From positions 21,693 to 85,692 of the IMG/VR virus record IMGVR_UViG_3300032235_001069: a stretch of DNA of 64,000 nucleotides, one strand, 5' to 3'. The translations under genes and the position numbers were made by a program. The notes below the pieces were generated by a model that saw only the letters and a program-made list of their open reading frames with translations, searched no databases and was not told the DNA's origin. Numbering within the stretch: the first letter of the stretch is position 1; every line of letters starts with the position of its first letter. The DNA comes from a virus. This document shows positions 1-64,000 of the stretch, one piece after another.

Positions 1-225
1 CTCTATAGACCTCTTTTCAATTAACTGATTTTGATTTTGCATTTCTTCATTATCAACTATAATAGAATAATAAATACCATTTTTACTCAATGATGATATT
101 TTTTGGAGAAAACCTTTTTTATTAGCATCTATTCCTTTTAGTGCGGATAATGCGTTATTAATTTTTAATTTAAAAAAATTTCCAAAAATATGAGCTAATT
201 CCCCATGTAAATAAATTTTAGTCAT
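1..225 (-). CDS. Partial second tail assembly protein I-like protein
   Basis: The reading frame opens with ATG at 225 and runs off the left window edge, giving 75 residues. It begins MTKIYLHGELAHIFG and has the ALKGIDANKKGF stretch, matching residues 1-45 of the complete protein I-like gene just upstream, so the two are paralogues. The N-terminus looks like the ubiquitin-like (beta-grasp) domain of lambda tail protein I. Its start overlaps the neighbour's stop by eight bases, so the two are translated together. The C-terminus is outside the window. Confidence 0.7.
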   Translation of the reverse strand, partial: MTKIYLHGELAHIFGNFFKLKINNALSALKGIDANKKGFLQKISSLSKNGIYYSIIVDNEEMQNQNQLIEKRSIE

Positions 226-829
226 AAATGTCTATTTTATTTCCCAAGGAGTAAAAATCAGCTTCCTCATTAAATGAAATATTAGTGGGATAGCTTTTTA
301 CGGATATCGCTAAAATTTTAGAAGCAGTTTTAAATCTACCATATCCAAAATCTACTATTGTTCCTTGTGAAGATATGTTTTGCATATTGTCGAAAATATA
401 ACTTTTTCCAGCAGCTTCTGAAGCGTAAGCTGCACCACCAATAGATTGATCTGGCAGTTTAGGTGGAGATGGAATTTTTATCATGGCGTATTGAGCCATC
501 GAAAAAGCGCTAGTTAAAAGCGACACTCCCAACATTGGCATGCCGAATGCAAAAGCCACTACTGCCGCTACAACTAAAACTGCCGTAACAACCCATTTCC
601 ATACTTTTCCACTTCCGCCAATTATCGGCAGTATGCATAAAGTTTTATTTTTTTTATCAATTTGAATGCAATAACTTAATTTATTTTTATTTAATTCGTT
701 TATTTTTTTTCTAAAACCATTCTTTACAGCATCAATCGCAATTAAAACGTCATTTATTCTTCCTAAATGAATTTTTATTGTTTCTCCAAATTCTTTTGAC
801 AACAAACCGTATATTTTTACAGTAGTCAC
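218..829 (-). CDS. Tail assembly protein I-like
   Basis: This 203-residue protein has the architecture of lambda gpI, which helps assemble the tail tip. Residues 1-70 form a beta-grasp-like domain (MTTVKIYGLLSKEFG). A GGSG hinge near 72 follows, then hydrophobic segments at about 78-115, then a conserved C-terminal part ending in a VDFGYGRFKTASKI-type motif. The start is GTG, overlapping the upstream stop as GTGA. It lies directly after the L-like and K-like genes, the lambda order L-K-I, which strongly supports the call. Confidence 0.8.
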   Translation of the reverse strand: MTTVKIYGLLSKEFGETIKIHLGRINDVLIAIDAVKNGFRKKINELNKNKLSYCIQIDKKNKTLCILPIIGGSGKVWKWVVTAVLVVAAVVAFAFGMPMLGVSLLTSAFSMAQYAMIKIPSPPKLPDQSIGGAAYASEAAGKSYIFDNMQNISSQGTIVDFGYGRFKTASKILAISVKSYPTNISFNEEADFYSLGNKIDIYD

Positions 830-1224
830 ACTAATTCCTTTAACCTTTGTATAGTATTTACATCATAATCTTTATATTGAGGTTCATAAATAAAAAATTT
901 CTCACTACATATTGAGTAAATTATGAAGGCCAAACAGCAATTTTCAGAAGTTTTTTCATCAAACTCGGATGGCTTTTCACTACCCACTAAATGACTATGA
1001 AAAACTGAAATAATTTTAAAATCATTTATAAACTCTAAATATTCATAAGGATCAATCATGAAATACATTTCTGGATTTTTTGATCTATTTTGCATTTTTC
1101 TATAAACAATTTCATTTTTATTATTTAATCCTATGAGAGCGCATAATTCTGCAAAAAGACTATATTCAGCTTCTTTTTTTAAAAAAGGCACTAAATCTTC
1201 AATTTTTGAAAAAATTTTATCCAT
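826..1224 (-). CDS. Tail tip protein K-like JAMM (JAB) peptidase
   Basis: The protein has 132 residues with a perfect JAMM metallopeptidase signature: H76-x-H78, seven residues, S86, two residues, D89 (FHSHLVGSEKPSEFD). In lambda, gpK combines a JAB domain with an NlpC/P60 domain. Here only the JAB part is present, so any peptidoglycan-cleaving NlpC part is missing or encoded elsewhere. I chose ATG at 1224, one base after the stop of the L-like gene, over a longer frame that overlaps that gene. Confidence 0.82.
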   Translation of the reverse strand: MDKIFSKIEDLVPFLKKEAEYSLFAELCALIGLNNKNEIVYRKMQNRSKNPEMYFMIDPYEYLEFINDFKIISVFHSHLVGSEKPSEFDEKTSENCCLAFIIYSICSEKFFIYEPQYKDYDVNTIQRLKELV

Positions 1225-1225
1225 G

Positions 1226-2257
1226 TTATTGATATTGAAATTTATCAGTACCTGGAAATCCGCCAAAGGGCATAATTCCATTTACTGTATCGGAATCGTT
1301 ATAGGCAATATAATTTAAAAATGAATTATATTGTGGTAATACAAATCTTTTTTTACAAGCTTTAATTGTTTTTGAGCATCCGTCTTTTTGCCAAAAATCG
1401 TAAGATTTATTTGGAGTAATAAATTTTGAAGACGTATGACTTTTTACGCATACAAAAAATGTCCTAGCTGGATCTTTAAAGCCATTTAAATCTATGTTTT
1501 CAACAAAAACTATATCACCATCCAAATATTGCTTATCTAAAGACCATTTAAATTTTTTAATCGTTTCATCATAAGTCCCATTAATAAATTGACCAACTGA
1601 ATCTTTTAAATGATTATTGGAAGTTGGCGCAACCGTAAAATCAACATCATTTTCTTGACATATTAAATCTCCTTGATATCCACAGCCAGCACCTCTATAT
1701 TGCCAATAGCAATATCTACCATAAATAGCCCTTGTTGCAGTTTCTAAACTTTGCAAATCGAAAGGCGTAATCAATTCAAATTGAATTATTTGTTTATTTT
1801 CGATTAATTTTTGCGATATCAGATATCTTTCTTGAGAAATATAAGCTAATGGATCTGGAGTTCCGAAAGGATTTTCTCCTTCATCAAAATTAACTGCATC
1901 CAAATGTTTTAAAAATAATCTAATTCTAACAAATTTACCGTTTCTAAAATCAGAATAGTCTCTTAAAATATTAGATATAGTATAATCAACGTTTGCCACA
2001 GTTACCTTTGGGCGAGGCAGTCTACCCATCAAGTTGGCCTCAAAACCTTCTACTTCAATTGCTGAAGCAAAATATTCATTACCATTCCAAACGATATTTT
2101 TTAAAAGATTGTTTGTTCCAGAATGAAATCGATAAGGCTCCTGTTCCACATCAAAATAGAGTTCATACAGCTCAAGAATAGCTGATGGCTCCAACTCAAT
2201 CAAAGATTTTCCGATTGTTTGCCTAGCTATTTTCCCTAATTCTTCTCTTGTTGCCAT
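1226..2257 (-). CDS. Minor tail protein L-like
   Basis: This 343-residue protein matches lambda gpL, which caps the tail tube at the tip. Visible hallmarks are the YRFHSGTNNLLKNIVWNG region, VEGFEANLMGRLPRPKVTV, LDAVNFDEGENPFG and the Cys-rich YCYWQYRGAGCGYQG. Further cysteines follow at LICQ and near DGCSKTIKAC. Lambda gpL is known to bind an iron-sulfur cluster through C-terminal cysteines, and four candidates are retained here. ATG at 2257 is followed by K- and I-like genes without gaps. Confidence 0.87.
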   Translation of the reverse strand: MATREELGKIARQTIGKSLIELEPSAILELYELYFDVEQEPYRFHSGTNNLLKNIVWNGNEYFASAIEVEGFEANLMGRLPRPKVTVANVDYTISNILRDYSDFRNGKFVRIRLFLKHLDAVNFDEGENPFGTPDPLAYISQERYLISQKLIENKQIIQFELITPFDLQSLETATRAIYGRYCYWQYRGAGCGYQGDLICQENDVDFTVAPTSNNHLKDSVGQFINGTYDETIKKFKWSLDKQYLDGDIVFVENIDLNGFKDPARTFFVCVKSHTSSKFITPNKSYDFWQKDGCSKTIKACKKRFVLPQYNSFLNYIAYNDSDTVNGIMPFGGFPGTDKFQYQ

Positions 2258-2276
2258 AGTTATTATAATTTTAAGA

Positions 2277-2310
2277 TTGACTTTTTAACAGATGGTTTTA
2301 CACTCATTAT
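2277..2310 (+). promoter_or_regulatory. Leaderless sigma70-like promoter
   Basis: TTGACT, 16 bases, TACACT, then only CATTAT before the ATG at 2311. Transcription should start at or next to the start codon. Confidence 0.65.
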
Positions 2311-2838
2311 ATGGGTTTCAGGAGTAAATACGACTACAGTGGAGAAAGTCAAAAAATGGGGGAATCTGCCGAATGCATTTTCGAGGATTTGGCAAAACAA
2401 AAGAATTTAAATCCCGTTAGGGCGACAACAAAGCAACAAATTTCTCACATAGACTTCATTTTAACTGCAAAAAATAATTTAAAGTATCTAGTAGACGTTA
2501 AGGCGAGGAAGAAAAGCTCTAGAGGTGATAGTGGAGTAAGTGACGAATTAGTTTGGGTTGAATTCAAAAATGTCGCTGGAAATAAAGGGTGGCTATATGG
2601 AGCTGCCGATTATATCGCTTTCGAAAGAGAAAATGATTTTATTATAGTTTCAAGATTGAATTTAATTACTCTTTGCGACCGTTTAGTTAATAAGAATTCA
2701 AAAGCAACCACCTCAAAAGATGCCTTGTACAAGATTTATTCGCGAGCTGGTAGAAATGATGAAATTTCTATGATTAAAATGCAGGATATTTTGGATAATA
2801 TTAAAACTACAGTATGGAACAAATCTCAGCAAATTTAA
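2311..2838 (+). CDS. PD-(D/E)XK-like nuclease candidate
   Basis: A 175-residue protein that opens with a basic, Ser-rich segment and GESAECIFEDLAKQ. It then shows HIDFIL followed by YLVDVKARKK, which resembles the D...(D/E)xK catalytic core of restriction-like nucleases. This is the first gene of a plus-strand operon that starts from its own leaderless promoter and is divergent from the tail genes. The nuclease fold is inferred from motif spacing only; its substrate is unknown. Confidence 0.6.
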   Translation: MGFRSKYDYSGESQKMGESAECIFEDLAKQKNLNPVRATTKQQISHIDFILTAKNNLKYLVDVKARKKSSRGDSGVSDELVWVEFKNVAGNKGWLYGAADYIAFERENDFIIVSRLNLITLCDRLVNKNSKATTSKDALYKIYSRAGRNDEISMIKMQDILDNIKTTVWNKSQQI

Positions 2839-3077
2839 AAGTAATAGGTACAAATGGCTTATTGAAGGAATGGTTGGATAAAGAATTTAAAGCTAATTCT
2901 ATTGTCGCAAACGAAGTGAGTTGCATTTTATGTCAACTAGACGATGGAAATGAGATTTATTTCAACAAATCTCCTAAAATCGAACTTACTACCGAGGGTT
3001 TTACAATTGAAGGTCTTGCACAAATAGGCTATTCTATCGGCAACATTAAAGTACTCTTAACAAATATAAACAAATGA
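2814..3077 (+). CDS. Hypothetical protein
   Basis: An 87-residue protein overlapping the nuclease-like gene by 25 bases and the GMP reductase gene by four (ATGA). It starts MEQISANLKVIG and has the pattern of a small alternating-strand domain. I recognise no family. The tight overlaps on both sides argue that it is translated as part of the operon. Confidence 0.6.
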   Translation: MEQISANLKVIGTNGLLKEWLDKEFKANSIVANEVSCILCQLDDGNEIYFNKSPKIELTTEGFTIEGLAQIGYSIGNIKVLLTNINK

Positions 3078-4048
3078 AAGAAATGCTATCTTACAAAGAT
3101 GTAGTTTTAATCCCTAACTACTCTGAAGTAAAATCAAGAGACAACCTATCAACAGAAGTAGATTTTCTCGGAACAAAATTCAAATTGCCAGTTTTGCCAG
3201 CAAATATGGCATGCACAGTAAATTTTAAATGGGCGGAGACGCTTGGAAAACAAGGATATTTTTACATTTTGCATAGATTTTATGATTATTTTGGCAAGAG
3301 TGGAATTCGCGAATGGTTAATGGCTAAAAATAAATCAGGCTTTCCTTTAAGCATTAGTGTCGGAGTAAAAGATATTGATTATGATCTGCTGCAAGATCTG
3401 GCAGAAAATGATTACAATGTTCATTTTATTACTATTGATGTTGCTCACGGACATAGTTTGCAAGTAAAGAATGTTTGTAAATTTTTTCATCAACTTCCTT
3501 GGAAGATTAAACCAAAACTAATCGTTGGCAATGCTGGATCAGTTTCAGGAGCAAAAGACTTGATTGAATGGGGCGCAGATGCAATTAAAGTTGGACTTTC
3601 AATGGGTGCGGCTTGCACAACCTATAATAATACTGGTGTGGGTACGCCAATGTATTCGATCATTGCTGAAATCAAAGAAGCAATGGAAAACAAAATCATG
3701 CCAAAAGTTCCAATTATCGCTGATGGACAAGTAAGAGAAGTGGGAGATTCCTGTAAAGCCCTCCATGCTGGAGCAGATATGGTTATGGTTGGCGGTATGT
3801 TTGCGGCTTGCCATGACAGTGCGGCTCCTTTTAATGGAGACAAGAAAATCTTTTATGGTTCTGCTTCTGCAAGAAATAAAGGCGAAGACAAATATACCGA
3901 AGGAAGAGAAAGTTTAATTGATTTATCTCAAGATTCAGTAATCGATTTGTTAAAAAGATTCGAACAAGGAATTAAATCATCAATGTCATATGCTGGGGCA
4001 TCATCTCCATACGAATTGTGTAAAATGGAAGTAAGGAAAAGAGTATGA
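3074..4048 (+). CDS. guaC: GMP reductase / IMPDH-family enzyme
   Basis: A 324-residue TIM-barrel enzyme of the IMPDH/GMP reductase family. It has the catalytic loop GLSMGAACTTYNNTGVG with C181, a phosphate-binding stretch GNAGSVSGAKDLIEWGADAIKVG and a second one at IADGQVREVGDSCKAL. It lacks the CBS domains of IMPDH, and the length fits GMP reductase (GMP to IMP with NADPH). In a phage it would alter purine nucleotide pools. It overlaps both neighbours by four bases. Confidence 0.85.
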   Translation: MKEMLSYKDVVLIPNYSEVKSRDNLSTEVDFLGTKFKLPVLPANMACTVNFKWAETLGKQGYFYILHRFYDYFGKSGIREWLMAKNKSGFPLSISVGVKDIDYDLLQDLAENDYNVHFITIDVAHGHSLQVKNVCKFFHQLPWKIKPKLIVGNAGSVSGAKDLIEWGADAIKVGLSMGAACTTYNNTGVGTPMYSIIAEIKEAMENKIMPKVPIIADGQVREVGDSCKALHAGADMVMVGGMFAACHDSAAPFNGDKKIFYGSASARNKGEDKYTEGRESLIDLSQDSVIDLLKRFEQGIKSSMSYAGASSPYELCKMEVRKRV

Positions 4049-4713
4049 CTCCCGAAACCAAAAACAAAATACAAAGAATTTTAAACTATATAGAATCTGG
4101 CTCGCAAAATGGAAATTATGCGGCCATTTCTCTATATAAGGATGGTCCCAATCAAATCAAACAAATTACATTCGGCAAAAGCCAAACAACAGAATGGGGC
4201 AATTTAAATAAATTAATATCCCTATATGTTCAAAAAGATGGCAAATTTGCAGATGAATTAAAGCCATATTTACAAAAGATCGGAAAAGTTTCAGTAGTAA
4301 ATGACGCAAATTTACTTTCCTTGTTAAAGGGCTCTGGTTCAGATCCAATCATGCAAGAATCTCAAGATGAATTTTTCGATGAACATTATTGGAAGCCTGC
4401 TGTAAAGTGGTTTGAGTCAAACAAATTTACTTTGCCACTTTCCATGCTTGTGATTTATGATTCTTTCATTCATTCTGGCAGTATTTTGAGCTTTTTAAGG
4501 AATAAATTTTCTGCTTCAATTCCTTCCAAGGGTGGAGGCGAAAGAGAATGGATTGTTTCTTACTTGAAAGTAAGACATGAATGGCTAAAAAATCATTCCA
4601 ATCCAATTCTTAGAAAAACAATTTACAGAACAAGAGACATGCTTGCAGCAGTAGAAAAAGAAAACTGGGATCTTAAGCAAGTTTATCACTGCAATGGCGA
4701 AAATATCGCTTGA
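4045..4713 (+). CDS. GH46 chitosanase-family hydrolase, probable endolysin
   Basis: A 222-residue protein with features of glycoside hydrolase family 46. These are an N-terminal ILNYIESGSQNGNYAAISLY carrying the candidate catalytic Glu, QITFGKSQTTEWGNL, FFDEHYW and the IYDSFIHSGSILSFL motif. GH46 enzymes cleave chitosan; phage members of this type are usually assigned as cell-wall lysins. No signal peptide is visible, so release would need a holin. It overlaps the GMP reductase stop as ATGA. Confidence 0.78.
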   Translation: MTPETKNKIQRILNYIESGSQNGNYAAISLYKDGPNQIKQITFGKSQTTEWGNLNKLISLYVQKDGKFADELKPYLQKIGKVSVVNDANLLSLLKGSGSDPIMQESQDEFFDEHYWKPAVKWFESNKFTLPLSMLVIYDSFIHSGSILSFLRNKFSASIPSKGGGEREWIVSYLKVRHEWLKNHSNPILRKTIYRTRDMLAAVEKENWDLKQVYHCNGENIA

Positions 4714-4716
4714 CTT

Positions 4717-5025
4717 TTGAAAACGCTAGATGTATTATCTGGCACATATACGAAATTTATGAATGAAGAAATCCCTACAATCAGCGAAGCAATCAACAAA
4801 GCAAACTCAGCTCAAGTAGACTGCCTTTGGGCAATCTTGAAGTATAAGGAAATTGGTATCTTGCGCAAGATCAAGTGCATGGCCGAAGTTCTTAATTTTG
4901 ATCTGGATTTGGCCTGTAAGGAATTGCCAGTGAATGAAAACGGTTTTATTGTAGATTACAAGAGTCGCCATATGATTCACGACATTCTTCTAGGTAAGTC
5001 AAAGCAACTTGCAGGAAGAAACTAA
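4717..5025 (+). CDS. Hypothetical protein
   Basis: Up to 102 residues, helical, with cysteines in VDCLWAILKYK and DLACKELPV. The frame begins with TTG three bases after the lysin stop. An ATG at 4759 (MNEEIPTISEA) is a plausible alternative start. No family is recognised. It sits at the end of the operon before the tRNA cluster. Confidence 0.55.
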   Translation: MKTLDVLSGTYTKFMNEEIPTISEAINKANSAQVDCLWAILKYKEIGILRKIKCMAEVLNFDLDLACKELPVNENGFIVDYKSRHMIHDILLGKSKQLAGRN

Positions 5026-5029
5026 AAAA

Positions 5030-5254
5030 ATGGAAGAAAAGTCAGTTCCTCAATTTGATGAGTTGGTTTCTGTAGTAAGTTACGAGATCCTTGATGGCAA
5101 GGACGAATATGTAACTTCGTACAGTGCCGATCTTAAAAAAAATACGAATGGTCGTCTTGATGGTCTAAAAATGGCTAAAGATACTCTGAGGTATCGTCCA
5201 GATTATAGACTTTATGAGGTCTATTCTAATGGGTATAGGAAACTGATTGATTAA
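5030..5254 (+). CDS. Hypothetical protein
   Basis: A 74-residue protein starting MEEKSVPQFDELV. I prefer ATG at 5030, just after the previous stop, over a frame starting at 5009 inside that gene. It ends seven bases before the tRNA cluster. It contains LDGLKMAKDTLRYRPDYRLYEVY, resembling small phage proteins that end in a beta hairpin; the function is unknown. Confidence 0.6.
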   Translation: MEEKSVPQFDELVSVVSYEILDGKDEYVTSYSADLKKNTNGRLDGLKMAKDTLRYRPDYRLYEVYSNGYRKLID

Positions 5255-5260
5255 TTTAAT

Positions 5261-5336
5261 CGCAGGTTGGACAAGAGGTCAAGTCGTTTGGCTCATAACC
5301 AAAAGATCGGGGGTTCAAATCCCTCACCTGCAACCA
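5261..5336 (+). tRNA. tRNA-Met(CAT), initiator type
   Basis: A full cloverleaf with anticodon loop CTCATAA, T arm GGGGG-TTCAAAT-CCCTC and encoded CCA. The acceptor is CGCAGGT/ACCTGCA with a C1:A72 mismatch, the hallmark of bacterial initiator tRNA-fMet. The anticodon stem ends in G30:C40 and G31:C39 but has T29:A41, so only two of the three initiator G:C pairs are kept. Best read as a phage initiator tRNA. Confidence 0.85.
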
Positions 5337-5340
5337 ATTT

Positions 5341-5505
5341 CGAGTAACCACAACCCCACTGGTAGTAGGGTGGGATGTAATTGGAATGTAGCATCCTGTA
5401 ACTCCTGCTCGAAAGCGACACCTGCCTCTCTGCGAATGTGGAGTGCATGGATCGGGAATACTCGGTCGAAGAGTGGTGCGACTAATCGGAGAGACGATTT
5501 TTAAT
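5341..5505 (+). ncRNA. Structured RNA candidate A, in tRNA cluster
   Basis: GC-rich compared with its surroundings, with no convincing gene. Visible hairpins include CCCAC/GTGGG, GGATG/CATCC, GCT-CGAA-AGC and GATCG/CGGTC. A longer pairing joins CACC and CTCT to AGAG and GGTG. It ends with an AATCG-GAGAGA-CGATT hairpin plus a short T run. It shares GCGACACCTGC and AGTGGTGYGAC with the next unit. Not a cloverleaf; family unknown. Confidence 0.5.
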
Positions 5506-5664
5506 TAGCTCGTCCACCATGTGTGGAAGGAGCAACGAGGTCACTATGTGACTTCAGCCTTGCGACACCTGCTAGTGGCTCCATGCCGCTAGGTTGAGTC
5601 TGCGCTTGTTAGTTGCGTGGACTAAATCAGTGGTGTGACACTGGGAGAGACTAGACAATTTTAA
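5506..5664 (+). ncRNA. Structured RNA candidate B, tandem relative of A
   Basis: The second GC-rich unit has hairpins CTCGT/ACGAG (with inner TCCAC/GTGGA), GTCAC-TAT-GTGAC, CTAGTGGC/GCCGCTAG and GTCTGCG/CGTGGAC. Like unit A, it contains GCGACACCTGC, AGTGGTGTGAC and a 3' GGGAGAGAC before an AT-rich end. It lies directly before tRNA-Tyr and may be processed from the same transcript. Confidence 0.5.
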
Positions 5665-5665
5665 T

Positions 5666-5750
5666 GGGTAGTTCGCATAGCGGCTATTGCAGGAGACTGT
5701 AAATTTCCCGACTTCGGTCATCGATGGTTCGAGTCCATCACTACCCACCA
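5666..5750 (+). tRNA. tRNA-Tyr(GTA)
   Basis: Class II tRNA with acceptor GGGTAGT/ACTACCC, anticodon loop CTGTAAA, a variable arm with hairpin CCGACTTCGGTC, T loop TTCGAGT and encoded CCA. Confidence 0.9.
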
Positions 5751-5789
5751 TTTTAGAAAAAATATAGTAATTATTTACTATATATTAAT

Positions 5790-5864
5790 TCCTCTCTACC
5801 ATAACGGAAATGGAACGTCCTGTTAAGACGTAATATCTTGGTTCAAATCCAAGGGGAGGAGCCA
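5790..5864 (+). tRNA. tRNA-Asn(GTT)
   Basis: Acceptor TCCTCTC/GGGAGGA, anticodon stem ACGTC/GACGT with loop CTGTTAA, T arm CTTGG-TTCAAAT-CCAAG, discriminator G and encoded CCA. Confidence 0.9.
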
Positions 5865-5877
5865 TCTTTTTAAGATT

Positions 5878-5906
5878 AATGGTAGAGCAAAAATGTCTCT
5901 ACCATT
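5878..5906 (+). terminator. Hairpin after tRNA-Asn
   Basis: Inverted repeat AATGGTAGAG/CTCTACCATT with a nine-base loop and no strong T run. It may mark tRNA processing or weak termination before the HNH gene. Confidence 0.4.
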
Positions 5907-5929
5907 TAAATTGAGTGTATTCTGCAATA

Positions 5930-6274
5930 ATGAAAGAAAAACTTATTATTAAAAAATGCCCTCATCATGGCGATTCCGACTTTGTTTTAGAAAATAGAAA
6001 TGCATATAGATGCAAAAAATGTAGATCAGAATCAATAGCAAAAAAAAGAAAAATTATTAAACAAAAACTAATTAATATTTTTGGCGGCAAATGTACAATT
6101 TGCAATTATAATAAATGCGATTCAGCCTTAGAATTTCATCATCTAGATAGAAAAACAAAATCTTTTGAATTGAGTCAGCGAAATTACTATAGATCATTTG
6201 AAAGAATTTTAGAAGAAGCTAAAAAATGCATATTAGTTTGCGCAAATTGCCACAGAGAAATTGAAAATTTATAA
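5930..6274 (+). CDS. HNH endonuclease (homing type)
   Basis: A 114-residue protein with two zinc-knuckle CxxC pairs (CRKCRS region and CTICNYNKC), then the HNH core ALEFHHLD...CILVCANCHREIENL. It is a close relative of the HNH protein at 36075-36560 in its C-terminal half. It sits between tRNA-Asn and tRNA-Thr, a typical site for a free-standing homing endonuclease. I start it at ATG 5930, six bases after a TATTCT box, rather than at an upstream ATG. Confidence 0.85.
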   Translation: MKEKLIIKKCPHHGDSDFVLENRNAYRCKKCRSESIAKKRKIIKQKLINIFGGKCTICNYNKCDSALEFHHLDRKTKSFELSQRNYYRSFERILEEAKKCILVCANCHREIENL

Positions 6275-6283
6275 AAATTTCTC

Positions 6284-6358
6284 GCCAACATAGTTTAGTG
6301 GTAGAGCAACGGTTTTGTAAACCGTCGGTCCTCGGTTCAATCCCGAGTGTTGGCTCCA
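6284..6358 (+). tRNA. tRNA-Thr(TGT)
   Basis: Acceptor GCCAACA/TGTTGGC, anticodon stem ACGGT/ACCGT with loop TTTGTAA, T loop TTCAATC and encoded CCA. Confidence 0.9.
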
Positions 6359-6389
6359 CTTTAATCTCGGTGTAAATATATTACAACCT

Positions 6390-7016
6390 ATGGACAACTA
6401 CAGATTCATTCAAATCCTCCAAGAGCTAATCAATTCTCAAAATAATACGATTGGCACTCTAAACAACTTCCTACAAGAAGCTCAAAATAGTAATTATTCT
6501 TCATATTCAGAAGCTGATTACGGCAATCTACAAAACACAAATCGCGATTTGCAAAGCCAAATAGATAATTTAAATGGCACAATTGGCAATCTTCAATCAA
6601 GCTATCAGCAATTAGTTGATCAAATTAATTCTGGTTCTATTTCAAATAGCGCTCAAACTGACGCTTTACAAAGCTTGGTTTCCGCAATCACTGCAGAAAG
6701 AGATTCCTTGGCGCAACAGTTGCAATCTAAAGAAAGCGAAGCTAATCTATTGAGAAGTGACTTGCAATCAGTCTCGAATTCAATTTCAGATTCATCTAAC
6801 GCATTAAATAATTTGCAAAATCAAATCACTGATTTGAATAACAAATTAACAGAAGCCTACGATAATCTTAATGCTAAAAATGAAGAGCTTTTAGCTTCTG
6901 AAGAAAAAATTAGCAATTTAAATCAAACCTTAATTGCCGTTAAGAGAAAAATCAAAGAAGAACTTGATGAAGCTGAAGCTGACATCGAATCAGCTTTGGA
7001 CCAAATCAAAGGTTGA
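6390..7016 (+). CDS. Coiled-coil protein of unknown function
   Basis: A 208-residue protein rich in Asn, Gln, Ser and Leu. From about residue 45 onward it shows heptad repeats such as NLQNTNRDLQSQIDNLNGTI and LNNKLTEAYDNLNAKNEELL, then an acidic tail. A long dimeric coiled coil is likely; a structural or scaffolding role is possible but not shown. It has a TATATT box seven bases before its ATG and stands alone between two tRNA genes. Confidence 0.75.
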   Translation: MDNYRFIQILQELINSQNNTIGTLNNFLQEAQNSNYSSYSEADYGNLQNTNRDLQSQIDNLNGTIGNLQSSYQQLVDQINSGSISNSAQTDALQSLVSAITAERDSLAQQLQSKESEANLLRSDLQSVSNSISDSSNALNNLQNQITDLNNKLTEAYDNLNAKNEELLASEEKISNLNQTLIAVKRKIKEELDEAEADIESALDQIKG

Positions 7017-7070
7017 ATCAAAAGATTCTTTGCTAAAATATTTAATTTGCTTAAGTTTTAGTTGTAGCAT

Positions 7071-7142
7071 CCACCGTTACCCAAATGGCTAAGGGAGCAG
7101 TCTGCAAAACTGCGAATGTTGGTTCGATTCCAACACGGTGGT
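7071..7142 (+). tRNA. tRNA-Cys(GCA)
   Basis: Acceptor CCACCGT/ACGGTGG, D stem CCC/GGG, anticodon stem GCAGT/ACTGC with loop CTGCAAA, T arm TGTTGG-TTCGATT-CCAACA. The 3' CCA is not encoded. Confidence 0.85.
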
Positions 7143-7163
7143 TTATTTTGTGTAAAATATTTT

Positions 7164-7367
7164 ATGGGTTTAGAAAAAGCAATTCTTCATGGTAAGGAAA
7201 AGAGAAAATCCTTTAGGAACTCTAAAGCATTTGACTACTCCTGTCGCAATCACGGTTCATGCCCTTGGTGTTTACATAATCGCACTCATTCTCATCGTAA
7301 AAATAAACTGATTTGTTTAGAAAAGATAAAAGAATTCAATAATGAGTGGAAGAATAGACAAGATTGA
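7164..7367 (+). CDS. Small zinc-ribbon-like phage protein
   Basis: A 67-residue basic protein with CRNHGSCPWCLHNRTHSHRK. This short Cys/His cluster is familiar from conserved small phage proteins of unknown role and probably binds zinc. I start at ATG 7164; a longer frame runs back into the tRNA-Cys gene and is not credible. It overlaps the deaminase gene by 26 bases. Confidence 0.7.
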   Translation: MGLEKAILHGKEKRKSFRNSKAFDYSCRNHGSCPWCLHNRTHSHRKNKLICLEKIKEFNNEWKNRQD

Positions 7368-7752
7368 TTGGTGGCTTGAATTAGCGGATGTCGCTTCAAA
7401 GCGCAGCGAAGATCCTTATCACAAGGTTGGTGCAGTAGCAATTAGAGAAGACGGCTCAATTGCTGGCGTTAGCTACAATGGCGCACCACCTAAAATAGAA
7501 ATCGATTGGTCAGATCGAGAAAAAAGAAGACAATTTGTTATCCACGCAGAAACAAATTTATTAAGATACATTAAACCCCAAGAATGCCCAAATGTTGCGG
7601 TAACTTTAGCTCCTTGTTATGACTGCCTAAAGAATTTGGCATCTTATGGAGTTAAAAAAATTTATTTTAAATCCTACTACGATAAATGCGATAAATCAAT
7701 TTTAGCAAAAATGGCTCACATTTACAAAATAGAATTATATCACTGCGATTAA
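7342..7752 (+). CDS. dCMP/cytidine deaminase-family protein
   Basis: A 136-residue protein with the zinc-dependent deaminase motifs VIHAETN (H68, catalytic E70) and LAPCYDCLKNL (C92, C95), in the order seen in dCMP deaminases. The likely reaction is dCMP to dUMP, feeding thymidylate synthesis by the ThyX encoded at 11379-12083. Its length and motif spacing fit the ComEB/dCMP deaminase group. The exact substrate is inferred. Confidence 0.85.
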   Translation: MSGRIDKIDWWLELADVASKRSEDPYHKVGAVAIREDGSIAGVSYNGAPPKIEIDWSDREKRRQFVIHAETNLLRYIKPQECPNVAVTLAPCYDCLKNLASYGVKKIYFKSYYDKCDKSILAKMAHIYKIELYHCD

Positions 7753-7910
7753 TGAAAAGTATTTTATACCTTTGGTTTAAAGCTCTTGGAGAAAAAGCTC
7801 ATAAAGATCCTAAGATAGCTGATCGAGTTGCCATCATTAGGACAATAATTTTATTAATTTATTTAATCACAAACTTTGTGATTATTGCTGGCGTAATTCG
7901 CCACTGGTAA
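7752..7910 (+). CDS. Small membrane protein
   Basis: A 52-residue protein whose start overlaps the deaminase stop (TAATG). It has a basic N-terminus, then one hydrophobic helix (TIILLIYLITNFVIIAGVI) near the C-terminus. It ends immediately before the convergent gene's stop. Position and continuous frame support it; the function is unknown. Confidence 0.6.
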   Translation: MKSILYLWFKALGEKAHKDPKIADRVAIIRTIILLIYLITNFVIIAGVIRHW

Positions 7911-8132
7911 TTATATCAAACCAATCGCACCATCTTTACTAACATCGGACCATTTTACTTCTGTTGCGTCTGAAGCATTTGATTTCTTATCTTTTCTGAC
8001 TCTAAATTGGCGATAACAAACTGCTGCTCTTTGCTTTTGATCTTTAAAATCTTTGTTCATCGTGGGATCACCCATGCAATTTTGCATAAAGGAGTCTTCT
8101 TCTTGGTTCTTTTCGGGAGTTGGAAGCGGCAT
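7911..8132 (-). CDS. Conserved small phage protein
   Basis: A 73-residue protein with FMQNCMGDPTMNKDF and KDQKQRAAVCYRQFR. This pattern (Cys, short acidic stretch, DQKQRxAVC) is common in small phage proteins of unknown function, often near head genes. Here it stands alone on the minus strand, convergent with the preceding gene and divergent from the next. Confidence 0.7.
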   Translation of the reverse strand: MPLPTPEKNQEEDSFMQNCMGDPTMNKDFKDQKQRAAVCYRQFRVRKDKKSNASDATEVKWSDVSKDGAIGLI

Positions 8133-8147
8133 ATTTAGTATTTACAC

Positions 8148-8181
8148 TTGACTTTCAGAAAAAAGTCTATATTTTAGACAT
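8148..8181 (+). promoter_or_regulatory. Leaderless sigma70-like promoter
   Basis: TTGACT, 16 bases, TATTTT, then AGACAT and the ATG at 8182. Confidence 0.65.
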
Positions 8182-9138
8182 ATGAAAACATTGGTGATCG
8201 ATTCCCACAAAGGTGGACCAAAACTTTCCAATAACCTACATCTACTCAATGCAAAAACAATTTCAGATCACTTGGGCGCAGACCTCATCTGGTCGTATGA
8301 AGGAGTCAATGATAGCATTAAATCTGGCTATGACGCTATTATCTTTAATCACGCATCTCATTATTCTTTCGTGGATTATAAGTGGTTAGAAGAAAGTCCG
8401 AATGCCAAGCTTTTTTATATTACAAATGAATACAATCTGGGCGAACCTCGCGCACTTTGGATGGCTGTTAAACGTGGACGTAAGTATGATGTTATTGCAA
8501 ATCATTCTCATGAGCCAAGCAAGGTAGTAATGAAGTATGTAAACAAGTGGAATATTCTTAATCTAAATTCATTAATTTATTCGCGAGTAAAAACAGACAT
8601 ATCCAGTAAAAATGACATCATTTATCATGGCTCATTTCGGGCCGACAGAGCAAAATATTTTAGTAAGTATCTTAGCTCTGACGTTATCGTTAGTACTCAT
8701 CAGAAAAATCGTGAAAAATTCCTGAATGCAGGAGTAAAAACAGAAAAATTTATTGATCGCATTAAATGGGACAAAGATGGACTAGCTCCATATCTTTGTT
8801 CGCTTTATATTGAAGATGAGAAAACGCATACTTATTACAACCATCTAGCCAATAGATTTTACGAGTCCCTAAATTATAATGTTATACCGCTCTTCTCTGA
8901 AGAGTGCATTAATACCATTGAGCTTTCGAAGTATCCAATTACAACTGATTTAATATTTTCAAATCCTGATCAATTGAAGCAAAAGCATGATTTCGTAAAA
9001 AATAATCGAGATTATATGATTCAATTGTTGGTAAATTGGGATATTAAAGCTACACAAGAAAAGCGCAAGGCATTGGATGATATTAAATATTTAGTTTATG
9101 GACCAGAAAATTATACAGCTTCAATTAACACAAAGTGA
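8182..9138 (+). CDS. Putative glycosyltransferase-like protein
   Basis: A 318-residue protein. The layout recalls a GT-B glycosyltransferase: an N-terminal half with Rossmann-like strands (MKTLVIDSHKGG, YDAIIFNHASH), then IIYHGSFRADRAKYF, VIVSTHQKNREKF and a C-terminal NRFYESLNYNVIPLFSEE resembling the nucleotide-sugar-binding region. No diagnostic motif proves it. It might glycosylate DNA or a surface structure. Its own leaderless promoter heads a plus-strand operon. Confidence 0.6.
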   Translation: MKTLVIDSHKGGPKLSNNLHLLNAKTISDHLGADLIWSYEGVNDSIKSGYDAIIFNHASHYSFVDYKWLEESPNAKLFYITNEYNLGEPRALWMAVKRGRKYDVIANHSHEPSKVVMKYVNKWNILNLNSLIYSRVKTDISSKNDIIYHGSFRADRAKYFSKYLSSDVIVSTHQKNREKFLNAGVKTEKFIDRIKWDKDGLAPYLCSLYIEDEKTHTYYNHLANRFYESLNYNVIPLFSEECINTIELSKYPITTDLIFSNPDQLKQKHDFVKNNRDYMIQLLVNWDIKATQEKRKALDDIKYLVYGPENYTASINTK

Positions 9139-9295
9139 ATTAGAAATCATGAAGGAAGCTTTATGGAATTATCAACTAGAGACTGATAGAAGTTCAAGAA
9201 AGCTTGCCTTTAGATATTTAAAGGGTATTGTGGAAGAATTGACCTCAAAATCACAAAGATCAAAAGATCTTGCTGAAAGAATAAAGGATTTATAA
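9098..9295 (+). CDS. Hypothetical helical protein
   Basis: A 65-residue, highly charged helical protein (ELEIMKEALWNYQLETDRS) overlapping the previous gene by 41 bases in another frame. The pattern resembles small phage proteins with a single amphipathic hairpin. Function unknown. Confidence 0.55.
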   Translation: MDQKIIQLQLTQSELEIMKEALWNYQLETDRSSRKLAFRYLKGIVEELTSKSQRSKDLAERIKDL

Positions 9296-9337
9296 ATAGA
9301 AAAATCAATTTAGAAAGGCAGGGTTAATCAAATAGGC

Positions 9338-9934
9338 ATGTTCGATACAATCGCTGTGAAGGATCAACTAATTAAGCCATTAGTTGATAAAGATATTTTT
9401 GAAGCTATTCAGAAAGATGTTGAAGATAGTTTTCTATCTTTTCAAACAAAGGATTTGGAAAACTGCTTATTCTATTACAAAATAGACGAAGACAAAAAAT
9501 TAATGCAGCAAAAATATGGTTTCGTTGAAGATGAAACTGAATTTTTGGGAGGTAGATCTGAATTTCAAGAAGCTACACATGATACCCGCACAACGTATAT
9601 TGAATTTTATGATCATTTAGGATGCGTTGGTGAAGATAGTGTTTTCATTACCTTTAAGGCTCATATAGTAAAAGGTGAAATGCGGGATCTTTCTGTATTT
9701 AAAATAGAGAGAACAAATATAAAAGAACAACAAGAAGCGACCAAAAAATTTCAAGAAAGATGGAAAAAGATTCACTCAACTCCAGAATGGAAATTGCGAG
9801 ATTTTCTTAATAACATCGAATGGAAAATAAATAGATTATTTTATCCAATTAGTCGCAAATACTCTTCCTTTAAAACATTTTTAAGAGACAAAGCTGAATC
9901 AAAATTTCCAGATGAGGACATTAGTAGTCGGTGA
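9338..9934 (+). CDS. Hypothetical protein
   Basis: A 198-residue protein. The first 130 residues look globular (FLGGRSEFQEATHDTRTTYIEFYDH); the last 60 are basic and helical (KLRDFLNNIEWKINRLFYPISRK). No family recognised. It overlaps the phosphoesterase start by 23 bases. Confidence 0.6.
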   Translation: MFDTIAVKDQLIKPLVDKDIFEAIQKDVEDSFLSFQTKDLENCLFYYKIDEDKKLMQQKYGFVEDETEFLGGRSEFQEATHDTRTTYIEFYDHLGCVGEDSVFITFKAHIVKGEMRDLSVFKIERTNIKEQQEATKKFQERWKKIHSTPEWKLRDFLNNIEWKINRLFYPISRKYSSFKTFLRDKAESKFPDEDISSR

Positions 9935-10640
9935 CATTCACCAAAAAATAGACAAAGTAGAAAAAATAATTTCTGATTGGGATGAAAAGATTATCTTTAT
10001 TGGAGATTACTTTGACGATTTTAATGACACTGTAGAAGATGCAAGAAGGACCGCCCAATGGCTTAAACAATCTTTGCAAAAGCCTAATAGAATTCATCTT
10101 ATGGGCAATCACGATTATAATTATCGTATCCGTCCTCCAGGCGCTTACTACTGCACTGGATTTACTCTGGAAAAGTATGAAGCAATTAATTTAGAATTAT
10201 CTATTTCTGATTGGAGAATGCTAAAATATTTCCATCATGAAAAAGACGATACAACAACTTACTGGTTCTCTCACGCTGGCATTAGCACTCATTGGTTTAA
10301 GCATCCTATATTGGGACTCACGACGGAAGTGATTGAAAAGAAAGTAAAGGAAGCTGATGAAGCTATAGAAAATAGACTTTTTGATAGTCCTCAAATTGCA
10401 TGTTTAAATGCGGTTGATATGTATAGAGGAGGAAGATGTCAAAAAGGAGGATTGCTTTGGAATCATTGGACTAATTGCGAAGTATTTGACGGAGTCACTC
10501 AAATAGTCGGACATACCACAAGAGAAGAAATTAAAATAAAAAGAGGAAAAGGATTTAGTTCAAAGTCGGTAAATATTGACACTCACTTAGCGCAAGTTTT
10601 AGTGATAGATGATGGAAATTTAATTATTAAAAATACATGA
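9912..10640 (+). CDS. Calcineurin-like metallophosphoesterase
   Basis: A 242-residue protein with the ordered metal-binding motifs of the family: GDIH (8-11), GDYFDD, GNHDYN, SHAGIS and VGHTTRE. It should hydrolyse a phosphomonoester or phosphodiester with two metal ions. Phage members include Ser/Thr phosphatase-like and nucleotide phosphatases; the substrate cannot be told from sequence. It overlaps the next gene by four bases. Confidence 0.85.
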   Translation: MRTLVVGDIHQKIDKVEKIISDWDEKIIFIGDYFDDFNDTVEDARRTAQWLKQSLQKPNRIHLMGNHDYNYRIRPPGAYYCTGFTLEKYEAINLELSISDWRMLKYFHHEKDDTTTYWFSHAGISTHWFKHPILGLTTEVIEKKVKEADEAIENRLFDSPQIACLNAVDMYRGGRCQKGGLLWNHWTNCEVFDGVTQIVGHTTREEIKIKRGKGFSSKSVNIDTHLAQVLVIDDGNLIIKNT

Positions 10641-11020
10641 GCACATATAGCCAGCACGATTATCAACATAATAAAAGTCATATTCTAGTTCCTAAAGGTT
10701 GGGGTTATGAATTATGGATAACCAATAATCATAATTACTGCGGTAAGCTATTAAAAATTATCAAAGCAAAAAAACTATCTTGGCACTATCATCTCGTTAA
10801 AGACGAAGTGATGTTTTGTCAAAGTGGAAGAGTAAAAATTACTTATGGCTGGGACAAGGATATGTCCTTAGCTGATGATATCATTTTAGAAAAAGGCGAA
10901 AGCTTTCATATTCCTAGAGAACTTGTTCATAGAATTGAAGCGATTGAAGATTCTGAGATCTTCGAATTCTCTACAACTCATCACGACGAAGATAGTTATA
11001 GGGTAATTAAAGGCGATTAA
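10637..11020 (+). CDS. Cupin-domain protein
   Basis: A 127-residue single-domain cupin. It starts with KGWGYELWITNNHNYCGKLL and shows SWHYHLVKDEVMFCQSGRV (cupin motif 1) and EKGESFHIPRELVHRIEA (motif 2). The opening resembles mannose-6-phosphate isomerase-type sugar cupins. A sugar isomerase or binding role is possible. It is co-transcribed with the phosphoesterase (ATGA overlap). Confidence 0.8.
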   Translation: MSTYSQHDYQHNKSHILVPKGWGYELWITNNHNYCGKLLKIIKAKKLSWHYHLVKDEVMFCQSGRVKITYGWDKDMSLADDIILEKGESFHIPRELVHRIEAIEDSEIFEFSTTHHDEDSYRVIKGD

Positions 11021-11021
11021 T

Positions 11022-11282
11022 ATGATTTTATCATTAATTACTAATTTACTAAAATTAGCATTAGCATATTTCGAACTAAAAAACAAATCTTTTTATTATG
11101 ATATACTCGAAAAATCCAGAGCCAAATGTAATCAGCTCGCAGAAGACATTGAAAAACTTCGCACCGAAGGCACTCAGTCTTCTACTGATCGCGCTGACGT
11201 TCTCTTCATGCGTCTCAAGTCCGAACAAAAATATTCCGAACATCTTTCAGCCCAATATTCTAAGGTTGAAGCAGGGAACTGA
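11022..11282 (+). CDS. Inner-membrane spanin (Rz-like)
   Basis: An 86-residue protein with an N-terminal hydrophobic helix (LSLITNLLKLALAYF) followed by a charged coiled coil (KSRAKCNQLAEDIEKLRTEG). This is the design of an i-spanin. The decisive context is a lipoprotein gene embedded in another frame at 11098-11382, as in Rz/Rz1. The pair would fuse inner and outer membranes at lysis, implying a Gram-negative-type host. It follows the previous gene at a TAATATG junction. Confidence 0.72.
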   Translation: MILSLITNLLKLALAYFELKNKSFYYDILEKSRAKCNQLAEDIEKLRTEGTQSSTDRADVLFMRLKSEQKYSEHLSAQYSKVEAGN

Positions 11283-11382
11283 GTTAATTACTGTAGATGG
11301 TCGATACATTGCTCAATCTGATGAGGTTTGGCATAGCGATGCGCGTTATAGAAAATTAGAAAGAGAATCATTATATAAATGA
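11098..11382 (+). CDS. Outer-membrane spanin lipoprotein (Rz1-like), embedded gene
   Basis: A 94-residue protein starting inside the i-spanin gene in a different frame and ending 100 bases beyond it. It has a basic start, a hydrophobic stretch (ALSLLLIALTFSSC) and a lipobox with C38 as the predicted lipid-attached residue. A soluble tail of about 56 residues follows. It overlaps the ThyX start as ATGA. Confidence 0.75.
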   Translation: MIYSKNPEPNVISSQKTLKNFAPKALSLLLIALTFSSCVSSPNKNIPNIFQPNILRLKQGTELITVDGRYIAQSDEVWHSDARYRKLERESLYK

Positions 11383-12083
11383 AAGTAGATTTAATTGATT
11401 GGATGGGTAGTGACTTGACAGTTGCGAATGCAGCTAGAGTCAGTTTTGACAAACAGTCAGAATGGGAAGTAACTGGATACGAAACGCAATTAGTTGCTGA
11501 TAGAGCTTACGCAGAATATCCAATAAACAAGTTAAAAAATGCAGATGAAAAATTAATTAAGTTTTTAGCGAAGCATAATCATTGGACTCCATTTGGTCAC
11601 TGCATGCTTCAGTTTAGAATCAAGGCTCCAATTTTTGTTGCCCGTCAATTAGGAAAGCATCAAGTTGGTCTTGTATGGAATGAAATTTCTCGTCGTTATG
11701 TAGACAGTGAACCAGAATTTTATTTTCCAGAAAAGTGGAGAAAAAAGAATCCAGACAAAAAACAAGGAAGTTACGAAGATCAATTTGTAGAATTAGATTT
11801 TTCCGAAAAACTATCTACTAAAACTATAATTAATATGGTCAAAGATCATTATAATTTTCTATTGAATTCTGGAGTATGTGCAGAACAAGCTAGAATGATT
11901 CTACCTCAAAACATGTATACAGAATGGTATTGGAGTGGATCTTTGTATGCGTTCGCTCGCATTTGTGGATTGAGACTTAAGCCAGACACTCAGAAAGAAA
12001 CAAGAGATATTGCAAACATGATTAATGATTTAGTGGCAGAAAAATTCCCAGTTTCATGGAAAGCTCTTACGTGTAAAGAGTAG
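11379..12083 (+). CDS. thyX: Flavin-dependent thymidylate synthase
   Basis: A 234-residue ThyX-family protein that makes dTMP from dUMP with FAD, NADPH and methylene-tetrahydrofolate. It keeps HNHWTPFGHCMLQFRIKAPIFVARQ, the signature region and a C-terminal CAEQARMILPQNMYTEWYWSG block. The signature reads KHQVGLVWNEISRRY, not the canonical RHRxxSxNExSxRY: both arginines of RHR are replaced and one residue is inserted. Activity is likely but the signature is divergent. Confidence 0.87.
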   Translation: MKVDLIDWMGSDLTVANAARVSFDKQSEWEVTGYETQLVADRAYAEYPINKLKNADEKLIKFLAKHNHWTPFGHCMLQFRIKAPIFVARQLGKHQVGLVWNEISRRYVDSEPEFYFPEKWRKKNPDKKQGSYEDQFVELDFSEKLSTKTIINMVKDHYNFLLNSGVCAEQARMILPQNMYTEWYWSGSLYAFARICGLRLKPDTQKETRDIANMINDLVAEKFPVSWKALTCKE

Positions 12084-12084
12084 T

Positions 12085-12288
12085 ATGAAAGCAATAGTAT
12101 GGCTATCTCAACACAGTGATCAAATTATTGAAGCTCTTACAGCAATTGTAACTGGAGCATCAGCATTAGCCGCCTTAACGCCAACTCCCAAAGACGATAC
12201 CTTTTTAGGAAAAGCTTATAAAATCATAGATTGGTTAGCATTAAATGTAGGCAAAGCTAAAGAAACAGGAAAAGAAGAAAAAAAATAA
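12085..12288 (+). CDS. Small membrane protein, holin candidate
   Basis: A 67-residue protein with one hydrophobic helix (IIEALTAIVTGASALAAL), a conserved-looking TPTPKDDTFLGKAYKIIDWLALNVGKAK and a Lys-rich tail. The size, single helix, charged tail and closeness to the spanins fit a holin, but the same pattern also occurs in unassigned phage membrane proteins. It is the last gene before a strong terminator. Confidence 0.6.
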   Translation: MKAIVWLSQHSDQIIEALTAIVTGASALAALTPTPKDDTFLGKAYKIIDWLALNVGKAKETGKEEKK

Positions 12289-12306
12289 TATTAAATATTC
12301 ATGCGA

Positions 12307-12337
12307 CCCCGATTCGAAAGAATCGGGGTTTTTTTTG
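12307..12337 (+). terminator. Rho-independent terminator
   Basis: Perfect nine-base stem CCCCGATTC-GAAA-GAATCGGGG followed by nine T. It ends the 8182-12288 transcription unit. Confidence 0.92.
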
Positions 12338-12351
12338 TGTAATTTAATTTG

Positions 12352-12942
12352 ATGAAGAAAATAATATTCATTGCTTCAATTTACTTTTTAATTCTAGCGG
12401 CGAAAGTTATTTGTAGCGAAGACGAATCATTTTCAATACGTAGGGCATACATTGATGTCATTGGAGTAGTTCCAACTGCAGAAGAAATTGATTGGTATTG
12501 CGTATATAACAAAAATAGCTATGAAATGGCAGTAGATTGGTTGTTAAAACATCCTAATTACAGTTGGAATGATATAAGCAAACAAGACGCAAGAAAAATT
12601 CTTCTTTCAAGTGAGTATAAAAACTTTAGAAAAATGCCATTATCAAAAGATAAATTAAATAAAATTATACTTTATCTCGCTGGAAGCTCTGAAGAGATTA
12701 CGGACGAATCTATTAAAAAAGCTTCAATCAAATTCATTAAAGATGCCAGAATGAGTTCAGATAATGATATGGAAGCAATTGATCATATTACATATAGATT
12801 AATGTCAAGAGTGACCAACATAGAAGAAGCGAACTATTTATCAAAATTTCTTAAAGAAAAATTAAAAATAAAATCAGAAGAAGAAGCTTGGATAGATTTA
12901 TTTGATCAAATTTTACACCTTCAGGATGTAAGGAATAGATAA
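12352..12942 (+). CDS. Secreted protein with DUF1549 (PSCyt2)-like motif
   Basis: A 196-residue protein with a clear signal peptide (MKKIIFIASIYFLILAAKVICSE). Next comes SFSIRRAYIDVIGVVPTAEE with AVDWLLKHPNY, which resembles the RRxYLDLxGxxPTxEE opening of DUF1549 proteins that abound in Planctomycetes and Verrucomicrobia. The rest is helical and unrecognised. It may be acquired from the host and act in the periplasm. I start at ATG 12352, not the TTG before it. Confidence 0.65.
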   Translation: MKKIIFIASIYFLILAAKVICSEDESFSIRRAYIDVIGVVPTAEEIDWYCVYNKNSYEMAVDWLLKHPNYSWNDISKQDARKILLSSEYKNFRKMPLSKDKLNKIILYLAGSSEEITDESIKKASIKFIKDARMSSDNDMEAIDHITYRLMSRVTNIEEANYLSKFLKEKLKIKSEEEAWIDLFDQILHLQDVRNR

Positions 12943-12943
12943 T

Positions 12944-13426
12944 ATGAGCCTTATAGAACAGCTTTATGACGACGAATCAGTTAAATTAATTCGTTCAATT
13001 TATAAAGACGATCCTTCTTCAAGAGATATTTTGTTTCAATCATTTGGACAAAAAATTATAGAAAAACAAGAAACTTTCATTAATTCAAAGCCATTAGATA
13101 TATTAAGTTTGATATGCATGACAGCATCTTTTGCGGATTCAAAAGAAGAATGTCAAGAAGTCGCAATGATATTTTTTAATAGATTAAAAGATGAAAATCC
13201 ACTTCCATATATAACGGATGATCATGGATTTCTACTTGCTCAAAAAACTCTAGTCGCACTATCTCTTTACCATAAAGCAATGGAAAAAAGATGGAAATAT
13301 CATGGTGCGCCATCTCCAGACTATTATAGAAGAGTATCGAAACTTGTTTTTGAAAAAAATGGCAAAAATTCTATTGCAAATCATCATGAAATGTGGGAGA
13401 ATTTTTTCTCTGAAATATTTTTATGA
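12944..13426 (+). CDS. Hypothetical protein
   Basis: A 160-residue helical protein starting MSLIEQLYDDESVKLIRSIY, joined to the previous gene by a TAATATG junction and to the next by a four-base overlap. It contains LLAQKTLVALSLYHKAMEKRW. No family recognised. Confidence 0.6.
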   Translation: MSLIEQLYDDESVKLIRSIYKDDPSSRDILFQSFGQKIIEKQETFINSKPLDILSLICMTASFADSKEECQEVAMIFFNRLKDENPLPYITDDHGFLLAQKTLVALSLYHKAMEKRWKYHGAPSPDYYRRVSKLVFEKNGKNSIANHHEMWENFFSEIFL

Positions 13427-13884
13427 TTTTTAAAAAGGGTATTGCTACAATATCAGTCGAAAAAGAAGGAGATTTTGTAAAAAAAGTATTTCAAACGCAG
13501 AACAAATATAAAAAAGAAAGAGATTTTTATCTTTTTACTGGACATTTATTGGATTTTGTGCCGAAACTTCATAAATTTGAAGATAAAACCAAAACAATCT
13601 GGACTGAATATTGCGGTCAATCTTTAAATTTAAAATATATATCCAAAGATCGCTACAAATTTAAACCAGAAATAAGAAAAATGGTTAAGCTTTTAAGTGA
13701 TTTAAACTTATATCACAACGACATAAGATGGAAAAATATTGTAGAAAATGATAGTGGTCAGCTTTTTTTGATTGACTTTGAGGTCATTTCAAATGAGAAT
13801 AGGGAAAGAGATCCAGAAAATATCCTTACAGAAAAATATGAAAAAAGTACCAACAATTCACGAACTAAGAAAAGCGGGCTATAA
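13423..13884 (+). CDS. Small protein kinase-like protein
   Basis: A 153-residue protein with a kinase-fold C-lobe signature. YHNDIRWKNIV matches the HxDxxxxN catalytic loop, and LFLIDFEVIS has DFE in place of DFG. An N-lobe lysine candidate lies in FVKKVFQTQ and a glutamate in KKERDFY. At about 150 residues it is minimal, like Bud32/Kdo-kinase-type phage proteins. The target is unknown. Confidence 0.65.
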   Translation: MIFKKGIATISVEKEGDFVKKVFQTQNKYKKERDFYLFTGHLLDFVPKLHKFEDKTKTIWTEYCGQSLNLKYISKDRYKFKPEIRKMVKLLSDLNLYHNDIRWKNIVENDSGQLFLIDFEVISNENRERDPENILTEKYEKSTNNSRTKKSGL

Positions 13885-14224
13885 AGTAAGAGTGACTCAC
13901 ATCAGAAAATTCTTTCGTTTTGATCCTCAGACTGGTAAAAAGCGTACATTTTGGGCAGCTTTTCATGCTAAAAAGCATGCTCCTCTTGCAAAGCCAGAAG
14001 ATATTAAAGAGTGCGAAGAATTCTTTATTGATTGTAAGGGTGGAGAAACCGTAATTGATCTAACTTCTCCAGATGGCAAGATGACTACAAAGGGAACTTC
14101 AATCTGCTCTGAAGATGATGCATATGTTAAGAGAAAAGGTATTAGAAGAGCATTGGGCCATGCAGTAAGCGCAATGGATAAACAAAAAGACGTTTACTTC
14201 TCTTTAAGGAAGATCTTTTCTTAA
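13838..14224 (+). CDS. Conserved phage hypothetical protein
   Basis: A 128-residue protein starting MKKVPTIHELRKAGYKVRV, followed by HIRKFFRFDPQTGKKRTFWA and a C-terminal YVKRKGIRRALGHAV. The opening PTIxELxxxGYKVRV is frequent in uncharacterised phage proteins. It overlaps the kinase-like gene by 47 bases. A longer upstream start would lie fully inside that gene and is less likely. Confidence 0.65.
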   Translation: MKKVPTIHELRKAGYKVRVTHIRKFFRFDPQTGKKRTFWAAFHAKKHAPLAKPEDIKECEEFFIDCKGGETVIDLTSPDGKMTTKGTSICSEDDAYVKRKGIRRALGHAVSAMDKQKDVYFSLRKIFS

Positions 14225-14225
14225 G

Positions 14226-14384
14226 ATGAAGGTTTTTTGTTTATTTTTCTATTATTTAGGCGATATATGCTCTCGATTGGGCGCATATGATTTATATGAT
14301 TTTTTTATGAGATTATCTATAGACATCTCAGATAAAAATGACTTAAATATATGGAAAATTGTTGACAAGAGTGACAAAGATTAA
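14226..14384 (+). CDS. Small conserved phage protein
   Basis: A 52-residue protein, MKVFCLFFYYLGDICSRLGA then YDLYDFFMRLSIDI and a charged tail. It resembles small phage proteins with a YLGDxxSR start and a helical segment. Its TAA shares the TTAA palindrome with the stop of the opposing GIY-YIG gene. Confidence 0.6.
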   Translation: MKVFCLFFYYLGDICSRLGAYDLYDFFMRLSIDISDKNDLNIWKIVDKSDKD

Positions 14385-15220
14385 TCTTTGTTTAAATATT
14401 TAAAAAAATAACCCTTTACTGAAGATTTTCTTTCTTTAGACAAACTTCTTGAAATTATTGAACTGTCAACTTTAAGTTCTCTCGCGGCAGTAGCTATTGA
14501 ACTATAAATAATTCCATCAGATCTTTGTATAGATTGTCCTTTGTTAAATTTTGCTTTTGATAGATTTTTAATATGCTCTTGTGTAAATTTTTTATCAATT
14601 TTTCCTAAAGAAATTTTATCTTTAGTTTGTTGAGTTCTTGTTTTACCTAAATTTTTATTTTTTCGATAAACTACATTTAAGTATTTTTCCTTAAAAAAGG
14701 AAAAGCAAAAATCTTTTTTTAAAAACCATAATCTATCTTGAGATTTTGACATTTTTTTAAAAGTAGAAGTGTATTGAGGATGGAAACCTTCTTCTATTGG
14801 TTGGGAAGAAAAATCATAATGCTTAACTTCTCCAGTAATTAAATTGTACGAAATAATTTTTTTTCTGTTATTACTTTTGCATCCCTTATTATGAGGCTGC
14901 TTTTTATACCAATAATGATTTTTGCCATATAAAACAGCATGAGCGTCTGGTCTTGAATTAAATCCATTTTTATATGCATTTAAAAAATTTATCCAATACT
15001 GCTCTCTTTCAATTAAATTTTCTTTTATATCTTCTTCTAAAATTATGAAACTAAAATTATTTTCGCCATACTTAATCCAAGACCTTTGCAACTTTTTTGA
15101 ATGATGCTTTCCCCTTTTTAAATCATTTAAATGCCTACTCTTTCTTTTTTGAAAATTATTTGTAGATCCTACATACATTTTCATTGACAATATACACTTT
15201 ATTGCGTAAATTAAACCCAT
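14381..15220 (-). CDS. GIY-YIG homing endonuclease
   Basis: A 279-residue protein. The N-terminal GIY-YIG domain is visible as MGLIYAIKCILSMKMYVGST (LIY and YVG), with NNFQKRKSRH carrying the catalytic Arg region and E in LIEREQYWI. NUMOD3-like repeats follow (TRTQQTKDKISLGK, KFTQEHIKNLSKAKF). The C-terminus has an IYSSIATAARELKVDSSIIS helix-turn-helix typical of these enzymes. It is antisense to its neighbours, as expected for an inserted selfish gene. Start at 15220; longer frames run into the divergent gene. Confidence 0.88.
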   Translation of the reverse strand: MGLIYAIKCILSMKMYVGSTNNFQKRKSRHLNDLKRGKHHSKKLQRSWIKYGENNFSFIILEEDIKENLIEREQYWINFLNAYKNGFNSRPDAHAVLYGKNHYWYKKQPHNKGCKSNNRKKIISYNLITGEVKHYDFSSQPIEEGFHPQYTSTFKKMSKSQDRLWFLKKDFCFSFFKEKYLNVVYRKNKNLGKTRTQQTKDKISLGKIDKKFTQEHIKNLSKAKFNKGQSIQRSDGIIYSSIATAARELKVDSSIISRSLSKERKSSVKGYFFKYLNKD

Positions 15221-15254
15221 ATTAGTTCTTACACTCAAAATTAATCTTATTGTC

Positions 15255-15773
15255 ATGAATATATTTGTATTAGATTCTTGTCCCAAAAAAGCAGCAGAGT
15301 ATAATTGCGACAAACATTTATCAAAAATTGTCGTAGAAATTTCTCAAATGGCCGCCAATTGTTTCGATGTCAATATACTTAAATCTGCTCCACCTAATAT
15401 GCTTGGCCAACCTCGCAAGCATTCTTATTTCAATCATCCTGTATCTAAGTGGATGCGGGAAACAATCGGCAACCTTCTTTGGTCTATCGACCATGCTTTC
15501 GCTCTTGAGCGGGAGCGTATTTATCGCGGATACAATCCACACTTTTCAATACGGTTTATCAATTGGGTTGCTGAGAACTTTGACAAGTCAGTAGTTCCAT
15601 ATGGCGATCAAACAGAATTTGCTGTAGCTATTGCGCCTACAATGCAATGCCGTCAACATCCGTCATTCAATGACGCAAATTCAGTTGACAAATATCGTTT
15701 GTATTATCAATATGATAAACCTTTTGTCACTTGGACAAAACGCAACAAACCTGACTGGTTCACAATCTTATAA
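15255..15773 (+). CDS. Pyrimidine dimer DNA glycosylase-like phage protein
   Basis: A 172-residue protein starting MNIFVLDSCPKKAAEYNCDKHLSKIVVE, with FNHPVSKWMRETIGNLLW and YRLYYQYDKPFVTWTKRNKPDWF at the end. This pattern (CDKH, NHP, W+RE) is shared by a large phage family usually annotated as pyrimidine dimer DNA glycosylase. The annotation comes from distant similarity to T4 DenV and should be held lightly. Confidence 0.7.
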   Translation: MNIFVLDSCPKKAAEYNCDKHLSKIVVEISQMAANCFDVNILKSAPPNMLGQPRKHSYFNHPVSKWMRETIGNLLWSIDHAFALERERIYRGYNPHFSIRFINWVAENFDKSVVPYGDQTEFAVAIAPTMQCRQHPSFNDANSVDKYRLYYQYDKPFVTWTKRNKPDWFTIL

Positions 15774-15774
15774 T

Positions 15775-16209
15775 ATGAAAAAAATAGTAATCGCAACTGG
15801 TGGATTCGATCCAATTCATTCTGGTCATATCGCTTATTTGAATGAAGCGAAAAAACTAGGTGATTTTTTGGTGGTTGGACTCAATAGTGATGAATGGTTA
15901 AAAAGAAAAAAAGGTAAGTTTTTCTTGTCATTAAATGAAAGATATTGTATTTTGTCCAATTTGAAAATGGTAGATTTTGCAATAAATTTTGACGACTCCG
16001 ACAATTCTGCTAAAAATGCAATTATAAAAATTAGATCAGCTTACCCTGACGATAAAATTATTTTTGCAAATGGAGGAGATAGAACATCCGAAAACATTCC
16101 TGAAATGTCATTAAATGACGATAATCTAGAATTTGTTTTTGGAGTTGGAGGAAATTTTAAAATGAATTCAAGTTCTTGGATCTTAAACAAATGGAATGAA
16201 AAAAATTAA
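15775..16209 (+). CDS. Cytidylyltransferase-like nucleotidyltransferase
   Basis: A 144-residue protein with the HIGH-type nucleotide-binding motif (TGGFDPIHSGHIAYL) and a later ANGGDRT in place of the usual ISSTxxR-like signature. Members of this fold (RfaE C-domain, TagD) transfer CMP or AMP to a phosphosugar or related acceptor. A TAATATG junction links it to the previous gene. Confidence 0.8.
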   Translation: MKKIVIATGGFDPIHSGHIAYLNEAKKLGDFLVVGLNSDEWLKRKKGKFFLSLNERYCILSNLKMVDFAINFDDSDNSAKNAIIKIRSAYPDDKIIFANGGDRTSENIPEMSLNDDNLEFVFGVGGNFKMNSSSWILNKWNEKN

Positions 16210-16217
16210 ATTTTGAA

Positions 16218-16251
16218 TTGATTTTTTTGTAATTCCAATTATTCTTTTCAA
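16218..16251 (+). promoter_or_regulatory. Leaderless sigma70-like promoter
   Basis: TTGATT, 16 bases, TATTCT, then TTTCAA and the ATG at 16252. Confidence 0.65.
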
Positions 16252-16515
16252 ATGCGCGAAAACATTATAGAAATTTCAAAAGATAAATTTGATGAGTTCT
16301 TTAAAGAAATTTATCCCAAGCATCACAATATTGAAAGTCAAAATGTTAGCGAGATCCATCGACTATCGGCATTTGAAAAAAATTACGTAAACCAAATTTT
16401 TGAATTAAATTATGGTTTTAATTATGCTGGAATTTCAATAGATAGATCAAATTATAATTTACTCTTAGTTGACAAAAAGTTATTTTCAGTAGCAAGAATC
16501 AAATACGGTATATGA
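16252..16515 (+). CDS. Hypothetical protein with C-terminal IKYG motif
   Basis: An 87-residue protein. It ends VDKKLFSVARIKYGI, matching the tails of the proteins at 25090-25395 (KKYTWAKIKYGI) and 31705-31974 (KKEFIFFAIKYGI). The three may share a small C-terminal module. It is first in an operon from a leaderless promoter and overlaps the next gene as ATGA. Confidence 0.65.
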   Translation: MRENIIEISKDKFDEFFKEIYPKHHNIESQNVSEIHRLSAFEKNYVNQIFELNYGFNYAGISIDRSNYNLLLVDKKLFSVARIKYGI

Positions 16516-16931
16516 TAAAATACATTATATTAACTTCGCTACTGTTGTCACCACCTAAAGCTGAAGGTGGTGTTCGCATTCAAAGCTTGGAGATCAATCA
16601 GCAAAAGATTATTAGCAATAATCTTGGAATTCTGCAGCCAAGTTTAATTATTTCTTTAAATGTTGGTGATTCAATTAAATTCTATTTTCCAGATGGAACT
16701 TTTGAAACTGGAATAGTAAAATCAAGAAAGGAAGAAAAAGATTGCATCAGAGTATTTGGTTGCATCTTAAATAAAAAAGATTCTGGTTTTGGTTTTGGCT
16801 TAACCCCAAATGCTTTTGGGGGCGCTCTCGTTTATAGAGATACGGAAAAAAATAAAATTTACGAAGCAAAATTTGACGACTTGCTAGGTGGATTTATTTT
16901 TCGTTTAAAAGTGCCAAGCGTTGAACTTTAA
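16512..16931 (+). CDS. Secreted hypothetical protein
   Basis: A 139-residue protein with a short signal peptide (MIKYIILTSLLLSPPKAEGG). A beta-rich domain follows (SLNVGDSIKFYFPDGTFETG, GGALVYRD). It probably acts in the periplasm. No family recognised. Confidence 0.65.
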   Translation: MIKYIILTSLLLSPPKAEGGVRIQSLEINQQKIISNNLGILQPSLIISLNVGDSIKFYFPDGTFETGIVKSRKEEKDCIRVFGCILNKKDSGFGFGLTPNAFGGALVYRDTEKNKIYEAKFDDLLGGFIFRLKVPSVEL

Positions 16932-17224
16932 TGATGGAAGTCAAAATTGATTCTCTTGTTTATCAAGATTTTGTCTATCATTGGATAAAAAAAGTTAAAA
17001 AAAAGAATCCAGATAGATTGCCAGAAGATAAGTTGGATTTACTCTACGTAGACTTTGACAGAGTAAATGGCTTAAAACACAAAGAAAGACTTTATACCAA
17101 TAAATATTCTCCAGAAGATATTTTTGAAATTGTTGATAATGGAAAATATTTATTTTTCAAATTGAAAAACAACCTTGACAGTTCCGAGTTTGATGATAGT
17201 ATCGAGGAAATCTATGAAAACTAA
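16931..17224 (+). CDS. Hypothetical protein
   Basis: A 97-residue charged protein with VKKKNPDRLPEDKLDLLYVDF and an acidic end. Two ATG codons stand in tandem at 16931 and 16934; either could be used. It overlaps the sigma factor start by 11 bases. Confidence 0.6.
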   Translation: MMEVKIDSLVYQDFVYHWIKKVKKKNPDRLPEDKLDLLYVDFDRVNGLKHKERLYTNKYSPEDIFEIVDNGKYLFFKLKNNLDSSEFDDSIEEIYEN

Positions 17225-17768
17225 ATGCCTAAACGAAGAAGAAATTGCAGTTTTATTCACAGAATATTTTTGCGAACTTAAAAAATATGTTTTAAATTTT
17301 ACTAGTTGTGTTGATTTTGCTGAAGATTCAGCGCAATTGAGCTTCATGAAGCTTTGTAAAAGCAAGCCATTTTTTGAAGATCAAGAATCCGCAAAACATT
17401 GGCTGAAAAAAGTTGCAAGAAATTCCCTTTTTACTTTGCATAAAAAGAATAAGAAATATATCTTTATTGATCCTCAAGAAAGTAATTCTGAAATTCAAAA
17501 TCTTGAACCAATGCTTGATATTGTCAGCGGCTTTGAAAGCCTAGCTTCTTCAGAAGAAGAAGTTTCATGCAAAACAACTTTAGTTAGTTTAATGAACAAG
17601 CTAACCAAAAAACAAAAGGAAGTTTTGCGACTTAGATATTTTGAAAATCTTACTTACGAACAAATTGCACAAAAAACAAAAAATAAAGTTACAAATGTCG
17701 GCTTTCTCCTTAATGAAGGAAAAAGAAATTTAAGAAAATTCTGGGATAGTTACGCAAAAGCTCACTAA
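17214..17768 (+). CDS. RNA polymerase sigma factor (sigma70/ECF-like)
   Basis: A 184-residue protein with region 2-like sequence near the start (EDSAQLSFMKLCKSKPFFEDQESAKHWLKKVARN) and a clear region 4 helix-turn-helix (LTKKQKEVLRLRYFENLTYEQIAQK). Region 1 and most of region 3 are absent, as in ECF sigma factors. It could direct host RNA polymerase to phage promoters. I start at ATG 17214; the frame's earlier ATG lies inside the previous gene. Confidence 0.85.
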   Translation: MKTKCLNEEEIAVLFTEYFCELKKYVLNFTSCVDFAEDSAQLSFMKLCKSKPFFEDQESAKHWLKKVARNSLFTLHKKNKKYIFIDPQESNSEIQNLEPMLDIVSGFESLASSEEEVSCKTTLVSLMNKLTKKQKEVLRLRYFENLTYEQIAQKTKNKVTNVGFLLNEGKRNLRKFWDSYAKAH

Positions 17769-17775
17769 TTATATT

Positions 17776-18123
17776 ATGATGATCAGCTCTCAAAAAATTA
17801 AAGACGTTTTAATGACTTCGTTTGCAGTCTTATCGGTTGCAGCGGTTTCAGTTTGTTATGATTCTTATTTAACTGACAAAGAATGGAAGCAGATGCTTCT
17901 AAAAGAAGGGTATGCAGAGTACGATTCTAAAACTGGAGATTGGAAATTAAGCAAACCAGAAATTGTAATGTTTAATCTTAATGATCTGGAGAGTAAGGGT
18001 CAAAAGATGCAGCTCAAAATTGATGATTATTTAAAAGCTCTTGAAACAGAAGTGGATAAATTTCAGAAGCAATCAGAAGCCATTATCGAAGGTGTAAAAG
18101 CCTCTAATGGAAAAAAGAATTAA
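17776..18123 (+). CDS. Membrane-anchored coiled-coil protein
   Basis: A 115-residue protein with an N-terminal helix (VLMTSFAVLSVAAVSVCY) and a charged helical C-terminal part (LESKGQKMQLKIDDYLKALE). It follows the sigma factor by seven bases; an anti-sigma role is conceivable but nothing in the sequence shows it. Confidence 0.65.
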   Translation: MMISSQKIKDVLMTSFAVLSVAAVSVCYDSYLTDKEWKQMLLKEGYAEYDSKTGDWKLSKPEIVMFNLNDLESKGQKMQLKIDDYLKALETEVDKFQKQSEAIIEGVKASNGKKN

Positions 18124-18256
18124 AATTAATTTTAATAATTCGACTCAACTTTGGACTGCTGAAACTGAAAGTGGAATTTTTATCGGAAGAGCGAAAGATA
18201 AAGAAAGTTTGTATGAACAAATTTTCCTTTATTTCAGAATAAATATTCACTTTTAA
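18107..18256 (+). CDS. Small hypothetical protein
   Basis: A 49-residue protein, MEKRIKINFNNSTQLWTAET followed by GIFIGRAKDKESL. It overlaps the previous gene by 17 bases and ends three bases before the -35 box of the MoxR promoter. It looks like a small beta-hairpin protein; function unknown. Confidence 0.55.
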   Translation: MEKRIKINFNNSTQLWTAETESGIFIGRAKDKESLYEQIFLYFRINIHF

Positions 18257-18258
18257 TC

Positions 18259-18292
18259 TTGACAAAATATATAAATCTGCTAAATTCTCATC
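18259..18292 (+). promoter_or_regulatory. Leaderless sigma70-like promoter
   Basis: TTGACA, 16 bases, TAAATT, then CTCATC and the ATG at 18293. Confidence 0.7.
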
Positions 18293-19387
18293 ATGAGTAC
18301 TGATAAAAAAATTGACGTAACAAAAACTACACAAAGCAATGCCCTTGGACCATCTGCAATTAAATCTGCCATCAAGACTCTATTGAAGGCCAGAGAAGTT
18401 CCTATGATTTGGGGACCTCCAGGTGTCGGCAAATCAGATCTCTGTTTTGAAATTGGCAAAGAAACAAATCGGAAAGTTCTCGATATTCGTCTTGCGCTTT
18501 GGGAACCAACTGATGTTCGCGGGATTCCATTTTACGATCCAGAGTCTAAAACAATGAAGTGGGCTCCGCCTTCTGAGCTACCACAAGGTAAAAAAGATAA
18601 TCCTATTATTTTATTTGACGAACTTCCTTCTGCAGCACCCACTGTTCAAGTTGGGGCGTATCAGATTACTCTAAATCGCAGAATTGGCGAGTATGTACTT
18701 CCCGAAGGCGCAGATATGATTTGTGCTGGTAATCGCGAAAATGATCGTGGTGTTACTTACAAAATGCCAATGCCTTTGGCCAATCGCTTGATTCATCTTC
18801 AGATGAAAGCAGATTTTAATGATTGGTTTCAATGGGCAATTAATAATGATGTACATAATGACGTAGTTTCATTTTTAACTTGGTCCAAAAAAGATCTTTT
18901 TGATTTTGATCCAAAGTCTTCGTCAATGGCTTTTGCAACTCCTCGTTCTTGGGAAAAGGCATCTAACATTCTAAAGCATGTAACTAATGAATCTGAAAAT
19001 TTAGTTACCTCCTTGATGGGGGGAGCGATTGGCGATGGCTTGGCAATTAGTTTCATGACCTACAGGAAGCTCGCAAGTAAGCTTCCTAAGACAGATGAAA
19101 TTTTAGATGGTTCGCTTAAGAAACTTAAGAACTCAAAAGACATTTCAATTCTTTACGCAGTTTGCATCAATTGCTGTTCAGAACTAAGAGAAAGAATTGG
19201 TCAGAAAAATTGGCTAGAACAAGTAGATAATTATTTTCAGTTTGCTCTTGACAATTTCATGCAGGAGATGATAGTTGTAGCAGTCAAGTTCGCATTGAGA
19301 AATTACGAACTGCCAATCGATCCATGCAAGCTTAAAACATACAACGCTTTCATGGAAAAAGTGGAGAAACATCTCTTTTCTAATTAA
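18293..19387 (+). CDS. MoxR-family AAA+ ATPase
   Basis: A 364-residue protein with Walker A GPPGVGKSD (41-49), Walker B ILFDEL, sensor AGNREND and PMPLANRLIHL carrying the arginine region. MoxR ATPases act as chaperones that load or activate a partner VWA protein; that partner is the next gene, separated by a single base (TAATATG). The pair starts from a strong leaderless promoter. The biological target in the phage is unknown. Confidence 0.88.
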   Translation: MSTDKKIDVTKTTQSNALGPSAIKSAIKTLLKAREVPMIWGPPGVGKSDLCFEIGKETNRKVLDIRLALWEPTDVRGIPFYDPESKTMKWAPPSELPQGKKDNPIILFDELPSAAPTVQVGAYQITLNRRIGEYVLPEGADMICAGNRENDRGVTYKMPMPLANRLIHLQMKADFNDWFQWAINNDVHNDVVSFLTWSKKDLFDFDPKSSSMAFATPRSWEKASNILKHVTNESENLVTSLMGGAIGDGLAISFMTYRKLASKLPKTDEILDGSLKKLKNSKDISILYAVCINCCSELRERIGQKNWLEQVDNYFQFALDNFMQEMIVVAVKFALRNYELPIDPCKLKTYNAFMEKVEKHLFSN

Positions 19388-19388
19388 T

Positions 19389-20564
19389 ATGCTCAAAAAA
19401 ACGGAACAGTTGTCAGCTACCGATAAAATTATATCGGCAAGAATTAAATTGCTATTAAGTCAACCGTTTTTCGGAAATATTGTATCTCGTCTCGAATTGG
19501 TCGAGACGAGACAATTTCCAACTGGAGCAACTGATGGATATAGATTATATTTTAATCCAGACTTTATTGACAAATTAACTTCAGCAGAAGTTTTATTTTT
19601 TGTTGCTCATGAAGCTTGTCATATCATTTTCCTTTATTGGGAAAGACAGAATGATAGGATCAGTCAAATGTGGAATGCAGCTTCTGATTATGCGGCTAAT
19701 GATATTTTAAAAGTAAATAAAATTGGCAAATTGGTTGAAGATTGTCTTTGGAGTGAAAAATACAAGAATTCTTATTCCGAAGAAATTTATGACGATTTGC
19801 AAAAAAATGCTCCTAAAACTGCTGCGGCATACGATAAGTTTTTAAAAGATTTAGCTTCTAAGATTCTTGATACCCATATTCCAATGGATAAGGATGGAGA
19901 GGGCAATCAAAGATCTCAAGAAGAAATTGAAAGCTTAATTAATCAAATTAAGCAAGATATTATTTCTGGAATACAATCTTGCGATTCTGGAAATAGACCG
20001 CAAGGAATTGATCGAATTGTTGGATCTATCACCAATCCGCAACTGTCTTGGCAGGAAGTTATTCGCCAAAAGTGCAAATCAAAAATAAGAAATGATTTTA
20101 CTTTCATGCGCCCAAGCAAAAGATCTTTTCATACGGGAGTATATCTACCCAGCATGCATGTTGAAGATCATATTGATATCTGCATTGCATTTGATGTTTC
20201 GGGTTCAATTGGAGACGATTTGATTTCGCTCTTTAAGTCTGAGATTTTTGGAATTATTTCTGATTTTAAATCTTGGAATATCAAGATGTGGAGTTTCGAT
20301 ACTAAGGTGTACAACGTCAAAGAATACTCGTCAGATGGCGATTCTGGCGTCCTTGATTACGAACCTCAAGGAGGTGGAGGTACTGATTACGAATGCAATT
20401 GGCAATACATGAAAAACAATGAAATAGATCCTAAACTTTTCATCATGTTTACCGATCTATATCCATATGGAAGTTGGGGCGATCCTAACTACTGCGATAC
20501 AATTTTTATAGGTTATCATAATAAGACAACAGTAGCTCCATTCGGTGAAACGATTCATCTATGA
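19389..20564 (+). CDS. VWA-like protein with N-terminal metallopeptidase-like domain (DUF2201 type)
   Basis: A 391-residue protein. The N-terminal half has FFVAHEACHIIFLY (zinc-type HExxH, 74-78) and AASDYAANDI. The C-terminal half has a VWA-type MIDAS set: FDVSGSIG, GGGGTDYE and MFTDLYP. This two-domain design is known beside MoxR ATPases. Together they form a chaperone-like module; in bacteria such pairs insert metals or remodel complexes. Confidence 0.85.
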   Translation: MLKKTEQLSATDKIISARIKLLLSQPFFGNIVSRLELVETRQFPTGATDGYRLYFNPDFIDKLTSAEVLFFVAHEACHIIFLYWERQNDRISQMWNAASDYAANDILKVNKIGKLVEDCLWSEKYKNSYSEEIYDDLQKNAPKTAAAYDKFLKDLASKILDTHIPMDKDGEGNQRSQEEIESLINQIKQDIISGIQSCDSGNRPQGIDRIVGSITNPQLSWQEVIRQKCKSKIRNDFTFMRPSKRSFHTGVYLPSMHVEDHIDICIAFDVSGSIGDDLISLFKSEIFGIISDFKSWNIKMWSFDTKVYNVKEYSSDGDSGVLDYEPQGGGGTDYECNWQYMKNNEIDPKLFIMFTDLYPYGSWGDPNYCDTIFIGYHNKTTVAPFGETIHL

Positions 20565-20935
20565 CACTTTATAAAAAGATTGGTAAAAAATACGTTCCAG
20601 TAAGCGACACTGAGGCTTATTCTGGACTAGATAATGGCCACTGGCTAATTTCTATTGAAAAGGGTTCAACAAGCTGCAGAAGGGCAATTAATCCAGCTTT
20701 TGCTGAATTAGAACTCGCTTGCCTCTTGACAAGCCATAAGCTTGTGAGCTATCTTAGTGAAGTTAGTGCTGGTAGACCCAAAAGCAAATCTTTGACAGAA
20801 AAAGAACAGAAAGCACTTAAAGCCTTCTACAGGATAGCTGGTAAAGATTCTTTGCTTTATTGGGAATATCCGTCTCTTCAAGAAATGGCAGAAAATATAC
20901 TCAAATTAATTGCTTCAAACGGAAAATGTGCCTAA
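20561..20935 (+). CDS. Hypothetical protein of the MoxR/VWA operon
   Basis: A 124-residue protein starting MTLYKKIGKKYVPVSDTEAY. It overlaps the VWA gene as ATGA, so it is translationally coupled. It contains the AGRPKSKSLTEKEQKALKAF segment. It probably belongs to the same functional unit, but no family is recognised. Confidence 0.65.
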   Translation: MTLYKKIGKKYVPVSDTEAYSGLDNGHWLISIEKGSTSCRRAINPAFAELELACLLTSHKLVSYLSEVSAGRPKSKSLTEKEQKALKAFYRIAGKDSLLYWEYPSLQEMAENILKLIASNGKCA

Positions 20936-20993
20936 ATTTATTAATGTTATATTTGATAATATTTCACACACCAAAATTCTTTAAACATATTAA

Positions 20994-21155
20994 ATGATTA
21001 AATTTATTAATTCATTTCTAAATCTTTTCGAAAAGATCTTTAAAAGATGTCTGTTTGCATGCTTCGCAACCGTTGCATTTCCATTCATAATGATAGCTTT
21101 TATACTTGGCATAATAGGTTTAGAAAAAATAAAAACCAAAGACGATGAAGACTAA
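20994..21155 (+). CDS. Small membrane protein
   Basis: A 53-residue protein with an amphipathic start (MIKFINSFLNLFEKIFKRC) and one hydrophobic helix (ACFATVAFPFIMIAFILGII), ending in a charged KTKDDED. It overlaps the next start by 11 bases. Confidence 0.6.
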   Translation: MIKFINSFLNLFEKIFKRCLFACFATVAFPFIMIAFILGIIGLEKIKTKDDED

Positions 21156-21339
21156 AACAATTGAAATAGATTTAAATAAATTCTCCAAAGAAGAATTGAT
21201 TTTTCTCATTAACATGGCTCATTCTAAAGATATAACATTTAACGAGTGTATTGTATATATAATTAAAAGAGCATTAAATGAATTCGAAACAATTGAACGA
21301 GTTAGAGCTGAACGAGCAGCTGCAAATATTGAAGAGTGA
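21145..21339 (+). CDS. Hypothetical small protein
   Basis: A 64-residue protein, KTIEIDLNKFSKEELIFLI then NECIVYIIKRALNEFE. This resembles a ribbon-helix-helix-like DNA-binding fold (beta strand then two helices). Inference only. Confidence 0.55.
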   Translation: MKTKTIEIDLNKFSKEELIFLINMAHSKDITFNECIVYIIKRALNEFETIERVRAERAAANIEE

Positions 21340-21880
21340 GTATTTAGCTAGAAAAACTTTCCATCTAATAAAAACTGGAAAAGAGCCAAAAAGAAAAAAT
21401 CTATTTAAAAATCTATTTTATCTAGCTGGTTTCGGAGATAAATATTTGCAAATATTGTCTACTGGTCAAAAAGGCATTGACTCTCAACTTTATCAATTTT
21501 GCAAAATAAAAATAAGAGAAACTATGGATGAAAATGTTACGGACTTTATGATCCGTAGCATAATTGATGTCTGCGATAAATATTTAAACATAGCTTCTTT
21601 TAATTTTAACAAATCTTATGTTTGGACTTTAGAAATAGCTTATTCGGATGTGCAGTGGGAGCAGATTGATTTAGAACTTCTATCTAATCACTCTGACAAT
21701 ATTGATATTGTTAATTATTTTCCTAGCGTTATAAATTTTAAAAAAATCCCACAAAGCATTAAAAAAATTCTTGAAGAAAAAAAATTAGAATTTGAGGCTA
21801 AAAAAGAACTCGAAAGAGAGCAGATTATGATTGACTATCTTCAAACAAAAGGCTATACAGTTCAAAAAACAATTCTATGA
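21278..21880 (+). CDS. Hypothetical protein
   Basis: A 200-residue protein overlapping the previous gene by 62 bases and the next by four. It contains FDKSYV-like beta segments and an EKKLEFEAKKELEREQIMID helix near the end. No family recognised. Confidence 0.6.
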   Translation: MNSKQLNELELNEQLQILKSEYLARKTFHLIKTGKEPKRKNLFKNLFYLAGFGDKYLQILSTGQKGIDSQLYQFCKIKIRETMDENVTDFMIRSIIDVCDKYLNIASFNFNKSYVWTLEIAYSDVQWEQIDLELLSNHSDNIDIVNYFPSVINFKKIPQSIKKILEEKKLEFEAKKELEREQIMIDYLQTKGYTVQKTIL

Positions 21881-22335
21881 ATAGACATACTAAATTAAGT
21901 TCCAAGCAACCATACTTATCTTTAAATAAGTTTTTATACGAGGAAACATTTGAGTTCGAACTTCATGATTTTAATTCTTTAAAATTTTGGATTCAAAAAA
22001 TTGAAGAACAATTTCCAGAATTTAAAACAAATTTTGAAATCAAAACTGAGAATCATCGATGTATTATTAAATTTTCTAGATATCAGAGAGAAGATGAAGA
22101 TACTTCTTTAGAGACTTTCGAAAAGATTCTTGAAAGTAAAGGTTATTTAATCGTCAAACCAGTATTGCCTATTTCAAAATCTGAGATTAAGCCCCTTACT
22201 ATAGCGCAACTCTCAGAGCAGTTCATGTCGGTTAAACCATTAGATACTCAATTTCTACCAACATTAACCACAAACTATTTAGCAAATTTATTTCCAACTG
22301 GATTTACTTACCTCAACACTACAAATACAAAATAA
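21877..22335 (+). CDS. Hypothetical protein
   Basis: A 152-residue protein. The N-terminal half is a mixed alpha/beta segment (FNSLKFWIQKIEEQFPEFK). The C-terminus is Pro/Thr-rich and probably flexible. No family recognised. Confidence 0.6.
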   Translation: MNRHTKLSSKQPYLSLNKFLYEETFEFELHDFNSLKFWIQKIEEQFPEFKTNFEIKTENHRCIIKFSRYQREDEDTSLETFEKILESKGYLIVKPVLPISKSEIKPLTIAQLSEQFMSVKPLDTQFLPTLTTNYLANLFPTGFTYLNTTNTK

Positions 22336-22337
22336 AT

Positions 22338-22619
22338 ATGAAAATCAAAAATCTAATCATTAGCTCAATTTTAATGAGCGCATCTATCGTTTCAGCTATT
22401 AAAGCTGTTGATAATAAGCAAGCTAAGTATTGTCCTGTTGTTGAGCCAATTGTAATTAATCCCGCAGAACTTTACGCACAGAATAATGAAGAGCAGCAAT
22501 TTATTTTTGAAGAACATTGTCCAAAATGTCAGTCTGGAGTTTTTAGGGCAAGAATTGACGATCCCAAAAACGAAAAAGGTTTAAGTTGCACATTCTGTAG
22601 TTTCACTAAGGCTGAATAA
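22338..22619 (+). CDS. Exported zinc-ribbon protein candidate
   Basis: A 93-residue protein with a signal-like start (MKIKNLIISSILMSASIVSA) and a C-terminal two-CxxC zinc ribbon (HCPKCQSG and CTFCSF). If exported, the ribbon would act in the periplasm, which is unusual. Confidence 0.6.
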   Translation: MKIKNLIISSILMSASIVSAIKAVDNKQAKYCPVVEPIVINPAELYAQNNEEQQFIFEEHCPKCQSGVFRARIDDPKNEKGLSCTFCSFTKAE

Positions 22620-22622
22620 TTC

Positions 22623-22871
22623 ATGATTCCAGAAATAGGTAAAAAATACAATATAAATTATCTTCCTTGGCCAAGTTTTCTAAAAAATCAATTTTTAGTT
22701 AAATATAAAGGCATTGGCACTTATGGAGGAGATTCAAGAATTGAAACCTATGGAATGGAATATGGAGCAGAAGCAAGTGAAATAATTTATTGGTTTACAG
22801 ATCTAGAAGGTGGAAATTCGGGCTGGTTCTCTTCAGAGGATATCATATCTGAATGCAAGGATGAAGTGTAA
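22623..22871 (+). CDS. Hypothetical protein
   Basis: An 82-residue protein, IPEIGKKYNINYLPWPSFLK then YWFTDLEGGNSGWFSSEDI. The aromatic beta pattern resembles small SH3-like phage proteins. Function unknown. Confidence 0.55.
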   Translation: MIPEIGKKYNINYLPWPSFLKNQFLVKYKGIGTYGGDSRIETYGMEYGAEASEIIYWFTDLEGGNSGWFSSEDIISECKDEV

Positions 22872-22880
22872 TACTATTAC

Positions 22881-23261
22881 ATGGATTCTAATCATTTAAA
22901 AGAGTATGGGATTGACATAGGTCTGTTGGTGAGCGGTTTGTTCGGAGCAATACTTCTCACCAGTAAAGGCTCTGCAATGAATCTTCCTAGAACTATATCT
23001 AGTTTAATAGGTGGTGCTGCTTCAGCTAATTACATCACCCCTATCGTAGTTAATATAGCTAAACTGGATAATACTCACTACCATTATGGTATAGCTTTTC
23101 TGTTGGGCTTCTTGGGATTGAAGGGAATTGAATATTTTAGCAAAAAACTTCTCCCAGATGATATGGAACAAATTATACAAAAAGTTGAAATTCCTCTCGA
23201 AGAGGAGAGTATAAAAGAGATCAAGAAATCTAGAAAACCAAGAAAGAAAACTTCTTTATGA
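22881..23261 (+). CDS. Membrane protein, holin-like
   Basis: A 126-residue protein with about three hydrophobic segments (IGLLVSGLFGAILL, ISSLIGGAASANYITPIVV, YGIAFLLGFLGLKGI) and a Lys/Arg-rich tail. The layout resembles three-helix phage holins. Another membrane protein follows with a four-base overlap, so the two may work together. Confidence 0.6.
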   Translation: MDSNHLKEYGIDIGLLVSGLFGAILLTSKGSAMNLPRTISSLIGGAASANYITPIVVNIAKLDNTHYHYGIAFLLGFLGLKGIEYFSKKLLPDDMEQIIQKVEIPLEEESIKEIKKSRKPRKKTSL

Positions 23262-23665
23262 GCGCAATCGTAGTAGTCAATGCAATCTGTAACGTAACAA
23301 CATCAATTTCCTCTTTAGCATTATTGCTTCATGTTTTTGGAGATCCTCATAATGAAATTTGGGATAATAAAATTAAAGCTTGGCTTGCCAAGCTTGGATT
23401 GAGCGTAATGATTTGTGGTGCGACATCCAACGCTTTAACGCTTTCAAATCCACCTGCAACAGAAGTTTTATTAAATGTCGGTATCGCCCTTACGCTATTC
23501 TGGCTATCTTGGTGGCAATGGGAATTGTTCAAGCAAATGCACCACAAAGCAAAAAAGCATGTGGAAAAGCAGCAAGAATTAAAAAAGTCCGAAGAAAAAG
23601 AACAGGTTAAACCTGTAGTTCGTAGATCTCCAAGAGTCAAGAGAACGAACAAAGTTAATGCTTAA
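23258..23665 (+). CDS. Membrane protein, holin-like partner
   Basis: A 135-residue protein with three hydrophobic segments (VVVNAICNVTTSISSLALLLH, LAKLGLSVMICGATSNAL, VLLNVGIALTLFWLSWWQW) and a very basic tail ending SPRVKRTNKVNA. It resembles small phage membrane proteins often listed as putative holins. Confidence 0.6.
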   Translation: MSAIVVVNAICNVTTSISSLALLLHVFGDPHNEIWDNKIKAWLAKLGLSVMICGATSNALTLSNPPATEVLLNVGIALTLFWLSWWQWELFKQMHHKAKKHVEKQQELKKSEEKEQVKPVVRRSPRVKRTNKVNA

Positions 23666-24350
23666 AAAGCTTTTAAATTTAAACTTTTTACGTCTCAGCC
23701 TTTTTAATAAGACTGAGACTCTTGCTATATATGTGCAATACCCAATAGCTGATTTAGAATGCGCTCAAGCATTAGGTGCAATTTGTAAGAAAAAATATAA
23801 AATCAAATACCTGAACCATGGCACTTTAAACAAAAAAGCTTTAAAAAAAGTCGATTGTTTAGTTTTTCCAGGTGGCTTGGGTGATTCTGATAATTTTGAT
23901 CATCTTCTAAAAGATAAAAAGAAAATCGTCGAAGATTACGTTTCGAACGGCGGCAAGTATCTAGGCATATGTATGGGTGGATATCTTGCGGGTAAGCATT
24001 ATTTTAATTTATTAAAAAATGTAGATGCGGTTCAATACATTAAAAGAAAAAAAGCTGAACTGCGATACGAACACGAAACAGTAACCCAAATCAAGTGGAA
24101 AGGAAAAGCATATAAAATGTTTTTTTATGATGGTTGTGCATTGATTGGTGATGAATCTAGCTTTCAAACTATCGCAAGATATAAGAATGGCGATCCAATG
24201 GCTATTATTCAAGGTAACGTTGGCGTAATTGGCTGTCATCCCGAAAGTCCAAAGTATTGGTACGAAGGCACTGCATTTGAAAAATACTGGCATGAAGGCG
24301 CGGATCATGAATTATTGCTTGACTTTATTCAAGACTTGCTAGATAATTAA
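23658..24350 (+). CDS. Class I glutamine amidotransferase-like (BPL_N-type) protein
   Basis: A 230-residue protein of the GATase1/DJ-1 fold. It has CLVFPGGLGDSDNFD, then the nucleophile elbow KYLGICMGGYLAG with the candidate catalytic Cys, and GCHPESPKYW near the end with His-Pro-Glu. This is the pattern of the biotin-protein-ligase N-terminal domain family. Substrate unknown. Confidence 0.8.
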   Translation: MLKKLLNLNFLRLSLFNKTETLAIYVQYPIADLECAQALGAICKKKYKIKYLNHGTLNKKALKKVDCLVFPGGLGDSDNFDHLLKDKKKIVEDYVSNGGKYLGICMGGYLAGKHYFNLLKNVDAVQYIKRKKAELRYEHETVTQIKWKGKAYKMFFYDGCALIGDESSFQTIARYKNGDPMAIIQGNVGVIGCHPESPKYWYEGTAFEKYWHEGADHELLLDFIQDLLDN

Positions 24351-24372
24351 CGCGCACCCTTTCTTGTAAAGT

Positions 24373-24600
24373 ATGAAAAATAAAAACGAAGTAATCTTTG
24401 TCGTAAGCAATCAAATCGTCTTTCCAAATTCAAAAATCAATTGGCCTGATTTGAATTATCCAGATTCTGGAGAAACAATTCTTAGATATCTTCATTTGAT
24501 CGACTATTCGAATAAAAAGATTCAACTAGATTCTGCAAATGGACCTTGGTTTGAGAACTCTCAACTTCCATCTGGCGTAGGTTTCTTCAAAAAAATTTAA
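24373..24600 (+). CDS. Hypothetical protein
   Basis: A 75-residue protein, MKNKNEVIFVVSNQIVFPNS then a WFENSQLPSGVGFFKK end. No family recognised. It starts a run of very small, overlapping genes. Confidence 0.55.
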   Translation: MKNKNEVIFVVSNQIVFPNSKINWPDLNYPDSGETILRYLHLIDYSNKKIQLDSANGPWFENSQLPSGVGFFKKI

Positions 24601-24602
24601 TC

Positions 24603-24764
24603 ATGCAAAACGGAAAAGGTTCAAAGCCTAGACCAATCAAAAATTTTGATCAGTTTTCAAATAACTGGGAACAAATCAATTGGAACAATAAAAAGCCTAA
24701 AAAAAATGAAAAAAGTAAAAATCAAAACACTGTGCTCAACTTGTCTGGACCCACTAGAAGTTGA
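24603..24764 (+). CDS. Small conserved phage protein (NGKGSKPRP family)
   Basis: A 53-residue protein beginning MQNGKGSKPRPIKNFDQFSN with NWEQINW. The NGKGxKPRP...F..NWD.I pattern is one of the most widespread small phage proteins; its role is unknown. It overlaps the next gene by 59 bases. Confidence 0.75.
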   Translation: MQNGKGSKPRPIKNFDQFSNNWEQINWNNKKPKKNEKSKNQNTVLNLSGPTRS

Positions 24765-24927
24765 GTGGCCTGAACAAATGAATTGGGCTGGCGAAACAGT
24801 CACTGCCCACGAATACATGGCAAAAGCGTTAAATTCAGACTTTGCCAAGATCTGTTGTGATAAATGTCTTGACGAAATGCCAGATTTTGATTTTAATGAT
24901 CCTAATTACAACGTAGAATACGTATGA
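24706..24927 (+). CDS. Small zinc-binding protein
   Basis: A 73-residue protein with KTLCSTCLDPLEV and ICCDKCLDEMPDFDF, two cysteine pairs that should bind one zinc. Start at ATG 24706 (MKKVKIKT), preferred over a longer frame inside the previous gene. Confidence 0.65.
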   Translation: MKKVKIKTLCSTCLDPLEVEWPEQMNWAGETVTAHEYMAKALNSDFAKICCDKCLDEMPDFDFNDPNYNVEYV

Positions 24928-25100
24928 ATTTATATAAAAAAGAACCAGAGACTTCAGAACTTGAATCTGTACTAACTCTTGTTCCAGATGTTGGAAGTGT
25001 TGCTGATTTGATAGATTATTTGATTGATCAGCAAAACAAATATAAAAACGACGAACTCTTTTATAGTTTCGTGCAGTCAAAGAAAATCTATGGAGAATGA
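24924..25100 (+). CDS. Hypothetical small protein
   Basis: A 58-residue protein, MNLYKKEPETSELESVLTLV then DLIDYLIDQQNKYKNDELFY. It overlaps both neighbours by 4 and 11 bases. No family recognised. Confidence 0.6.
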   Translation: MNLYKKEPETSELESVLTLVPDVGSVADLIDYLIDQQNKYKNDELFYSFVQSKKIYGE

Positions 25101-25395
25101 TGATTCTTTAACAGTTCAAATAGAAGAGCAGAATTATCATAGACTTGTTGACACGATTATTGAGCAGTCATACGTTCTCGAAGGAGAAGATTTAGAAACC
25201 TTTAATAGAATTCTCCGTAAAAAAAGAAAACATTTTGATGAGTCTTGTGGTTTAGAATTCGTTTCGGTAACTAGAAAAAGCACGCTTGATGGAGATGACG
25301 AATTCGAAGACTACGTAAGATATACTTATTATCATAATTTTAAAGTAGTAAATAAGAAAAAATACACTTGGGCAAAAATAAAATATGGAATCTAA
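25090..25395 (+). CDS. Hypothetical protein with C-terminal IKYG motif
   Basis: A 101-residue protein, MENDDSLTVQIEEQNYHRLV then an acidic middle and the end VVNKKKYTWAKIKYGI, as in the proteins at 16252 and 31705. Function unknown. Confidence 0.62.
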   Translation: MENDDSLTVQIEEQNYHRLVDTIIEQSYVLEGEDLETFNRILRKKRKHFDESCGLEFVSVTRKSTLDGDDEFEDYVRYTYYHNFKVVNKKKYTWAKIKYGI

Positions 25396-25600
25396 ACTTA
25401 ATGATCTAATTGAATATCACGTAGCCAAAAGAGAAAACAATACTTGGTGGACATGCAAAGAAGTAAATTCTCTTGAAGAGGCTCTTGAGACTCTACAGAA
25501 TTTGAAATTTGAAAACAAAAAAGCAGATTATCAGATTTTAAAGAAAACAACTTCCTTCGAGGTAGTTTTCCATGATTCGGCGCAAATGGATTTATTTTAA
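25385..25600 (+). CDS. Hypothetical protein
   Basis: A 71-residue protein with YHVAKRENNTWWTCKEVNSL and EEALETLQNLKF, reminiscent of small phage proteins that fold as a beta-hairpin plus helix. Overlaps the previous gene by 11 bases. Confidence 0.6.
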   Translation: MESKLNDLIEYHVAKRENNTWWTCKEVNSLEEALETLQNLKFENKKADYQILKKTTSFEVVFHDSAQMDLF

Positions 25601-25601
25601 T

Positions 25602-25697
25602 ATGAATAAAATTTTATTCGTAATCGGATCAATCATACTTTTAGTTTTTGGAGGCTTGACAACTGGTCTTTTATTTGCTTATCTAATGAAGCAATGA
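25602..25697 (+). CDS. Tiny membrane protein
   Basis: A 31-residue protein that is almost all one membrane helix (ILFVIGSIILLVFGGL, LLFAYLMKQ). A TAATATG junction precedes it and an ATGA overlap follows, which supports translation. Confidence 0.55.
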   Translation: MNKILFVIGSIILLVFGGLTTGLLFAYLMKQ

Positions 25698-25915
25698 CAT
25701 ACCTGCTCAAGATATACAAACAAGATAAAAGAAAAAAAACTGGCTATCGTTTTTGTGGCGAGTACGAATACGATAGAAAAGACTTGCATTCAATGCATAG
25801 AGAGATAAAAGAACTACATCCTTTATATCCTCACAAAGAAGGATACATGTTTCAAGTCTTTGAAAAAGAAAATCCACCATTTGCTTCAACCAAAGATCCT
25901 GTATATCAAGCATGA
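25694..25915 (+). CDS. Hypothetical protein
   Basis: A 73-residue basic protein, MTYLLKIYKQDKRKKTGYRF then YDRKDLHSMHREIKELHPLY. ATGA overlaps on both sides. No family recognised. Confidence 0.6.
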   Translation: MTYLLKIYKQDKRKKTGYRFCGEYEYDRKDLHSMHREIKELHPLYPHKEGYMFQVFEKENPPFASTKDPVYQA

Positions 25916-26373
25916 AAATCTTCTTAGATGGCCACAAACCTTTTGAAAAACATTTCAAAATTAAATTTGATGAGCCAAAAATTAAAATCCATAGTAATGG
26001 ATTTATTTCTGTTACTGTAGATTGGCATTCAAAGAAGGGTTGCGAGCATTTCTGGAGATTTAAATATCCAGATTTGACCCACAAAATGTTTGGCGGCGAA
26101 ACAATCTTTAAAAGAAAAAAATATTTAACTAAAGCTGCGGCATTCAATTTTCCAGATCTAGATGTAGATAACGAGGATTGCAAGAAGGTGGATTTTAAAG
26201 AATTAAAAATGGCTTCTTGGTTTGACATATGCATTGGATCAGAAACGGAAGAAGAATTTTATAAAGATAGATATGATTACATTTTCTTCGAAAGTACAAA
26301 ATACGGTTTGGTTTGCTGGTTTGCTCCAGAACGCTGGGAAAATTGGGATGAAGCAAAAGATTTCGTACAATGA
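25912..26373 (+). CDS. Hypothetical protein
   Basis: A 153-residue protein with KGCEHFWRFKYPD, ETIFKRKKYLTKAAAFN and CWFAPERWENWDEAKDF. It appears globular and aromatic-rich. ATGA overlaps on both sides. No family recognised. Confidence 0.6.
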   Translation: MKIFLDGHKPFEKHFKIKFDEPKIKIHSNGFISVTVDWHSKKGCEHFWRFKYPDLTHKMFGGETIFKRKKYLTKAAAFNFPDLDVDNEDCKKVDFKELKMASWFDICIGSETEEEFYKDRYDYIFFESTKYGLVCWFAPERWENWDEAKDFVQ

Positions 26374-26579
26374 AACAATGGCCTAAAGTTGGTAGTAAAG
26401 TAACCTTTATAGGTGCGCAGCATTTTTGGTTTAAAAATGTTACCAATTATGCAAATGATCTCTTGCAAGTTGGTCAAGAATATACTATATCTAAGGTAGA
26501 ACCTTTGTCTAGTTGGTGCAAAATTTATTTAGAAGAGTTTCCAGATAAAATATTTTCTTTAAGTTTCTTTGATTATTAG
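26370..26579 (+). CDS. Hypothetical protein, SH3-like
   Basis: A 69-residue protein, WPKVGSKVTFIGAQHFWFKN then VGQEYTISKVEPLSSW. The GSKVTF...GQEYTI pattern suggests a small beta-barrel. Function unknown. Confidence 0.58.
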   Translation: MKQWPKVGSKVTFIGAQHFWFKNVTNYANDLLQVGQEYTISKVEPLSSWCKIYLEEFPDKIFSLSFFDY

Positions 26580-26588
26580 CAAACAACG

Positions 26589-26834
26589 ATGAGTAGTTTA
26601 AGTGGACAGAACAGCAATGGACGCATTAGTGGTACACGTTCGAGTCGTGTCTCATCGACCTTATTTCATCAATTACGAGAGTTAGATAGAAAGATCACTA
26701 AGATTGACGACAACATAATATTCTGGCTTAGAATCTTTAATTACAAAGAAGCAAATAAATTAGAAAAGAGAAGAGAAACTCTTGATAAAAAGAGGCAGCA
26801 AGTTAGAAACAAAAGAAAAAAGTATGAAGCATAA
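26589..26834 (+). CDS. Basic coiled-coil small protein
   Basis: An 81-residue protein with a Ser/Arg-rich start (GQNSNGRISGTRSSRVSS) and a basic helical C-terminus (KLEKRRETLDKKRQQVRNKR). It may bind nucleic acid. Function unknown. Confidence 0.58.
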   Translation: MSSLSGQNSNGRISGTRSSRVSSTLFHQLRELDRKITKIDDNIIFWLRIFNYKEANKLEKRRETLDKKRQQVRNKRKKYEA

Positions 26835-27033
26835 AATTGCTTACAAATTCTACTCTTATGAGTGCGGAGATGGTTGTTGCGTTGAAACTGGGTACGACTG
26901 GTACGTAGATGGAGAATTTATTCTTCGTAGTCCGAGCGAGGACGCTGGATGGATGGCGGTAATACGAAAACTAGGAATTGATGCCACATTGGTGGGGCTG
27001 GATGAGAATGATCAAGAAATTTGGGAACTATAA
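26824..27033 (+). CDS. Hypothetical protein
   Basis: A 69-residue protein, MKHKIAYKFYSYECGDGCCV then DWYVDGEFILRSPSED. Cysteines in ECGDGCC could bind metal. Start at ATG 26824, overlapping the previous stop by 11 bases. Confidence 0.6.
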   Translation: MKHKIAYKFYSYECGDGCCVETGYDWYVDGEFILRSPSEDAGWMAVIRKLGIDATLVGLDENDQEIWEL

Positions 27034-27037
27034 TATT

Positions 27038-27274
27038 ATGGATAAAACTCCCACACCTACTCTCAAACAGAAAGTAGAACAGTACGAACTGTTCTTGCAC
27101 AACATTAACATGATGCTTGTTTCTGGAAGTATTAAAGGTGTTCAAAAACTTATTGACCATGCAGATTCTTGGTCGTATAGTCATCGAGTGGGTAACGGAG
27201 AACTTACAGAAGAAGAACAGCAAGAATTAATCAACAGAGCTTTCTGGAATCTCAATAATATTCATCTAGATTGA
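27038..27274 (+). CDS. Hypothetical helical protein
   Basis: A 78-residue protein, MDKTPTPTLKQKVEQYELFL then GVQKLIDHADSWSYSH and a C-terminal helix. Start at ATG 27038 just after the previous stop. No family recognised. Confidence 0.6.
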   Translation: MDKTPTPTLKQKVEQYELFLHNINMMLVSGSIKGVQKLIDHADSWSYSHRVGNGELTEEEQQELINRAFWNLNNIHLD

Positions 27275-27275
27275 C

Positions 27276-27878
27276 ATGGAAAACACAAACTTTCTAAAAG
27301 AATTAGAAAAAAATCACAGAAAAGCTATCAAAGCAATCAAACACATGATTGATATTGAGGCTCAAGAATATCCTGAATATAAAGCAGCCGCAACACTGTG
27401 CAGGTTTATTTATGATAGCGAAGATAGGTATCTACTAATCCAAGAATCTGAAAAATTTGTTTATTTCTACCAAAGCTCACATGACTTTGAAATTCTGTGC
27501 AATAATATATATCACTCATTGACTGATGATGGGGATATTGCCTTCGTGCAGATTAATAATCATTGCCCAGTTATCGTGTTTCAATCTCGTTGGGAGCTGA
27601 AGATTGATGATCTCATGTCTAAAAGTGATAAGGCATTATATGAAAGATTAAATGCATTTAAAAAACGAAGAGGAATGCTTCCTCTTCATGAGAATAAAAT
27701 GGTAATTTTTAATAATGCTTACGAGTATATTGAAGCGGTTAAGCAGTATCGCATAGACTCAGAAATACAGAGCAACCGATTTGAAGAATGGAAAAGGTTG
27801 AATTTGAGATTAGCAGATAGACCACAAGCTAATTTAGATGAAGTTGACTTTGGAGCACCACATTTAAAAGAAGAATAA
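27276..27878 (+). CDS. Hypothetical protein
   Basis: A 200-residue protein. It has a helical N-terminus (EKNHRKAIKAIKHMIDIEAQ), a mixed middle (RYLLIQESEKFVYFYQSSHD) and a charged end. No family recognised. Confidence 0.6.
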   Translation: MENTNFLKELEKNHRKAIKAIKHMIDIEAQEYPEYKAAATLCRFIYDSEDRYLLIQESEKFVYFYQSSHDFEILCNNIYHSLTDDGDIAFVQINNHCPVIVFQSRWELKIDDLMSKSDKALYERLNAFKKRRGMLPLHENKMVIFNNAYEYIEAVKQYRIDSEIQSNRFEEWKRLNLRLADRPQANLDEVDFGAPHLKEE

Positions 27879-27879
27879 T

Positions 27880-28074
27880 ATGGAAATCAAACCAAAACAT
27901 TTCTATTACAACGAAACAGAAAACCGATTAATCTTTGTCTCAAAAGTCGAGAAAAGGCATGATGGAGTTGAAATCGTTTGGGCTTCCAAAGTTAACAAGA
28001 AAGATAGCATTTATACTCATTATGCTTCTGGTTTTTTGTTTAATCATAAATTGGTAGGATTTTTAATAGAATAA
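27880..28074 (+). CDS. Hypothetical small protein
   Basis: A 64-residue protein, KPKHFYYNETENRLIFVSKV then beta-rich sequence to the end. A TAATATG junction precedes it. Possibly a small beta-barrel; unknown. Confidence 0.58.
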   Translation: MEIKPKHFYYNETENRLIFVSKVEKRHDGVEIVWASKVNKKDSIYTHYASGFLFNHKLVGFLIE

Positions 28075-28077
28075 TAT

Positions 28078-28278
28078 ATGGGTAAATCAAACTACAAACT
28101 ATCAGACGAACAAAAGAAAGAATTAGATATCGTTGCTGAAAAAATGATTGAAGAGCTAGAAAATAGGTTGAGCGCTGTCGTAGGAGATATTTTAGATCCA
28201 TACGATGGTCGCAAACTAGATAATAATAAACTTACTGCCATGATGCGGCATGTTGGTGATCAGATAGCTTCTTATTGA
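28078..28278 (+). CDS. Hypothetical helical protein
   Basis: A 66-residue helical protein, YKLSDEQKKELDIVAEKMI then LSAVVGDILDPYDGRKLDNN. It ends just before the next start. No family recognised. Confidence 0.58.
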   Translation: MGKSNYKLSDEQKKELDIVAEKMIEELENRLSAVVGDILDPYDGRKLDNNKLTAMMRHVGDQIASY

Positions 28279-28279
28279 T

Positions 28280-28549
28280 ATGACAGAAGAAGCCAAATTC
28301 CAAAAACTCTTTGAACAGAATGAAAAAGAAATAATTAAATGTCTGATCAATGAGACTAAAGAGCTTTATGACAAACTAGAAGCTTGGGAAAAGTGTGCTG
28401 AAAATCTTGTTGACTATGCTCATGAATTTGTGCATCAATTATCATTATGGGGCAAAGGTTACGATAGAAATGATAAACAAATTAAGCTTGCAGAAGACGC
28501 TATTGCAGAGTATATTAGATTGAAAAATGAAACGAAACCTAATGAATGA
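28280..28549 (+). CDS. Hypothetical helical protein
   Basis: An 89-residue protein with long helices (NETKELYDKLEAWEKCAENL, IKLAEDAIAEYIRLKN). Overlaps the next start by eight bases. No family recognised. Confidence 0.58.
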   Translation: MTEEAKFQKLFEQNEKEIIKCLINETKELYDKLEAWEKCAENLVDYAHEFVHQLSLWGKGYDRNDKQIKLAEDAIAEYIRLKNETKPNE

Positions 28550-28766
28550 ATTGAAAGAAGGTATCGATGCATTGACTTATTTAGCCACTAATATGAAAGT
28601 TTACCTTGTAATTGGTCACAGTAATATTTACGGCAGTGATGTTCATAGCGTTCATCAAACAAAAGAATCAGCTGAGATGCAACAGCAATTCTTAGAGGAA
28701 TCTGACAATAAAGAAGAAGGAAAGTTCTATTTGGTTGAAGTGTTTGAAGTTGAGAATATAAAATAA
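28542..28766 (+). CDS. Hypothetical protein (KVYLV type)
   Basis: A 74-residue protein. From MKVYLVIGHSNIYGSDVHSV onward it resembles small phage proteins with a KVYxV strand and a helix carrying conserved Glu, ending KFYLVEVFEVE. Start taken at ATG 28542 (overlapping ATGAATGA); 28527 and the internal MKVYLV are alternatives. Confidence 0.6.
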   Translation: MNELKEGIDALTYLATNMKVYLVIGHSNIYGSDVHSVHQTKESAEMQQQFLEESDNKEEGKFYLVEVFEVENIK

Positions 28767-28771
28767 TAAAT

Positions 28772-29146
28772 ATGGCAATTGAAACACATTTCGACGCATG
28801 GATAAGATTCCCAGTGATCTCCGAATATGATCATGGGACGTTTGATCGTTTACATAAATTGCTTGGTTCGGTAGAAGATATCGAATATAGCTTTGCAATT
28901 GAATTCTCCTGTGGAGATGGAAAATATCTATCAGATCTAGACACAAAAGAGGAAATAGAAAAGTATGATGGTAATGTTTGTCTACTTACTCCTCCTCGTC
29001 TTAATGTAATTAAGATGTCTCAGATGCCAGAGCAAATGAAACCTAACAAAGATTACCGCTTTACTGTCAAATATAATCCCAAAACAGAAGAACAAATCTT
29101 CTACATCAATAGTAAAGTAAGAAGCAGAAAAGAAATAAGAAGATAA
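28772..29146 (+). CDS. Hypothetical protein
   Basis: A 124-residue protein with beta-rich character (THFDAWIRFPVISEYDHG, KDYRFTVKYNPKTEEQIFYI). No family recognised. Confidence 0.58.
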   Translation: MAIETHFDAWIRFPVISEYDHGTFDRLHKLLGSVEDIEYSFAIEFSCGDGKYLSDLDTKEEIEKYDGNVCLLTPPRLNVIKMSQMPEQMKPNKDYRFTVKYNPKTEEQIFYINSKVRSRKEIRR

Positions 29147-29156
29147 TTTCGGGCTA

Positions 29157-29399
29157 ATGAAATTAAATTATCTAATAATCTTTGTTAGTCTTGTATTAAT
29201 AGACATTGTCTACATCTTTTATCTTAAGTATGTAGCTCAAAACAAAATAAATAAAGCATCTAGCTGGGCATCAGTTGTTACTCTCTTGAATGGAATTATA
29301 ATCATTAATTATTCCTCCGACATTTATAGCGTACTTTCTGCGATGATTGGCGCATATGTTGGCACTTTCATCTCAATGAAATTCTTTAATAAAGATTAA
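29157..29399 (+). CDS. Small membrane protein
   Basis: An 80-residue protein with about three helices (LIIFVSLVLIDIVYIFYL, ASVVTLLNGIIIINY, VLSAMIGAYVGTFIS). The VVTLLNG...IGAYVGT pattern is common in small phage membrane proteins. Function unknown. Confidence 0.62.
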   Translation: MKLNYLIIFVSLVLIDIVYIFYLKYVAQNKINKASSWASVVTLLNGIIIINYSSDIYSVLSAMIGAYVGTFISMKFFNKD

Positions 29400-29401
29400 A
29401 A

Positions 29402-29959
29402 ATGAAAAACTACGACGATCTAGTAAAAAAATATCCAGAACTCTTCGTTGTTGAAGAGGATTCTCAAGAGCCTTTTGCACATTTTGGTTTTGAATGTGGC
29501 ATTGGATGGTATGACATCATCGATAAAGCGTGCTATGTAATATATTCTGAATATAAACGTCACCTTTATTATGCAAAAAAGTACAAACAAGATTTAGACG
29601 ACATTGAAAAAACCATTCAAGAAAGGCAATCTTGGGATAAAGACAAGACTAGAGAATGGATTATTGCGCATACTGAAGCATCTTATAGCAGTTACAGCAA
29701 GATGGCAGAAGAAGAAAAAGAAAGATTGCCCAAAACAACCCAAATCAAAGAAAAATTTGGTACTTTGCGCTGGTATGTAAACAATGCCGACAAAACTTCT
29801 CAAAAAATCATTGACTTTGCGGAGCTAATGAGCGAGAATACCTGCGAAGTTTGCGGTGAATACGGTAAAACCTACACAACAGGCTGGCATAAAACTTTTT
29901 GCTTAAAACATGCTATTGAAAAATATGGAAAAGAAAAAGTTGATCAGTACAACAGTTGA
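29402..29959 (+). CDS. Conserved phage zinc-binding protein
   Basis: A 185-residue protein. The N-terminus has GFECGIGWYDIID and a basic helical middle. The C-terminus has QIKEKFGTLRWYVN, then TCEVCGEYGKTYTTGWHKTF and CLKH, a zinc site of two CxxC-like pairs. This family is widespread in phages without a known role. Confidence 0.7.
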   Translation: MKNYDDLVKKYPELFVVEEDSQEPFAHFGFECGIGWYDIIDKACYVIYSEYKRHLYYAKKYKQDLDDIEKTIQERQSWDKDKTREWIIAHTEASYSSYSKMAEEEKERLPKTTQIKEKFGTLRWYVNNADKTSQKIIDFAELMSENTCEVCGEYGKTYTTGWHKTFCLKHAIEKYGKEKVDQYNS

Positions 29960-30125
29960 GAATGTAGAGACAACTGTAGCTTTCATCAGAGAACTTCAAA
30001 ACAGAATCAAACAATTAGAATCAGAAGCAAATAAAAACTACGACAAAGGATATGATATGGGCTACGAGACTGGCTATGAAGCTGGTTTAAACGCCGCATA
30101 CATATCTAGTCAACATCCAGAATAA
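29925..30125 (+). CDS. Hypothetical coiled-coil protein
   Basis: A 66-residue protein, RELQNRIKQLESEANKNYDK then GYDMGYETGYEAGLNAAY with four GY(E/D) turns. Start may be 29925 or 29910. Overlaps the previous gene by 35 bases. Confidence 0.55.
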   Translation: MEKKKLISTTVENVETTVAFIRELQNRIKQLESEANKNYDKGYDMGYETGYEAGLNAAYISSQHPE

Positions 30126-30135
30126 AAGAATAAAT

Positions 30136-30606
30136 ATGATAACTGAAAAAAAAATGTCACTTAGCGAACTATTTGAAAGCTTTCCTTCTATTAATTTATC
30201 TCTAAAAGAAATTAGGGAAATTATTCCTGCAGAGGAAGTCATGAGTAGAAAATTTGTTTTCATAGACTCAGATTTATTGTTTGATATTGAAGAGGAGTTT
30301 GGGAGGAGTCTTGAAAAAGAAAGTCGCAAAAACGAAAGAAGAGAATTACCTCCACCTCCAGAAGTTCATTACTTTTCCTCTTTTGGTATTCACAGAATAA
30401 TGGAGGAAATGAACGATTTATGCGGTATGGATGAAATAGGTAGATCAGATTTGGAAGTATTAGGATTTGACTATGGCGAAGGTGGAGAAAATTGTCACAT
30501 TTATGAAATCCTTGATGAAGAAAAGTTTTTAAAAGGTAATGAACGATTTAATTTTAATTATAAGAATGTAGTTTTAACAAAGACAGATAAATACGATTCA
30601 ATATGA
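30136..30606 (+). CDS. Hypothetical acidic protein
   Basis: A 156-residue acidic protein with a Glu/Arg-rich middle and GLSD-like helical start (KMSLSELFESFPSINLSLKE). Overlaps the next gene as ATGA-type. No family recognised. Confidence 0.58.
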   Translation: MITEKKMSLSELFESFPSINLSLKEIREIIPAEEVMSRKFVFIDSDLLFDIEEEFGRSLEKESRKNERRELPPPPEVHYFSSFGIHRIMEEMNDLCGMDEIGRSDLEVLGFDYGEGGENCHIYEILDEEKFLKGNERFNFNYKNVVLTKTDKYDSI

Positions 30607-30953
30607 AATACCAAATCCGCAAAGTAGAAAAAGTAACCATCTGGGAAGCAACAGATGCAATTGAACTAAATCCTAAGTTCTTTAAGAAACTAAAAGATAA
30701 CCCATACAAGGGCTCGACAGAAGAAGATTTCCTAAAGTATATCAATTCTCTTCAATTCGATCTACCACAAGAACTAGAGGATATTGATTTCGAAACCTAT
30801 GATAAACTAAAAGATCTATTCGAAGGCGAAATGCAGAAAAAAATCTACAACTCAACAGCTGAACACTCCGAAGACTCTTGGCTCGAAATCGGTGACGTAG
30901 ATCCTAGCTATTCTAAAAAAGGTGGATTTAATTCTCGATTTGATACTCTTTAA
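30603..30953 (+). CDS. Hypothetical protein
   Basis: A 116-residue charged protein, MKYQIRKVEKVTIWEATDAI then EDFLKYINSLQFDLPQELED. No family recognised. Confidence 0.58.
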   Translation: MKYQIRKVEKVTIWEATDAIELNPKFFKKLKDNPYKGSTEEDFLKYINSLQFDLPQELEDIDFETYDKLKDLFEGEMQKKIYNSTAEHSEDSWLEIGDVDPSYSKKGGFNSRFDTL

Positions 30954-30956
30954 TGT

Positions 30957-31352
30957 ATGGGGCGCAATTATTGGGGTGATATAGAAGGTAAGTTTTGGTA
31001 TGGTATCCAATCGTCGGATGACGCTTCTTTTTTCAAGGAGCCATCCTTGATAAATGAAGATGACGATGGCGATGAAGTTTCTCTCACGTATTCCTTTGAT
31101 GAATCAGATATAGAGCTGTTAGAGGACGTACTTGAGGAAATAAATAACGAACTTGGCCCTTGGAAAGAAAAGATTGATAAGTTCTGTAACCTCAACGAAT
31201 CTTTTAGTGAAGATATCTTATGTAAAGAGACAGGTATCTTTGCGGAAGATAGCAAATCAATTCTAGCTTTATATGCTCGCATCAAACTAGGCAATCAAAT
31301 ACTAGATTGCGTTAAGGAGAATGGCGAATGTGTATTTGAATGTGAATTATAA
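30957..31352 (+). CDS. Conserved phage protein (NYWGDIEGKFWYGIQSSDDA family)
   Basis: A 131-residue protein starting MGRNYWGDIEGKFWYGIQSS. This opening, with an acidic middle and a LYARIKLGNQIL segment before Cys residues at ENGECVFECEL, marks a widespread uncharacterised phage family. Another ATG overlaps the previous TAA at 30953. Confidence 0.68.
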   Translation: MGRNYWGDIEGKFWYGIQSSDDASFFKEPSLINEDDDGDEVSLTYSFDESDIELLEDVLEEINNELGPWKEKIDKFCNLNESFSEDILCKETGIFAEDSKSILALYARIKLGNQILDCVKENGECVFECEL

Positions 31353-31355
31353 TTA

Positions 31356-31712
31356 ATGAGTGAAGCAATAAAGTCTTTACTTCCATATGATATGGCAAGG
31401 GGAGGTCAGGTAATAGAAAAGCTTGACCTTACCTTTGCTAATCATAACAGAAAAAATAAGCTTCATTCATACGCTACATCCAAGATGGATGATTTGCGTA
31501 AACAGTATGAAGATACTATCGCCCCATGGGAATGGAACGAATACGTCGATACATTCGACATAGGCTTCGAACCCGTCGTAGGTAAGACGTACTATCTATA
31601 CGAAGGCGTAACCAAATTCGTATCCATACTCAGTCCAAAAGAGTTCAGGAAAAAATCATTAGGTACAATCAAATTGTCTAGTGATGGTTATTGGATCAAG
31701 TTGGATGAATAA
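31356..31712 (+). CDS. Hypothetical protein
   Basis: A 118-residue protein. The second half (FDIGFEPVVGKTYYLYEG, TKFVSILSPKEF, GTIKLSSDGYWIKLDE) looks like a small beta-domain of the kind that modulates a larger phage protein. Resembles DUF2452-type phage proteins only faintly; unknown. Confidence 0.6.
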   Translation: MSEAIKSLLPYDMARGGQVIEKLDLTFANHNRKNKLHSYATSKMDDLRKQYEDTIAPWEWNEYVDTFDIGFEPVVGKTYYLYEGVTKFVSILSPKEFRKKSLGTIKLSSDGYWIKLDE

Positions 31713-31974
31713 TATTATTTATCTTTCCAATAGGGATGTCTGGAAAATATTTTCCATAACTTCTGCAAATAACAGAAAAGGAATCAAGCCTTTTAAATTT
31801 GAGGATGTTGGTTTGAAATTTGTAGATGAATTAGATGAATTTGTGGAAGACAATCTCAATATTCAAGAGCCTTATAATGCAGATACTATTGTAGAAAAAA
31901 AACGACGCTTTGAAGTAATAGACAAAAAAGAGTTTATATTTTTTGCAATTAAGTATGGCATAAATTATAATTAA
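31705..31974 (+). CDS. Hypothetical protein with C-terminal IKYG motif
   Basis: An 89-residue protein starting MNNIIYLSNRDVWKIFSITS and ending KKEFIFFAIKYGINYN, related at the end to the proteins at 16252 and 25090. Start at ATG 31705, overlapping the previous stop. Confidence 0.6.
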   Translation: MNNIIYLSNRDVWKIFSITSANNRKGIKPFKFEDVGLKFVDELDEFVEDNLNIQEPYNADTIVEKKRRFEVIDKKEFIFFAIKYGINYN

Positions 31975-31978
31975 TTAT

Positions 31979-32107
31979 ATGCGAAAGCTTTTTCGTTTTT
32001 ATTGTCTTGACTGCGACAACGCATGGCTTGAAATCCTCAATGCAGATGAGATGCATTCAAGGTGTGAATACTGTAATAGTTTACAAACAGCAGAAGTGCT
32101 AGATTAG
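31979..32107 (+). CDS. Small zinc-ribbon protein
   Basis: A 42-residue protein, RKLFRFYCLDCDNAWLEIL then SRCEYCNSLQTAEVLD. Two CxxC pairs form a minimal zinc ribbon. It is the last gene of the long plus-strand run. Confidence 0.6.
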   Translation: MRKLFRFYCLDCDNAWLEILNADEMHSRCEYCNSLQTAEVLD

Positions 32108-32402
32108 GGGTAAAAAATCAAATTACAATCGCGGCTGAATGTAATTTATAATGAATTTTTATTCCAGTTTTCTATTTGCTCTCTGTAGTTTGTAATGAGA
32201 TGCAGTGTTTGTGGTGATTTAATGTAATTAGCCTAGTATATTACTGACTCGGCTCCAACAGAAGCGGAAAGAAATTTAATAATCGAATCGTTGTCATTTC
32301 ATAACGACTCATTATGGACTAGGTAATTTTTGCCTAGTAAATTAAAAAACGTCAAAGCCGAATGGCCAATGAACGTTGGTTTGTATTGGCGTTTGTTACA
32401 AA
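32108..32402. other. Intergenic region with one palindromic box
   Basis: No gene seen. It holds one degenerate copy of the CTAGGCAAATTTTGCCTAG box near 32323-32341 and a weak half-copy near 32227. It separates the long plus-strand operon from the control locus. Confidence 0.5.
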
Positions 32403-32900
32403 TTAACGATACGTTAATACGTATAAGGCTAACCAAAGCCAAGTGATATTGTCGGAACCTATATCGTAAAGGATAGTAGAGATCAAGTTAGTCATGTTCT
32501 TGGCTTGCTTTATCGTCTCAACAGAAGCGGAGAAGTCCAAAATGTTATCTGGGGACATGTAAATAGAGTCAAAAGCACTTACTTGCCCACTCGACTCACT
32601 GCCACGTAAAGCATCAAGATTATTAGAATTACCATCATATTGTTGGTTATTATAAGCCGACGCTAACGCCTTTTCCACAGGTTCGACAGGATACGCCAAA
32701 CAAACGATCTTATCAGCAGCAATAGGAGAAGAAACAATAGTAGAATGAGAGACAGAAGAAATAGAAGAAGAAGATAAAGAAGATGGTAAAGATGAAAGAT
32801 TAGATGAAGAAGATGATTTTGAATGAGTGGAACTTTCACGTTTGCCTAACTCTCCCGTTTGTTTTATTTTACTCCTTTCACTAGGCTTTAATCTGCTCAT
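32403..32900 (-). CDS. Ser-rich hypothetical protein
   Basis: A 165-residue protein. Residues 1-20 are basic, 21-60 form a low-complexity Ser tract, and the rest looks folded (VEPVEKALASAYNNQQYDGN, NILDFSASVETIKQAKNMT). I start at ATG 32900, which has a leaderless promoter; the longer frame would begin upstream of it. The poly-Ser tract could be a linker. Function unknown. Confidence 0.5.
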   Translation of the reverse strand: MSRLKPSERSKIKQTGELGKRESSTHSKSSSSSNLSSLPSSLSSSSISSVSHSTIVSSPIAADKIVCLAYPVEPVEKALASAYNNQQYDGNSNNLDALRGSESSGQVSAFDSIYMSPDNILDFSASVETIKQAKNMTNLISTILYDIGSDNITWLWLALYVLTYR

Positions 32901-32936
32901 GCAACGATTTACACGGACGTAGAACCGACGAGACAA
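32901..32936 (-). promoter_or_regulatory. Leaderless promoter, minus strand
   Basis: TTGTCT, 17 bases, TGTAAA, then seven bases to the ATG at 32900. Confidence 0.45.
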
Positions 32937-32987
32937 AATATTTTGTAACTTATTGCAGACACAAAACTTACAAAAATTTCTTACGAT

Positions 32988-33235
32988 GGGCCAAATAATA
33001 CAACTAGGCAAATTTTGCCTAGTAGCTCAAAAAAACCCAAAAAATTTCATGACCTCGGCCAAATAAAGAGGTAGGCAATTTTTGCCTAGTACGTAAAAAA
33101 CTCAAAAAATTTCATATAATGGGCCAAATAAGCGCCCCTCCCAACTAGGCAAATTTTGCCTAGTAATAAAAAAGCAAAAAATTCCCAGCCGCCAGGCAAA
33201 TAAAGACCAGGGCAACTAGGCAATTTTTGCCTACC
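32988..33235. repeat. Iteron-like repeat array, candidate origin
   Basis: Four tandem units of about 67-74 bases. Each has GGCCAAATAA, a palindrome like CTAGGCAAATTTTGCCTAG (33004, 33071, 33145, 33216) and in most units an A-rich CAAAAAATTTCAT. Palindrome spacing is nearly constant. The array faces the AT-hook and RuvB-like genes, suggesting a replication origin, partition site or operator cluster. Confidence 0.65.
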
Positions 33236-33420
33236 ATCTAGTTATCGCCACCGATATGGTTAGTCACACAATTTCTTTTGTTTCTATGCTATTATATAGT
33301 AACACAAATCTAAACGTATTTCGCGCAATCAAATCAAATCAAACGTTAGGTAAGACAATCAAACAAAAACAAAAAGAATCTTGTTAGTTAATTTTTTATC
33401 ATTTAAATGCGCCAAGGGGC
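33236..33420. other. Intergenic region next to the repeats
   Basis: AT-rich, no gene. It holds a run of AATCAAATCAAATCAAA and a TATTATATAGTA stretch that could melt easily, fitting an origin or a control region. Confidence 0.4.
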
Positions 33421-33458
33421 TTGACAACCTCACTTCTTTCTGATTTAATCTCTCCCAT
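33421..33458 (+). promoter_or_regulatory. Leaderless sigma70-like promoter
   Basis: TTGACA, 17 bases, TTTAAT, nine bases, then ATG at 33459. Confidence 0.65.
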
Positions 33459-33758
33459 ATGAATACCCAATCCTATGCTCAAACCGTAAACGAAACTGCA
33501 GCAACCAAGCGTGGACGCGGTCGCCCATCTGGTTCCAACAGTTTTGCAAACGCACAAATCAAACAGTTGCTTACACTTCTGTCTGAAGATGCAGTTATCC
33601 CAGTGTCGCGCATCTGGTTACGTGATACATTTGGTGCGATTGCAGAGCCCGCACCTGTCATCATCAACACGGCCAATAACACTGTAGTAGAAAACCAAAC
33701 AGAAGAAAAAATTCAGTTCCACATCGAAAAATTTGAGGACGCGAATTGTCCTTTTTAA
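33459..33758 (+). CDS. AT-hook protein
   Basis: A 99-residue protein with KRGRGRPSGSNSF, an AT-hook-like core (RGRP) that binds the minor groove of AT-rich DNA. The next part (IKQLLTLLSEDAVIPVSRIW) is helical and the tail acidic. It lies beside the AT-rich palindromic repeat array, so it may bind there. Confidence 0.7.
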   Translation: MNTQSYAQTVNETAATKRGRGRPSGSNSFANAQIKQLLTLLSEDAVIPVSRIWLRDTFGAIAEPAPVIINTANNTVVENQTEEKIQFHIEKFEDANCPF

Positions 33759-33794
33759 TTGACATTTAAATTCAACCCCTATATATTTGCTCAC
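33759..33794 (+). promoter_or_regulatory. Leaderless promoter inside the AT-hook/RuvB gap
   Basis: TTGACA at 33759, 17 bases, TATATT, seven bases, then ATG at 33795. It decides the start of the RuvB-like gene: a longer frame back to 33759 would translate the promoter. Confidence 0.72.
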
Positions 33795-34718
33795 ATGTTT
33801 GACAACCTCATTGGACAATCCGAAATCAAAGATCAACTGGGCTTCTACTCGAAAGCCTATCAAAAGACTGGTACTGTGCCATTTATATTGCTGAATGGTG
33901 CTAAAGGCTTGGGTAAGACCGAGTTCCTAAAAGCATTCAGCAAGACTATCACCAATAGTGATGGCAAGCCGCGCCCCATGCTGGAACTAAACTCCAGCAC
34001 AATCAAGAACAATACAATGTTCTTTGAGCAGATCTTCCTACCCATCGTGCAGGGAAACGAAGTAACTCTTTTCTTCGATGAGTGCCATGCACTCCCCAAC
34101 GATCTGGTGATGGCATTCCCATCCATCCTCAATACAGAACGTACACCTTATAAGGAGTTCAACTGGAGAGAGTACACCTTTACTTTTGATTTCACTAAGA
34201 TCTCCATGATCTTTGCGACTACTGAGTTAGATAAACTATTTCCTCCTCTTAAGGATCGGCTGACTGTTCTTGATTTCAAACCATATAATCAAAATAAGTT
34301 AGCCGCAATCATCAAGGGTCGCTTGCCAGATGTAGAGTTCGAAGATGGTCTGCTGGAAGAGATTGCCACCACTACCAGAGGTAATGCGCGTGATGCAGTT
34401 AAGCGTGCAAAACAAATTGAGTTGTATTGTGAAACCAATAACTCTAATCTGTTTCTCAAAGATGAGTGGAATGATCTTCGCAAAGTGCTTGGTATCAAAC
34501 CTTTGGGGCTTTCTAATACAGAGTTGCAAGTGCTTGAGATTCTTAACACTAGGGGGCCATCTACCCTACAGACTATCGCAGCAGTAACTGGCATGAGTCG
34601 TACTGCAATCCAGAAGGATGCTGAACTGTATCTCCTACAGCGTGGACTCATGAAGATCAATGGTGTTCGTGAGCTTACCAAAGCAGGATCAGATCTAATC
34701 AAACAAATGTCAGAGTAG
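33795..34718 (+). CDS. RuvB-like AAA+ Holliday-junction helicase
   Basis: A 307-residue protein starting MFDNLIGQSEIKDQLGFY as in RuvB. It has Walker A GAKGLGKT (35-42), Walker B LFFDECHAL (92-100), sensor FATTELDKL, and LKDRL near the arginine-finger position. A C-terminal winged helix follows (LSNTELQVLEILNTRG, then GMSRTAIQKDAELYL). No RuvA or RuvC homologue is visible nearby. It may drive branch migration or origin remodelling. Confidence 0.86.
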   Translation: MFDNLIGQSEIKDQLGFYSKAYQKTGTVPFILLNGAKGLGKTEFLKAFSKTITNSDGKPRPMLELNSSTIKNNTMFFEQIFLPIVQGNEVTLFFDECHALPNDLVMAFPSILNTERTPYKEFNWREYTFTFDFTKISMIFATTELDKLFPPLKDRLTVLDFKPYNQNKLAAIIKGRLPDVEFEDGLLEEIATTTRGNARDAVKRAKQIELYCETNNSNLFLKDEWNDLRKVLGIKPLGLSNTELQVLEILNTRGPSTLQTIAAVTGMSRTAIQKDAELYLLQRGLMKINGVRELTKAGSDLIKQMSE

Positions 34719-34733
34719 AGAGTAGTCAAACAG

Positions 34734-34765
34734 CCCCCCTTCGAGTGAAGGGGGGTAACTCTTTT
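34734..34765 (+). terminator. Rho-independent terminator
   Basis: Stem CCCCCCTTC-GAGT-GAAGGGGGG followed by a T-rich stretch that reaches the next ATG. Confidence 0.75.
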
Positions 34766-35014
34766 ATGAAAGCGCAATACATCTTCAGACACATAAGCAA
34801 GAGAAAGTCAAGAACTATCTTGTTCCATTGCTTGTATGATCCCAAAACATTGCGCATTATTGCAATGAGTGCATTCAACTTCGACGATGGAGTAGCTAAA
34901 GAATGCGACTACTCGCTCTTCACCGACGAAGAGCTGAACTACACGCTCGCGTGGCTCGAACTAATGCTAGAGACTAAATCGTGGGAGGAAGATAAGCAGG
35001 AAGATAAAGAATAG
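34766..35014 (+). CDS. Hypothetical protein
   Basis: An 82-residue protein, MKAQYIFRHISKRKSRTILF, ending in a charged tail (ETKSWEEDKQEDKE). It begins just after the terminator, so it needs its own promoter or read-through. No family recognised. Confidence 0.6.
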   Translation: MKAQYIFRHISKRKSRTILFHCLYDPKTLRIIAMSAFNFDDGVAKECDYSLFTDEELNYTLAWLELMLETKSWEEDKQEDKE

Positions 35015-35074
35015 TCAAGAGTAAAAATTAACAAAAATTATTCTAAATAAGACGAAATAAGTAGGCAAAAACTG

Positions 35075-35133
35075 CCAGGGGGAGCCCTGGTCAGAAAAGA
35101 CTACACCCCACCCTTTCGGGTGAGGTGTTTTTT
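35075..35133 (+). terminator. Variant 11th block: GC palindrome plus terminator
   Basis: CCAGGGGGAGCCCTGG (35075-35090) then the stem CACCCCACCC-TTTC-GGGTGAGGTG followed by six T (35104-35133). The same two hairpins occur in the ten minus-strand blocks, but here a T run follows on the plus strand and the TTGACA core is missing. Confidence 0.8.
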
Positions 35134-35150
35134 ATTGGGGGGAAATTTAT

Positions 35151-35210
35151 TTACTTTTTATTCTTGCTTGCCAGTGCGAACACAACTAGTAGAACAATTA
35201 AGATTTGCAT
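35151..35210 (-). CDS. Possible tiny membrane peptide
   Basis: A 19-residue frame, MQILIVLLVVFALASKNKK, one hydrophobic helix with a basic end. Its ATG lies within the last codons of the SprT gene, so it could be coupled. Too short to be sure. Confidence 0.35.
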   Translation of the reverse strand: MQILIVLLVVFALASKNKK

Positions 35211-35752
35211 TTGCTGGGGGCATATGGCTCTCCTGTTTCTAGGTTGATGAGGACAACGTCGTCGAGATGTCCTCCGTCTTTTGCGTTCTTGGCATAGGTA
35301 TCAAGCATAAGGCTTGGCGTTACATGTCTTGCATATACATAGATCTTGCCACTTGCAACGTTTCTGATTGCCCACTTGGCGTTCTTTGGTACGCAGAGCC
35401 ACTTGCTGCTGTCGTAGCATCTCTCGACAGGTATTCCCAGCTTCTTCATCCAAGACTTCCAAGTAGGCCCATGCCCCCAACCCTTGTTAACTTCCCAATC
35501 TAAAGCGTGCGCCCATTCGTGTAAAATAGTTTCTTTTGCTTTTTTTAAGAAGTTCGGGCTGTTCTTGTTTATGTGTATTATGTGGGTGGAAAGCTCGATT
35601 CGTTTTGTCTTTCCATTATCAGATCTCCAAGCCCTGCCCATTACAGTTCTAAGCCTTTTGTTCCATTTGATTTCCCACCCTTCTAGGATGGGATACTGGA
35701 GTTTGATCTGAGCAGAGATGTCTTTGAACAATGTATTTACTTCGGCAATCAT
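35198..35752 (-). CDS. SprT-like zinc metallopeptidase
   Basis: A 184-residue protein with ETILHEWAHALDW, the HExxH zinc motif (78-82), and a GHGPTWKSWMKKLG segment providing the third-ligand region typical of SprT/Spartan domains. Known relatives degrade DNA-crosslinked proteins. The start ATG at 35752 follows the previous stop by one base (TAATATG). Confidence 0.8.
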   Translation of the reverse strand: MIAEVNTLFKDISAQIKLQYPILEGWEIKWNKRLRTVMGRAWRSDNGKTKRIELSTHIIHINKNSPNFLKKAKETILHEWAHALDWEVNKGWGHGPTWKSWMKKLGIPVERCYDSSKWLCVPKNAKWAIRNVASGKIYVYARHVTPSLMLDTYAKNAKDGGHLDDVVLINLETGEPYAPSKCKS

Positions 35753-35753
35753 A

Positions 35754-35939
35754 TTAGTCTTCGTTTCTAAATTTAATCTCATCTTGGATGTAGTCAAGCA
35801 AATTTAGGATACCATCCATATGTTCGCGCATTTCATCTGTCCACTCAATTTTCTCATCCATGAGTTTGTAGAGTGTTTGTTTTTGTTTGTCTAACAGAAC
35901 TGGACAAACTGTTATTTCGATGTCGTACAATTTATTCAT
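35754..35939 (-). CDS. Hypothetical protein
   Basis: A 61-residue helical protein, MNKLYDIEITVCPVLLDKQK then EMREHMDGILNLLDYI. Coup-led to the SprT-like gene. ATG 35939 preferred to a TTG start 12 bases upstream. Confidence 0.6.
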   Translation of the reverse strand: MNKLYDIEITVCPVLLDKQKQTLYKLMDEKIEWTDEMREHMDGILNLLDYIQDEIKFRNED

Positions 35940-35958
35940 ATTTTTTAGCAATTTAAAT

Positions 35959-36033
35959 TGGCGATTCTAGCTGGATTCGAACCAGCAATAATTCTTTAGA
36001 AGAGAACTGTGATGTCCATTTCACTATAGAATC
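35959..36033 (-). tRNA. tRNA-Arg(TCT)
   Basis: Acceptor GATTCTA/TAGAATC, anticodon stem GTTCT/AGAAT with loop CTTCTAA, T arm GCTGG-TTCGAAT-CCAGC, encoded CCA. Confidence 0.88.
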
Positions 36034-36074
36034 TTTGTTCACTGGGATAAATTCAAAGTGTAAACACTTGAACT

Positions 36075-36560
36075 ATGGACAAGAGTATTTTAGCAGAGAT
36101 GATAAGTCAAGGATTTTCCACCAGAGAAATTTCGAAAAAAATGAATTGCGGCCAAACAAATGTTATGTATTGGATGCGAAAACATAATTTAAATATTTTA
36201 ACTAAAGTGAAGAGCGAAAAAACTTGTCCAAAATGCAAGCAAATTTTAGATCTTTCTTTTTTTTACCAAAGGAGAGGAAAAATTGGAGGATCAGTTTATT
36301 GCAAAGGCTGCACTAACTCACAAGCAATGGAGAGGCAGAAAAAATTAAAAATACAATGCGTTGAATACAAGGGTGGCTGTTGTCAAGTTTGTAATTATTC
36401 TAAATCTTTATCCGCTTTGGAATTTCATCACTTGAATCCAAGCGAAAAGGAATTTAGTTTATCTAGCAAAAAATCGTTTTCTTTCAACGAGCTGATAAAA
36501 AAGGAACTGGATAAATGCATTTTGCTTTGCGCAAATTGCCATAGGGAACAACATGACTAG
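36075..36560 (+). CDS. HNH endonuclease with N-terminal helix-turn-helix
   Basis: A 161-residue protein. The N-terminal MDKSILAEMISQGFSTREIS with MNCGQTNVMYWM looks like a helix-turn-helix. Then come zinc knuckles (CPKCKQ, CKGCTN, CCQVCNY) and the HNH core ALEFHHLNP...LLCANCHRE. Its C-terminal half is close to the HNH protein at 5930-6274. Antisense to the array, it is probably a free-standing homing gene. Confidence 0.85.
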   Translation: MDKSILAEMISQGFSTREISKKMNCGQTNVMYWMRKHNLNILTKVKSEKTCPKCKQILDLSFFYQRRGKIGGSVYCKGCTNSQAMERQKKLKIQCVEYKGGCCQVCNYSKSLSALEFHHLNPSEKEFSLSSKKSFSFNELIKKELDKCILLCANCHREQHD

Positions 36561-36892
36561 ACTGAGCTATGGGTACTGGAAAGATCAATGCTCTTGCGGT
36601 GATATTCTTCACCATAAACTCTTTCTGTCAAGACAATTTCGACTTTGCCTGACGGATAAACATACACCTCACCATAAGTGCCAAGAAAATAATCGAACTT
36701 TGGATAATGTTCTCTTAGAAAATCAGCAACTGCATCTCCGTAGTCGTCGCCCATCTTGACGCACGCGCCTTCCATATATGCTGCCGCATCAAACCATTCG
36801 AAGATACGGTCTTGAGCAGACCAGTTAAAGATGGCATAGTCTAGCTTACCACTCTTCAGAAACTCAACAAGATCAAGCAATGTCTTTTCCAT
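36557..36892 (-). CDS. Hypothetical protein, possibly truncated
   Basis: A 111-residue protein, MEKTLLDLVEFLKSGKLDYA, with LGTYGEVYVYPSGKVEIVLT. Its stop TAG shares the CTAG palindrome with the stop of the HNH gene, and it lacks the hairpin block that follows other array genes. The HNH insertion may have replaced its 3' end. Confidence 0.6.
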   Translation of the reverse strand: MEKTLLDLVEFLKSGKLDYAIFNWSAQDRIFEWFDAAAYMEGACVKMGDDYGDAVADFLREHYPKFDYFLGTYGEVYVYPSGKVEIVLTERVYGEEYHRKSIDLSSTHSSV

Positions 36893-36929
36893 ATGCGATA
36901 CATGATAGCCAGTGTTAGGGAGAATGCAA
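36893..36929 (-). promoter_or_regulatory. Leaderless promoter
   Basis: TTGCAT, 16 bases, TATCAT, nine bases, ATG at 36892. Confidence 0.65.
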
Positions 36930-36948
36930 CACTTATTTCAAAAAATAT

Positions 36949-37026
36949 TTACGCACTTGTGCGTAATAACACTTGACAGGGAGCCAGGGCTATCCCTGGA
37001 ACGTAACCACCTCATTCTGAGGTGGT
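36949..37026 (-). repeat. Array spacer block 1
   Basis: In plus-strand order: TTACGCAC-TT-GTGCGTAA hairpin, a TTGACA core, CCAGGG-CTAT-CCCTGG palindrome, then ACCACCTC/GAGGTGGT hairpin next to the end of tRNA-Leu. Confidence 0.75.
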
Positions 37027-37108
37027 ACGGGGAGTGGGACTCGAACCCACACGCTCTAACGAGCATCAAATTTTAAGTCTGATGTGGCTGCCATTACACC
37101 ATCCCCGC
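37023..37108 (-). tRNA. tRNA-Leu(TAA)
   Basis: Class II tRNA: acceptor GCGGGGA/TCCCCGT, anticodon loop CTTAAAA, variable arm GCTCGTTAGAGC, T loop TTCGAGT, encoded CCA. Confidence 0.88.
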
Positions 37109-37534
37109 TTTTCTTTTCTTGTTTCTCCAGTTGTCTGTCAAAGCATGACAGTTGCAACATAAGAGTTGAAGATTTTCAAAATTGTTATTGGTTCTATTTC
37201 CATCTACATGGTGAAGCTCCAAAGGGATACTATCACTCAACCATTCACTTTGCAAGCATTTTTCGCATTTGTGGCCTTTTTCATTTATTAAATGAGAACG
37301 AAGATTCTTTGTTCTTTTGTAGGAAGACCAATCTTTAATCCTTTGATCTTTGCTCCAAAGTTGACCAGTGAAATGCGACGTTTCTAAATTTAGTTTAGCA
37401 ATCTTTGTCTTGACTGTATCAAAGTTTCCACCAGCTTCCTTTAGATCCAAAAATCTAAGGACTTCAGAAATGGATTTGCTTTTCTTAACCGCATTAATCA
37501 AATCCTCTTCTGTGTATCGTCTATACTTTCTCAT
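37094..37534 (-). CDS. HNH endonuclease
   Basis: A 146-residue protein with a conserved opening (RRYTEEDLINAVKKSKSISE), then the HNH core: KCEKCLQS, LELHHVDGN, NNNFENLQLLCCNCHALTDN. It is unlike the other two HNH genes and belongs to the larger HNH phage group with an N-terminal DNA-binding segment. Its 3' end overlaps the tRNA-Leu gene by 15 bases. Confidence 0.85.
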   Translation of the reverse strand: MRKYRRYTEEDLINAVKKSKSISEVLRFLDLKEAGGNFDTVKTKIAKLNLETSHFTGQLWSKDQRIKDWSSYKRTKNLRSHLINEKGHKCEKCLQSEWLSDSIPLELHHVDGNRTNNNFENLQLLCCNCHALTDNWRNKKRKAGMV

Positions 37535-37597
37535 GCTTTATTTTACACTAAAAAGGTAGACGAAGAATCAATTTGATTGCGAGACTGCCGAAGAAAG

Positions 37598-37870
37598 TGG
37601 GGGAGGTGGGAATTGAACCCACGACCAAGCGATTATGCTTACTACTATAACTTTCGTTACCAGAATTTCTGTTTGTAGTCTGGACTATGCCTTTACCGTG
37701 GTATTTCTACTTTAGGTAGGTGATTATAGTCTCTACACGTTCCTCTTTCGAGGCTTCGCTCGACGTTGGGATTTTAAACCGTTCATCGAATTTACACCTT
37801 ACTAATTATTCGTTTCCGAATAATCGACCCATTATTAAGTCGCCTGCTCTTACCTCTGAGCTACTCCCCC
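37598..37870 (-). tRNA. tRNA(CAT), Met or Ile2, interrupted by a group I intron
   Basis: The 5' exon (37870-37838) ends GGCGACT and the 3' exon (37637-37598) begins CATAA. Joined they give acceptor GGGGGAG/CTCCCCC, D stem GCTC/GAGC, anticodon stem GGCGA/TCGCT with loop CTCATAA and T arm GTGGG-TTCAATT-CCCAC. The G1:C72 pair excludes an initiator, so it is elongator Met or the CAT tRNA-Ile. CCA is not encoded. Confidence 0.87.
37638..37837 (-). ncRNA. Group I intron (200 nt, no ORF)
   Basis: The exon end CGACT pairs with the internal guide GGTCG through a terminal T:G wobble (P1), and ATG just before the guide pairs with the 3' exon CAT (P10). A GAAA-capped P2-like stem follows. The R-type stretch GTGTAGAGACTATAATC and S-type GGTAAAGGCATAGTCC form P7. 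The intron ends in G. No endonuclease is encoded inside; an HNH gene lies next to it. Confidence 0.85.
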
Positions 37871-37877
37871 TAAAAAC

Positions 37878-38264
37878 TTACAATTCAAAAGCGAGAATGT
37901 TATCTGCTGGAAGAAAGTTCAACTCTGCCTCACCTTCATATAAGGAATATCCTAGCACAGTCAAAGCGAAGACGCAAGCATTATCGTAAGAAAAATCTCG
38001 AAAGGAATGAATCTCTACACCATCATCTTTGTCCACGATGTAATAGTCTTTAATCTCATCAGACAAAGATTTAGGTTCTACACGAAAGCCCAAATGTGTA
38101 AGGGCTTGTTCTTCAGCGGTTTCCGCTGAATCTTTGTCAATCATTACTTGTTCCTGAAAGGAAGTATCATCTTCGATTAGTGTGTATGGTTCGTGCATAT
38201 TTATTTCTTTAATGTTAAGCATATTACTACAAGGGTTACGATTAGAGCATCCATAATTAGACAT
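37878..38264 (-). CDS. Hypothetical acidic protein
   Basis: A 128-residue protein overlapping the previous gene by eight bases at the chosen start; MHEPYTLIED is a later start. The C-terminal part (SYDNACVFALTVLGYSLYEG) looks folded. It ends eight bases before the intron-containing tRNA. Confidence 0.6.
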   Translation of the reverse strand: MSNYGCSNRNPCSNMLNIKEINMHEPYTLIEDDTSFQEQVMIDKDSAETAEEQALTHLGFRVEPKSLSDEIKDYYIVDKDDGVEIHSFRDFSYDNACVFALTVLGYSLYEGEAELNFLPADNILAFEL

Positions 38265-38952
38265 GAATTACAAAGCCCGAATTATCTTTTTTTGCTGGTC
38301 CCTTGGCACGCAGTCCCACGATTGCGTTCTTTGGATCAAGGAAGCGGAGATCGTTTTCATCTCCGTCAATGACTTTGAAACCTTCGTGTTCTGTTGGCAA
38401 GGGTTGATCTTTTTTAGTGGAGAAAACAAAAGCTGAATTGTTTCCTTTTGCTAAAGCTGCGAACGATTTAACTTGAGACACTTTAGTCTCTGCGCGTGAA
38501 AAAGTCAAGTGGTAATTTGAAATTGTCAAGTCCAAACGATCAAACAATTTTATGTAATCATAGAACTGCACACCAGAAAAATGCTGGAAAATGTTTTTTC
38601 CCTTGTGGATAATGTCTTCCCATCTGATATCAGAAGTCAAGTTGAGACGAAACACAGCTTGCAAGCTTTTCTTTGCGGCTGATTTGATTCCTGTCTCAAT
38701 TTCTTTGATTAAATTATCCATGAACAAAGCCTGCTCTTCAAAGAAGCTTTTTGTTTTTTCGATTCGCTGTGGCTGAACCATGACACCCATGCCTGCCAAG
38801 TTAAGGCAAGAATCTGTGCAACCTTTTGATCTGCCTTGACAAACTTCATACCCGCTAATGTTAGCGGGTGCAAAGTGAATGCCAAAGGTTTCGTATCCGA
38901 AGGATCTGCCCTTCAGTGTTTTGTAATTAGCAACGGTGAGTATTTTTTGCAT
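38257..38952 (-). CDS. Gp88-like conserved phage protein
   Basis: A 231-residue protein. Near its start it has NISGYEVCQGRSKGCTDSCL and NLAGMGV, then RIEKTKSFFEEQALFMDNL and DIRWEDIIHKG. This pattern (CxxxxxGCxxxCLNxAG, then RIxRTxxFFxD) matches a conserved family of mycobacteriophage gp88-type proteins, function unknown. Its leaderless promoter has a clear TTGCAC. Confidence 0.75.
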   Translation of the reverse strand: MQKILTVANYKTLKGRSFGYETFGIHFAPANISGYEVCQGRSKGCTDSCLNLAGMGVMVQPQRIEKTKSFFEEQALFMDNLIKEIETGIKSAAKKSLQAVFRLNLTSDIRWEDIIHKGKNIFQHFSGVQFYDYIKLFDRLDLTISNYHLTFSRAETKVSQVKSFAALAKGNNSAFVFSTKKDQPLPTEHEGFKVIDGDENDLRFLDPKNAIVGLRAKGPAKKDNSGFVIHV

Positions 38953-38986
38953 GACGTAAGAATATCACTAGCAAGGGTTCGTGCAA
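38953..38986 (-). promoter_or_regulatory. Leaderless promoter
   Basis: TTGCAC, 16 bases, TATTCT, six bases, ATG at 38952. Confidence 0.7.
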
Positions 38987-39005
38987 CAATTATTTCGCAA
39001 AATAT

Positions 39006-39078
39006 TTACGCCTTTAGGCGTAATAGTTCTTGACATCCCAGCCAGGGCTACCCCTGGCCCCCACCCGATGGGTGGGGG
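39006..39078 (-). repeat. Array spacer block 2
   Basis: TTACGCC-TTTA-GGCGTAA hairpin, TAATAGTTCTTGACA core, CCAGGG-CTAC-CCCTGG palindrome, then CCCCCACCC-GAT-GGGTGGGGG hairpin. Confidence 0.8.
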
Positions 39079-39131
39079 TCAGCTTCCCGATAGTGTTGGT
39101 AGTCAGTTAAACAAACCAAAAAACAAACCAA

Positions 39132-39386
39132 CTATCTATTTGGAAGAATGGAATTGTCCAAGATTCTGTCAAGGTAGAACATTCCGAAGTGTGGTTGCTC
39201 CACCTTACCGTTCTTTGCTACTATGTAGAGAGTGACAGCTTCAGGTGGGCAATGGTTAGTTCCACCTTTTGATCCTTTCTTTACGCCAGTACGAACGGTG
39301 TAGGTGTTTGTTTCACCTTTCTTGTTGTGATACTTAATCGAAAAGAACTTTCCGTTTGTTGTTGCGATAATGCGTTTGCCAATCAT
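39132..39386 (-). CDS. DUF2693/WYL_2-like small beta-barrel protein
   Basis: An 84-residue protein with KKGETNTYTVRTGVKKGSKG, the RTGVKKxxKGG hallmark of a phage family with an SH3-like fold. Role unknown; some relatives are thought to bind nucleic acid or protein. Start at ATG 39386, four bases after the previous stop. Confidence 0.7.
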   Translation of the reverse strand: MIGKRIIATTNGKFFSIKYHNKKGETNTYTVRTGVKKGSKGGTNHCPPEAVTLYIVAKNGKVEQPHFGMFYLDRILDNSILPNR

Positions 39387-39390
39387 AATG

Positions 39391-39642
39391 TTATTCCTCG
39401 TCTTCGTCGTCAAAATCTTCGTCCTCGTCGTCCCAATCATCTGGTTCTGTGGTGTTCATCGCAATGGTGGCGAGCAGATGATCGTAGTCTCCGCTTTGCG
39501 CTTCTTCTAGAACCGCACGAACTTCTTCTTGTGACCAGCCTTGGCGAAGCGCATTGCTTCTCCATGTTCCCATGATCACGAATGCATTGCCATCGAGGCC
39601 GACCAACTGCATCTTAACTTTCTTGGTTTTTGTGTTTTGCAT
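39391..39642 (-). CDS. Conserved small phage protein, acidic tail
   Basis: An 83-residue protein with KMQLVGLDGNAFVIMGTWRS and EEAQSGDYDHLLATIAM, then a run of Asp/Glu. The KLVGxDGNAFxIxG...GDYDHLL pattern is a widespread uncharacterised phage family. Confidence 0.68.
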   Translation of the reverse strand: MQNTKTKKVKMQLVGLDGNAFVIMGTWRSNALRQGWSQEEVRAVLEEAQSGDYDHLLATIAMNTTEPDDWDDEDEDFDDEDEE

Positions 39643-39732
39643 GTCGCTTGTATTGTTTTTTGCTTGGTTGTACGACTCGCAACATTCTGTTGCCCCATCG
39701 TAAAGTTTTTTGATAGGTTACTCCATCAACTT

Positions 39733-39975
39733 TTAGTTGTTTCTTTTTGGAGTCCATACTTTGAGCATAGCCTCATCCTTCATAATGTCAATACCGAATC
39801 CTAAAGTCTGGAAAGTATTTCTGAGAGTGTAGGCTTGGAGTTCAAGAATCTTTTTCATTTCGCTAGTTGACATTGCATCGCCAACAGCTTCCTGCGTAGC
39901 CCTGTGGAATGCGTAAAGCATTTCACAGAACTGGTTTACCAACGGGGTCAACTCTTCAATAGTGCTTTTGTTCAT
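39733..39975 (-). CDS. Hypothetical protein
   Basis: An 80-residue helical protein, MNKSTIEELTPLVNQFCEML then SEMKKILELQAYTLRNTFQ. Strong leaderless promoter upstream. No family recognised. Confidence 0.62.
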   Translation of the reverse strand: MNKSTIEELTPLVNQFCEMLYAFHRATQEAVGDAMSTSEMKKILELQAYTLRNTFQTLGFGIDIMKDEAMLKVWTPKRNN

Positions 39976-40009
39976 GTGAGAAGCATATACAGAGCAAACG
40001 AATGCGCAA
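39976..40009 (-). promoter_or_regulatory. Leaderless promoter
   Basis: TTGCGC, 16 bases, TATGCT, six bases (TCTCAC), ATG at 39975. Confidence 0.75.
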
Positions 40010-40027
40010 CATTTATTTCAAAAATAT

Positions 40028-40098
40028 TTACGTCCTTGGACGTAATAGTTGTTGACAGTCCAGCCAGGGGTAGCCCTGGACCCCCGCCTTTCGGCGGG
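40028..40098 (-). repeat. Array spacer block 3
   Basis: TTACGTCC-TT-GGACGTAA hairpin, TAATAGTTGTTGACA core, CCAGGGGTAGCCCTGG palindrome, then CCCGCC-TTTC-GGCGGG hairpin. Confidence 0.8.
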
Positions 40099-40116
40099 AG
40101 CCCATTCGTATGGAAA

Positions 40117-40422
40117 TTAATGTGCGACTACTTCTGCTTCGTCGATTTCTATAGAGAAGTCTCCACCACCAAAGGAGAATTCAAGCTCATTACCCGTAAG
40201 GGAAACTTCTTGAGGAAGCCTGCGATCTGTTTTATGGTTAAGTAGAACGCTGTGATCCATCCCATCTTTCCACCTTTCGAGGTGAACATTAGTGGGAACG
40301 AAGTGGGAGACATGATTCCAGAGAATCAATCTTTCTCCCTTTTTGATTGCTCTCTTGACTCTCTCAACGTGAGCGTGTTTGACTTTGATTGTGATGTTGG
40401 TGTTTCCAATGTTTGTTTGCAT
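40117..40422 (-). CDS. Hypothetical protein
   Basis: A 101-residue protein, MQTNIGNTNITIKVKHAHVE then RAIKKGERLILWNHVSH and an acidic end. It may be a small beta-domain. No family recognised. Single-gene unit with its own promoter and spacer block. Confidence 0.62.
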   Translation of the reverse strand: MQTNIGNTNITIKVKHAHVERVKRAIKKGERLILWNHVSHFVPTNVHLERWKDGMDHSVLLNHKTDRRLPQEVSLTGNELEFSFGGGDFSIEIDEAEVVAH

Positions 40423-40456
40423 GTGAGAAGCATAGCAAAAGCTCTCATGCGTGCAA
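40423..40456 (-). promoter_or_regulatory. Leaderless promoter
   Basis: TTGCAC, 16 bases, TATGCT, six bases (TCTCAC), ATG at 40422. Confidence 0.75.
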
Positions 40457-40475
40457 CAATTTTAATTAAAAAAAA

Positions 40476-40543
40476 TTACGCACCTGTGCGTAATAGTTGT
40501 TGACAGGAAAGCCAGGGCCCTGGACCCCGCCTTGCGGTGGGGT
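40476..40543 (-). repeat. Array spacer block 4
   Basis: TTACGCAC-CT-GTGCGTAA hairpin, TAATAGTTGTTGACA core, shortened palindrome CCAGGGCCCTGG (loop lost), then ACCCCGCC-TTGC-GGTGGGGT hairpin. Confidence 0.8.
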
Positions 40544-40552
40544 CTGGTTCTT

Positions 40553-40762
40553 TTACGCTTGTTTGATTCTCGCCTCTACGAGCATCTCATTGAACTGGTC
40601 AAGCACTTTCTGCTTGTTGCCTCTCAAACCAAACTCCTTTTTGATTTGAGCATATGCGGAACATCCTTTGATCGGATAGATTCCTTTTGTTTCGAGTTTC
40701 AGGGCGCTTGCCAGCATCAGGAGGCGATAAGCGGAGATTTGTTGTGGTGTGTCTAGTGTCAT
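40553..40762 (-). CDS. Conserved small phage protein
   Basis: A 69-residue protein, MTLDTPQQISAYRLLMLASA then ALKLETKGI and KKEFGLRGNKQKVLDQFN. This TPEQIxxxRLxxLxxALKLExKG...FGLxGNK pattern is a common uncharacterised phage family. Start at 40762 gives a TAATATG junction with the previous gene. Confidence 0.7.
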   Translation of the reverse strand: MTLDTPQQISAYRLLMLASALKLETKGIYPIKGCSAYAQIKKEFGLRGNKQKVLDQFNEMLVEARIKQA

Positions 40763-40763
40763 A

Positions 40764-40967
40764 TTAGGTGTAGCATACTGGGTGGATGTCATTCCTGCAA
40801 CCATTATATTTTCTGTTCATCATAATGGAATGGGTGTGCATGACTCTTTTGAGCCTCTGCTTGGATTCTGTCTTGACCTTCTTCAACTTGGAAAGCTCCA
40901 TCTGCAGATAGGTAATCTCATCAATGCTGAGACTTTTTGCGGCTTCAATGATTTGTTTTTTATTCAT
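40764..40967 (-). CDS. Hypothetical small protein
   Basis: A 67-residue basic protein, MNKKQIIEAAKSLSIDEITY then MELSKLKKVKTESKQRLK. Five bases separate it from the previous gene. No family recognised. Confidence 0.58.
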   Translation of the reverse strand: MNKKQIIEAAKSLSIDEITYLQMELSKLKKVKTESKQRLKRVMHTHSIMMNRKYNGCRNDIHPVCYT

Positions 40968-40972
40968 AAGAA

Positions 40973-41308
40973 TTAGCGAAAGACTCTTGTCAAGTGATTA
41001 TTGACACCGTTCTTGAAAAGCTCATAGTCAACGCAGTCAACCGCATCCAACTTGTACCCACCGATATTCCATTCAAACAAAACGTCTGGGCTGGATGGTA
41101 CACGCTTCCATGCGTAGATGGTGGCGACTGTATCATTGGGGAACTTTAAGCGCCATTCGATGTTAACTTTTTCGCTTTCATCGATTGGATTATTATGCTT
41201 GTCAGGCGCACCGAATACAGCAACCAATTGGTCGTATGTGCATGAGATGTAACCTTTGAGCGAGGTTCCGTTGATGAGTGGCGTTCTTCTAACTGTTGTA
41301 GTTGTCAT
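40973..41308 (-). CDS. Conserved phage hypothetical protein
   Basis: A 111-residue protein, NGTSLKGYISCTYDQLVAVF then NIEWRLKFPNDTVATIYAWK and LFEWNIGGY. The LKGYI..TYDxLxxxFGxP...EWxLxF..G..xTIYxWK pattern is shared by many phage proteins of unknown role. Confidence 0.7.
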   Translation of the reverse strand: MTTTTVRRTPLINGTSLKGYISCTYDQLVAVFGAPDKHNNPIDESEKVNIEWRLKFPNDTVATIYAWKRVPSSPDVLFEWNIGGYKLDAVDCVDYELFKNGVNNHLTRVFR

Positions 41309-41343
41309 GGATAGAAAGATAGCACAGGAAAGAGTGCGTGCAA
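41309..41343 (-). promoter_or_regulatory. Leaderless promoter
   Basis: TTGCAC, 16 bases, TATCTT, seven bases, ATG at 41308. Confidence 0.7.
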
Positions 41344-41361
41344 CTTATTTTTCAAAAATAA

Positions 41362-41413
41362 TTACGCCCTTGGGCGTAATAGTGCTTGACAGATCCCCAG
41401 GGCTACCCCTGGG
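41362..41413 (-). repeat. Array spacer block 5
   Basis: TTACGCCC-TT-GGGCGTAA hairpin, TAATAGTGCTTGACA core, CCCAGGG-CTAC-CCCTGGG palindrome. It has no third hairpin: the 3' end of tRNA-Lys takes its place. Confidence 0.78.
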
Positions 41414-41416
41414 CGT

Positions 41417-41491
41417 TGGTGGACAGGATGAGACTCGAACTCATAACCAACGCCTTAAAAGGGCGCTGCTCTACCATTGAGCTACCTGTCC
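41417..41491 (-). tRNA. tRNA-Lys(TTT)
   Basis: Acceptor GGACAGG/CCTGTCC, D stem GCTC/GAGC, anticodon stem GCGCC/GGCGT with loop CTTTTAA, T arm ATGAG-TTCGAGT-CTCAT, encoded CCA. Confidence 0.9.
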
Positions 41492-41504
41492 CTTTGTGCC
41501 AGAG

Positions 41505-41528
41505 CCTCCCCTGCACCCGCAGGGGAGG
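41505..41528 (-). terminator. GC hairpin before tRNA-Lys
   Basis: Ten-base stem CCTCCCCTGC-ACCC-GCAGGGGAGG with no T run, between the upstream operon and tRNA-Lys. Confidence 0.6.
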
Positions 41529-41559
41529 ATGGATGACACAACACACCTAACCACAGAAA

Positions 41560-41868
41560 TTATTTTCTTGCTACCTCAAAGCAGTGAGCCGCATGGAGTT
41601 CCAGATGTTTGCGGATGTCTTTAATCTTTTGCTTGACCTCATCTCTTTGAGAGACTGCCATGTTCCAACTCTCATCACCCTTTGGGTAGTAGTCTCGCTT
41701 GTGGAACTCAACCGCAAAAAACTTTTCAGAGAATTGTTCTAACGCACGAAGTGCATCGAAGTATTGTCCACCTAGCGCTTTACCGCTATTCCCATTCATG
41801 TGGATAAATGGAAAGCAAACAGAAGGATTATCAAGCTGAACTTGTGATTGTGCTGTTTCGGAGATCAT
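41560..41868 (-). CDS. Conserved phage hypothetical protein
   Basis: A 102-residue protein with CFPFIHMNGNSGKALGGQYF and KRDYYPKGDESWNMAVSQRD. This HMNGxSxxxLxxQY...RDYYPxG pattern is a widespread uncharacterised phage family. ATGA overlap with the previous gene. Confidence 0.7.
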   Translation of the reverse strand: MISETAQSQVQLDNPSVCFPFIHMNGNSGKALGGQYFDALRALEQFSEKFFAVEFHKRDYYPKGDESWNMAVSQRDEVKQKIKDIRKHLELHAAHCFEVARK

Positions 41869-42020
41869 TGTTGCAAGTATGTTTGGATTTTTTCTTTTAG
41901 TTCAATGAGGAAGTTTTCTTCCACGTTCAATTCGTATGAGAGCTTATCTCTTAAGTCTGCATCTGTCAAGCAATGTTTGCAGATTTCGAGGGCTTTGGTG
42001 ATGTCTTCTGGTGTTAACAT
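41865..42020 (-). CDS. Hypothetical small protein
   Basis: A 51-residue protein, MLTPEDITKALEICKHCLTD then LSYELNVEENFLIELKEK. It starts with the same MLTxE as the previous gene, at an identical GCRTAATATG junction. No family recognised. Confidence 0.62.
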   Translation of the reverse strand: MLTPEDITKALEICKHCLTDADLRDKLSYELNVEENFLIELKEKIQTYLQQ

Positions 42021-42021
42021 A

Positions 42022-42204
42022 TTATGCGTATTTGGCTTCGTACTCTGCATTGCAGATGACATGATCAAGCCAGATCTGAAACTTCTTGAGATTCCATACT
42101 CCGCTCTTGACCCATTCATAGGCTTGTTCGGAGGTAATGCTCAGATAGCCTTCTCTGTCAGTTGATTTGATGTCGTGTTTGTTCATGCCTTCTAGTGTTA
42201 GCAT
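42022..42204 (-). CDS. Hypothetical small protein
   Basis: A 60-residue protein, MLTLEGMNKHDIKSTDREGY then ITSEQAYEWVKSGVWNLKKF. It starts at a TAATATG junction. No family recognised. Confidence 0.62.
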   Translation of the reverse strand: MLTLEGMNKHDIKSTDREGYLSITSEQAYEWVKSGVWNLKKFQIWLDHVICNAEYEAKYA

Positions 42205-42205
42205 A

Positions 42206-42526
42206 TTATGCACTTTCAATCATGCTCATGAGCATTACCTTTACGTTGACTTCCTGCAAAACAATAAACTTGAGTGTTGAATTAATGCATGAGGTGAGTT
42301 CGACGAATCCATCAGCATAAAGTTTTGCGCCACAATCAAATTTAAACTTTATTTCTGCTCCATCATTGCCACAAAACAAACCAAACTCGTCAAGAGATTC
42401 TGAGTCGTTGTTGTAGTACCAGATTTCTGATCTGCCTTTGTATGCGAGTCCCCAAGAACTTTCGAGGATGTTTCGCAGGTTTGTGGCATTGATTGGTTTT
42501 GGTTCTGCTTTCAATGGGTTGTTCAT
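42206..42526 (-). CDS. Hypothetical protein
   Basis: A 106-residue protein, NLRNILESSWGLAYKGRSEI then LFCGNDGAEIKFKFDCG. First gene of a four-gene unit with a leaderless promoter. No family recognised. Confidence 0.62.
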   Translation of the reverse strand: MNNPLKAEPKPINATNLRNILESSWGLAYKGRSEIWYYNNDSESLDEFGLFCGNDGAEIKFKFDCGAKLYADGFVELTSCINSTLKFIVLQEVNVKVMLMSMIESA

Positions 42527-42561
42527 GTTTAGAACTCTATCATGGGTTTTGATTCGCGCAA
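42527..42561 (-). promoter_or_regulatory. Leaderless promoter
   Basis: TTGCGC, 16 bases, TAGAGT, seven bases, ATG at 42526. Confidence 0.65.
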
Positions 42562-42579
42562 CATTTATTTATCAAAAAA

Positions 42580-42654
42580 TTACGCACTTAGTGCGTAATA
42601 GTTCTTGACAGTCGAGCCAGGGGTAGCCCTGGCCCCAACCCTTTCGGGTTGAGG
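42580..42654 (-). repeat. Array spacer block 6
   Basis: TTACGCACTTAGTGCGTAA hairpin, TAATAGTTCTTGACA core, CCAGGGGTAGCCCTGG palindrome, then CCCCAACCC-TTTC-GGGTTGAGG hairpin. Confidence 0.82.
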
Positions 42655-42662
42655 CGGTTATG

Positions 42663-42938
42663 CTAGTCTTCCAATTCGTAGGGTCGAATCTCGCGATCAA
42701 AAGCGTGCCACTCGCTGACCTCTTTTTCCTCCTCTTCTTCTTCGTCCCCACCGAAGAGCGAGTCCCACTCTTCGGCGGTTATGCCTGACTTAATGAACTC
42801 CCGCTCGTCGGGAGTTAAGTTAGGGAACGCATCTTGCAGCAGAGCGCCTGCTGCATAGAGGTCGAGCTGCGTCTGCGTGATGGGAAGATCAAGCGTGTTG
42901 ACTTCCCCCGATACCCACGATGTGCGTGTGATGTTCAT
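42663..42938 (-). CDS. Conserved phage hypothetical protein
   Basis: A 91-residue protein, MNITRTSWVSGEVNTLDLPI then AFPNLTPDEREFIKSGITAE and EWDSLFG, with an acidic insert. The NITRTSxxSGxxxTLDLPIT...LTPxEREFIxxGxTxEEWD pattern is one of the most common uncharacterised phage/plasmid families. Confidence 0.75.
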   Translation of the reverse strand: MNITRTSWVSGEVNTLDLPITQTQLDLYAAGALLQDAFPNLTPDEREFIKSGITAEEWDSLFGGDEEEEEEKEVSEWHAFDREIRPYELED

Positions 42939-42947
42939 GTTTTTTTA

Positions 42948-43130
42948 TTATTTGTTATTGACTTGACGGATAGAAGAAACTGGTGGCCATTCGGGCTTTT
43001 CGCCATTGATCAATCTGATCATGTACAAACGCTCTTCGATTAAACACTCAATTGCGCTTTCTAGCTGGCGCAACGAATCGAGGTCGCTGAAGTTCTGCTT
43101 AATGAGGTCGATTAGAGGGTTCACGTTCAT
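42948..43130 (-). CDS. Hypothetical protein, paralogue of the one at 43919
   Basis: A 60-residue protein. QNFSDLDSLRQLESAIECLI parallels QGYNDPDSLAKIKAAIECMM at the C-terminus of the protein at 43919-44164, suggesting duplication inside the array. Function unknown. Confidence 0.65.
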   Translation of the reverse strand: MNVNPLIDLIKQNFSDLDSLRQLESAIECLIEERLYMIRLINGEKPEWPPVSSIRQVNNK

Positions 43131-43164
43131 GGAAGAATCATCTCACACTTTTGTTTTTTAACAA
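43131..43164 (-). promoter_or_regulatory. Leaderless promoter
   Basis: TTGTTA, 16 bases, GATGAT, six bases, ATG at 43130. Confidence 0.6.
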
Positions 43165-43183
43165 TAAAAAAGAGCAAAAAAAT

Positions 43184-43258
43184 TTACGTTACAAGCGTAA
43201 TAGTTGTTGACAGCCAGTCCAGGGGTAGCCCTGGCCTCCAACCCATTCGGGTTGAGGG
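43184..43258 (-). repeat. Array spacer block 7
   Basis: TTACGTT-ACA-AGCGTAA hairpin (one G:T pair), TAATAGTTGTTGACA core, CCAGGGGTAGCCCTGG palindrome, then a CCTCCAACCC/GGGTTGAGGG hairpin. Confidence 0.8.
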
Positions 43259-43270
43259 CTTTAGCTCTGT

Positions 43271-43531
43271 CTACTTAGCCAAGTCAAAGAATGGGCCGCT
43301 GAACTGGATCTGCCGTTCGTGCGCAAGTGCTTGCGCCCGTTCACGTTCCTCTTCGTCTGCCACCTGCTGATTGAGGATATGCGCTTCCTGCAACATTGCG
43401 CTGCACTCATGCGCAAGCATGAAAAGCAATGTGTGTTGCTCGCAAGTGAGGTTAAGTGGGTCGAGCCCCGCAACCATTTTGCGGGACTCAATGAGGACTG
43501 CGTTTTGCATGAGTTGAAGTGCGTTTTGCAT
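43271..43531 (-). CDS. Hypothetical protein, paralogue of the one at 44300
   Basis: An 86-residue protein. NAVLIESRKMVAGLDPLNLT then EQHTLLFMLAHECSAMLQEA aligns with TAVLIHVRACVRDLNCASLT then EEHIALLHQIASFACANAQE in the 44300 protein. Eleven bases separate it from the previous gene, so it shares that promoter. Confidence 0.65.
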   Translation of the reverse strand: MQNALQLMQNAVLIESRKMVAGLDPLNLTCEQHTLLFMLAHECSAMLQEAHILNQQVADEEERERAQALAHERQIQFSGPFFDLAK

Positions 43532-43542
43532 AGGATGTATGA

Positions 43543-43752
43543 TTAGCGGTTCTGGAGCTGTTCGATTCTGTCTGCGATATGTTCTTTGGCCTCTGGCACA
43601 AAAGTTGCCATGCCTATCAAGAAACCTTCGAGGTGGCCAACCATGCACGCATCGACAAGTTTCTCGCCATGCCTTTTCGCGATGTCCGCCCTAGTGGTGG
43701 CCATGAAGGTTTCGATCATCTGAACTGCGTCTGTGTACCTGTTGTTTTCCAT
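43543..43752 (-). CDS. Hypothetical protein, paralogue of the one at 45604
   Basis: A 69-residue protein, MENNRYTDAVQMIETFMATT then KLVDACMVGHLEGFLIGMAT and IADRIEQLQNR. The 45604 protein has the matching ENFVAC..., ETCTIAHLQSTLQILAS and KARIEKMEG. Start at ATG 43752, set by its promoter. Confidence 0.65.
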   Translation of the reverse strand: MENNRYTDAVQMIETFMATTRADIAKRHGEKLVDACMVGHLEGFLIGMATFVPEAKEHIADRIEQLQNR

Positions 43753-43786
43753 GCCCAAACAATAGCATAAAAAGAAAAGACCGCAA
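43753..43786 (-). promoter_or_regulatory. Leaderless promoter
   Basis: TTGCGG, 16 bases, TATTGT, six bases, ATG at 43752. Confidence 0.7.
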
Positions 43787-43829
43787 CACTCTTTTTTCAT
43801 GCCAAGCGTGAAAAAAAGTTCATAAAAAT

Positions 43830-43905
43830 TTTCACTTAATAGCGTAATAGTTCTTGACACCCAGCCCAGGGGTAGCCCTGGACCCCAACCCTTTCGGGTT
43901 GAGGT
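43830..43905 (-). repeat. Array spacer block 8
   Basis: Decayed first hairpin (TTCACTTAATAGCGTAA), TAATAGTTCTTGACA core, CCAGGGGTAGCCCTGG palindrome, then CCCCAACCC-TTTC-GGGTTGAGG hairpin. Confidence 0.78.
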
Positions 43906-43918
43906 GTTTGCGCTTATG

Positions 43919-44164
43919 CTATTCTTCCATCATGCACTCGATGGCTGCTTTAATCTTTGCTAGTGAATCTGGGTCATTATATCCTTGACGGATTTGCTGA
44001 ATGATTCCTTCGCATGATTGCGTATTCTCGACGAACGTGCATAACTCCTTGAAGTCTGGGTCGCTTGGAAGCGACAGCGCCCAATTCAGACTCTGCTGAA
44101 TTGCGCGAAGTGCGTTTAGATCCCTGTCTTCGTAAGTATCGGTGGTTTCAGGATAGTCGTACAT
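43919..44164 (-). CDS. Hypothetical protein, paralogue of the one at 42948
   Basis: An 81-residue protein, MYDYPETTDTYEDRDLNALR then IIQQIRQGYNDPDSLAKIK and AAIECMMEE. A longer frame begins with TTG inside the promoter; ATG 44164 is preferred. Confidence 0.65.
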   Translation of the reverse strand: MYDYPETTDTYEDRDLNALRAIQQSLNWALSLPSDPDFKELCTFVENTQSCEGIIQQIRQGYNDPDSLAKIKAAIECMMEE

Positions 44165-44202
44165 AACTGAGAGAATCATATACAAGAAAGTGTGCGGTTC
44201 AA
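44165..44202 (-). promoter_or_regulatory. Near-leaderless promoter
   Basis: TTGAAC, 16 bases, TATGAT, ten bases, ATG at 44164. Confidence 0.65.
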
Positions 44203-44223
44203 CATAAAAATTTTGCTTTTGAT

Positions 44224-44287
44224 GCGTAATAGTTCTTGACAGCCAGTCCAGGGGTAGCCCTGGCCCCCAACCCTTTCGGGTTGAGGG
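44224..44287 (-). repeat. Array spacer block 9
   Basis: First hairpin decayed to GCGTAA only, TAATAGTTCTTGACA core, CCAGGGGTAGCCCTGG palindrome, then CCCCCAACCC-TTTC-GGGTTGAGGG hairpin. Confidence 0.78.
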
Positions 44288-44299
44288 TTTTGCGTATGC

Positions 44300-44539
44300 T
44301 TACTTACCGCATGCGGCAAGTGCATCTTGCGCGTACCGCTCGCGCTCCTCAAACCATTCGACGGAGGCGACATCCGCCTCCTGCGTGAAACGCGCCTCCT
44401 GCGCGTTCGCGCATGCGAAGGATGCAATTTGATGGAGGAGCGCGATATGCTCCTCCGTCAAGGAGGCGCAATTGAGGTCGCGCACGCAGGCGCGAACGTG
44501 GATGAGGACCGCTGTGAGATTTGACGATGTATTAACCAT
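44300..44539 (-). CDS. Hypothetical protein, paralogue of the one at 43271
   Basis: A 79-residue, GC-rich gene. Shares the AVLI...LT.EH..LL...A...QEA frame with the protein at 43271 (see there). Start at ATG 44539, six bases after a TACTGT box. Confidence 0.65.
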   Translation of the reverse strand: MVNTSSNLTAVLIHVRACVRDLNCASLTEEHIALLHQIASFACANAQEARFTQEADVASVEWFEERERYAQDALAACGK

Positions 44540-44574
44540 GCGGACACAGTACAAAAAGAATGCTGTGATTGGAA
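44540..44574 (-). promoter_or_regulatory. Leaderless promoter
   Basis: TTCCAA, 17 bases, TACTGT, six bases, ATG at 44539. Confidence 0.5.
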
Positions 44575-44601
44575 GGATTATTTTGCAAAAAATTTCTCAC
44601 T

Positions 44602-44701
44602 CTATGCTTAATAGTTCTTGACAGGGTGGCCAGGGCTCCCCCTGGGCAAATTTTGCCTAGTGAGTTTTTGCCGCTTTTGGGACTAGGCACTTTTTGCCTA
44701 C
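44602..44701 (-). repeat. Array spacer block 10 fused to two CTAGGC palindromes
   Basis: TAATAGTTCTTGACA core and CCAGGG-CTCC-CCCTGG, then instead of a third hairpin GGCAAATTTTGCCTAG (44645-44660) and CTAGGCACTTTTTGCCTA (44683-44700), the boxes of the iteron array at 33 kb. Confidence 0.75.
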
Positions 44702-44704
44702 TGC

Positions 44705-44823
44705 TCCAGGGATCATGCACGCCATGCATCATGCACTGGCCGCATGTGCATGCACCGCATGCATACGATGCACCCGCCGCATGGCCATGCATGGCCCGCA
44801 TGCCATGCACAGCCCGCATGCAC
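44705..44823. repeat. Dense GCATGC/CATGCA cluster
   Basis: About 115 bases in which CATGCA, GCATGC and GCATGG recur more than a dozen times with short GC spacers. Frames through it are low complexity and not credible genes. Its role is unknown. Confidence 0.7.
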
Positions 44824-44943
44824 CTACTTCTTACTCATGAAGTATTCTGCAGCTTCCGCAACGAAGGCGACTAGGGCGATGAATACCATCGGGAAAAGTA
44901 CGAAGATTGATGCGGCGAGGATGTCAAGGATTTGTGTTTTCAT
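44824..44943 (-). CDS. Small membrane protein
   Basis: A 39-residue protein, one or two close hydrophobic helices (ILDILAASIFVLFPMVFIAL, VAFVAEAAEYF), ending in MSKK. Start at ATG 44943; the longer frame runs through a hairpin and into the next gene. Confidence 0.6.
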   Translation of the reverse strand: MKTQILDILAASIFVLFPMVFIALVAFVAEAAEYFMSKK

Positions 44944-44968
44944 GGTGTGTTTTTTTGTGTGGTTTGAA

Positions 44969-44986
44969 GGGGGGCTTTCGCCCCCC
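44969..44986 (-). terminator. GC hairpin after the 45000 gene
   Basis: Stem GGGGGGC/GCCCCCC with a TTTC-type loop, between the genes at 45000 and 44824. No T run on the minus strand, so termination is uncertain. Confidence 0.6.
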
Positions 44987-44999
44987 CTTTGTGGTTTGC

Positions 45000-45251
45000 T
45001 TAGGCGTTTGCGTATTCTCTGATAAGCTTTAGTCCGTTCACTTCCAAGGTGCGGATTTTTGCCGCACTGGTGAAGCTGCGCGTCCCCTTGGCCGTTGCTA
45101 GGATGTATTGCGTGCCAGCGGCGCATGCCTTAGCTTCAACCAACGTGCCTTCCAGCGTCTTGAATTGCCCGTTGTCATTCACGCGATCATTTGACGATGC
45201 GTGATAGGTGACTTTGATGTTCGATCCGTTTGCGATTGTTAGGTTTGCCAT
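45000..45251 (-). CDS. Hypothetical beta-rich protein
   Basis: An 83-residue protein, MANLTIANGSNIKVTYHASS then GQFKTLEGTLVEAKACAAG and beta segments. It may be a small beta-barrel. ATG 45251, eight bases after TATACT. Confidence 0.62.
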   Translation of the reverse strand: MANLTIANGSNIKVTYHASSNDRVNDNGQFKTLEGTLVEAKACAAGTQYILATAKGTRSFTSAAKIRTLEVNGLKLIREYANA

Positions 45252-45287
45252 ATGTGAGAAGTATAGGTGAGAGGGTGAGAGAAACAA
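45252..45287 (-). promoter_or_regulatory. Near-leaderless promoter
   Basis: TTGTTT, 16 bases, TATACT, eight bases, ATG at 45251. Almost identical to the next promoter. Confidence 0.68.
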
Positions 45288-45293
45288 GCTTTT

Positions 45294-45500
45294 TTAAGCT
45301 TTTTTTACCGAATGATCAAAGTGCATACTGCACTCTTTTGCATATTCTTCGTTAGTGAGGATAAGCGCGAAGCTGATATCGAAGCGACCGCTTGCAAACA
45401 GCTCTGCGCGAACGGCTTTCGCCTCCTCGCGAGTCTCGCAACGGATCGCCTCATGCCCGAAGTTTCCTGCCTTGTTTAAGCTAACGTATAATGTGAACAT
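45294..45500 (-). CDS. Hypothetical protein
   Basis: A 68-residue protein, MFTLYVSLNKAGNFGHEAIR then ETREEAKAVRAELFASGRFD. The fold looks like strand-helix-strand; some small phage proteins share it. Function unknown. Confidence 0.62.
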   Translation of the reverse strand: MFTLYVSLNKAGNFGHEAIRCETREEAKAVRAELFASGRFDISFALILTNEEYAKECSMHFDHSVKKA

Positions 45501-45534
45501 GAGAGAAGTATAGGTGAGCGAGAGAGCGAAACAA
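45501..45534 (-). promoter_or_regulatory. Leaderless promoter
   Basis: TTGTTT, 16 bases, TATACT, six bases (TCTCTC), ATG at 45500. Confidence 0.72.
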
Positions 45535-45603
45535 GCTTTTTTGTGTTTTTATGCTACTTTTTTTTGCACGCGCAAAGCACTAAGAGAGAGAGTGTTAGGA
45601 AGG

Positions 45604-45804
45604 TCATTTGCCTTGACCCTCCATCTTTTCGATCCTCGCTTTCAGAAACTCTTGAATCTGAGGGTGATGCGATGCCAAGATTTGCAAGGTGCTTTGAAGG
45701 TGTGCAATCGTGCACGTTTCAACATACTCAGGTGCGTAAGTGTTTTCGGCGTTGCGCTTTACGCATGCGACGAAGTTTTCTGCGAGTGTTAGTGGGTCTT
45801 GCAT
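45604..45804 (-). CDS. Hypothetical protein, paralogue of the one at 43543
   Basis: A 66-residue protein, MQDPLTLAENFVACVKRNAE then VETCTIAHLQSTLQILAS and KARIEKMEGQGK (see 43543). No clear promoter; a similar but shifted TCACCTACT stretch lies upstream. Confidence 0.62.
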   Translation of the reverse strand: MQDPLTLAENFVACVKRNAENTYAPEYVETCTIAHLQSTLQILASHHPQIQEFLKARIEKMEGQGK

Positions 45805-45862
45805 AAGTAGGTGAATGAGAGAAGGTTAGAGAGAGGGGATGGAACCCTCTCCGTTTCAGTGA

Positions 45863-46078
45863 CTAGTGAATGTAATCGTGAGCGGCTTCTTGGCAATCGT
45901 CTGAAGGAATGCTTTCAAGCTCCTCAGCAGTAAGCGCAACGTACTCATTGCCAACCTTTTTCAAAGCCCCGATAATGAATGCGTCACAGAAGTCTGGATA
46001 ATCGCGCATATCGATCCCATCCATCTCAATGTCAAAACACTCGATCACTTCGCCGTTCACAGTCAATTTCATATCCAT
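45863..46078 (-). CDS. Conserved small phage protein
   Basis: A 71-residue protein, IECFDIEMDGIDMRDYPDFC then DAFIIGALKK and LTAEELESIPSDDCQ. The GIDxxDYPDFxDAFIxxA...LTxEEL pattern occurs in many phage proteins of unknown role. A second ATG lies six bases inside. Confidence 0.7.
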   Translation of the reverse strand: MDMKLTVNGEVIECFDIEMDGIDMRDYPDFCDAFIIGALKKVGNEYVALTAEELESIPSDDCQEAAHDYIH

Positions 46079-46113
46079 GTGAGAAGACTAAGCGAAGCGC
46101 TTTCGAACCGCAA
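46079..46113 (-). promoter_or_regulatory. Leaderless promoter, weaker -10
   Basis: TTGCGG, 16 bases, TTAGTC, seven bases (TTCTCAC), ATG at 46078. Confidence 0.6.
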
Positions 46114-46330
46114 CATTTATTTAATGTTTTTTTACCCCCCCCATTATTTGAAAAATGCATGCGGTGCATCGGCGGCCAGGCCAGGGGGGACTATTTTTTC
46201 AGTCTACCCCCAAAAATTCACCATTCCAAACTACCCCCCCCTTTTTTTTAAAATCATTATAATCTCTCCCTATACAACATATAACTAAAGTCAAAAAAAA
46301 TCGGACGCTACTATTCGTGTAACCTTTTTT
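46114..46330. other. Intergenic region, strand switch
   Basis: No gene. It has a CGGCGGCCAGGCCAGGGGGG stretch, two CTACCCCC runs, long C and T tracts and a TATACAACATATAACTA segment. It separates the minus-strand array from the plus-strand late genes, so promoters for both may lie here. Confidence 0.5.
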
Positions 46331-46948
46331 ATGAACCACGACGTAAACTTCAAGTGCTTCGTCCGCAGATCACACTTTACTAAAAAAAATATAGACAAAG
46401 AGGTTTTCGATCCTTGTATTGCATTTGCCCTCCAATCAATCTCAGGAAAAATCCTAACATTTCACATCATGACCGATTACGGAATGCTTCGTTCGCGAGT
46501 TCCAATATCAGAAATATTTACTAAGCCGCCAGGATGTGATATCCCCTACCACTACAAACAACTCTGGGATTGTTTTGGCGAGAAAGCTGAAGTCATAAGC
46601 TATGAATATCTCAAACAAAAGAGATGCCAAGTCATTTTAAAAGATAAAAAATTAATCTGGGCAACTTATATGTTTACTGTGGATTGGTATGACAATCCCT
46701 ACAGCGAAGAACCTAGCGATTACAAGTGTGGCCACATCTTAGCGGCAGACGACGGCTATCTTCTCTGCCAACCAAACAATAGAATATATTGGAAAGACTC
46801 GAATTTCATTTGCCGCGATTTTCCAATTGACAAAAAAGATATTAAAGTAGACAATGAATTACTATCTGTAGAAACTGCATCTGATAAATGGGTGTCAGAA
46901 GATACGGATTCATTTTACTACAATATCAATGAAAACAGAACAAATTAA
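46331..46948 (+). CDS. Hypothetical protein
   Basis: A 205-residue protein, ISGKILTFHIMTDYGMLRSR then PYHYKQLWDCFGEKAEVIS and HILAADDGYLLCQPNNRIYW. It resembles phage proteins of unknown role that precede head genes. Overlaps the next gene by 20 bases. Confidence 0.65.
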   Translation: MNHDVNFKCFVRRSHFTKKNIDKEVFDPCIAFALQSISGKILTFHIMTDYGMLRSRVPISEIFTKPPGCDIPYHYKQLWDCFGEKAEVISYEYLKQKRCQVILKDKKLIWATYMFTVDWYDNPYSEEPSDYKCGHILAADDGYLLCQPNNRIYWKDSNFICRDFPIDKKDIKVDNELLSVETASDKWVSEDTDSFYYNINENRTN

Positions 46949-47519
46949 CATATTCACATCGACAAAAGAATTGCTCGAACACTATTCTCACATCACAACT
47001 GAGAAGAAAGATGAAGTTGGCCACAAACATTTCATGATTCCAATCGAGCATCAGCTCAAATGGTTTAATGACGGCTTAGGCTCCATCACCTATTTCGAAA
47101 CAATTAAAAATGATAAAATAACCACAACCAAAGGAGAACATCTTTATCAAATGCACATGGAATATGCAAAAAATCTCCAAATGGGCGAAATCAAAGATGA
47201 CCAGATTACTGAACCTGTCTACATCAAAGCTGATGGATTCGATGATTGTCTTGTTGGCTTAGGGTTCCGTTTCGGCAATAGAGGAACCTTAGTTTATGAT
47301 CAAGCAAAAGTAATTGACAAACTGATTAAAGACAGCGATGGCAAAATGTCCGAAGAAGAAGCTTTAGAATATTATGAATTTAATATTCTTGGAGCATTCG
47401 TTGGGGAGAACATGCCAATGTTTGTAGAGAAATGCACAATGCAAGATATTAATGATCTAATTGAAGATTGCCCACAAGATGAATGCTGTGGCGGAGGATG
47501 TCACCAAACGGATTCGTAA
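46929..47519 (+). CDS. Hypothetical protein
   Basis: A 196-residue protein. LGLGFRF-like (CLVGLGFRFGNRGTLVYD) and a C-terminal CPQDECCGGGC cluster that may bind metal. It overlaps the convergent deaminase gene by 19 bases. No family recognised. Confidence 0.62.
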   Translation: MKTEQINIFTSTKELLEHYSHITTEKKDEVGHKHFMIPIEHQLKWFNDGLGSITYFETIKNDKITTTKGEHLYQMHMEYAKNLQMGEIKDDQITEPVYIKADGFDDCLVGLGFRFGNRGTLVYDQAKVIDKLIKDSDGKMSEEEALEYYEFNILGAFVGENMPMFVEKCTMQDINDLIEDCPQDECCGGGCHQTDS

Positions 47520-47920
47520 GATCCGTTATCTAAAGTATAAAATATATTTTTAAAGCCCAAACCCTGCAGGACTTTCATACAGTTCTGACAGGGTTTTGCT
47601 ATTTTAACATTATCTTCGTTATCAATACGCACATTAACAAAGGTAAGCTTAGAGCAATCGGTTTTCCCCATCTTAATTAAAGCATCAATCTCAGAATGAA
47701 TTGAGGCAATATACTTTTCTGGATTATCCTTAAATCCCCTATAAGCTCCAAACATGTTTCTTCTATGCAATTTTTTAAGATTATTTATTCCAATGCTTAT
47801 TAACTTGTTCTTATTGTAAACGAAAGTTACATGAAAAGCTCTACCTGTTTGCCTGTCTTTCTTCAGGCATTTTGCTATTTCTATACACTTTTTTATTTTG
47901 GTAGTTACGCTCTTGGTCAT
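47501..47920 (-). CDS. Cytidine/dCMP deaminase-like protein
   Basis: A 139-residue protein with SIHSEIDALIKMG (H75, E77) and KPCQNCMKVLQGLGF (C111, C114). HSE in place of HAE and short flanks set it apart from the deaminase at 7342. Its substrate could be a nucleotide or a modified base. The only minus-strand gene in the late region, with its own leaderless promoter. Confidence 0.78.
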   Translation of the reverse strand: MTKSVTTKIKKCIEIAKCLKKDRQTGRAFHVTFVYNKNKLISIGINNLKKLHRRNMFGAYRGFKDNPEKYIASIHSEIDALIKMGKTDCSKLTFVNVRIDNEDNVKIAKPCQNCMKVLQGLGFKNIFYTLDNGSYESVW

Positions 47921-47955
47921 CTGAAGAGTGTAAAAAGACTAAAGGAATAAGTCAA
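47921..47955 (-). promoter_or_regulatory. Leaderless promoter, minus strand
   Basis: TTGACT, 17 bases, TACACT, six bases (CTTCAG), ATG at 47920. The -35 box touches the start codon of the divergent gene. Confidence 0.65.
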
Positions 47956-48848
47956 TGGCATTTTTAAAATATTCAGATTTACCAGTATTTGCAGAATTCA
48001 CTTCACAAAATACAGCTCCATCAAAAAATGTATCAAAGATATTCATGGCGACAGAAGCCAGTCTAGCTTTAGACACAAATTTAACTGCAAATCGTTATTT
48101 GGGCAAAGCGCAGATTAGAAATGACTATTCGTTGACTGGTCCCTTGGAAGGTAAATTTTCGATGTCCTTTATTCCAATCATCGAAAAGGACACTTCAATA
48201 ACTAATATTCAAAAAGAAAATCAATTAGGATTTTTTGGACTAACTGGCGATTTTAGCGCTGGACATCAAATATACTTCTCAAATTTCTTGCTTAAAAAAG
48301 TATATCTCCAAGGATATTCAGTAAAAATAAATCCTTATCAACCAGTTTCTGTTTCTGCTAATTTTATAGCTTACGATGTCACGGATTTAAAGGGTCAAAC
48401 TTTATCTGGTTTCTCTGATCAATTGGCAGTACCCAAAAATACATCTGCTCCATACTATGAAGCTTTGCACGCTTTGACGACTAGGATGGATGGATCTACA
48501 GTAAACATTCCATCAACTAAAATATCAATAGAAATTAATGTAGATTGCCAAAGAACGCCAATTTATCCATTAGGACAACAAACTCCAGAATCAGTAGTCC
48601 TAACTGCTGTAGAAAGAACTACAACAGTACAAGGGGAAAATATAGGAGCAGTAGTAGATATCACAGGAGTCAATCCAGGCGCCACAAATGTACACTTCCT
48701 TCCCTTGAGTAAGAAAGATTCTACTCCAGATCAAAACTATAACTCTTTATCGTTTGATATTAATGGAAGAATCACATCTCAACAAGTATCTGTTTCTCAA
48801 AATTCAATGTTGAATGGCAGGATTATCATAAAAGAAGTTATTCTTTAA
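47955..48848 (+). CDS. Probable tail tube or structural protein
   Basis: A 297-residue beta-rich protein. LEGKFSMSFIPIIE, LKKVYLQGYSVKINPYQPVS and VNFIAYDV-like repeats resemble phage tail tube folds. TPESVVLTAVERTTTVQGEN forms a second domain. An AAAGGAA lies eight bases before the ATG, one of the few possible ribosome sites here. Assignment is by pattern and position. Confidence 0.6.
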   Translation: MAFLKYSDLPVFAEFTSQNTAPSKNVSKIFMATEASLALDTNLTANRYLGKAQIRNDYSLTGPLEGKFSMSFIPIIEKDTSITNIQKENQLGFFGLTGDFSAGHQIYFSNFLLKKVYLQGYSVKINPYQPVSVSANFIAYDVTDLKGQTLSGFSDQLAVPKNTSAPYYEALHALTTRMDGSTVNIPSTKISIEINVDCQRTPIYPLGQQTPESVVLTAVERTTTVQGENIGAVVDITGVNPGATNVHFLPLSKKDSTPDQNYNSLSFDINGRITSQQVSVSQNSMLNGRIIIKEVIL

Positions 48849-48862
48849 TTTATAATATATAA

Positions 48863-49603
48863 ATGGCTAAAAAACCAGTTCTCAAAAAAACTCAAGATTT
48901 AAAAATTGCACCAAGACCTAAAGAAAAAATAAATTTTAAGCAAAGACCTTTTAAATTTTCAGATAAACAAAAACAATTTTTGGAATTAGCATTGGCTGAC
49001 GAATCTAAGATAATTTTCTTAGCAGGACCAGCAGGGACATCCAAGACCTATATGTCTGTATACGCAGCAATTAATTTGCTCGCGAAAGATACAAATAAAG
49101 AAATAATCTACGTAAGAAGTATTGCTGAAAGCGCAGAAAAGGGCTTGGGAAGTTTACCAGGCGAAGCAGACCACAAGTTCGAACCATTCGTAACTCCATT
49201 ATGGGAAAAGATCGATGAAATGGTTTCTGAAGAGCATGCAGTTTGGTTAAAAAGAAGTGAACTGCTTTCTGCAAAGCCAATAAATTATCTCAGAGGTGCA
49301 AGTTGGGCAGATAAATTAATTGTAGCTGATGAAGCTCAGAATTTTTCCTACAAAGAACTAGTTACTTTAATAACTCGCATTGGCGAAAATAGTAAAATGT
49401 TTATCTGCGGAGATTTCATGCAAGCAGATGTTAAATCTACTGGATTTAGACAAATGTTTAATTTGTTTAATGATCAAGATTCACAAGATAATGGAATTTT
49501 CTGTTTTGAATTCGACAATAACGATATTTATAGAAGTGGAATTTTAAAATATATTATTATTAAATTGCAGCAAGAAAAAGATAAGGAAAAAAATAATAAT
49601 TAG
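48863..49603 (+). CDS. phoH: PhoH-like ATPase
   Basis: A 246-residue protein. KQRPFKFSDKQKQFLELAL, Walker A FLAGPAGTSKT, EIIYVRSIAESAEKGLGSLP, Walker B LIVADEAQN, and LITRIGENSKMFICGD fit the phage PhoH family. These are RNA-helicase-like ATPases common in marine and freshwater phages; their job is unclear. A TATAAT box lies six bases before the ATG. Confidence 0.88.
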   Translation: MAKKPVLKKTQDLKIAPRPKEKINFKQRPFKFSDKQKQFLELALADESKIIFLAGPAGTSKTYMSVYAAINLLAKDTNKEIIYVRSIAESAEKGLGSLPGEADHKFEPFVTPLWEKIDEMVSEEHAVWLKRSELLSAKPINYLRGASWADKLIVADEAQNFSYKELVTLITRIGENSKMFICGDFMQADVKSTGFRQMFNLFNDQDSQDNGIFCFEFDNNDIYRSGILKYIIIKLQQEKDKEKNNN

Positions 49604-49688
49604 ATATTATTTTTACTTATAATCATTTTTAATTTCCCAAGGTTTCTTTAAAGAAGGTTTTCTTATTTGATTATATAATAAGAAAAAT

Positions 49689-50081
49689 ATGGCATCAATA
49701 TTCTGTCCAAGCTGCGGAAGTAAATCTGAATATCAGTTCGCGCCACCGAATTTCTGTTCGAAATGTGGTCAACCTTATGCTGGAAGAACTTCGCATAAAA
49801 AAATGCCAACTTCTGCTCAAGTAAAATTGCGCAAAGATCAACCAGACGAACAAGATTCTATTGAAGACGATTATGATGAAGAAAGTTATGCCGAAGATAC
49901 ATTTTCTGACTCTACTAGAGTGCCAAGACTTAGATCGCTTCAAGTAGATATAGACAACTCATCAGATGTAAGAGTGGTCAAAATGTCCGATTTGCTTAAT
50001 GGAAATTTTGAACAGCAGTCATTAAAATTAGGCGAACGTCAAAGCATAGATGAGGTAATGGATGAGCGAAAATCAAACTAA
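49689..50081 (+). CDS. Zinc-ribbon protein
   Basis: A 130-residue protein with an N-terminal zinc ribbon (FCPSCGSKSEYQFAPPNFCS then CGQPYAG), then a basic and an acidic linker. Overlaps the sigma-like gene by 20 bases. Small FmdB-type ribbons like this occur near phage head genes. Confidence 0.7.
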   Translation: MASIFCPSCGSKSEYQFAPPNFCSKCGQPYAGRTSHKKMPTSAQVKLRKDQPDEQDSIEDDYDEESYAEDTFSDSTRVPRLRSLQVDIDNSSDVRVVKMSDLLNGNFEQQSLKLGERQSIDEVMDERKSN

Positions 50082-50766
50082 AAAATTCACCTTTGAAGAA
50101 AAAAGCGAAATAATAATCAAAGCGATAAACAAGAAAAGAAATAAGTGGCAATTGACCGCTATTGCTTGGATGGATTTTGATGATGTCTCTCAAATCATTA
50201 AATTACATATTTATAAAAAGTGGGGAATGTGGGATCAGTCGAAACCGCTTGAACCTTGGATTGGAAGAATAATAGCCAATCAACTTAAAAATTTAATTAG
50301 GAATAATTATACAAATTACATAAGACCATGTTTGAGTTGTCCACATAATGGTGGTGAAGATCAGTGTATTATTTCCCCCAATGGATTACAAAGTGGATTT
50401 TGTGAATTGTTTAAGAAATGGGAACGGCAGAAGAAGAGTGGTTATGATTTGAAGATGCCTTTAGCTTTGGAGAACCACAAAAAAGAAGTTGAAGAAACTA
50501 TAGATAATTCATTTTTTTCATTTAGTTCTGTTGATGTATTAAATGACGAGATGAAAAAAGTTTTAACACTTAAGCAATACAGCGCATATGTAATGCTTTT
50601 CTTTGAGAAGAAAGATGAAGAGGAAGTTGCTCGTTTTATGGGATATAAAACAACTGAAAAGAACAGAATGATTGGATACAAGCAAATTAAAAATCTCAAA
50701 AAACTTTTCAGGGAAAAAGCTTTAGAAATTCTAAAAAATAAAGACATCTGTTATGGATCAGAATGA
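50062..50766 (+). CDS. Sigma factor-like protein (phage type)
   Basis: A 234-residue protein. WMDFDDVSQIIKLHIYKKWG and KPLEPWIGRIIANQLKNLIR form a sigma region 2. CLSCPHNGGEDQC is a zinc-like insert, and a C-terminal LTLKQYSAYVMLFFEKKDEE helps form a region 4-like helix-turn-helix. Such proteins sit before terminase genes in several phages and may drive late transcription. Confidence 0.75.
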   Translation: MSENQTKKFTFEEKSEIIIKAINKKRNKWQLTAIAWMDFDDVSQIIKLHIYKKWGMWDQSKPLEPWIGRIIANQLKNLIRNNYTNYIRPCLSCPHNGGEDQCIISPNGLQSGFCELFKKWERQKKSGYDLKMPLALENHKKEVEETIDNSFFSFSSVDVLNDEMKKVLTLKQYSAYVMLFFEKKDEEEVARFMGYKTTEKNRMIGYKQIKNLKKLFREKALEILKNKDICYGSE

Positions 50767-51844
50767 ATCATTGAGCTTGGAGCAGAATAAACCATTAAGT
50801 TTAAGCTTCGAGCAAGAGCAATTTATTTTAAATAATTATAAATTAGTTAAAGACCTAAATCTTTTAACTAAAAAAGTTTTCGGAAACGAAGATATTGATG
50901 GAAGGTCAATTGAAGGAAAATTAATTAGGGCATTTCTTGTAAGAAATAAGCTTGAGTATAAAACCACAAAGCATAAAAAAGTAGATGCAGTCGAATTAAC
51001 TGAGGCAAACAAACATTTCATCATGCAGTCCGCTGAAAATGGAATGAGTTCATTTGCGATTGCTGAATTATTGTTTCCAGATAGGGAAGTAAAGAAGCTA
51101 GGAGCCGAACAGAGGGCAGTATTGGAACATATCCGCACAGTTAATGAGGATTTTGTACCAAGTCAAGAAAGTGGCTTATTGACGCATTACAGCCCACCTA
51201 AATCATACCCCAGATTAATTAAAAAAGTTTTCGATTCCACGGGAACTCAATTAGAAGAATTAAAGTTAGCTAGAAATCAAAAAAATTGCTTAGACAAGAT
51301 GGCGATTAATTTATCGAATTCTCGATTTATTAAAATAATGAACAACTATACCTCTAAAGATGATCGCAATCTTTTTGAGGAAGAGTTTGTGAGATTGACT
51401 TGGGATAAGCCAGACTTAACTGCAGACGAACTTAATTTATACATGAACGTTTGCAAGGAAATTATTAACCTTGAAGTTATAAGCAAACATTTGAATAAAT
51501 TAAATGACCTATTCGAGGACGCGCAAGATCAAAATGAAATGACTGTTAAATTAGCAGAAATTATTAAAGCTAAAAGTGGCGAATATCATCAATGCGAAGG
51601 CAGAATAGAAACTTTAACAAAAAAACTTCAAGGCGATAGGGCAGAAAGAATGAAAAACAAGCAAAGAGAAAATGCTTCGATTCTTTCTTTAGTTCAAATG
51701 TTTCAAGAAGAAGATGAGCGCAAAAATATGATTCGAATTGCAGAAATGCAAAAAGAATTAGTATCCAAGGAGGCTGAACGTCTTGAAGGCATGGCTGCAT
51801 TCAAAGCTAGAGTTTTAGGAATTTCAAAAGAAGATGTCATTTAA
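50753..51844 (+). CDS. Hypothetical protein, possible terminase small subunit
   Basis: A 363-residue helical protein. The first 120 residues contain EDIDGRSIEGKLIRAFLVRN and MSSFAIAELLFPDREVKKLG, possible DNA-binding helices; the C-terminal 150 form coiled coils. Position two genes before the large terminase suggests a packaging role, but no small-terminase signature is proven. Confidence 0.55.
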   Translation: MDQNESLSLEQNKPLSLSFEQEQFILNNYKLVKDLNLLTKKVFGNEDIDGRSIEGKLIRAFLVRNKLEYKTTKHKKVDAVELTEANKHFIMQSAENGMSSFAIAELLFPDREVKKLGAEQRAVLEHIRTVNEDFVPSQESGLLTHYSPPKSYPRLIKKVFDSTGTQLEELKLARNQKNCLDKMAINLSNSRFIKIMNNYTSKDDRNLFEEEFVRLTWDKPDLTADELNLYMNVCKEIINLEVISKHLNKLNDLFEDAQDQNEMTVKLAEIIKAKSGEYHQCEGRIETLTKKLQGDRAERMKNKQRENASILSLVQMFQEEDERKNMIRIAEMQKELVSKEAERLEGMAAFKARVLGISKEDVI

Positions 51845-52754
51845 CTGTTTAGAGTGTGAGCAGGAATTTGATTCTGAGAGATCCCTTCATGCGCATATTA
51901 AAAAACACGAAATATATCTGCACGATTATTTCGTTAAACATTTTTCACGCAGAAATTTATTAACAAATGAATTATTACCTTTTAAAAATAAAGAAAGTTA
52001 TTTTGATTATGATTTTGACAATATTGATCAACTTTATAAGTGGTGTTCAGTGGGTAACCAACAAACTGTTAAAAATTATATACTAGATAAGCTTGCTACC
52101 AGAATTAAAAGTCGTAATTTAAATTTTGCACCGAATGAAATTGAATTATATACGAGCATGCTTCCAAGCATATCGATATATAAAAAATTCTTTAAGAGTT
52201 ATACGTTTGCATGCGAGGAAATTGGCGCAAAGCCAATGTTCAATGCAAAAATTCCAGATGCATTTTGGAAAGATGATTCAATTAAAGAATTAACTATTTT
52301 AACTGATACTAGAGAACAAGAACCTTTGTTTTTTGAAAATCAAATAGTCAGAAAACTTGATGTTGGCGACTATGCGATACAGGATCATTTTGATTATACA
52401 TTTGTCGATAGAAAGTCTGAGGGAGATTTCAAATCTACTTTAAGTAAAGATAATTTTTTAAGATTTAAAAGAGAGTTGGATAGATGCAGGGCAATGGATT
52501 GCTATTTATTTGTGGTAGTCGAATCTGATTTAAAAAAATTAGAGCAATCTAATAAAAGATCTGCGCACAAAGCAAACATGAAATATATTTATCACAATAT
52601 GCGAGTATTGCAACATGAATATAGAGATTGTTGTCAATTTGTTTTTTCTGGCAATAGAAAAAATAGCGAAGACTTAATTCCAAGAATCTTACTTCACGGA
52701 AAAAAAATTTGGAATGTTGATTTACAATATTTCATTAACGAAAAACAATTATGA
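51834..52754 (+). CDS. ERCC4-type nuclease with C2H2 zinc finger
   Basis: A 306-residue protein. It starts with a C2H2 finger (FNCLECEQEF with H21 and H25). The C-terminal half has LTILTDTREQEPL, LDVGDYAI, FVDRKSEGDF and RFKRELDRC, the ERKxxxD-type core of ERCC4/XPF nucleases. It overlaps both neighbours and sits just before the terminase. Confidence 0.8.
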   Translation: MSFNCLECEQEFDSERSLHAHIKKHEIYLHDYFVKHFSRRNLLTNELLPFKNKESYFDYDFDNIDQLYKWCSVGNQQTVKNYILDKLATRIKSRNLNFAPNEIELYTSMLPSISIYKKFFKSYTFACEEIGAKPMFNAKIPDAFWKDDSIKELTILTDTREQEPLFFENQIVRKLDVGDYAIQDHFDYTFVDRKSEGDFKSTLSKDNFLRFKRELDRCRAMDCYLFVVVESDLKKLEQSNKRSAHKANMKYIYHNMRVLQHEYRDCCQFVFSGNRKNSEDLIPRILLHGKKIWNVDLQYFINEKQL

Positions 52755-55700
52755 GTTGGGAATTAGGAAATCAAAAGAGCAGAAATAGGGATCGAGACAT
52801 TAATAAACTAATTCTTGAGAAGGATGGCTTTCTGGACGAGAGGGAAGCTAAGATTTTATTGTATAAATTTCTTAGAGAGAATCCTTCGTTCACTTCCGAG
52901 CTTTTAACTGGCGTCGAATTATTTCCGTTTCAGCACATGGCAATTAAAGCGATGTTTCAGACTGATTATTTTTTAGGAATCTGGAGTCGCGGATTAAGTA
53001 AGTGTAGTCACTATAACTCTTTAGTATGGACCAATCGGGGATTGATTAAAATAGGAGATATTAATGTTGGAGATAAAGTTCAATCACTAAACTCTTTTAA
53101 TAAAGTGCTTGGAAAAACCGTAAACCCTATTCAGAAGACTTATAAAATAACAACAAAATCTGGCGCTATTTCTGAAGGGTTAGATTATCATCGCACTATG
53201 GTCTTGACTAAAGATCTCAATCTCGATTGGAAATATAATAAGGATATTTGCCTAGATGATTATATTGTTTTAAAGCGAGGATGCGATATAGATTTATTAG
53301 AAAGAGATATTTTTGAAGGGTTCAAGTTTAATAATGAAATACAAAACAATAACAACAAACCTAAAAAAATAATTTTAAATAAAAAAGATATTAAGGATTG
53401 GTATTACTTTTTTGGATTGCTTATTGGAGATGGTTGCATTTTAGAAAAGGGAGTATCTATTTCTTCTGAGGATTATGAAACGTTGGACTTTTTAACATAT
53501 TTTTCTAAAAAAATTGGATTGAAAGTTTCAGTTTCAACGAAAACAGCTTCTCACTGCAGAGACATTAGAATATATTCAAAAGAGCTTATTTACTTTTTAA
53601 AGTTTATTGGGTTTGGTAATGAAAAAGCATTTGAAAAAACTATTCCTTCCGCATTAACCAACAATTCTCGCGCAAATTTATCTTATCTTTTGAAAGGTTT
53701 GTTTGATACGGATGGATATTGTTCCGTGCAAAAAAAAGACAAAAAGGGAACTAATGTAAAAATAGGTTTCACTAGTTCTAGCGAAGGGTTAATTGATCAA
53801 GTGCGAAATCTTAGTCTTCAGTTAGGAATTTCTTTTCGTAAAAGCGTTACCTTCAAAGGTAGTAGGTCTAAATTTCCAAATGGGCGAGAATATGATTGTA
53901 AAAAAGCTTGGAGTTTGATCGCTTGCAGTCAAAAGGAAGCTCGAATATTTTCCAAGCAAATTAATTTTAATATTCGGCATAAATCTGACAAGTTATTAAG
54001 CATATCAGATCAATTAATTCAAAATGAATCATTTTGTGATTATATTCCTTATGTAGGCGAAGTATTGAAAAAGCATTTTGGAAAAAAAAGTATTGTTATC
54101 GCTAATGACAATAATTACAAGCTGAACTTTCGCAAAAATTCTAGTAGAAGATTACTTGGTGAAATACTTGAGACTGGCTATATCAAAGGAGAACTTTACG
54201 ATAAATTAACAAATCTTATTCGCGAAGATGTCATCTTTGAAAAGGTCGCTTCCATAGATGAGTCTAATGCTGTAACTGTTGACATTCAAGTTGAAAAGGA
54301 ATGCTGTTATGTCGCAGACGGCATCTTAAATCATAACTCATTTACGACTGGAGTCTTCGCAGTATTGGATGCCATCATGCATCAAGGCGTTCATATTGGC
54401 ATCATATCTAAATCATTTCGTCAGGCAAAGATGATTTTTAGAAAGATTGAAGAGATTTCTAAGACAGTTAAAGCCTCAATGTTTGCAGAGGCTATTACGA
54501 GGGTTTCTAGAGGCAATGACGAATGGTTCATGGAGATTGGCAGATCTCGTATTACTGCACTTCCATTGGGTGATGGCGAAAAGCTTCGCGGTTTTCGTTT
54601 TCAAAGAATGATTATTGATGAATTTTTATTGATGCCAGAAAAGATTTTTACAGAAGTTATAACTCCATTCTTGGCGGTTGTAGAAAATCCTACCGAAAGG
54701 CAAAACATTTACAACATGGAAAGCAAAATGATTGCCGAAGGAAAAATGACTGAGGACGAAAGAACAATTTGGCCCAACAATAAAATTATTGGCCTGTCAT
54801 CGGCAAGTTATAAATTTGAATATCTTTATAAGATATATCAAGAATACGAAAGCTTAATAAAATCTGAAGATACTAAAAATTTAGCGCATAGAGTAATAAT
54901 GCATTTCAGTTATGACTGCGCACCTAGCCAATTGTATGATGCCGCAGCTTTACAGCAAGCAAAAGCGACCTTAAGTGAATCTGCATTTCAAAGAGAGTAT
55001 GGAGCAGTGTTTACTGATGATAGTAGTGGCTACTTTAAAGTCAGTAAAATGCTCGCTTGTACCATAAAAGATGGAGAAGGACAATCCGTAGAAATTGCAG
55101 GAGAAGCTGGAGCTAAATATATCCTAGCATTCGACCCCTCATGGTCAGAATCAGAAGGTTCTGATGATTTCGCCATGCAAGTTATCAAATTAAATACTGA
55201 AAAAAATACTGGCACAGTTGTTCATAGTTATGCCGTAGCTGGAACTACATTAAAAGATCATATATTTTATTTTCATTACTTAATAACTCATTTTAATATT
55301 GTTTGCATGGTTGGTGACTACAACGGAGGCGTTCAGTTTTTAAATTCCGCAAACGAAAGTGAGTTGTTTAAAAATTCAAAAATTAAAATCGAAACTTTTG
55401 ATGCTGATTTCGATAATCTGCCAGATTACCACTCTGCAATTAGAGACTGCAAAAATCAATACAACATTTCTCAAAGAAGAATTTGCCATTTAAGAAAACC
55501 TTCTTCTGGTTGGATTAGATATGCCAATGAATTGCTCCAAGCAGACTTTGATCATAAAAAGATATTCTTTGCTGGCGCAGCAATGAATGACGACTATCAA
55601 TCACAAAGGAATAAGAGCATTCCGATAGATAATATTAAATTCTTACGTGTGGAAGATGAAAGTCAAGGCTCTGGCGCAAAGATGATTGATTTTATTGAAC

Positions 55701-55945
55701 ATCAAAAAGATATGCTTGATTTAACAAAAGCTGAATGCGCATTAATTCAACCAAGTAGTACTGCAAATGGTACTCAGACTTTTGATTTGCCGCCTAACTT
55801 AAAAGGTCAGAAGGGTCCAGATAGAGCAAGAAAAGATTCTTATTCTGCTCTTATTTTAGGTAATTGGATGATGAATATTTATTATGATATGTTAAAGTCT
55901 CCAGAAGTGGAAATCGTATCATTTGTGCCAATGTTCATAAAGTGA
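52751..55945 (+). CDS. terL: Terminase large subunit, interrupted by an intein
   Basis: A 1064-residue precursor; about 619 residues remain after splicing. The N-terminal ATPase carries Walker A SRGLSK|SFTTG, split by the intein, and Walker B MIIDEFLLM. The C-terminal nuclease shows ILAFDPSWSESEGSDDFAMQ, CMVGDYNGG and GPDRARKDSYSALI. The enzyme cuts and pumps phage DNA into the prohead. Confidence 0.92.
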   Translation: MSWELGNQKSRNRDRDINKLILEKDGFLDEREAKILLYKFLRENPSFTSELLTGVELFPFQHMAIKAMFQTDYFLGIWSRGLSKCSHYNSLVWTNRGLIKIGDINVGDKVQSLNSFNKVLGKTVNPIQKTYKITTKSGAISEGLDYHRTMVLTKDLNLDWKYNKDICLDDYIVLKRGCDIDLLERDIFEGFKFNNEIQNNNNKPKKIILNKKDIKDWYYFFGLLIGDGCILEKGVSISSEDYETLDFLTYFSKKIGLKVSVSTKTASHCRDIRIYSKELIYFLKFIGFGNEKAFEKTIPSALTNNSRANLSYLLKGLFDTDGYCSVQKKDKKGTNVKIGFTSSSEGLIDQVRNLSLQLGISFRKSVTFKGSRSKFPNGREYDCKKAWSLIACSQKEARIFSKQINFNIRHKSDKLLSISDQLIQNESFCDYIPYVGEVLKKHFGKKSIVIANDNNYKLNFRKNSSRRLLGEILETGYIKGELYDKLTNLIREDVIFEKVASIDESNAVTVDIQVEKECCYVADGILNHNSFTTGVFAVLDAIMHQGVHIGIISKSFRQAKMIFRKIEEISKTVKASMFAEAITRVSRGNDEWFMEIGRSRITALPLGDGEKLRGFRFQRMIIDEFLLMPEKIFTEVITPFLAVVENPTERQNIYNMESKMIAEGKMTEDERTIWPNNKIIGLSSASYKFEYLYKIYQEYESLIKSEDTKNLAHRVIMHFSYDCAPSQLYDAAALQQAKATLSESAFQREYGAVFTDDSSGYFKVSKMLACTIKDGEGQSVEIAGEAGAKYILAFDPSWSESEGSDDFAMQVIKLNTEKNTGTVVHSYAVAGTTLKDHIFYFHYLITHFNIVCMVGDYNGGVQFLNSANESELFKNSKIKIETFDADFDNLPDYHSAIRDCKNQYNISQRRICHLRKPSSGWIRYANELLQADFDHKKIFFAGAAMNDDYQSQRNKSIPIDNIKFLRVEDESQGSGAKMIDFIEHQKDMLDLTKAECALIQPSSTANGTQTFDLPPNLKGQKGPDRARKDSYSALILGNWMMNIYYDMLKSPEVEIVSFVPMFIK
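53003..54337 (+). mobile_element. Intein with LAGLIDADG endonuclease in TerL
   Basis: 445 residues, from C85 (CSHYNSLVW...) to N529 (GILNHN) with serine as the next extein residue. LDYHRTMVL is the candidate N3-type block. YYFFGLLIGDGCI and LKGLFDTDGYC are the two dodecapeptides of a homing endonuclease. It sits inside the Walker A loop, between K and S. Confidence 0.9.
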
Positions 55946-55978
55946 CTTTAAAGTTAACTTTTAAGTGTAATCAATAAT

Positions 55979-58027
55979 ATGTCAGACAAAAGGAAGTATA
56001 ATAAAAAGTCAGAATACTGGGGTAAATTCAAAAAAGAATATCCAGCAGAAGTTAAAATTTCTCAAGGTTCTGCGTCAGTTCCACCAATTACGGCTGGAGA
56101 TCCTTTTTACACTTCTGACGCTTCAATTTCTACAGCAAATTATACTAGGTCTGGAGATAAGAACGGTGCAGTAAGAACTAATTCGACAAGAATAAATAGA
56201 GCAGCATTTGCCAATCCATATAATCGCTTTAGTAGCATTCGAATGGGCATGTTGCCATACGAATATGCAGCAGATGGAGTTAACGTAAGAGAAGCTATTG
56301 AGTTATGCCAAAAGGCATATGCAAACGTTTCTATTTTTAGAAACTCAATCGATGTAATGGCTGAATTTGCTAATTCTGAAATCTATTTAGAAGGTGGCAA
56401 TAAATCTTCTAGAGACTTTTTCTATAAATGGTTCAATAAGATACGTTTATGGGACTTAAAAGATCAATATTTTAGAGAGTACTACAGAAGCGGCAATATA
56501 TTCTTATATAGAGTTGATGGAGAATTTTCTTTGGAAGATTTTGCAACTATATCAAAAACTTACGCAGCCGAAGGACTAAAGCCAAACAAACTTCCAATCA
56601 AATATATCTTATTAAATCCTTTTGATATCGTAGCAAAAAGAAGTACGAGTTTTGCAACTGGAGCTTATGAAAAAATTCTTTCTGAATACGACATGGAGAG
56701 ATTGCGCAATCCAAAAGATGACTACGATAAAGAGGTTTTAAAAGGTTTGCCGCCCGATGTTCAAGAAAAGATTAAGCAGGGCCAATATTATTCAAGCGGA
56801 CTATTGATAAAGTTAGAAAATGAAAAACTTTCTTATAGTTTTTATAAGAAGCAAGATTATGAACCTTTTGCGATTCCTTTTGGCTTCTCAGTTTTAGAAG
56901 ATATCAATGCAAAGCTAGAATTGAAGAAAATGGACCAAGCTATAACTCGAACAGTGGAGAATGTTATTTTATTGATAACAATGGGGACTGAGCCAGACAA
57001 GGGGGGAATTAATCAAAACAACTTGTTGGCTATGCAGCAGCTTTTCATGAACGAAAGCGTTGGAAGAGTGTTAGTTTCTGATTACACAACAAAAGCAGAA
57101 TTCATTATTCCAGACATTTCCAAAATAATTGGACCAGAAAAATACCAAGTCCTGAATGAAGACATAAGACAAGGATTACAAAACATAATGATCGGTAGTG
57201 AAAAATATAATACTACCGAAGTTAAAGCTCGGATATTCATGGATAGATTGAATGAAGCAAGAAGAGCTTTCTTGAATGATTTCTTGCAAAGAGAGATTAG
57301 AAGAACTGCAAAAAATTTAGGATTTAGATCTATTCCAACAGCTAAGTTTGTAGATATGGACTCAAAGGATGAAACTGAAGTCCTTAGAATTACAACTCGC
57401 TTAATGGAGCTAGGCATTATAACTCCTCAACAAGGATTAGACGTATTCAATACTGGAAGATTCCCAAGTTCTGAAGATATAGGAACTGTTCAAGATGAAT
57501 TCGTTAAAGAAAGAAAGAAGGGTTATTATAATCCTCTTGTGGGTGGCGTTCCCGTTATTGCTCCTCCAGCTCCTAAAGTTCCAGCTGGAGCAAACGTTCC
57601 ACCAGCAGCTGCAAATCCAGCCTTACAAAAAAATACAACTCCTAAATCTCCAGGCCGTCCAACTGGAACTAAAAAACCAACTTCTCAAAAAGTAGTAAAA
57701 GCATATTCTCAAAAAAATATTCAAAACATTGTTGGCAAGGTAGATAACTTCAGAAAACAAGTCGAAGAAAAATTAAAAGCAAAATACGAGATTGAAACTT
57801 TAAATGAAAGTCAAACTCAAATGGCTGATAAACTTTGCGAGTCGATTGTATGCGCTACAGAAATGGATCAATGGATGAATCAATTAGAAACTTGTGTAAT
57901 TGATATTAATAAAATTCAAGAGCTTAATACAATTGACAAAGTTTTAGATATTTCTGTCGAACATGAGCTAGAAGTTTACCCGTCTGCAATTTTATATCAT
58001 TCCGAAAAAGATGAACAATCAATATAA
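55979..58027 (+). CDS. Portal protein
   Basis: A 682-residue protein with a typical portal layout. VREAIELCQKAYANVSIFRN, IRLWDLKDQYFREYYRSGNI and a long helical centre are the best matches. A Pro/Ala/Lys-rich segment (about 515-570) follows, then a helical C-terminus. It directly follows TerL and overlaps the protease/scaffold start by 17 bases. Confidence 0.85.
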   Translation: MSDKRKYNKKSEYWGKFKKEYPAEVKISQGSASVPPITAGDPFYTSDASISTANYTRSGDKNGAVRTNSTRINRAAFANPYNRFSSIRMGMLPYEYAADGVNVREAIELCQKAYANVSIFRNSIDVMAEFANSEIYLEGGNKSSRDFFYKWFNKIRLWDLKDQYFREYYRSGNIFLYRVDGEFSLEDFATISKTYAAEGLKPNKLPIKYILLNPFDIVAKRSTSFATGAYEKILSEYDMERLRNPKDDYDKEVLKGLPPDVQEKIKQGQYYSSGLLIKLENEKLSYSFYKKQDYEPFAIPFGFSVLEDINAKLELKKMDQAITRTVENVILLITMGTEPDKGGINQNNLLAMQQLFMNESVGRVLVSDYTTKAEFIIPDISKIIGPEKYQVLNEDIRQGLQNIMIGSEKYNTTEVKARIFMDRLNEARRAFLNDFLQREIRRTAKNLGFRSIPTAKFVDMDSKDETEVLRITTRLMELGIITPQQGLDVFNTGRFPSSEDIGTVQDEFVKERKKGYYNPLVGGVPVIAPPAPKVPAGANVPPAAANPALQKNTTPKSPGRPTGTKKPTSQKVVKAYSQKNIQNIVGKVDNFRKQVEEKLKAKYEIETLNESQTQMADKLCESIVCATEMDQWMNQLETCVIDINKIQELNTIDKVLDISVEHELEVYPSAILYHSEKDEQSI

Positions 58028-59552
58028 ATATATAACACAATTTACAAATGGTCAAATTAAAGTTTGCCCAATTTTAACCGAAGAAAAAATTACTAGAGCA
58101 TCTTTAGAAAATTTATCATCACTAATTCCGAATGAAGAAGTAGATCTTAATGAAAATATCGATCTTTTGGGAGTCGCATTTAATGCTGCGTTAGTAAATC
58201 GTTTCAATAAAAATGATGATGGCATTGATACGGAAACTGCATTAAGAATTGCTAAACTTTTTAAACATAAGCCAACAAATATCGAACACAAAAAAGAAAA
58301 AGTTGTTGGGCATATTTTAACTGCTGGATTTAGTAGGTATGGAGATAGCCAAATTTTAACGCCAGACGAATTAAATAATTATTCCGATGTTTTTAATATT
58401 TCTTTGGGCGCTGTTGTCTATAAATTTGTTAATAAAGAATTTGCTTTAGCGTTGCAATCTTCGTCCGAAGATCCATCAAGCGAATACTATGGTAAAATTT
58501 CTACAAGTTGGGAATTAGGTTTTAATGATTACAAAATTGCAATTGGTTCTGACAATTTAAAAGATGCGGAAATTGTTAGCGATCAAAAACATATAGAAGA
58601 ATTAAAAAGCAAATTAAAATCTTATGGAGGTTCTGGAAAGCTTGATGATGGAACAAAAATTTATCGTTTAGTAGTCGGAGAAGTATATCCACTCGGTATT
58701 GGTTTTACAACAAATCCTGCCGCAGATGTTAATGGAGTCATTACCGACAAGGCTGAAAATTACGAACCAAAAGAAGAACCAAAAGCCAAAATCTATCATT
58801 TCAAATCTCACTTTTTCACCAAAAAAAATTCCCAATCACAAAACACCACTGTAAACCATCAAAAAGAAAGTGCCATGAATTTAGACAATCTTATTTCCGA
58901 AGTTAAAGAAGCTCTTTTGGAAAAGAAAATTTCCCAAGAAGCTGCAGCAAACATGACTGCAACATTTACCGAAGCAATCAAAAAGAAGGACGAAGAATAT
59001 CGCAAGGATATTGAACAAGCTAAACTTTCCGTTGAAAATGCGGAAAAAGAAAAGCTCGAACTTAAAGCTTCCGTTGAGCAAGTTCAAGAACAATTAGCTG
59101 AAGCGCTTTCCAAAATTAATGAGTTTGAAACTCAAAGAAAAGCTGCAGAAGCTCTCGCTCGTTTCAATGTCAGAATGCAAGAAATCGACGAAGCGTTTGA
59201 ACTCGATGACGAAGATCGTCAAGTCTTGGCAGAAGACATTAAGAATTTAGAAGAAAGCGAAGAAGCTTTCGCTGCTTTCAAAAAGAAACTCGGCGTAATG
59301 TGGAAGAACAAAGATAAGCAAGCAAAGCAAGAAAAAGAAAAACAAATGAAAGCTGCTATCGACGCAGAAGTCGAAAAAAGAATTTCAGAATTAAAATCCA
59401 AAGCTTCAGCTTCCGTTGAAGACGCTTTGGATAAAGTCGAAGCTTCCGAAGTTGGAGTGCCAAACAATAATGAGCAATCCTCTCAAGCTCCTAAATCACT
59501 AATTGAAAAATTCAAGGGTGCATTTAGCAAAGACAACATCACAATTTCTTAA
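58011..59552 (+). CDS. Prohead protease fused to scaffold
   Basis: A 513-residue protein. The N-terminal 260 residues (KPTNIEHKKEKVVGHILTAG, FNISLGAVVYKF, YPLGIGFTTNPAADVNG) look like a prohead protease-type domain; the C-terminal 230 are a charged coiled coil typical of scaffolds. An in-frame ATG at 58875 (MNLDNLISEVKEALLEKK) could start a separate scaffold, as in lambda C/Nu3. Confidence 0.72.
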   Translation: MNNQYKYITQFTNGQIKVCPILTEEKITRASLENLSSLIPNEEVDLNENIDLLGVAFNAALVNRFNKNDDGIDTETALRIAKLFKHKPTNIEHKKEKVVGHILTAGFSRYGDSQILTPDELNNYSDVFNISLGAVVYKFVNKEFALALQSSSEDPSSEYYGKISTSWELGFNDYKIAIGSDNLKDAEIVSDQKHIEELKSKLKSYGGSGKLDDGTKIYRLVVGEVYPLGIGFTTNPAADVNGVITDKAENYEPKEEPKAKIYHFKSHFFTKKNSQSQNTTVNHQKESAMNLDNLISEVKEALLEKKISQEAAANMTATFTEAIKKKDEEYRKDIEQAKLSVENAEKEKLELKASVEQVQEQLAEALSKINEFETQRKAAEALARFNVRMQEIDEAFELDDEDRQVLAEDIKNLEESEEAFAAFKKKLGVMWKNKDKQAKQEKEKQMKAAIDAEVEKRISELKSKASASVEDALDKVEASEVGVPNNNEQSSQAPKSLIEKFKGAFSKDNITIS

Positions 59553-59582
59553 CAGAAAAACTAAACAAATAAATAAAATAAT

Positions 59583-60200
59583 ATGGGCAAAAGACTATTA
59601 CCCTTTAGACAATATAATGAACATGAAGTTATCAACATGTTCGCACTCGAAGACGCTTCGGTTAACGAAAACATTACTGGCTTTGGTGCTGGTGATGCTG
59701 GAGTTTTCGTAAAAGTTGCGGCTGGAAATTTGGATCTTGATCCCGTTACATACGGATCGAATTCCTATCTTGGAAAAACTGATTATCCATTCGTTGGATC
59801 AAATGCATATCCATCCGTATCTCTTAAAGTAGCTCCTGCAGCTTCTGGTGATATCAAACCTCTCGGAATTACACTTTTCGAAACTGCAAAGTATGATGAA
59901 AATGGTGAAAAGCTTCTTTATTACAAGCAAAAAGCTATTGACCATCAAGTGTTGCTCCCTGGTCAATCCGTACCTGTTGCAACTCGCGGAGTATTCACAG
60001 TTTCCTCAAGAGCTTATGATGGTACTTTGACTGTTGGCGCTGGATTTAAACTTTCTGCAACTGCAGGAAAAATTACAGGTGCAGCTTTAACTGATTCTGC
60101 AGCTATTGGATCAGTTCTCGCTACTGGTTCAAGAGGCGCTAATGGCGCTACTCTTGCAGACACCTTCTCTGGTAATTACGCAATCATCAAATTAGGCTAA
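59583..60200 (+). CDS. Head decoration or fibre protein
   Basis: A 205-residue protein, RLLPFRQYNEHEVINMFALE then FGAGDAGVFVKVAAGN and a Gly/Ala-rich beta domain. Position between scaffold and major capsid protein and the HEVINMFAL motif fit a phage decoration/head protein. Confidence 0.75.
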   Translation: MGKRLLPFRQYNEHEVINMFALEDASVNENITGFGAGDAGVFVKVAAGNLDLDPVTYGSNSYLGKTDYPFVGSNAYPSVSLKVAPAASGDIKPLGITLFETAKYDENGEKLLYYKQKAIDHQVLLPGQSVPVATRGVFTVSSRAYDGTLTVGAGFKLSATAGKITGAALTDSAAIGSVLATGSRGANGATLADTFSGNYAIIKLG

Positions 60201-60222
60201 TAATTTAAATTTAAAAAGTAAT

Positions 60223-61383
60223 ATGAAAATCTCACTTAAAAGAACTCCTGAACAGATCGAATTGGTAAAGGCTATGGCCTCCAAGAATCGTGACGTTGCT
60301 TACGAAGCACAAGTAGCTTTGGCGCAATTCCTCGGACCTGTTCTCGCAGAAGTTATCAACAATGCTCCTGTATTGTCTAACCTCTTCTCAACTCTTCAAT
60401 TCAATTCCGAAGATAATCCTTCAATTCCTTTGGATTTGTATTATGACATTACTGATGAAGATTACATTCAAGTTTACAGCCAATCCGTAGCTGGCGGTCT
60501 TCCAACAAATCAAGTGTTGCCTGCAACACAAGAAATGAAGATTACAACCTACACTCTTGATTCTGCTCTCAGCTTCGATAAGCGTTATGCAGCTAAGAGC
60601 CGTATGGATGTAGTCAGCAAGACTTTCACTCGCATGGCTCAAGAAATTCTCTTCAAACAAGAAAGAACTTCTGCAAGCTTAGTTTTGACAGCTTTGGCAA
60701 ATGCAACCACAAATGGCCAAAAGCATGTTCAACGTGCTAACGCAGCTGGTCGTTTCTTGTTGCAAGACATGAACGAACTCTTGACACTTTCTCGTAGGGT
60801 CTTCACATCTTTCACTGGTGGAACTCCCGCTGGTGGAGTATCTGGAATGGGAATCACTGATTTGATGATTTCTCCAGAAATCGAAGAAGAGCTTCGCGCA
60901 ATGGCTTACAATCCAATCAACACAAAGGGTGTATTGGCAACAACTCCAGATGGAGGTAATGCTGGTATCGCTGCTCCTGATTCAGTTCGTGTTGGATTGT
61001 TCAATGGTGCTGGCGTTCCTTCTTTCTACGGCGTCAATCTCTTGATCTTCAATGAATTTGGTGTTGGCAGGAAGTTCAATGATATCTTCGACACCGTCGC
61101 TTCTTCTACAACCTACGCTAAAGCTGATGGTAGTGGTGGAGCTGCATTCGAAGGCGCAACATCTGGAACAAGAGACGAGTTGCTTCTCGGCATCAATCGT
61201 AATCGCGAATCATTGATTCGTGCGGTTGCAACTGATTCGGAAAGTGGCGCTGAGTTCTCATTGATCGCTGACGATCAATACAGCATCCGCCAAAACAAGA
61301 TCGGATACTTCGGTTCTCTCGAAGAAGGTCGTATGGTACTCGATACCCGCGCACTCTTCGGTAAGATCATCAGACGTTCCTAG
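60223..61383 (+). CDS. Major capsid protein (HK97 fold)
   Basis: A 386-residue protein. DVAYEAQVALAQFLGPVLAE, LDLYYDITDEDYIQVYSQS and GITDLMISPEIEEELRAMAY match the Gp5-type HK97 capsid family; a Gly-rich loop near 195 fits the E-loop region. It is the last gene before a strong terminator. Confidence 0.85.
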   Translation: MKISLKRTPEQIELVKAMASKNRDVAYEAQVALAQFLGPVLAEVINNAPVLSNLFSTLQFNSEDNPSIPLDLYYDITDEDYIQVYSQSVAGGLPTNQVLPATQEMKITTYTLDSALSFDKRYAAKSRMDVVSKTFTRMAQEILFKQERTSASLVLTALANATTNGQKHVQRANAAGRFLLQDMNELLTLSRRVFTSFTGGTPAGGVSGMGITDLMISPEIEEELRAMAYNPINTKGVLATTPDGGNAGIAAPDSVRVGLFNGAGVPSFYGVNLLIFNEFGVGRKFNDIFDTVASSTTYAKADGSGGAAFEGATSGTRDELLLGINRNRESLIRAVATDSESGAEFSLIADDQYSIRQNKIGYFGSLEEGRMVLDTRALFGKIIRRS

Positions 61384-61405
61384 TCTTAATTAATTAAAAA
61401 AAGAG

Positions 61406-61438
61406 TGGCCGCTCCTTTAAAGAGCGGCCATTTTTTTT
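61406..61438 (+). terminator. Rho-independent terminator
   Basis: Nine-base stem TGGCCGCTC/GAGCGGCCA with loop CTTTAAA and eight T. A TATAAT overlaps its 3' edge, so a promoter for the next gene may be nested here. Confidence 0.92.
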
Positions 61439-61451
61439 ATAATATTATGAT

Positions 61452-61811
61452 ATGAAAGACATAGATTCATTGGAGCAAACAAATGGTAAAGATTTTATTG
61501 CAAAACAAAAAAGTTTAGAATCACTTTTGGGTATTGATAAGATTAGTCCATTTGGCACAAATGAACTAGAAGTTTTTGAGGAAAATCTTAAAGGCGCAAC
61601 TCATGCAGATCTTCAAAAGATTGCTCAACGAGTTGGCCTTAATCCTTTTTTGGACAGAAGCAGATTAAAGAATGCTTTAGTAAAAGAATTTAAAGCGTAT
61701 TCAAAAAATTCTAGAAGAAATTTAATTCCTCAAGCTGCACACCAAATTAAACTTGATAAAAATAATCCAAAGCACGCAAGAACATTAAAGATTTTGGGGG
61801 AAATTAATTAA
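61452..61811 (+). CDS. Hypothetical head-completion candidate
   Basis: A 119-residue helical protein, DIDSLEQTNGKDFIAKQKSL then LGIDKISPFGTNELEVFEE and basic C-terminus. Location after the capsid gene suggests head-tail connection; no family proven. Confidence 0.6.
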   Translation: MKDIDSLEQTNGKDFIAKQKSLESLLGIDKISPFGTNELEVFEENLKGATHADLQKIAQRVGLNPFLDRSRLKNALVKEFKAYSKNSRRNLIPQAAHQIKLDKNNPKHARTLKILGEIN

Positions 61812-62413
61812 TGAGTGAATTAGGTATATTGGCTAGTGGAATATATAGTTCCGAATTTGATTCGGATTCTAATGCTGCTAATTATAGCCAAATTTGCGCG
61901 TGGCTATCTGAGAATTTAGGTTTGTTAAATACATTAATAAACACAAATTTTTCTGGACAAAATCCAAGCTTAGGTTTAGAGGAACAAGCTATTTATAAAG
62001 AAACTTATCTTTATAATTTTTATAACAAACAAGCGAGAAATATATTAAGAGGAATTACTGCGACATCAAATGCTGGAGATAATATTTTATCTGTTTCTGA
62101 TGGAGATAATAGTATTTCTTTTGTTAATAGGAATGAAGTAGGAAAGGTTTATAGGGATCTGGCAAAGGAGTCAAAACAAAAATTAGATGGTTTAATAACC
62201 AAATATACTATCTATCAATCTCAGCCACTTCAAGTGGGTGGATATGAATCTGTAAGTTACGAAGCTCAAATTGCTGCAGCTGCGGCTGGAGCAGCAACTC
62301 AAATGCCTCCAACTGGTGACGCTGGATCGGAAGAAACTCTAGATGATTTTGCTCAAATTTATTATGGCGATGCATTACCTGACGGTGGAATTGTAGATGC
62401 TGGCGAAGAATAA
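61811..62413 (+). CDS. Hypothetical structural protein
   Basis: A 200-residue protein, YSQICAWLSENLGLLNTLIN with YLYNFYNKQARNILRG and an acidic end (AGEE). Helical, like head-tail connector proteins. Overlaps the previous stop (TAATG). Confidence 0.6.
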   Translation: MSELGILASGIYSSEFDSDSNAANYSQICAWLSENLGLLNTLINTNFSGQNPSLGLEEQAIYKETYLYNFYNKQARNILRGITATSNAGDNILSVSDGDNSISFVNRNEVGKVYRDLAKESKQKLDGLITKYTIYQSQPLQVGGYESVSYEAQIAAAAAGAATQMPPTGDAGSEETLDDFAQIYYGDALPDGGIVDAGEE

Positions 62414-62420
62414 TTGAGCA

Positions 62421-63374
62421 ATGTCTGAGCCATTTAGATTCTTACAAAGAAGAACTAGGGTTTCTGGAAGAATTCCAGAAACCAATAGTCTTTGTCATGG
62501 AGAATTATATTTGCAGCTTGCTGATAATTTTCTTTTATTTAAGAATGCTCAAAATCAATTAACATCAATCCCAACAGATAGAGATGTTAGCGGTTTTAAT
62601 AAATTAAAATGGTATGGTGCTTGCTATGGAGATTTTCCGCTGTGGAATGGAGAAACATTTGAACCTGGATCTTTAGCTGATCTTGCTGATGATTTCTATA
62701 CAAAACCGCAGGCTGACGAAAAATTTGTTTATGTAAATACTGGATCAATTAATGATGGCGATTCAATTTGTTGGCGTAGCGGCAATTGGATTTTGCACAA
62801 TCCAATGCAAGGAACTAGCGGAGAAACTTTAGCAAATCAAGGATTTTTTTCTTATTCATTTGGAAATTGCAATCAAACAAATTGTCAAAATTCTTTTGCT
62901 TTTGGTAATTCTGGATCAACACTTCAAGATGGAGAGTTTACTATTTCAAACGGATCTTTCGGGCAAGCTGGAGATTCACAATACTCATTAATTGCAGCAA
63001 GAACTTCAACAGAAGATGATCAATATAAATTTCTAGAAATAAATTCTTCAACTGCTCTTTATCCGATTGATTATAATACTAACATATTTTTTACAGCTTA
63101 TATAGTTGGAGCTGGCGGTTCGAAATTCGCAGGTTTTGAAATTAAGGGAATAGTAAAAAGATCTTCGCAAATTGAAGAGACTTTGCAATATGATTCCGTG
63201 ATGTTTCCAAGCAATCCAACAACCAATACTTTTGCTAGAACTGATTTGGCTTATACTGCTGTTGCGATTGCTGATACGACGGATGGATCTCTTAAAATAA
63301 AAGTAAAAGGTGACGAAACTACATCAATGCGATGGTTCGCAAAGATAGATTTGGTAAAGATAATTTCTTCTTAA
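62421..63374 (+). CDS. Tail fibre-like protein
   Basis: A 317-residue protein whose start, RFLQRRTRVSGRIPETNSLC then GELYLQLADNFLLFKN, is copied in the next gene (RFLQRRTSTSGRTPDVESLL). The rest is beta-rich. Fibre-type proteins often share such N-terminal attachment domains. Confidence 0.68.
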   Translation: MSEPFRFLQRRTRVSGRIPETNSLCHGELYLQLADNFLLFKNAQNQLTSIPTDRDVSGFNKLKWYGACYGDFPLWNGETFEPGSLADLADDFYTKPQADEKFVYVNTGSINDGDSICWRSGNWILHNPMQGTSGETLANQGFFSYSFGNCNQTNCQNSFAFGNSGSTLQDGEFTISNGSFGQAGDSQYSLIAARTSTEDDQYKFLEINSSTALYPIDYNTNIFFTAYIVGAGGSKFAGFEIKGIVKRSSQIEETLQYDSVMFPSNPTTNTFARTDLAYTAVAIADTTDGSLKIKVKGDETTSMRWFAKIDLVKIISS

Positions 63375-63409
63375 TCGCATTAAATTAAGGTGTAAGAATG
63401 ATATAGATC

Positions 63410-64000
63410 ATGTCAAATATACCTTTCAGATTTTTACAAAGAAGAACGTCTACGTCTGGCAGAACTCCAGATGTAGAAAGCTTACTTAATGGTGAGCTTT
63501 ACGTGCAACTTGCAGATGAAACTATTTATTTTAAAAATGATAAATGTCAATTAGTTTCAGTTGTTACTAGTTCAAGCTTAAATAAATTTGGAACTGGTAG
63601 TTTTATTACTACTGGCATGACAGGAAATTTTGGTGGAAGTGCTAATACTGGAAGTTTGACTGGAATATTCGCTCCAATTGGCAATTACGTTACCGTTAAT
63701 CAAACTGGTAATTTTATAACTACATCAATGACTGGTGGATTTGGTGCGAGCAACGTTGATTTAACGAATTACGTAACGACTGGAAATACTGGCAATTTCT
63801 TAATAATTTCACAAACTGGCGCATTCGCACCAACTGGCGATTACGTTGTCGCTAGTGCAACTGGCAGCTTCGTTACTACGTCTCAAACTGGCGCATTCGC
63901 ACCAACTGGCGATTACGTTGTCGCTAGTGCAACTGGCAGCTTCGTTACTACGTCTCAAACTGGCGCATTCGCACCAACTGGCGATTACGTTGTCGCTAAT
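63410..64000 (+). CDS. Partial tail fibre with tandem repeats
   Basis: Open to the window end, 197 residues shown. It starts MSNIPFRFLQRRTSTSGRTP and then has Gly/Thr-rich repeats (NYVTVNQTGNFITTSMTGG). From 63815 it enters exact 24-residue repeats. Likely a long fibre for receptor binding. Confidence 0.72.
   Translation, partial: MSNIPFRFLQRRTSTSGRTPDVESLLNGELYVQLADETIYFKNDKCQLVSVVTSSSLNKFGTGSFITTGMTGNFGGSANTGSLTGIFAPIGNYVTVNQTGNFITTSMTGGFGASNVDLTNYVTTGNTGNFLIISQTGAFAPTGDYVVASATGSFVTTSQTGAFAPTGDYVVASATGSFVTTSQTGAFAPTGDYVVAN
63815..64000 (+). repeat. 72-bp tandem repeats in a fibre gene
   Basis: Two identical copies of 72 bases and a partial third that differs only at its last visible bases. 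Each codes 24 residues ending in TGSFVTTSQ. The array runs off the right end. Confidence 0.92.

Follow-up and report, generated by a model that had tools for sequence, protein, structure and literature searches.

A group I intron in the anticodon loop of a phage tRNA(CAU) gene, beside an HNH gene associated with tRNA-Leu

An interrupted tRNA(CAU) gene

The 85,692-base IMG/VR virus record IMGVR_UViG_3300032235_001069 comes from a virus that infects bacteria, and the window analysed here is a 64,000-nt stretch of it (positions 21,693 to 85,692 of the record). A search with the portal-like protein of the phage matched no isolate. A 73-nt tRNA gene occupies positions 37598–37870 of the window, on the minus strand, and is split by a 200-nt intron between tRNA positions 33 and 34:

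37838–37870, minus strand: 5′ exon of tRNA-Ile2(CAU), 33 nt, ending ...GGCGACU (ARAGORN with its intron option, -i; intronless orthologs in the related loci L006 and L007)
37638–37837, minus strand: group I intron, 200 nt, starting UAAUAAUGGGUCG and ending GUAGUAAG, with a terminal G (ARAGORN -i, RF00028, covariation)
37598–37637, minus strand: 3′ exon of tRNA-Ile2(CAU), 40 nt, starting CAUAAUCGC (ARAGORN -i; L006 ortholog; match to E. coli tRNA-Ile)

ARAGORN run with the intron option reports one tRNA(cat) at this place, on the minus strand, with a 200-nt intron at 33–34 and exons meeting as cgact^cataa. The coordinates and splice points given in the preliminary description, which left the strand unstated, are thereby right to the base. 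Default ARAGORN finds no match at 37598–37870, nor does an Rfam search at the gathering threshold at the same locus; these misses are therefore not evidence of absence. Base 73 of the tRNA lies at 37598, and CCA is absent from the gene.

Joined, the exons form the perfect cloverleaf that had been claimed for the spliced product, with anticodon CAU. ARAGORN draws this cloverleaf, and the same anticodon loop is found in L006 and L007, two near relatives reached through the GP88-like gene (38257–38952) beside the tRNA. In both of them tRNA(CAU) and tRNA-Leu(UAA) are adjacent, with neither an intron nor an HNH gene, and the loop of the uninterrupted tRNA is the exact predicted ligated sequence, CUCAUAA. 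The junction CUU^AUAA, which would give the anticodon UAU, was rejected on the evidence of these empty sites and because the intron would then end in C, not in G.

The interrupted gene is best read as tRNA-Ile2. The nearest E. coli gene to the spliced tRNA is an annotated tRNA-Ile (91% identity over 58 nt), and an elongator Met identity was rejected on this ground. The other CAU tRNA of the window, at 5261, has an initiator-like look. Across 20 long ORFs of the window, AUA accounts for 20% of the codons for isoleucine, so that a tRNA-Ile2 would find use.

Fold of the intron and group I membership

The search with the Rfam group I model that the preliminary description had proposed as a check gave a two-sided answer. 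A focused cmscan of 451 bases matched RF00028 at 37660–37846 (E=9e-8), but the score of 36.3 bits stays below the gathering score of 50, which is a curated search cutoff and no biological defining feature. The same model found no match in the whole 85,692-base record, so this route is insensitive here. Because the threshold was missed, the structure was tested directly. Unconstrained folding already yields P2, P4, P5, P6a, P7, P8, P9.1 and P9.2; a full structure comprising P1 to P9.2 and P10 was drawn from the window sequence and then scored on 26 related phage introns. Its main elements are:

37825–37842, minus strand: P1, exon CGACU paired with intron GGUCG, with a U.G pair at the 5′ splice site (sequence; covariation set)
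37805–37824, minus strand: P2, 8 bp, GAAA loop (folding; compensatory changes in all 8 pairs)
37683–37731, minus strand: P7 (GACUAU/AUAGUC), enclosing P3′ and P8; catalytic core with the guanosine site (RF00028, covariation)
37641–37679, minus strand: P9, P9.1 and P9.2, the last with a GAAA loop (folding, covariation)

Compensatory changes, with both sides altered, occur in 43 of the 62 pairs. The double-change cells number 284, as against 103 ± 8 after shuffling, and the covariation score is 0.437 as against 0.158 ± 0.008, a value that none of 500 shuffles reached. These double changes are stronger evidence than the percentage of cells paired (87% observed, 70% shuffled), which on its own is biased since the structure was taken from one of the 26 sequences. 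When the partners are slid by 1–3 columns, pairing falls to 33–40%. The P7 strands GACUA/UAGUC pair in 26 of 26 sequences, although four of the six P7 core pairs are invariant and neutral as evidence.

The splice sites also behave as group I sites. The U.G pair at the 5′ splice site is kept in 24 of 25 sequences, and the last base of the intron is G. An AUG adjoining the P1 guide can pair with the CAU of the 3′ exon to form P10, and the P10 pair beside the splice site follows the first base of the exon: with C it is G-C, with A mostly U-A. The proposal of a group I intron with recognizable P1, P7 and P10 is thus upheld by the RF00028 match, by covariation and by a P10 that changes with the exon. 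The paired core from P3 to P9, with the guanosine site in P7, is present (RF00028, covariation). P5abc is absent and P5 is minimal, with only 2 bp, and P10 has only 3 bp. Neither an ORF nor an endonuclease gene lies within the intron. We take its core motifs to be the same as those of the Azoarcus-type intron core, and it probably belongs to subgroup IC3. Since L006 and L007 hold an uninterrupted tRNA at the same place and the helices covary, comparative analysis confirms a group I intron and not a chance resemblance.

HNH genes and tRNA genes beside the intron

Two HNH genes and two further tRNA genes follow the interrupted gene:

37094–37534, minus strand: HNH1, predicted HNH endonuclease of 146 aa (phrog_10822, E=3.7e-36; locations of homologs)
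37023–37108, minus strand: tRNA-Leu(UAA), without intron, the likely target of HNH1 (default ARAGORN, Rfam; locations of HNH1 homologs)
36075–36560, plus strand: HNH2, predicted HNH endonuclease of 161 aa, adjoining tRNA-Arg(UCU) (locations of homologs)
35959–36033, minus strand: tRNA-Arg(UCU) (default ARAGORN, Rfam)

Comparison with L006 delimits a mosaic segment of about 2.1 kb (35700–37830), strongly unlike L006, with borders at tRNA genes and HNH genes inside. Upstream of the tRNA the two sequences are 91–97% identical. The divergent segment starts at tRNA-Ile2; from there to about 35.7 kb only parts can be aligned, at about 58–88%, and beyond that point identity is back up to 88–97%. This stretch contains the intron, HNH1, tRNA-Leu, HNH2 and tRNA-Arg, and we infer that the whole cassette was swapped, as homing would cause.

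The HNH gene that had been noticed close to the tRNA is HNH1, which starts 63 nt beyond the 3′ end of tRNA-Ile2. At its other end it overlaps tRNA-Leu(UAA) by 15 nt, with its stop codon inside the tRNA gene. Its score against Pfam HNH_3 (22.4 bits) is just under the cutoff of 24.8, and the residues of the HNH motif (C90, C93, H109, N121, C126, C129 and H130, comprising the C..C pairs and the H-N-H region) are invariant. No sequence relative was found among solved structures. Among the viral loci that had been selected for an intron and have an HNH1 homolog, 13 of 21 carry it within the intron of the tRNA or a short way downstream. Homologs were then fetched by protein alone, which removes the intron selection. 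Of the best 80, 76 have a tRNA gene at a distance of 300 nt or less, and this is tRNA-Leu in practically every case, although the search alignment came partly from intron-linked members and may favour such kin; random segments of the same loci lie near a tRNA in 33% of cases. Seventeen of these 80 sit within an intron of tRNA-Leu. Where tRNA-Leu is intronless, 29 homologs follow closely on its 3′ side, and 19 adjoin it on the 5′ side or overlap it. Isolates show the same arrangement: Rhodococcus phage Francesca has an HNH1-type gene 38 nt after tRNA-Leu(taa), and Gordonia phage GodonK has one between tRNA-Leu and tRNA-Glu. We conclude from these locations that HNH1 represents a tRNA-Leu-associated family of predicted homing endonucleases. 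Its likely target is tRNA-Leu, given the 76 of 80 homologs at that gene and the stop codon inside tRNA-Leu(UAA).

What HNH1 means for the intron is less clear-cut. It had been suggested as the mobility partner of the intron, and it may indeed carry the Ile intron along by co-conversion, but the family is tied to tRNA-Leu and the partnership is unproven. A first alternative, which we consider evenly poised, is that HNH1, as a free-standing homing endonuclease, belongs to tRNA-Leu and is unrelated to the Ile2 intron, the intron being inherited vertically or gained through recombination of tRNA cassettes. The almost exclusive location of the homologs at tRNA-Leu and the position of the HNH1 stop codon agree with this, as does the fact that among loci L013–L113 no homolog was found inside, or within 300 nt downstream of, an intron-bearing CAU-33 tRNA. 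However, HNH1 fills the very gap that separates the intron-bearing gene from tRNA-Leu, and intron and HNH1 are missing as a unit from L006 and L007. Moreover, the Ile2 and Leu loops share GACUNAWAAUC, and one enzyme could conceivably cut both.

A second alternative has HNH1 target the Ile2 insertion site itself and so drive collaborative homing of the intron. The 63-nt spacing, the relatives of HNH1 that lie within intron-bearing tRNA-Leu genes or directly behind their 3′ ends, and the precedent of collaborative homing by a free-standing endonuclease whose gene adjoins a phage intron (PMC2988022, PMC10448857) speak in its favour; the attachment of the family to tRNA-Leu, not to Ile2 introns, makes it rather doubtful. 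At most, HNH1 would have an indirect or collaborative role for the Ile2 intron, by proximity or through the shared loop motif.

HNH2 shows a comparable attachment: a tRNA gene, mostly one for Asn(GUU) or Arg(UCU), is found no more than 300 nt away from 45 of its 56 IMG/VR homologs. A third HNH gene (5915–6274, plus strand), 40% identical to HNH2, lies between tRNA-Asn and tRNA-Thr. Other mobile elements of the window are a gene for a GIY-YIG homing endonuclease (14381–15313, minus strand) and a T4-type terminase large subunit gene (52751–55945, plus strand) split by an intein with a LAGLIDADG endonuclease domain. An intergenic repeat of about 89 nt is present in at least seven copies in 38978–44654 (for example 38978–39066, 40000–40088 and 42553–42641) and is common to L006 and L007. 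It includes a TTGACA motif and two hairpins, TTACGC..GCGTAA and GCCAGGG..CCCTGGC; read on the minus strand, as the nearby genes are, the first of these hairpins leads into a run of T and looks terminator-like.

Distribution and kinship of the intron

Scanning IMG/VR with one core pattern returned 61 loci, mostly in tRNA genes, and a second scan with the window's own 3′ splice site as pattern returned 43; together they yield about 80 group I introns within tRNA genes. A long exact exon–exon pattern, too strict for the purpose, had no match in IMG/VR. On viral contigs, some of which may be host DNA, 39 introns stand at position 33/34 of a CAU tRNA, a count that includes many near-copies and relies on splice sites corrected by rule, some automatic calls (L032, L067) being wrong by eye. 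A further 18 stand at Leu(UAA)-34/35 and 11 at CAU-36/37, with few at Leu-33/34, Lys-34/35 and Asn-35/36. Applied to genomes of bacteria, a scan like the second one gave at least 117 stretches, and at least 93 bacterial contigs have an intron at CAU-33/34. The description of such introns as rare in phages holds for cultured isolates, among which the tRNA-Leu of Agrobacterium phage Atu_ph07 was the only clear case found, but not for uncultured phages, where dozens of IMG/VR contigs and also records of huge phages carry tRNA introns. Group I introns in tRNA genes thus appear to be common in uncultured phages; they have been overlooked because standard tRNA finders skip interrupted genes.

Several further loci came to light in the survey. 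Introns at 33/34 of CAU tRNAs (L114–L230) are frequent in metagenome-assembled genomes of Omnitrophota and Patescibacteria (fMet-like) and of Accumulibacter relatives (Ile2). One viral contig (L061) has a tRNA-Asn(GUU) with an intron at 35/36, a site unseen elsewhere in the survey. Shewanella phages 1/4 and 1/40 (L004 and L005, 1192–1909) have two or three consecutive group I matches beside an HNH gene, after the annotated tape measure gene.

The introns nearest to that of the window are all on viral contigs: L024 (82% identity, same site), L037 (83%, Leu-33/34) and L019 (83%, Leu-34/35). A tree was built from 129 non-identical introns shorter than 330 nt, 19 of them viral CAU-33 introns. The window intron falls, apart from bacterial introns, within an all-viral clade of 16 rows with support of 100/99, in a tree whose bootstraps did not converge. 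This clade mixes CAU-33, Leu-33, Leu-34, Lys-34 and Asn-35 introns from four kinds of tRNA, the Asn member being on a long branch. Its composition supports, but does not prove, movement of the phage introns among tRNA genes with similar anticodon loops (Ile2, Leu, Lys and perhaps Asn).

These comparisons also bear on whether the element is alive. The low Rfam score and the short P5 and P10 could be taken to mean that the intron has decayed, splicing is lost and the tRNA gene is dead. This seems improbable to us, since all helices of the catalytic core are intact, the exons give a perfect cloverleaf, and the P5 loops of L024 and L066 are equally short. Although the locus comes from a single metagenomic contig, an assembly artefact or a random insertion into the tRNA gene is hardly credible, for an intron of this type occupies this site in at least 93 contigs of bacteria and in 39 further viral contigs, and its helices covary besides.

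Proposed mechanism

Our main reading, to which we give a probability of nearly nine in ten, is that a compact group I intron of the kind known from bacterial tRNA genes, with no ORF of its own, splits a phage tRNA-Ile2(CAU) gene after U33, and that this intron would be self-splicing and would have spread by co-conversion. In the folded pre-tRNA, exon CGACU would pair with the intron guide GGUCG, and a guanosine bound in P7 would attack the bond between U and the intron. The freed 5′ exon would then attack after the terminal G, so that the intron RNA cuts itself out and the anticodon loop, CUCAUAA, is left whole. Presumably the host then converts C34 to lysidine, whereupon the tRNA would read AUA. 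Spread would most likely occur by co-conversion when a tRNA-targeting HNH enzyme encoded nearby, such as HNH1 at tRNA-Leu, cleaves an allele without the interruption. This mobility step is the weakest part of the explanation, because HNH1 points to tRNA-Leu, not to tRNA-Ile2.

On a wider scale, phage tRNA clusters may be a shared habitat, in which group I introns jump between like anticodon loops (Ile2, Leu, Lys, Asn) and tRNA-specialised HNH families (HNH1 for Leu, HNH2 for Arg/Asn) settle, both jointly driving turnover of the tRNA repertoire; we give this picture even odds. The tRNA-bound HNH families offer a testable route for the gain and swapping of phage tRNA genes.

Comparison with known systems

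Group I introns are known in bacterial tRNA-Arg genes. They are also known in bacterial tRNA-Leu, fMet and Ile2 genes (PMC4033280, PMC8450103), those of tRNA-Ile2(CAU) occurring in Azoarcus, Acidovorax, Burkholderia and others (PMC4033280, PMC8450103, PMC6274277). A 2014 review placed all phage introns then known in protein genes, despite the many phage tRNA genes (PMC3984707). A 2019 paper described phage tRNA introns as previously unreported; it was the first to notice them, in Lak phages, and left them unclassified (PMC6784885). In a search of open-access literature, we found no description of phage tRNA group I introns and none of a tRNA-Leu-bound HNH family.

Azoarcus-type introns share with the window intron a tRNA-Ile2 host gene and a small ORF-less ribozyme. 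However, they follow the anticodon (CAU ends the 5′ exon, 36/37), whereas the window intron precedes it (33/34); and they are bacterial, whereas the window intron is in a phage and groups with phage introns. The bacterial CAU-33/34 introns (Accumulibacter-type in Ile2; Omnitrophota and Patescibacteria in fMet-like tRNAs) have the same insertion site and P1 scheme but belong to a sequence clade other than the phage clade of the window intron. The phage tRNA-Leu(UAA) introns of Atu_ph07, of 735-kb and 595-kb phage records and of IMG/VR contigs are close in the ribozyme body, the nearest being 77–83% identical to the window intron; they differ in their insertion site, 34/35 of tRNA-Leu, and several of them enclose a gene of the HNH1 type. 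Lak megaphages likewise have introns in tRNA genes, called enigmatic and given no group I assignment in the text consulted (PMC6784885). As for mobility, T4 SegB and collaborative homing provide precedents for HNH1, in that a free-standing endonuclease encoded in a region of tRNA genes, or next to an intron, spreads the DNA around it (PMC2988022, PMC10448857), but SegB is a GIY-YIG enzyme, whereas HNH1 and HNH2 are HNH proteins with an activity predicted from sequence. Set against these systems, the window intron is a known kind of element in an under-reported setting, the tRNA genes of phages.
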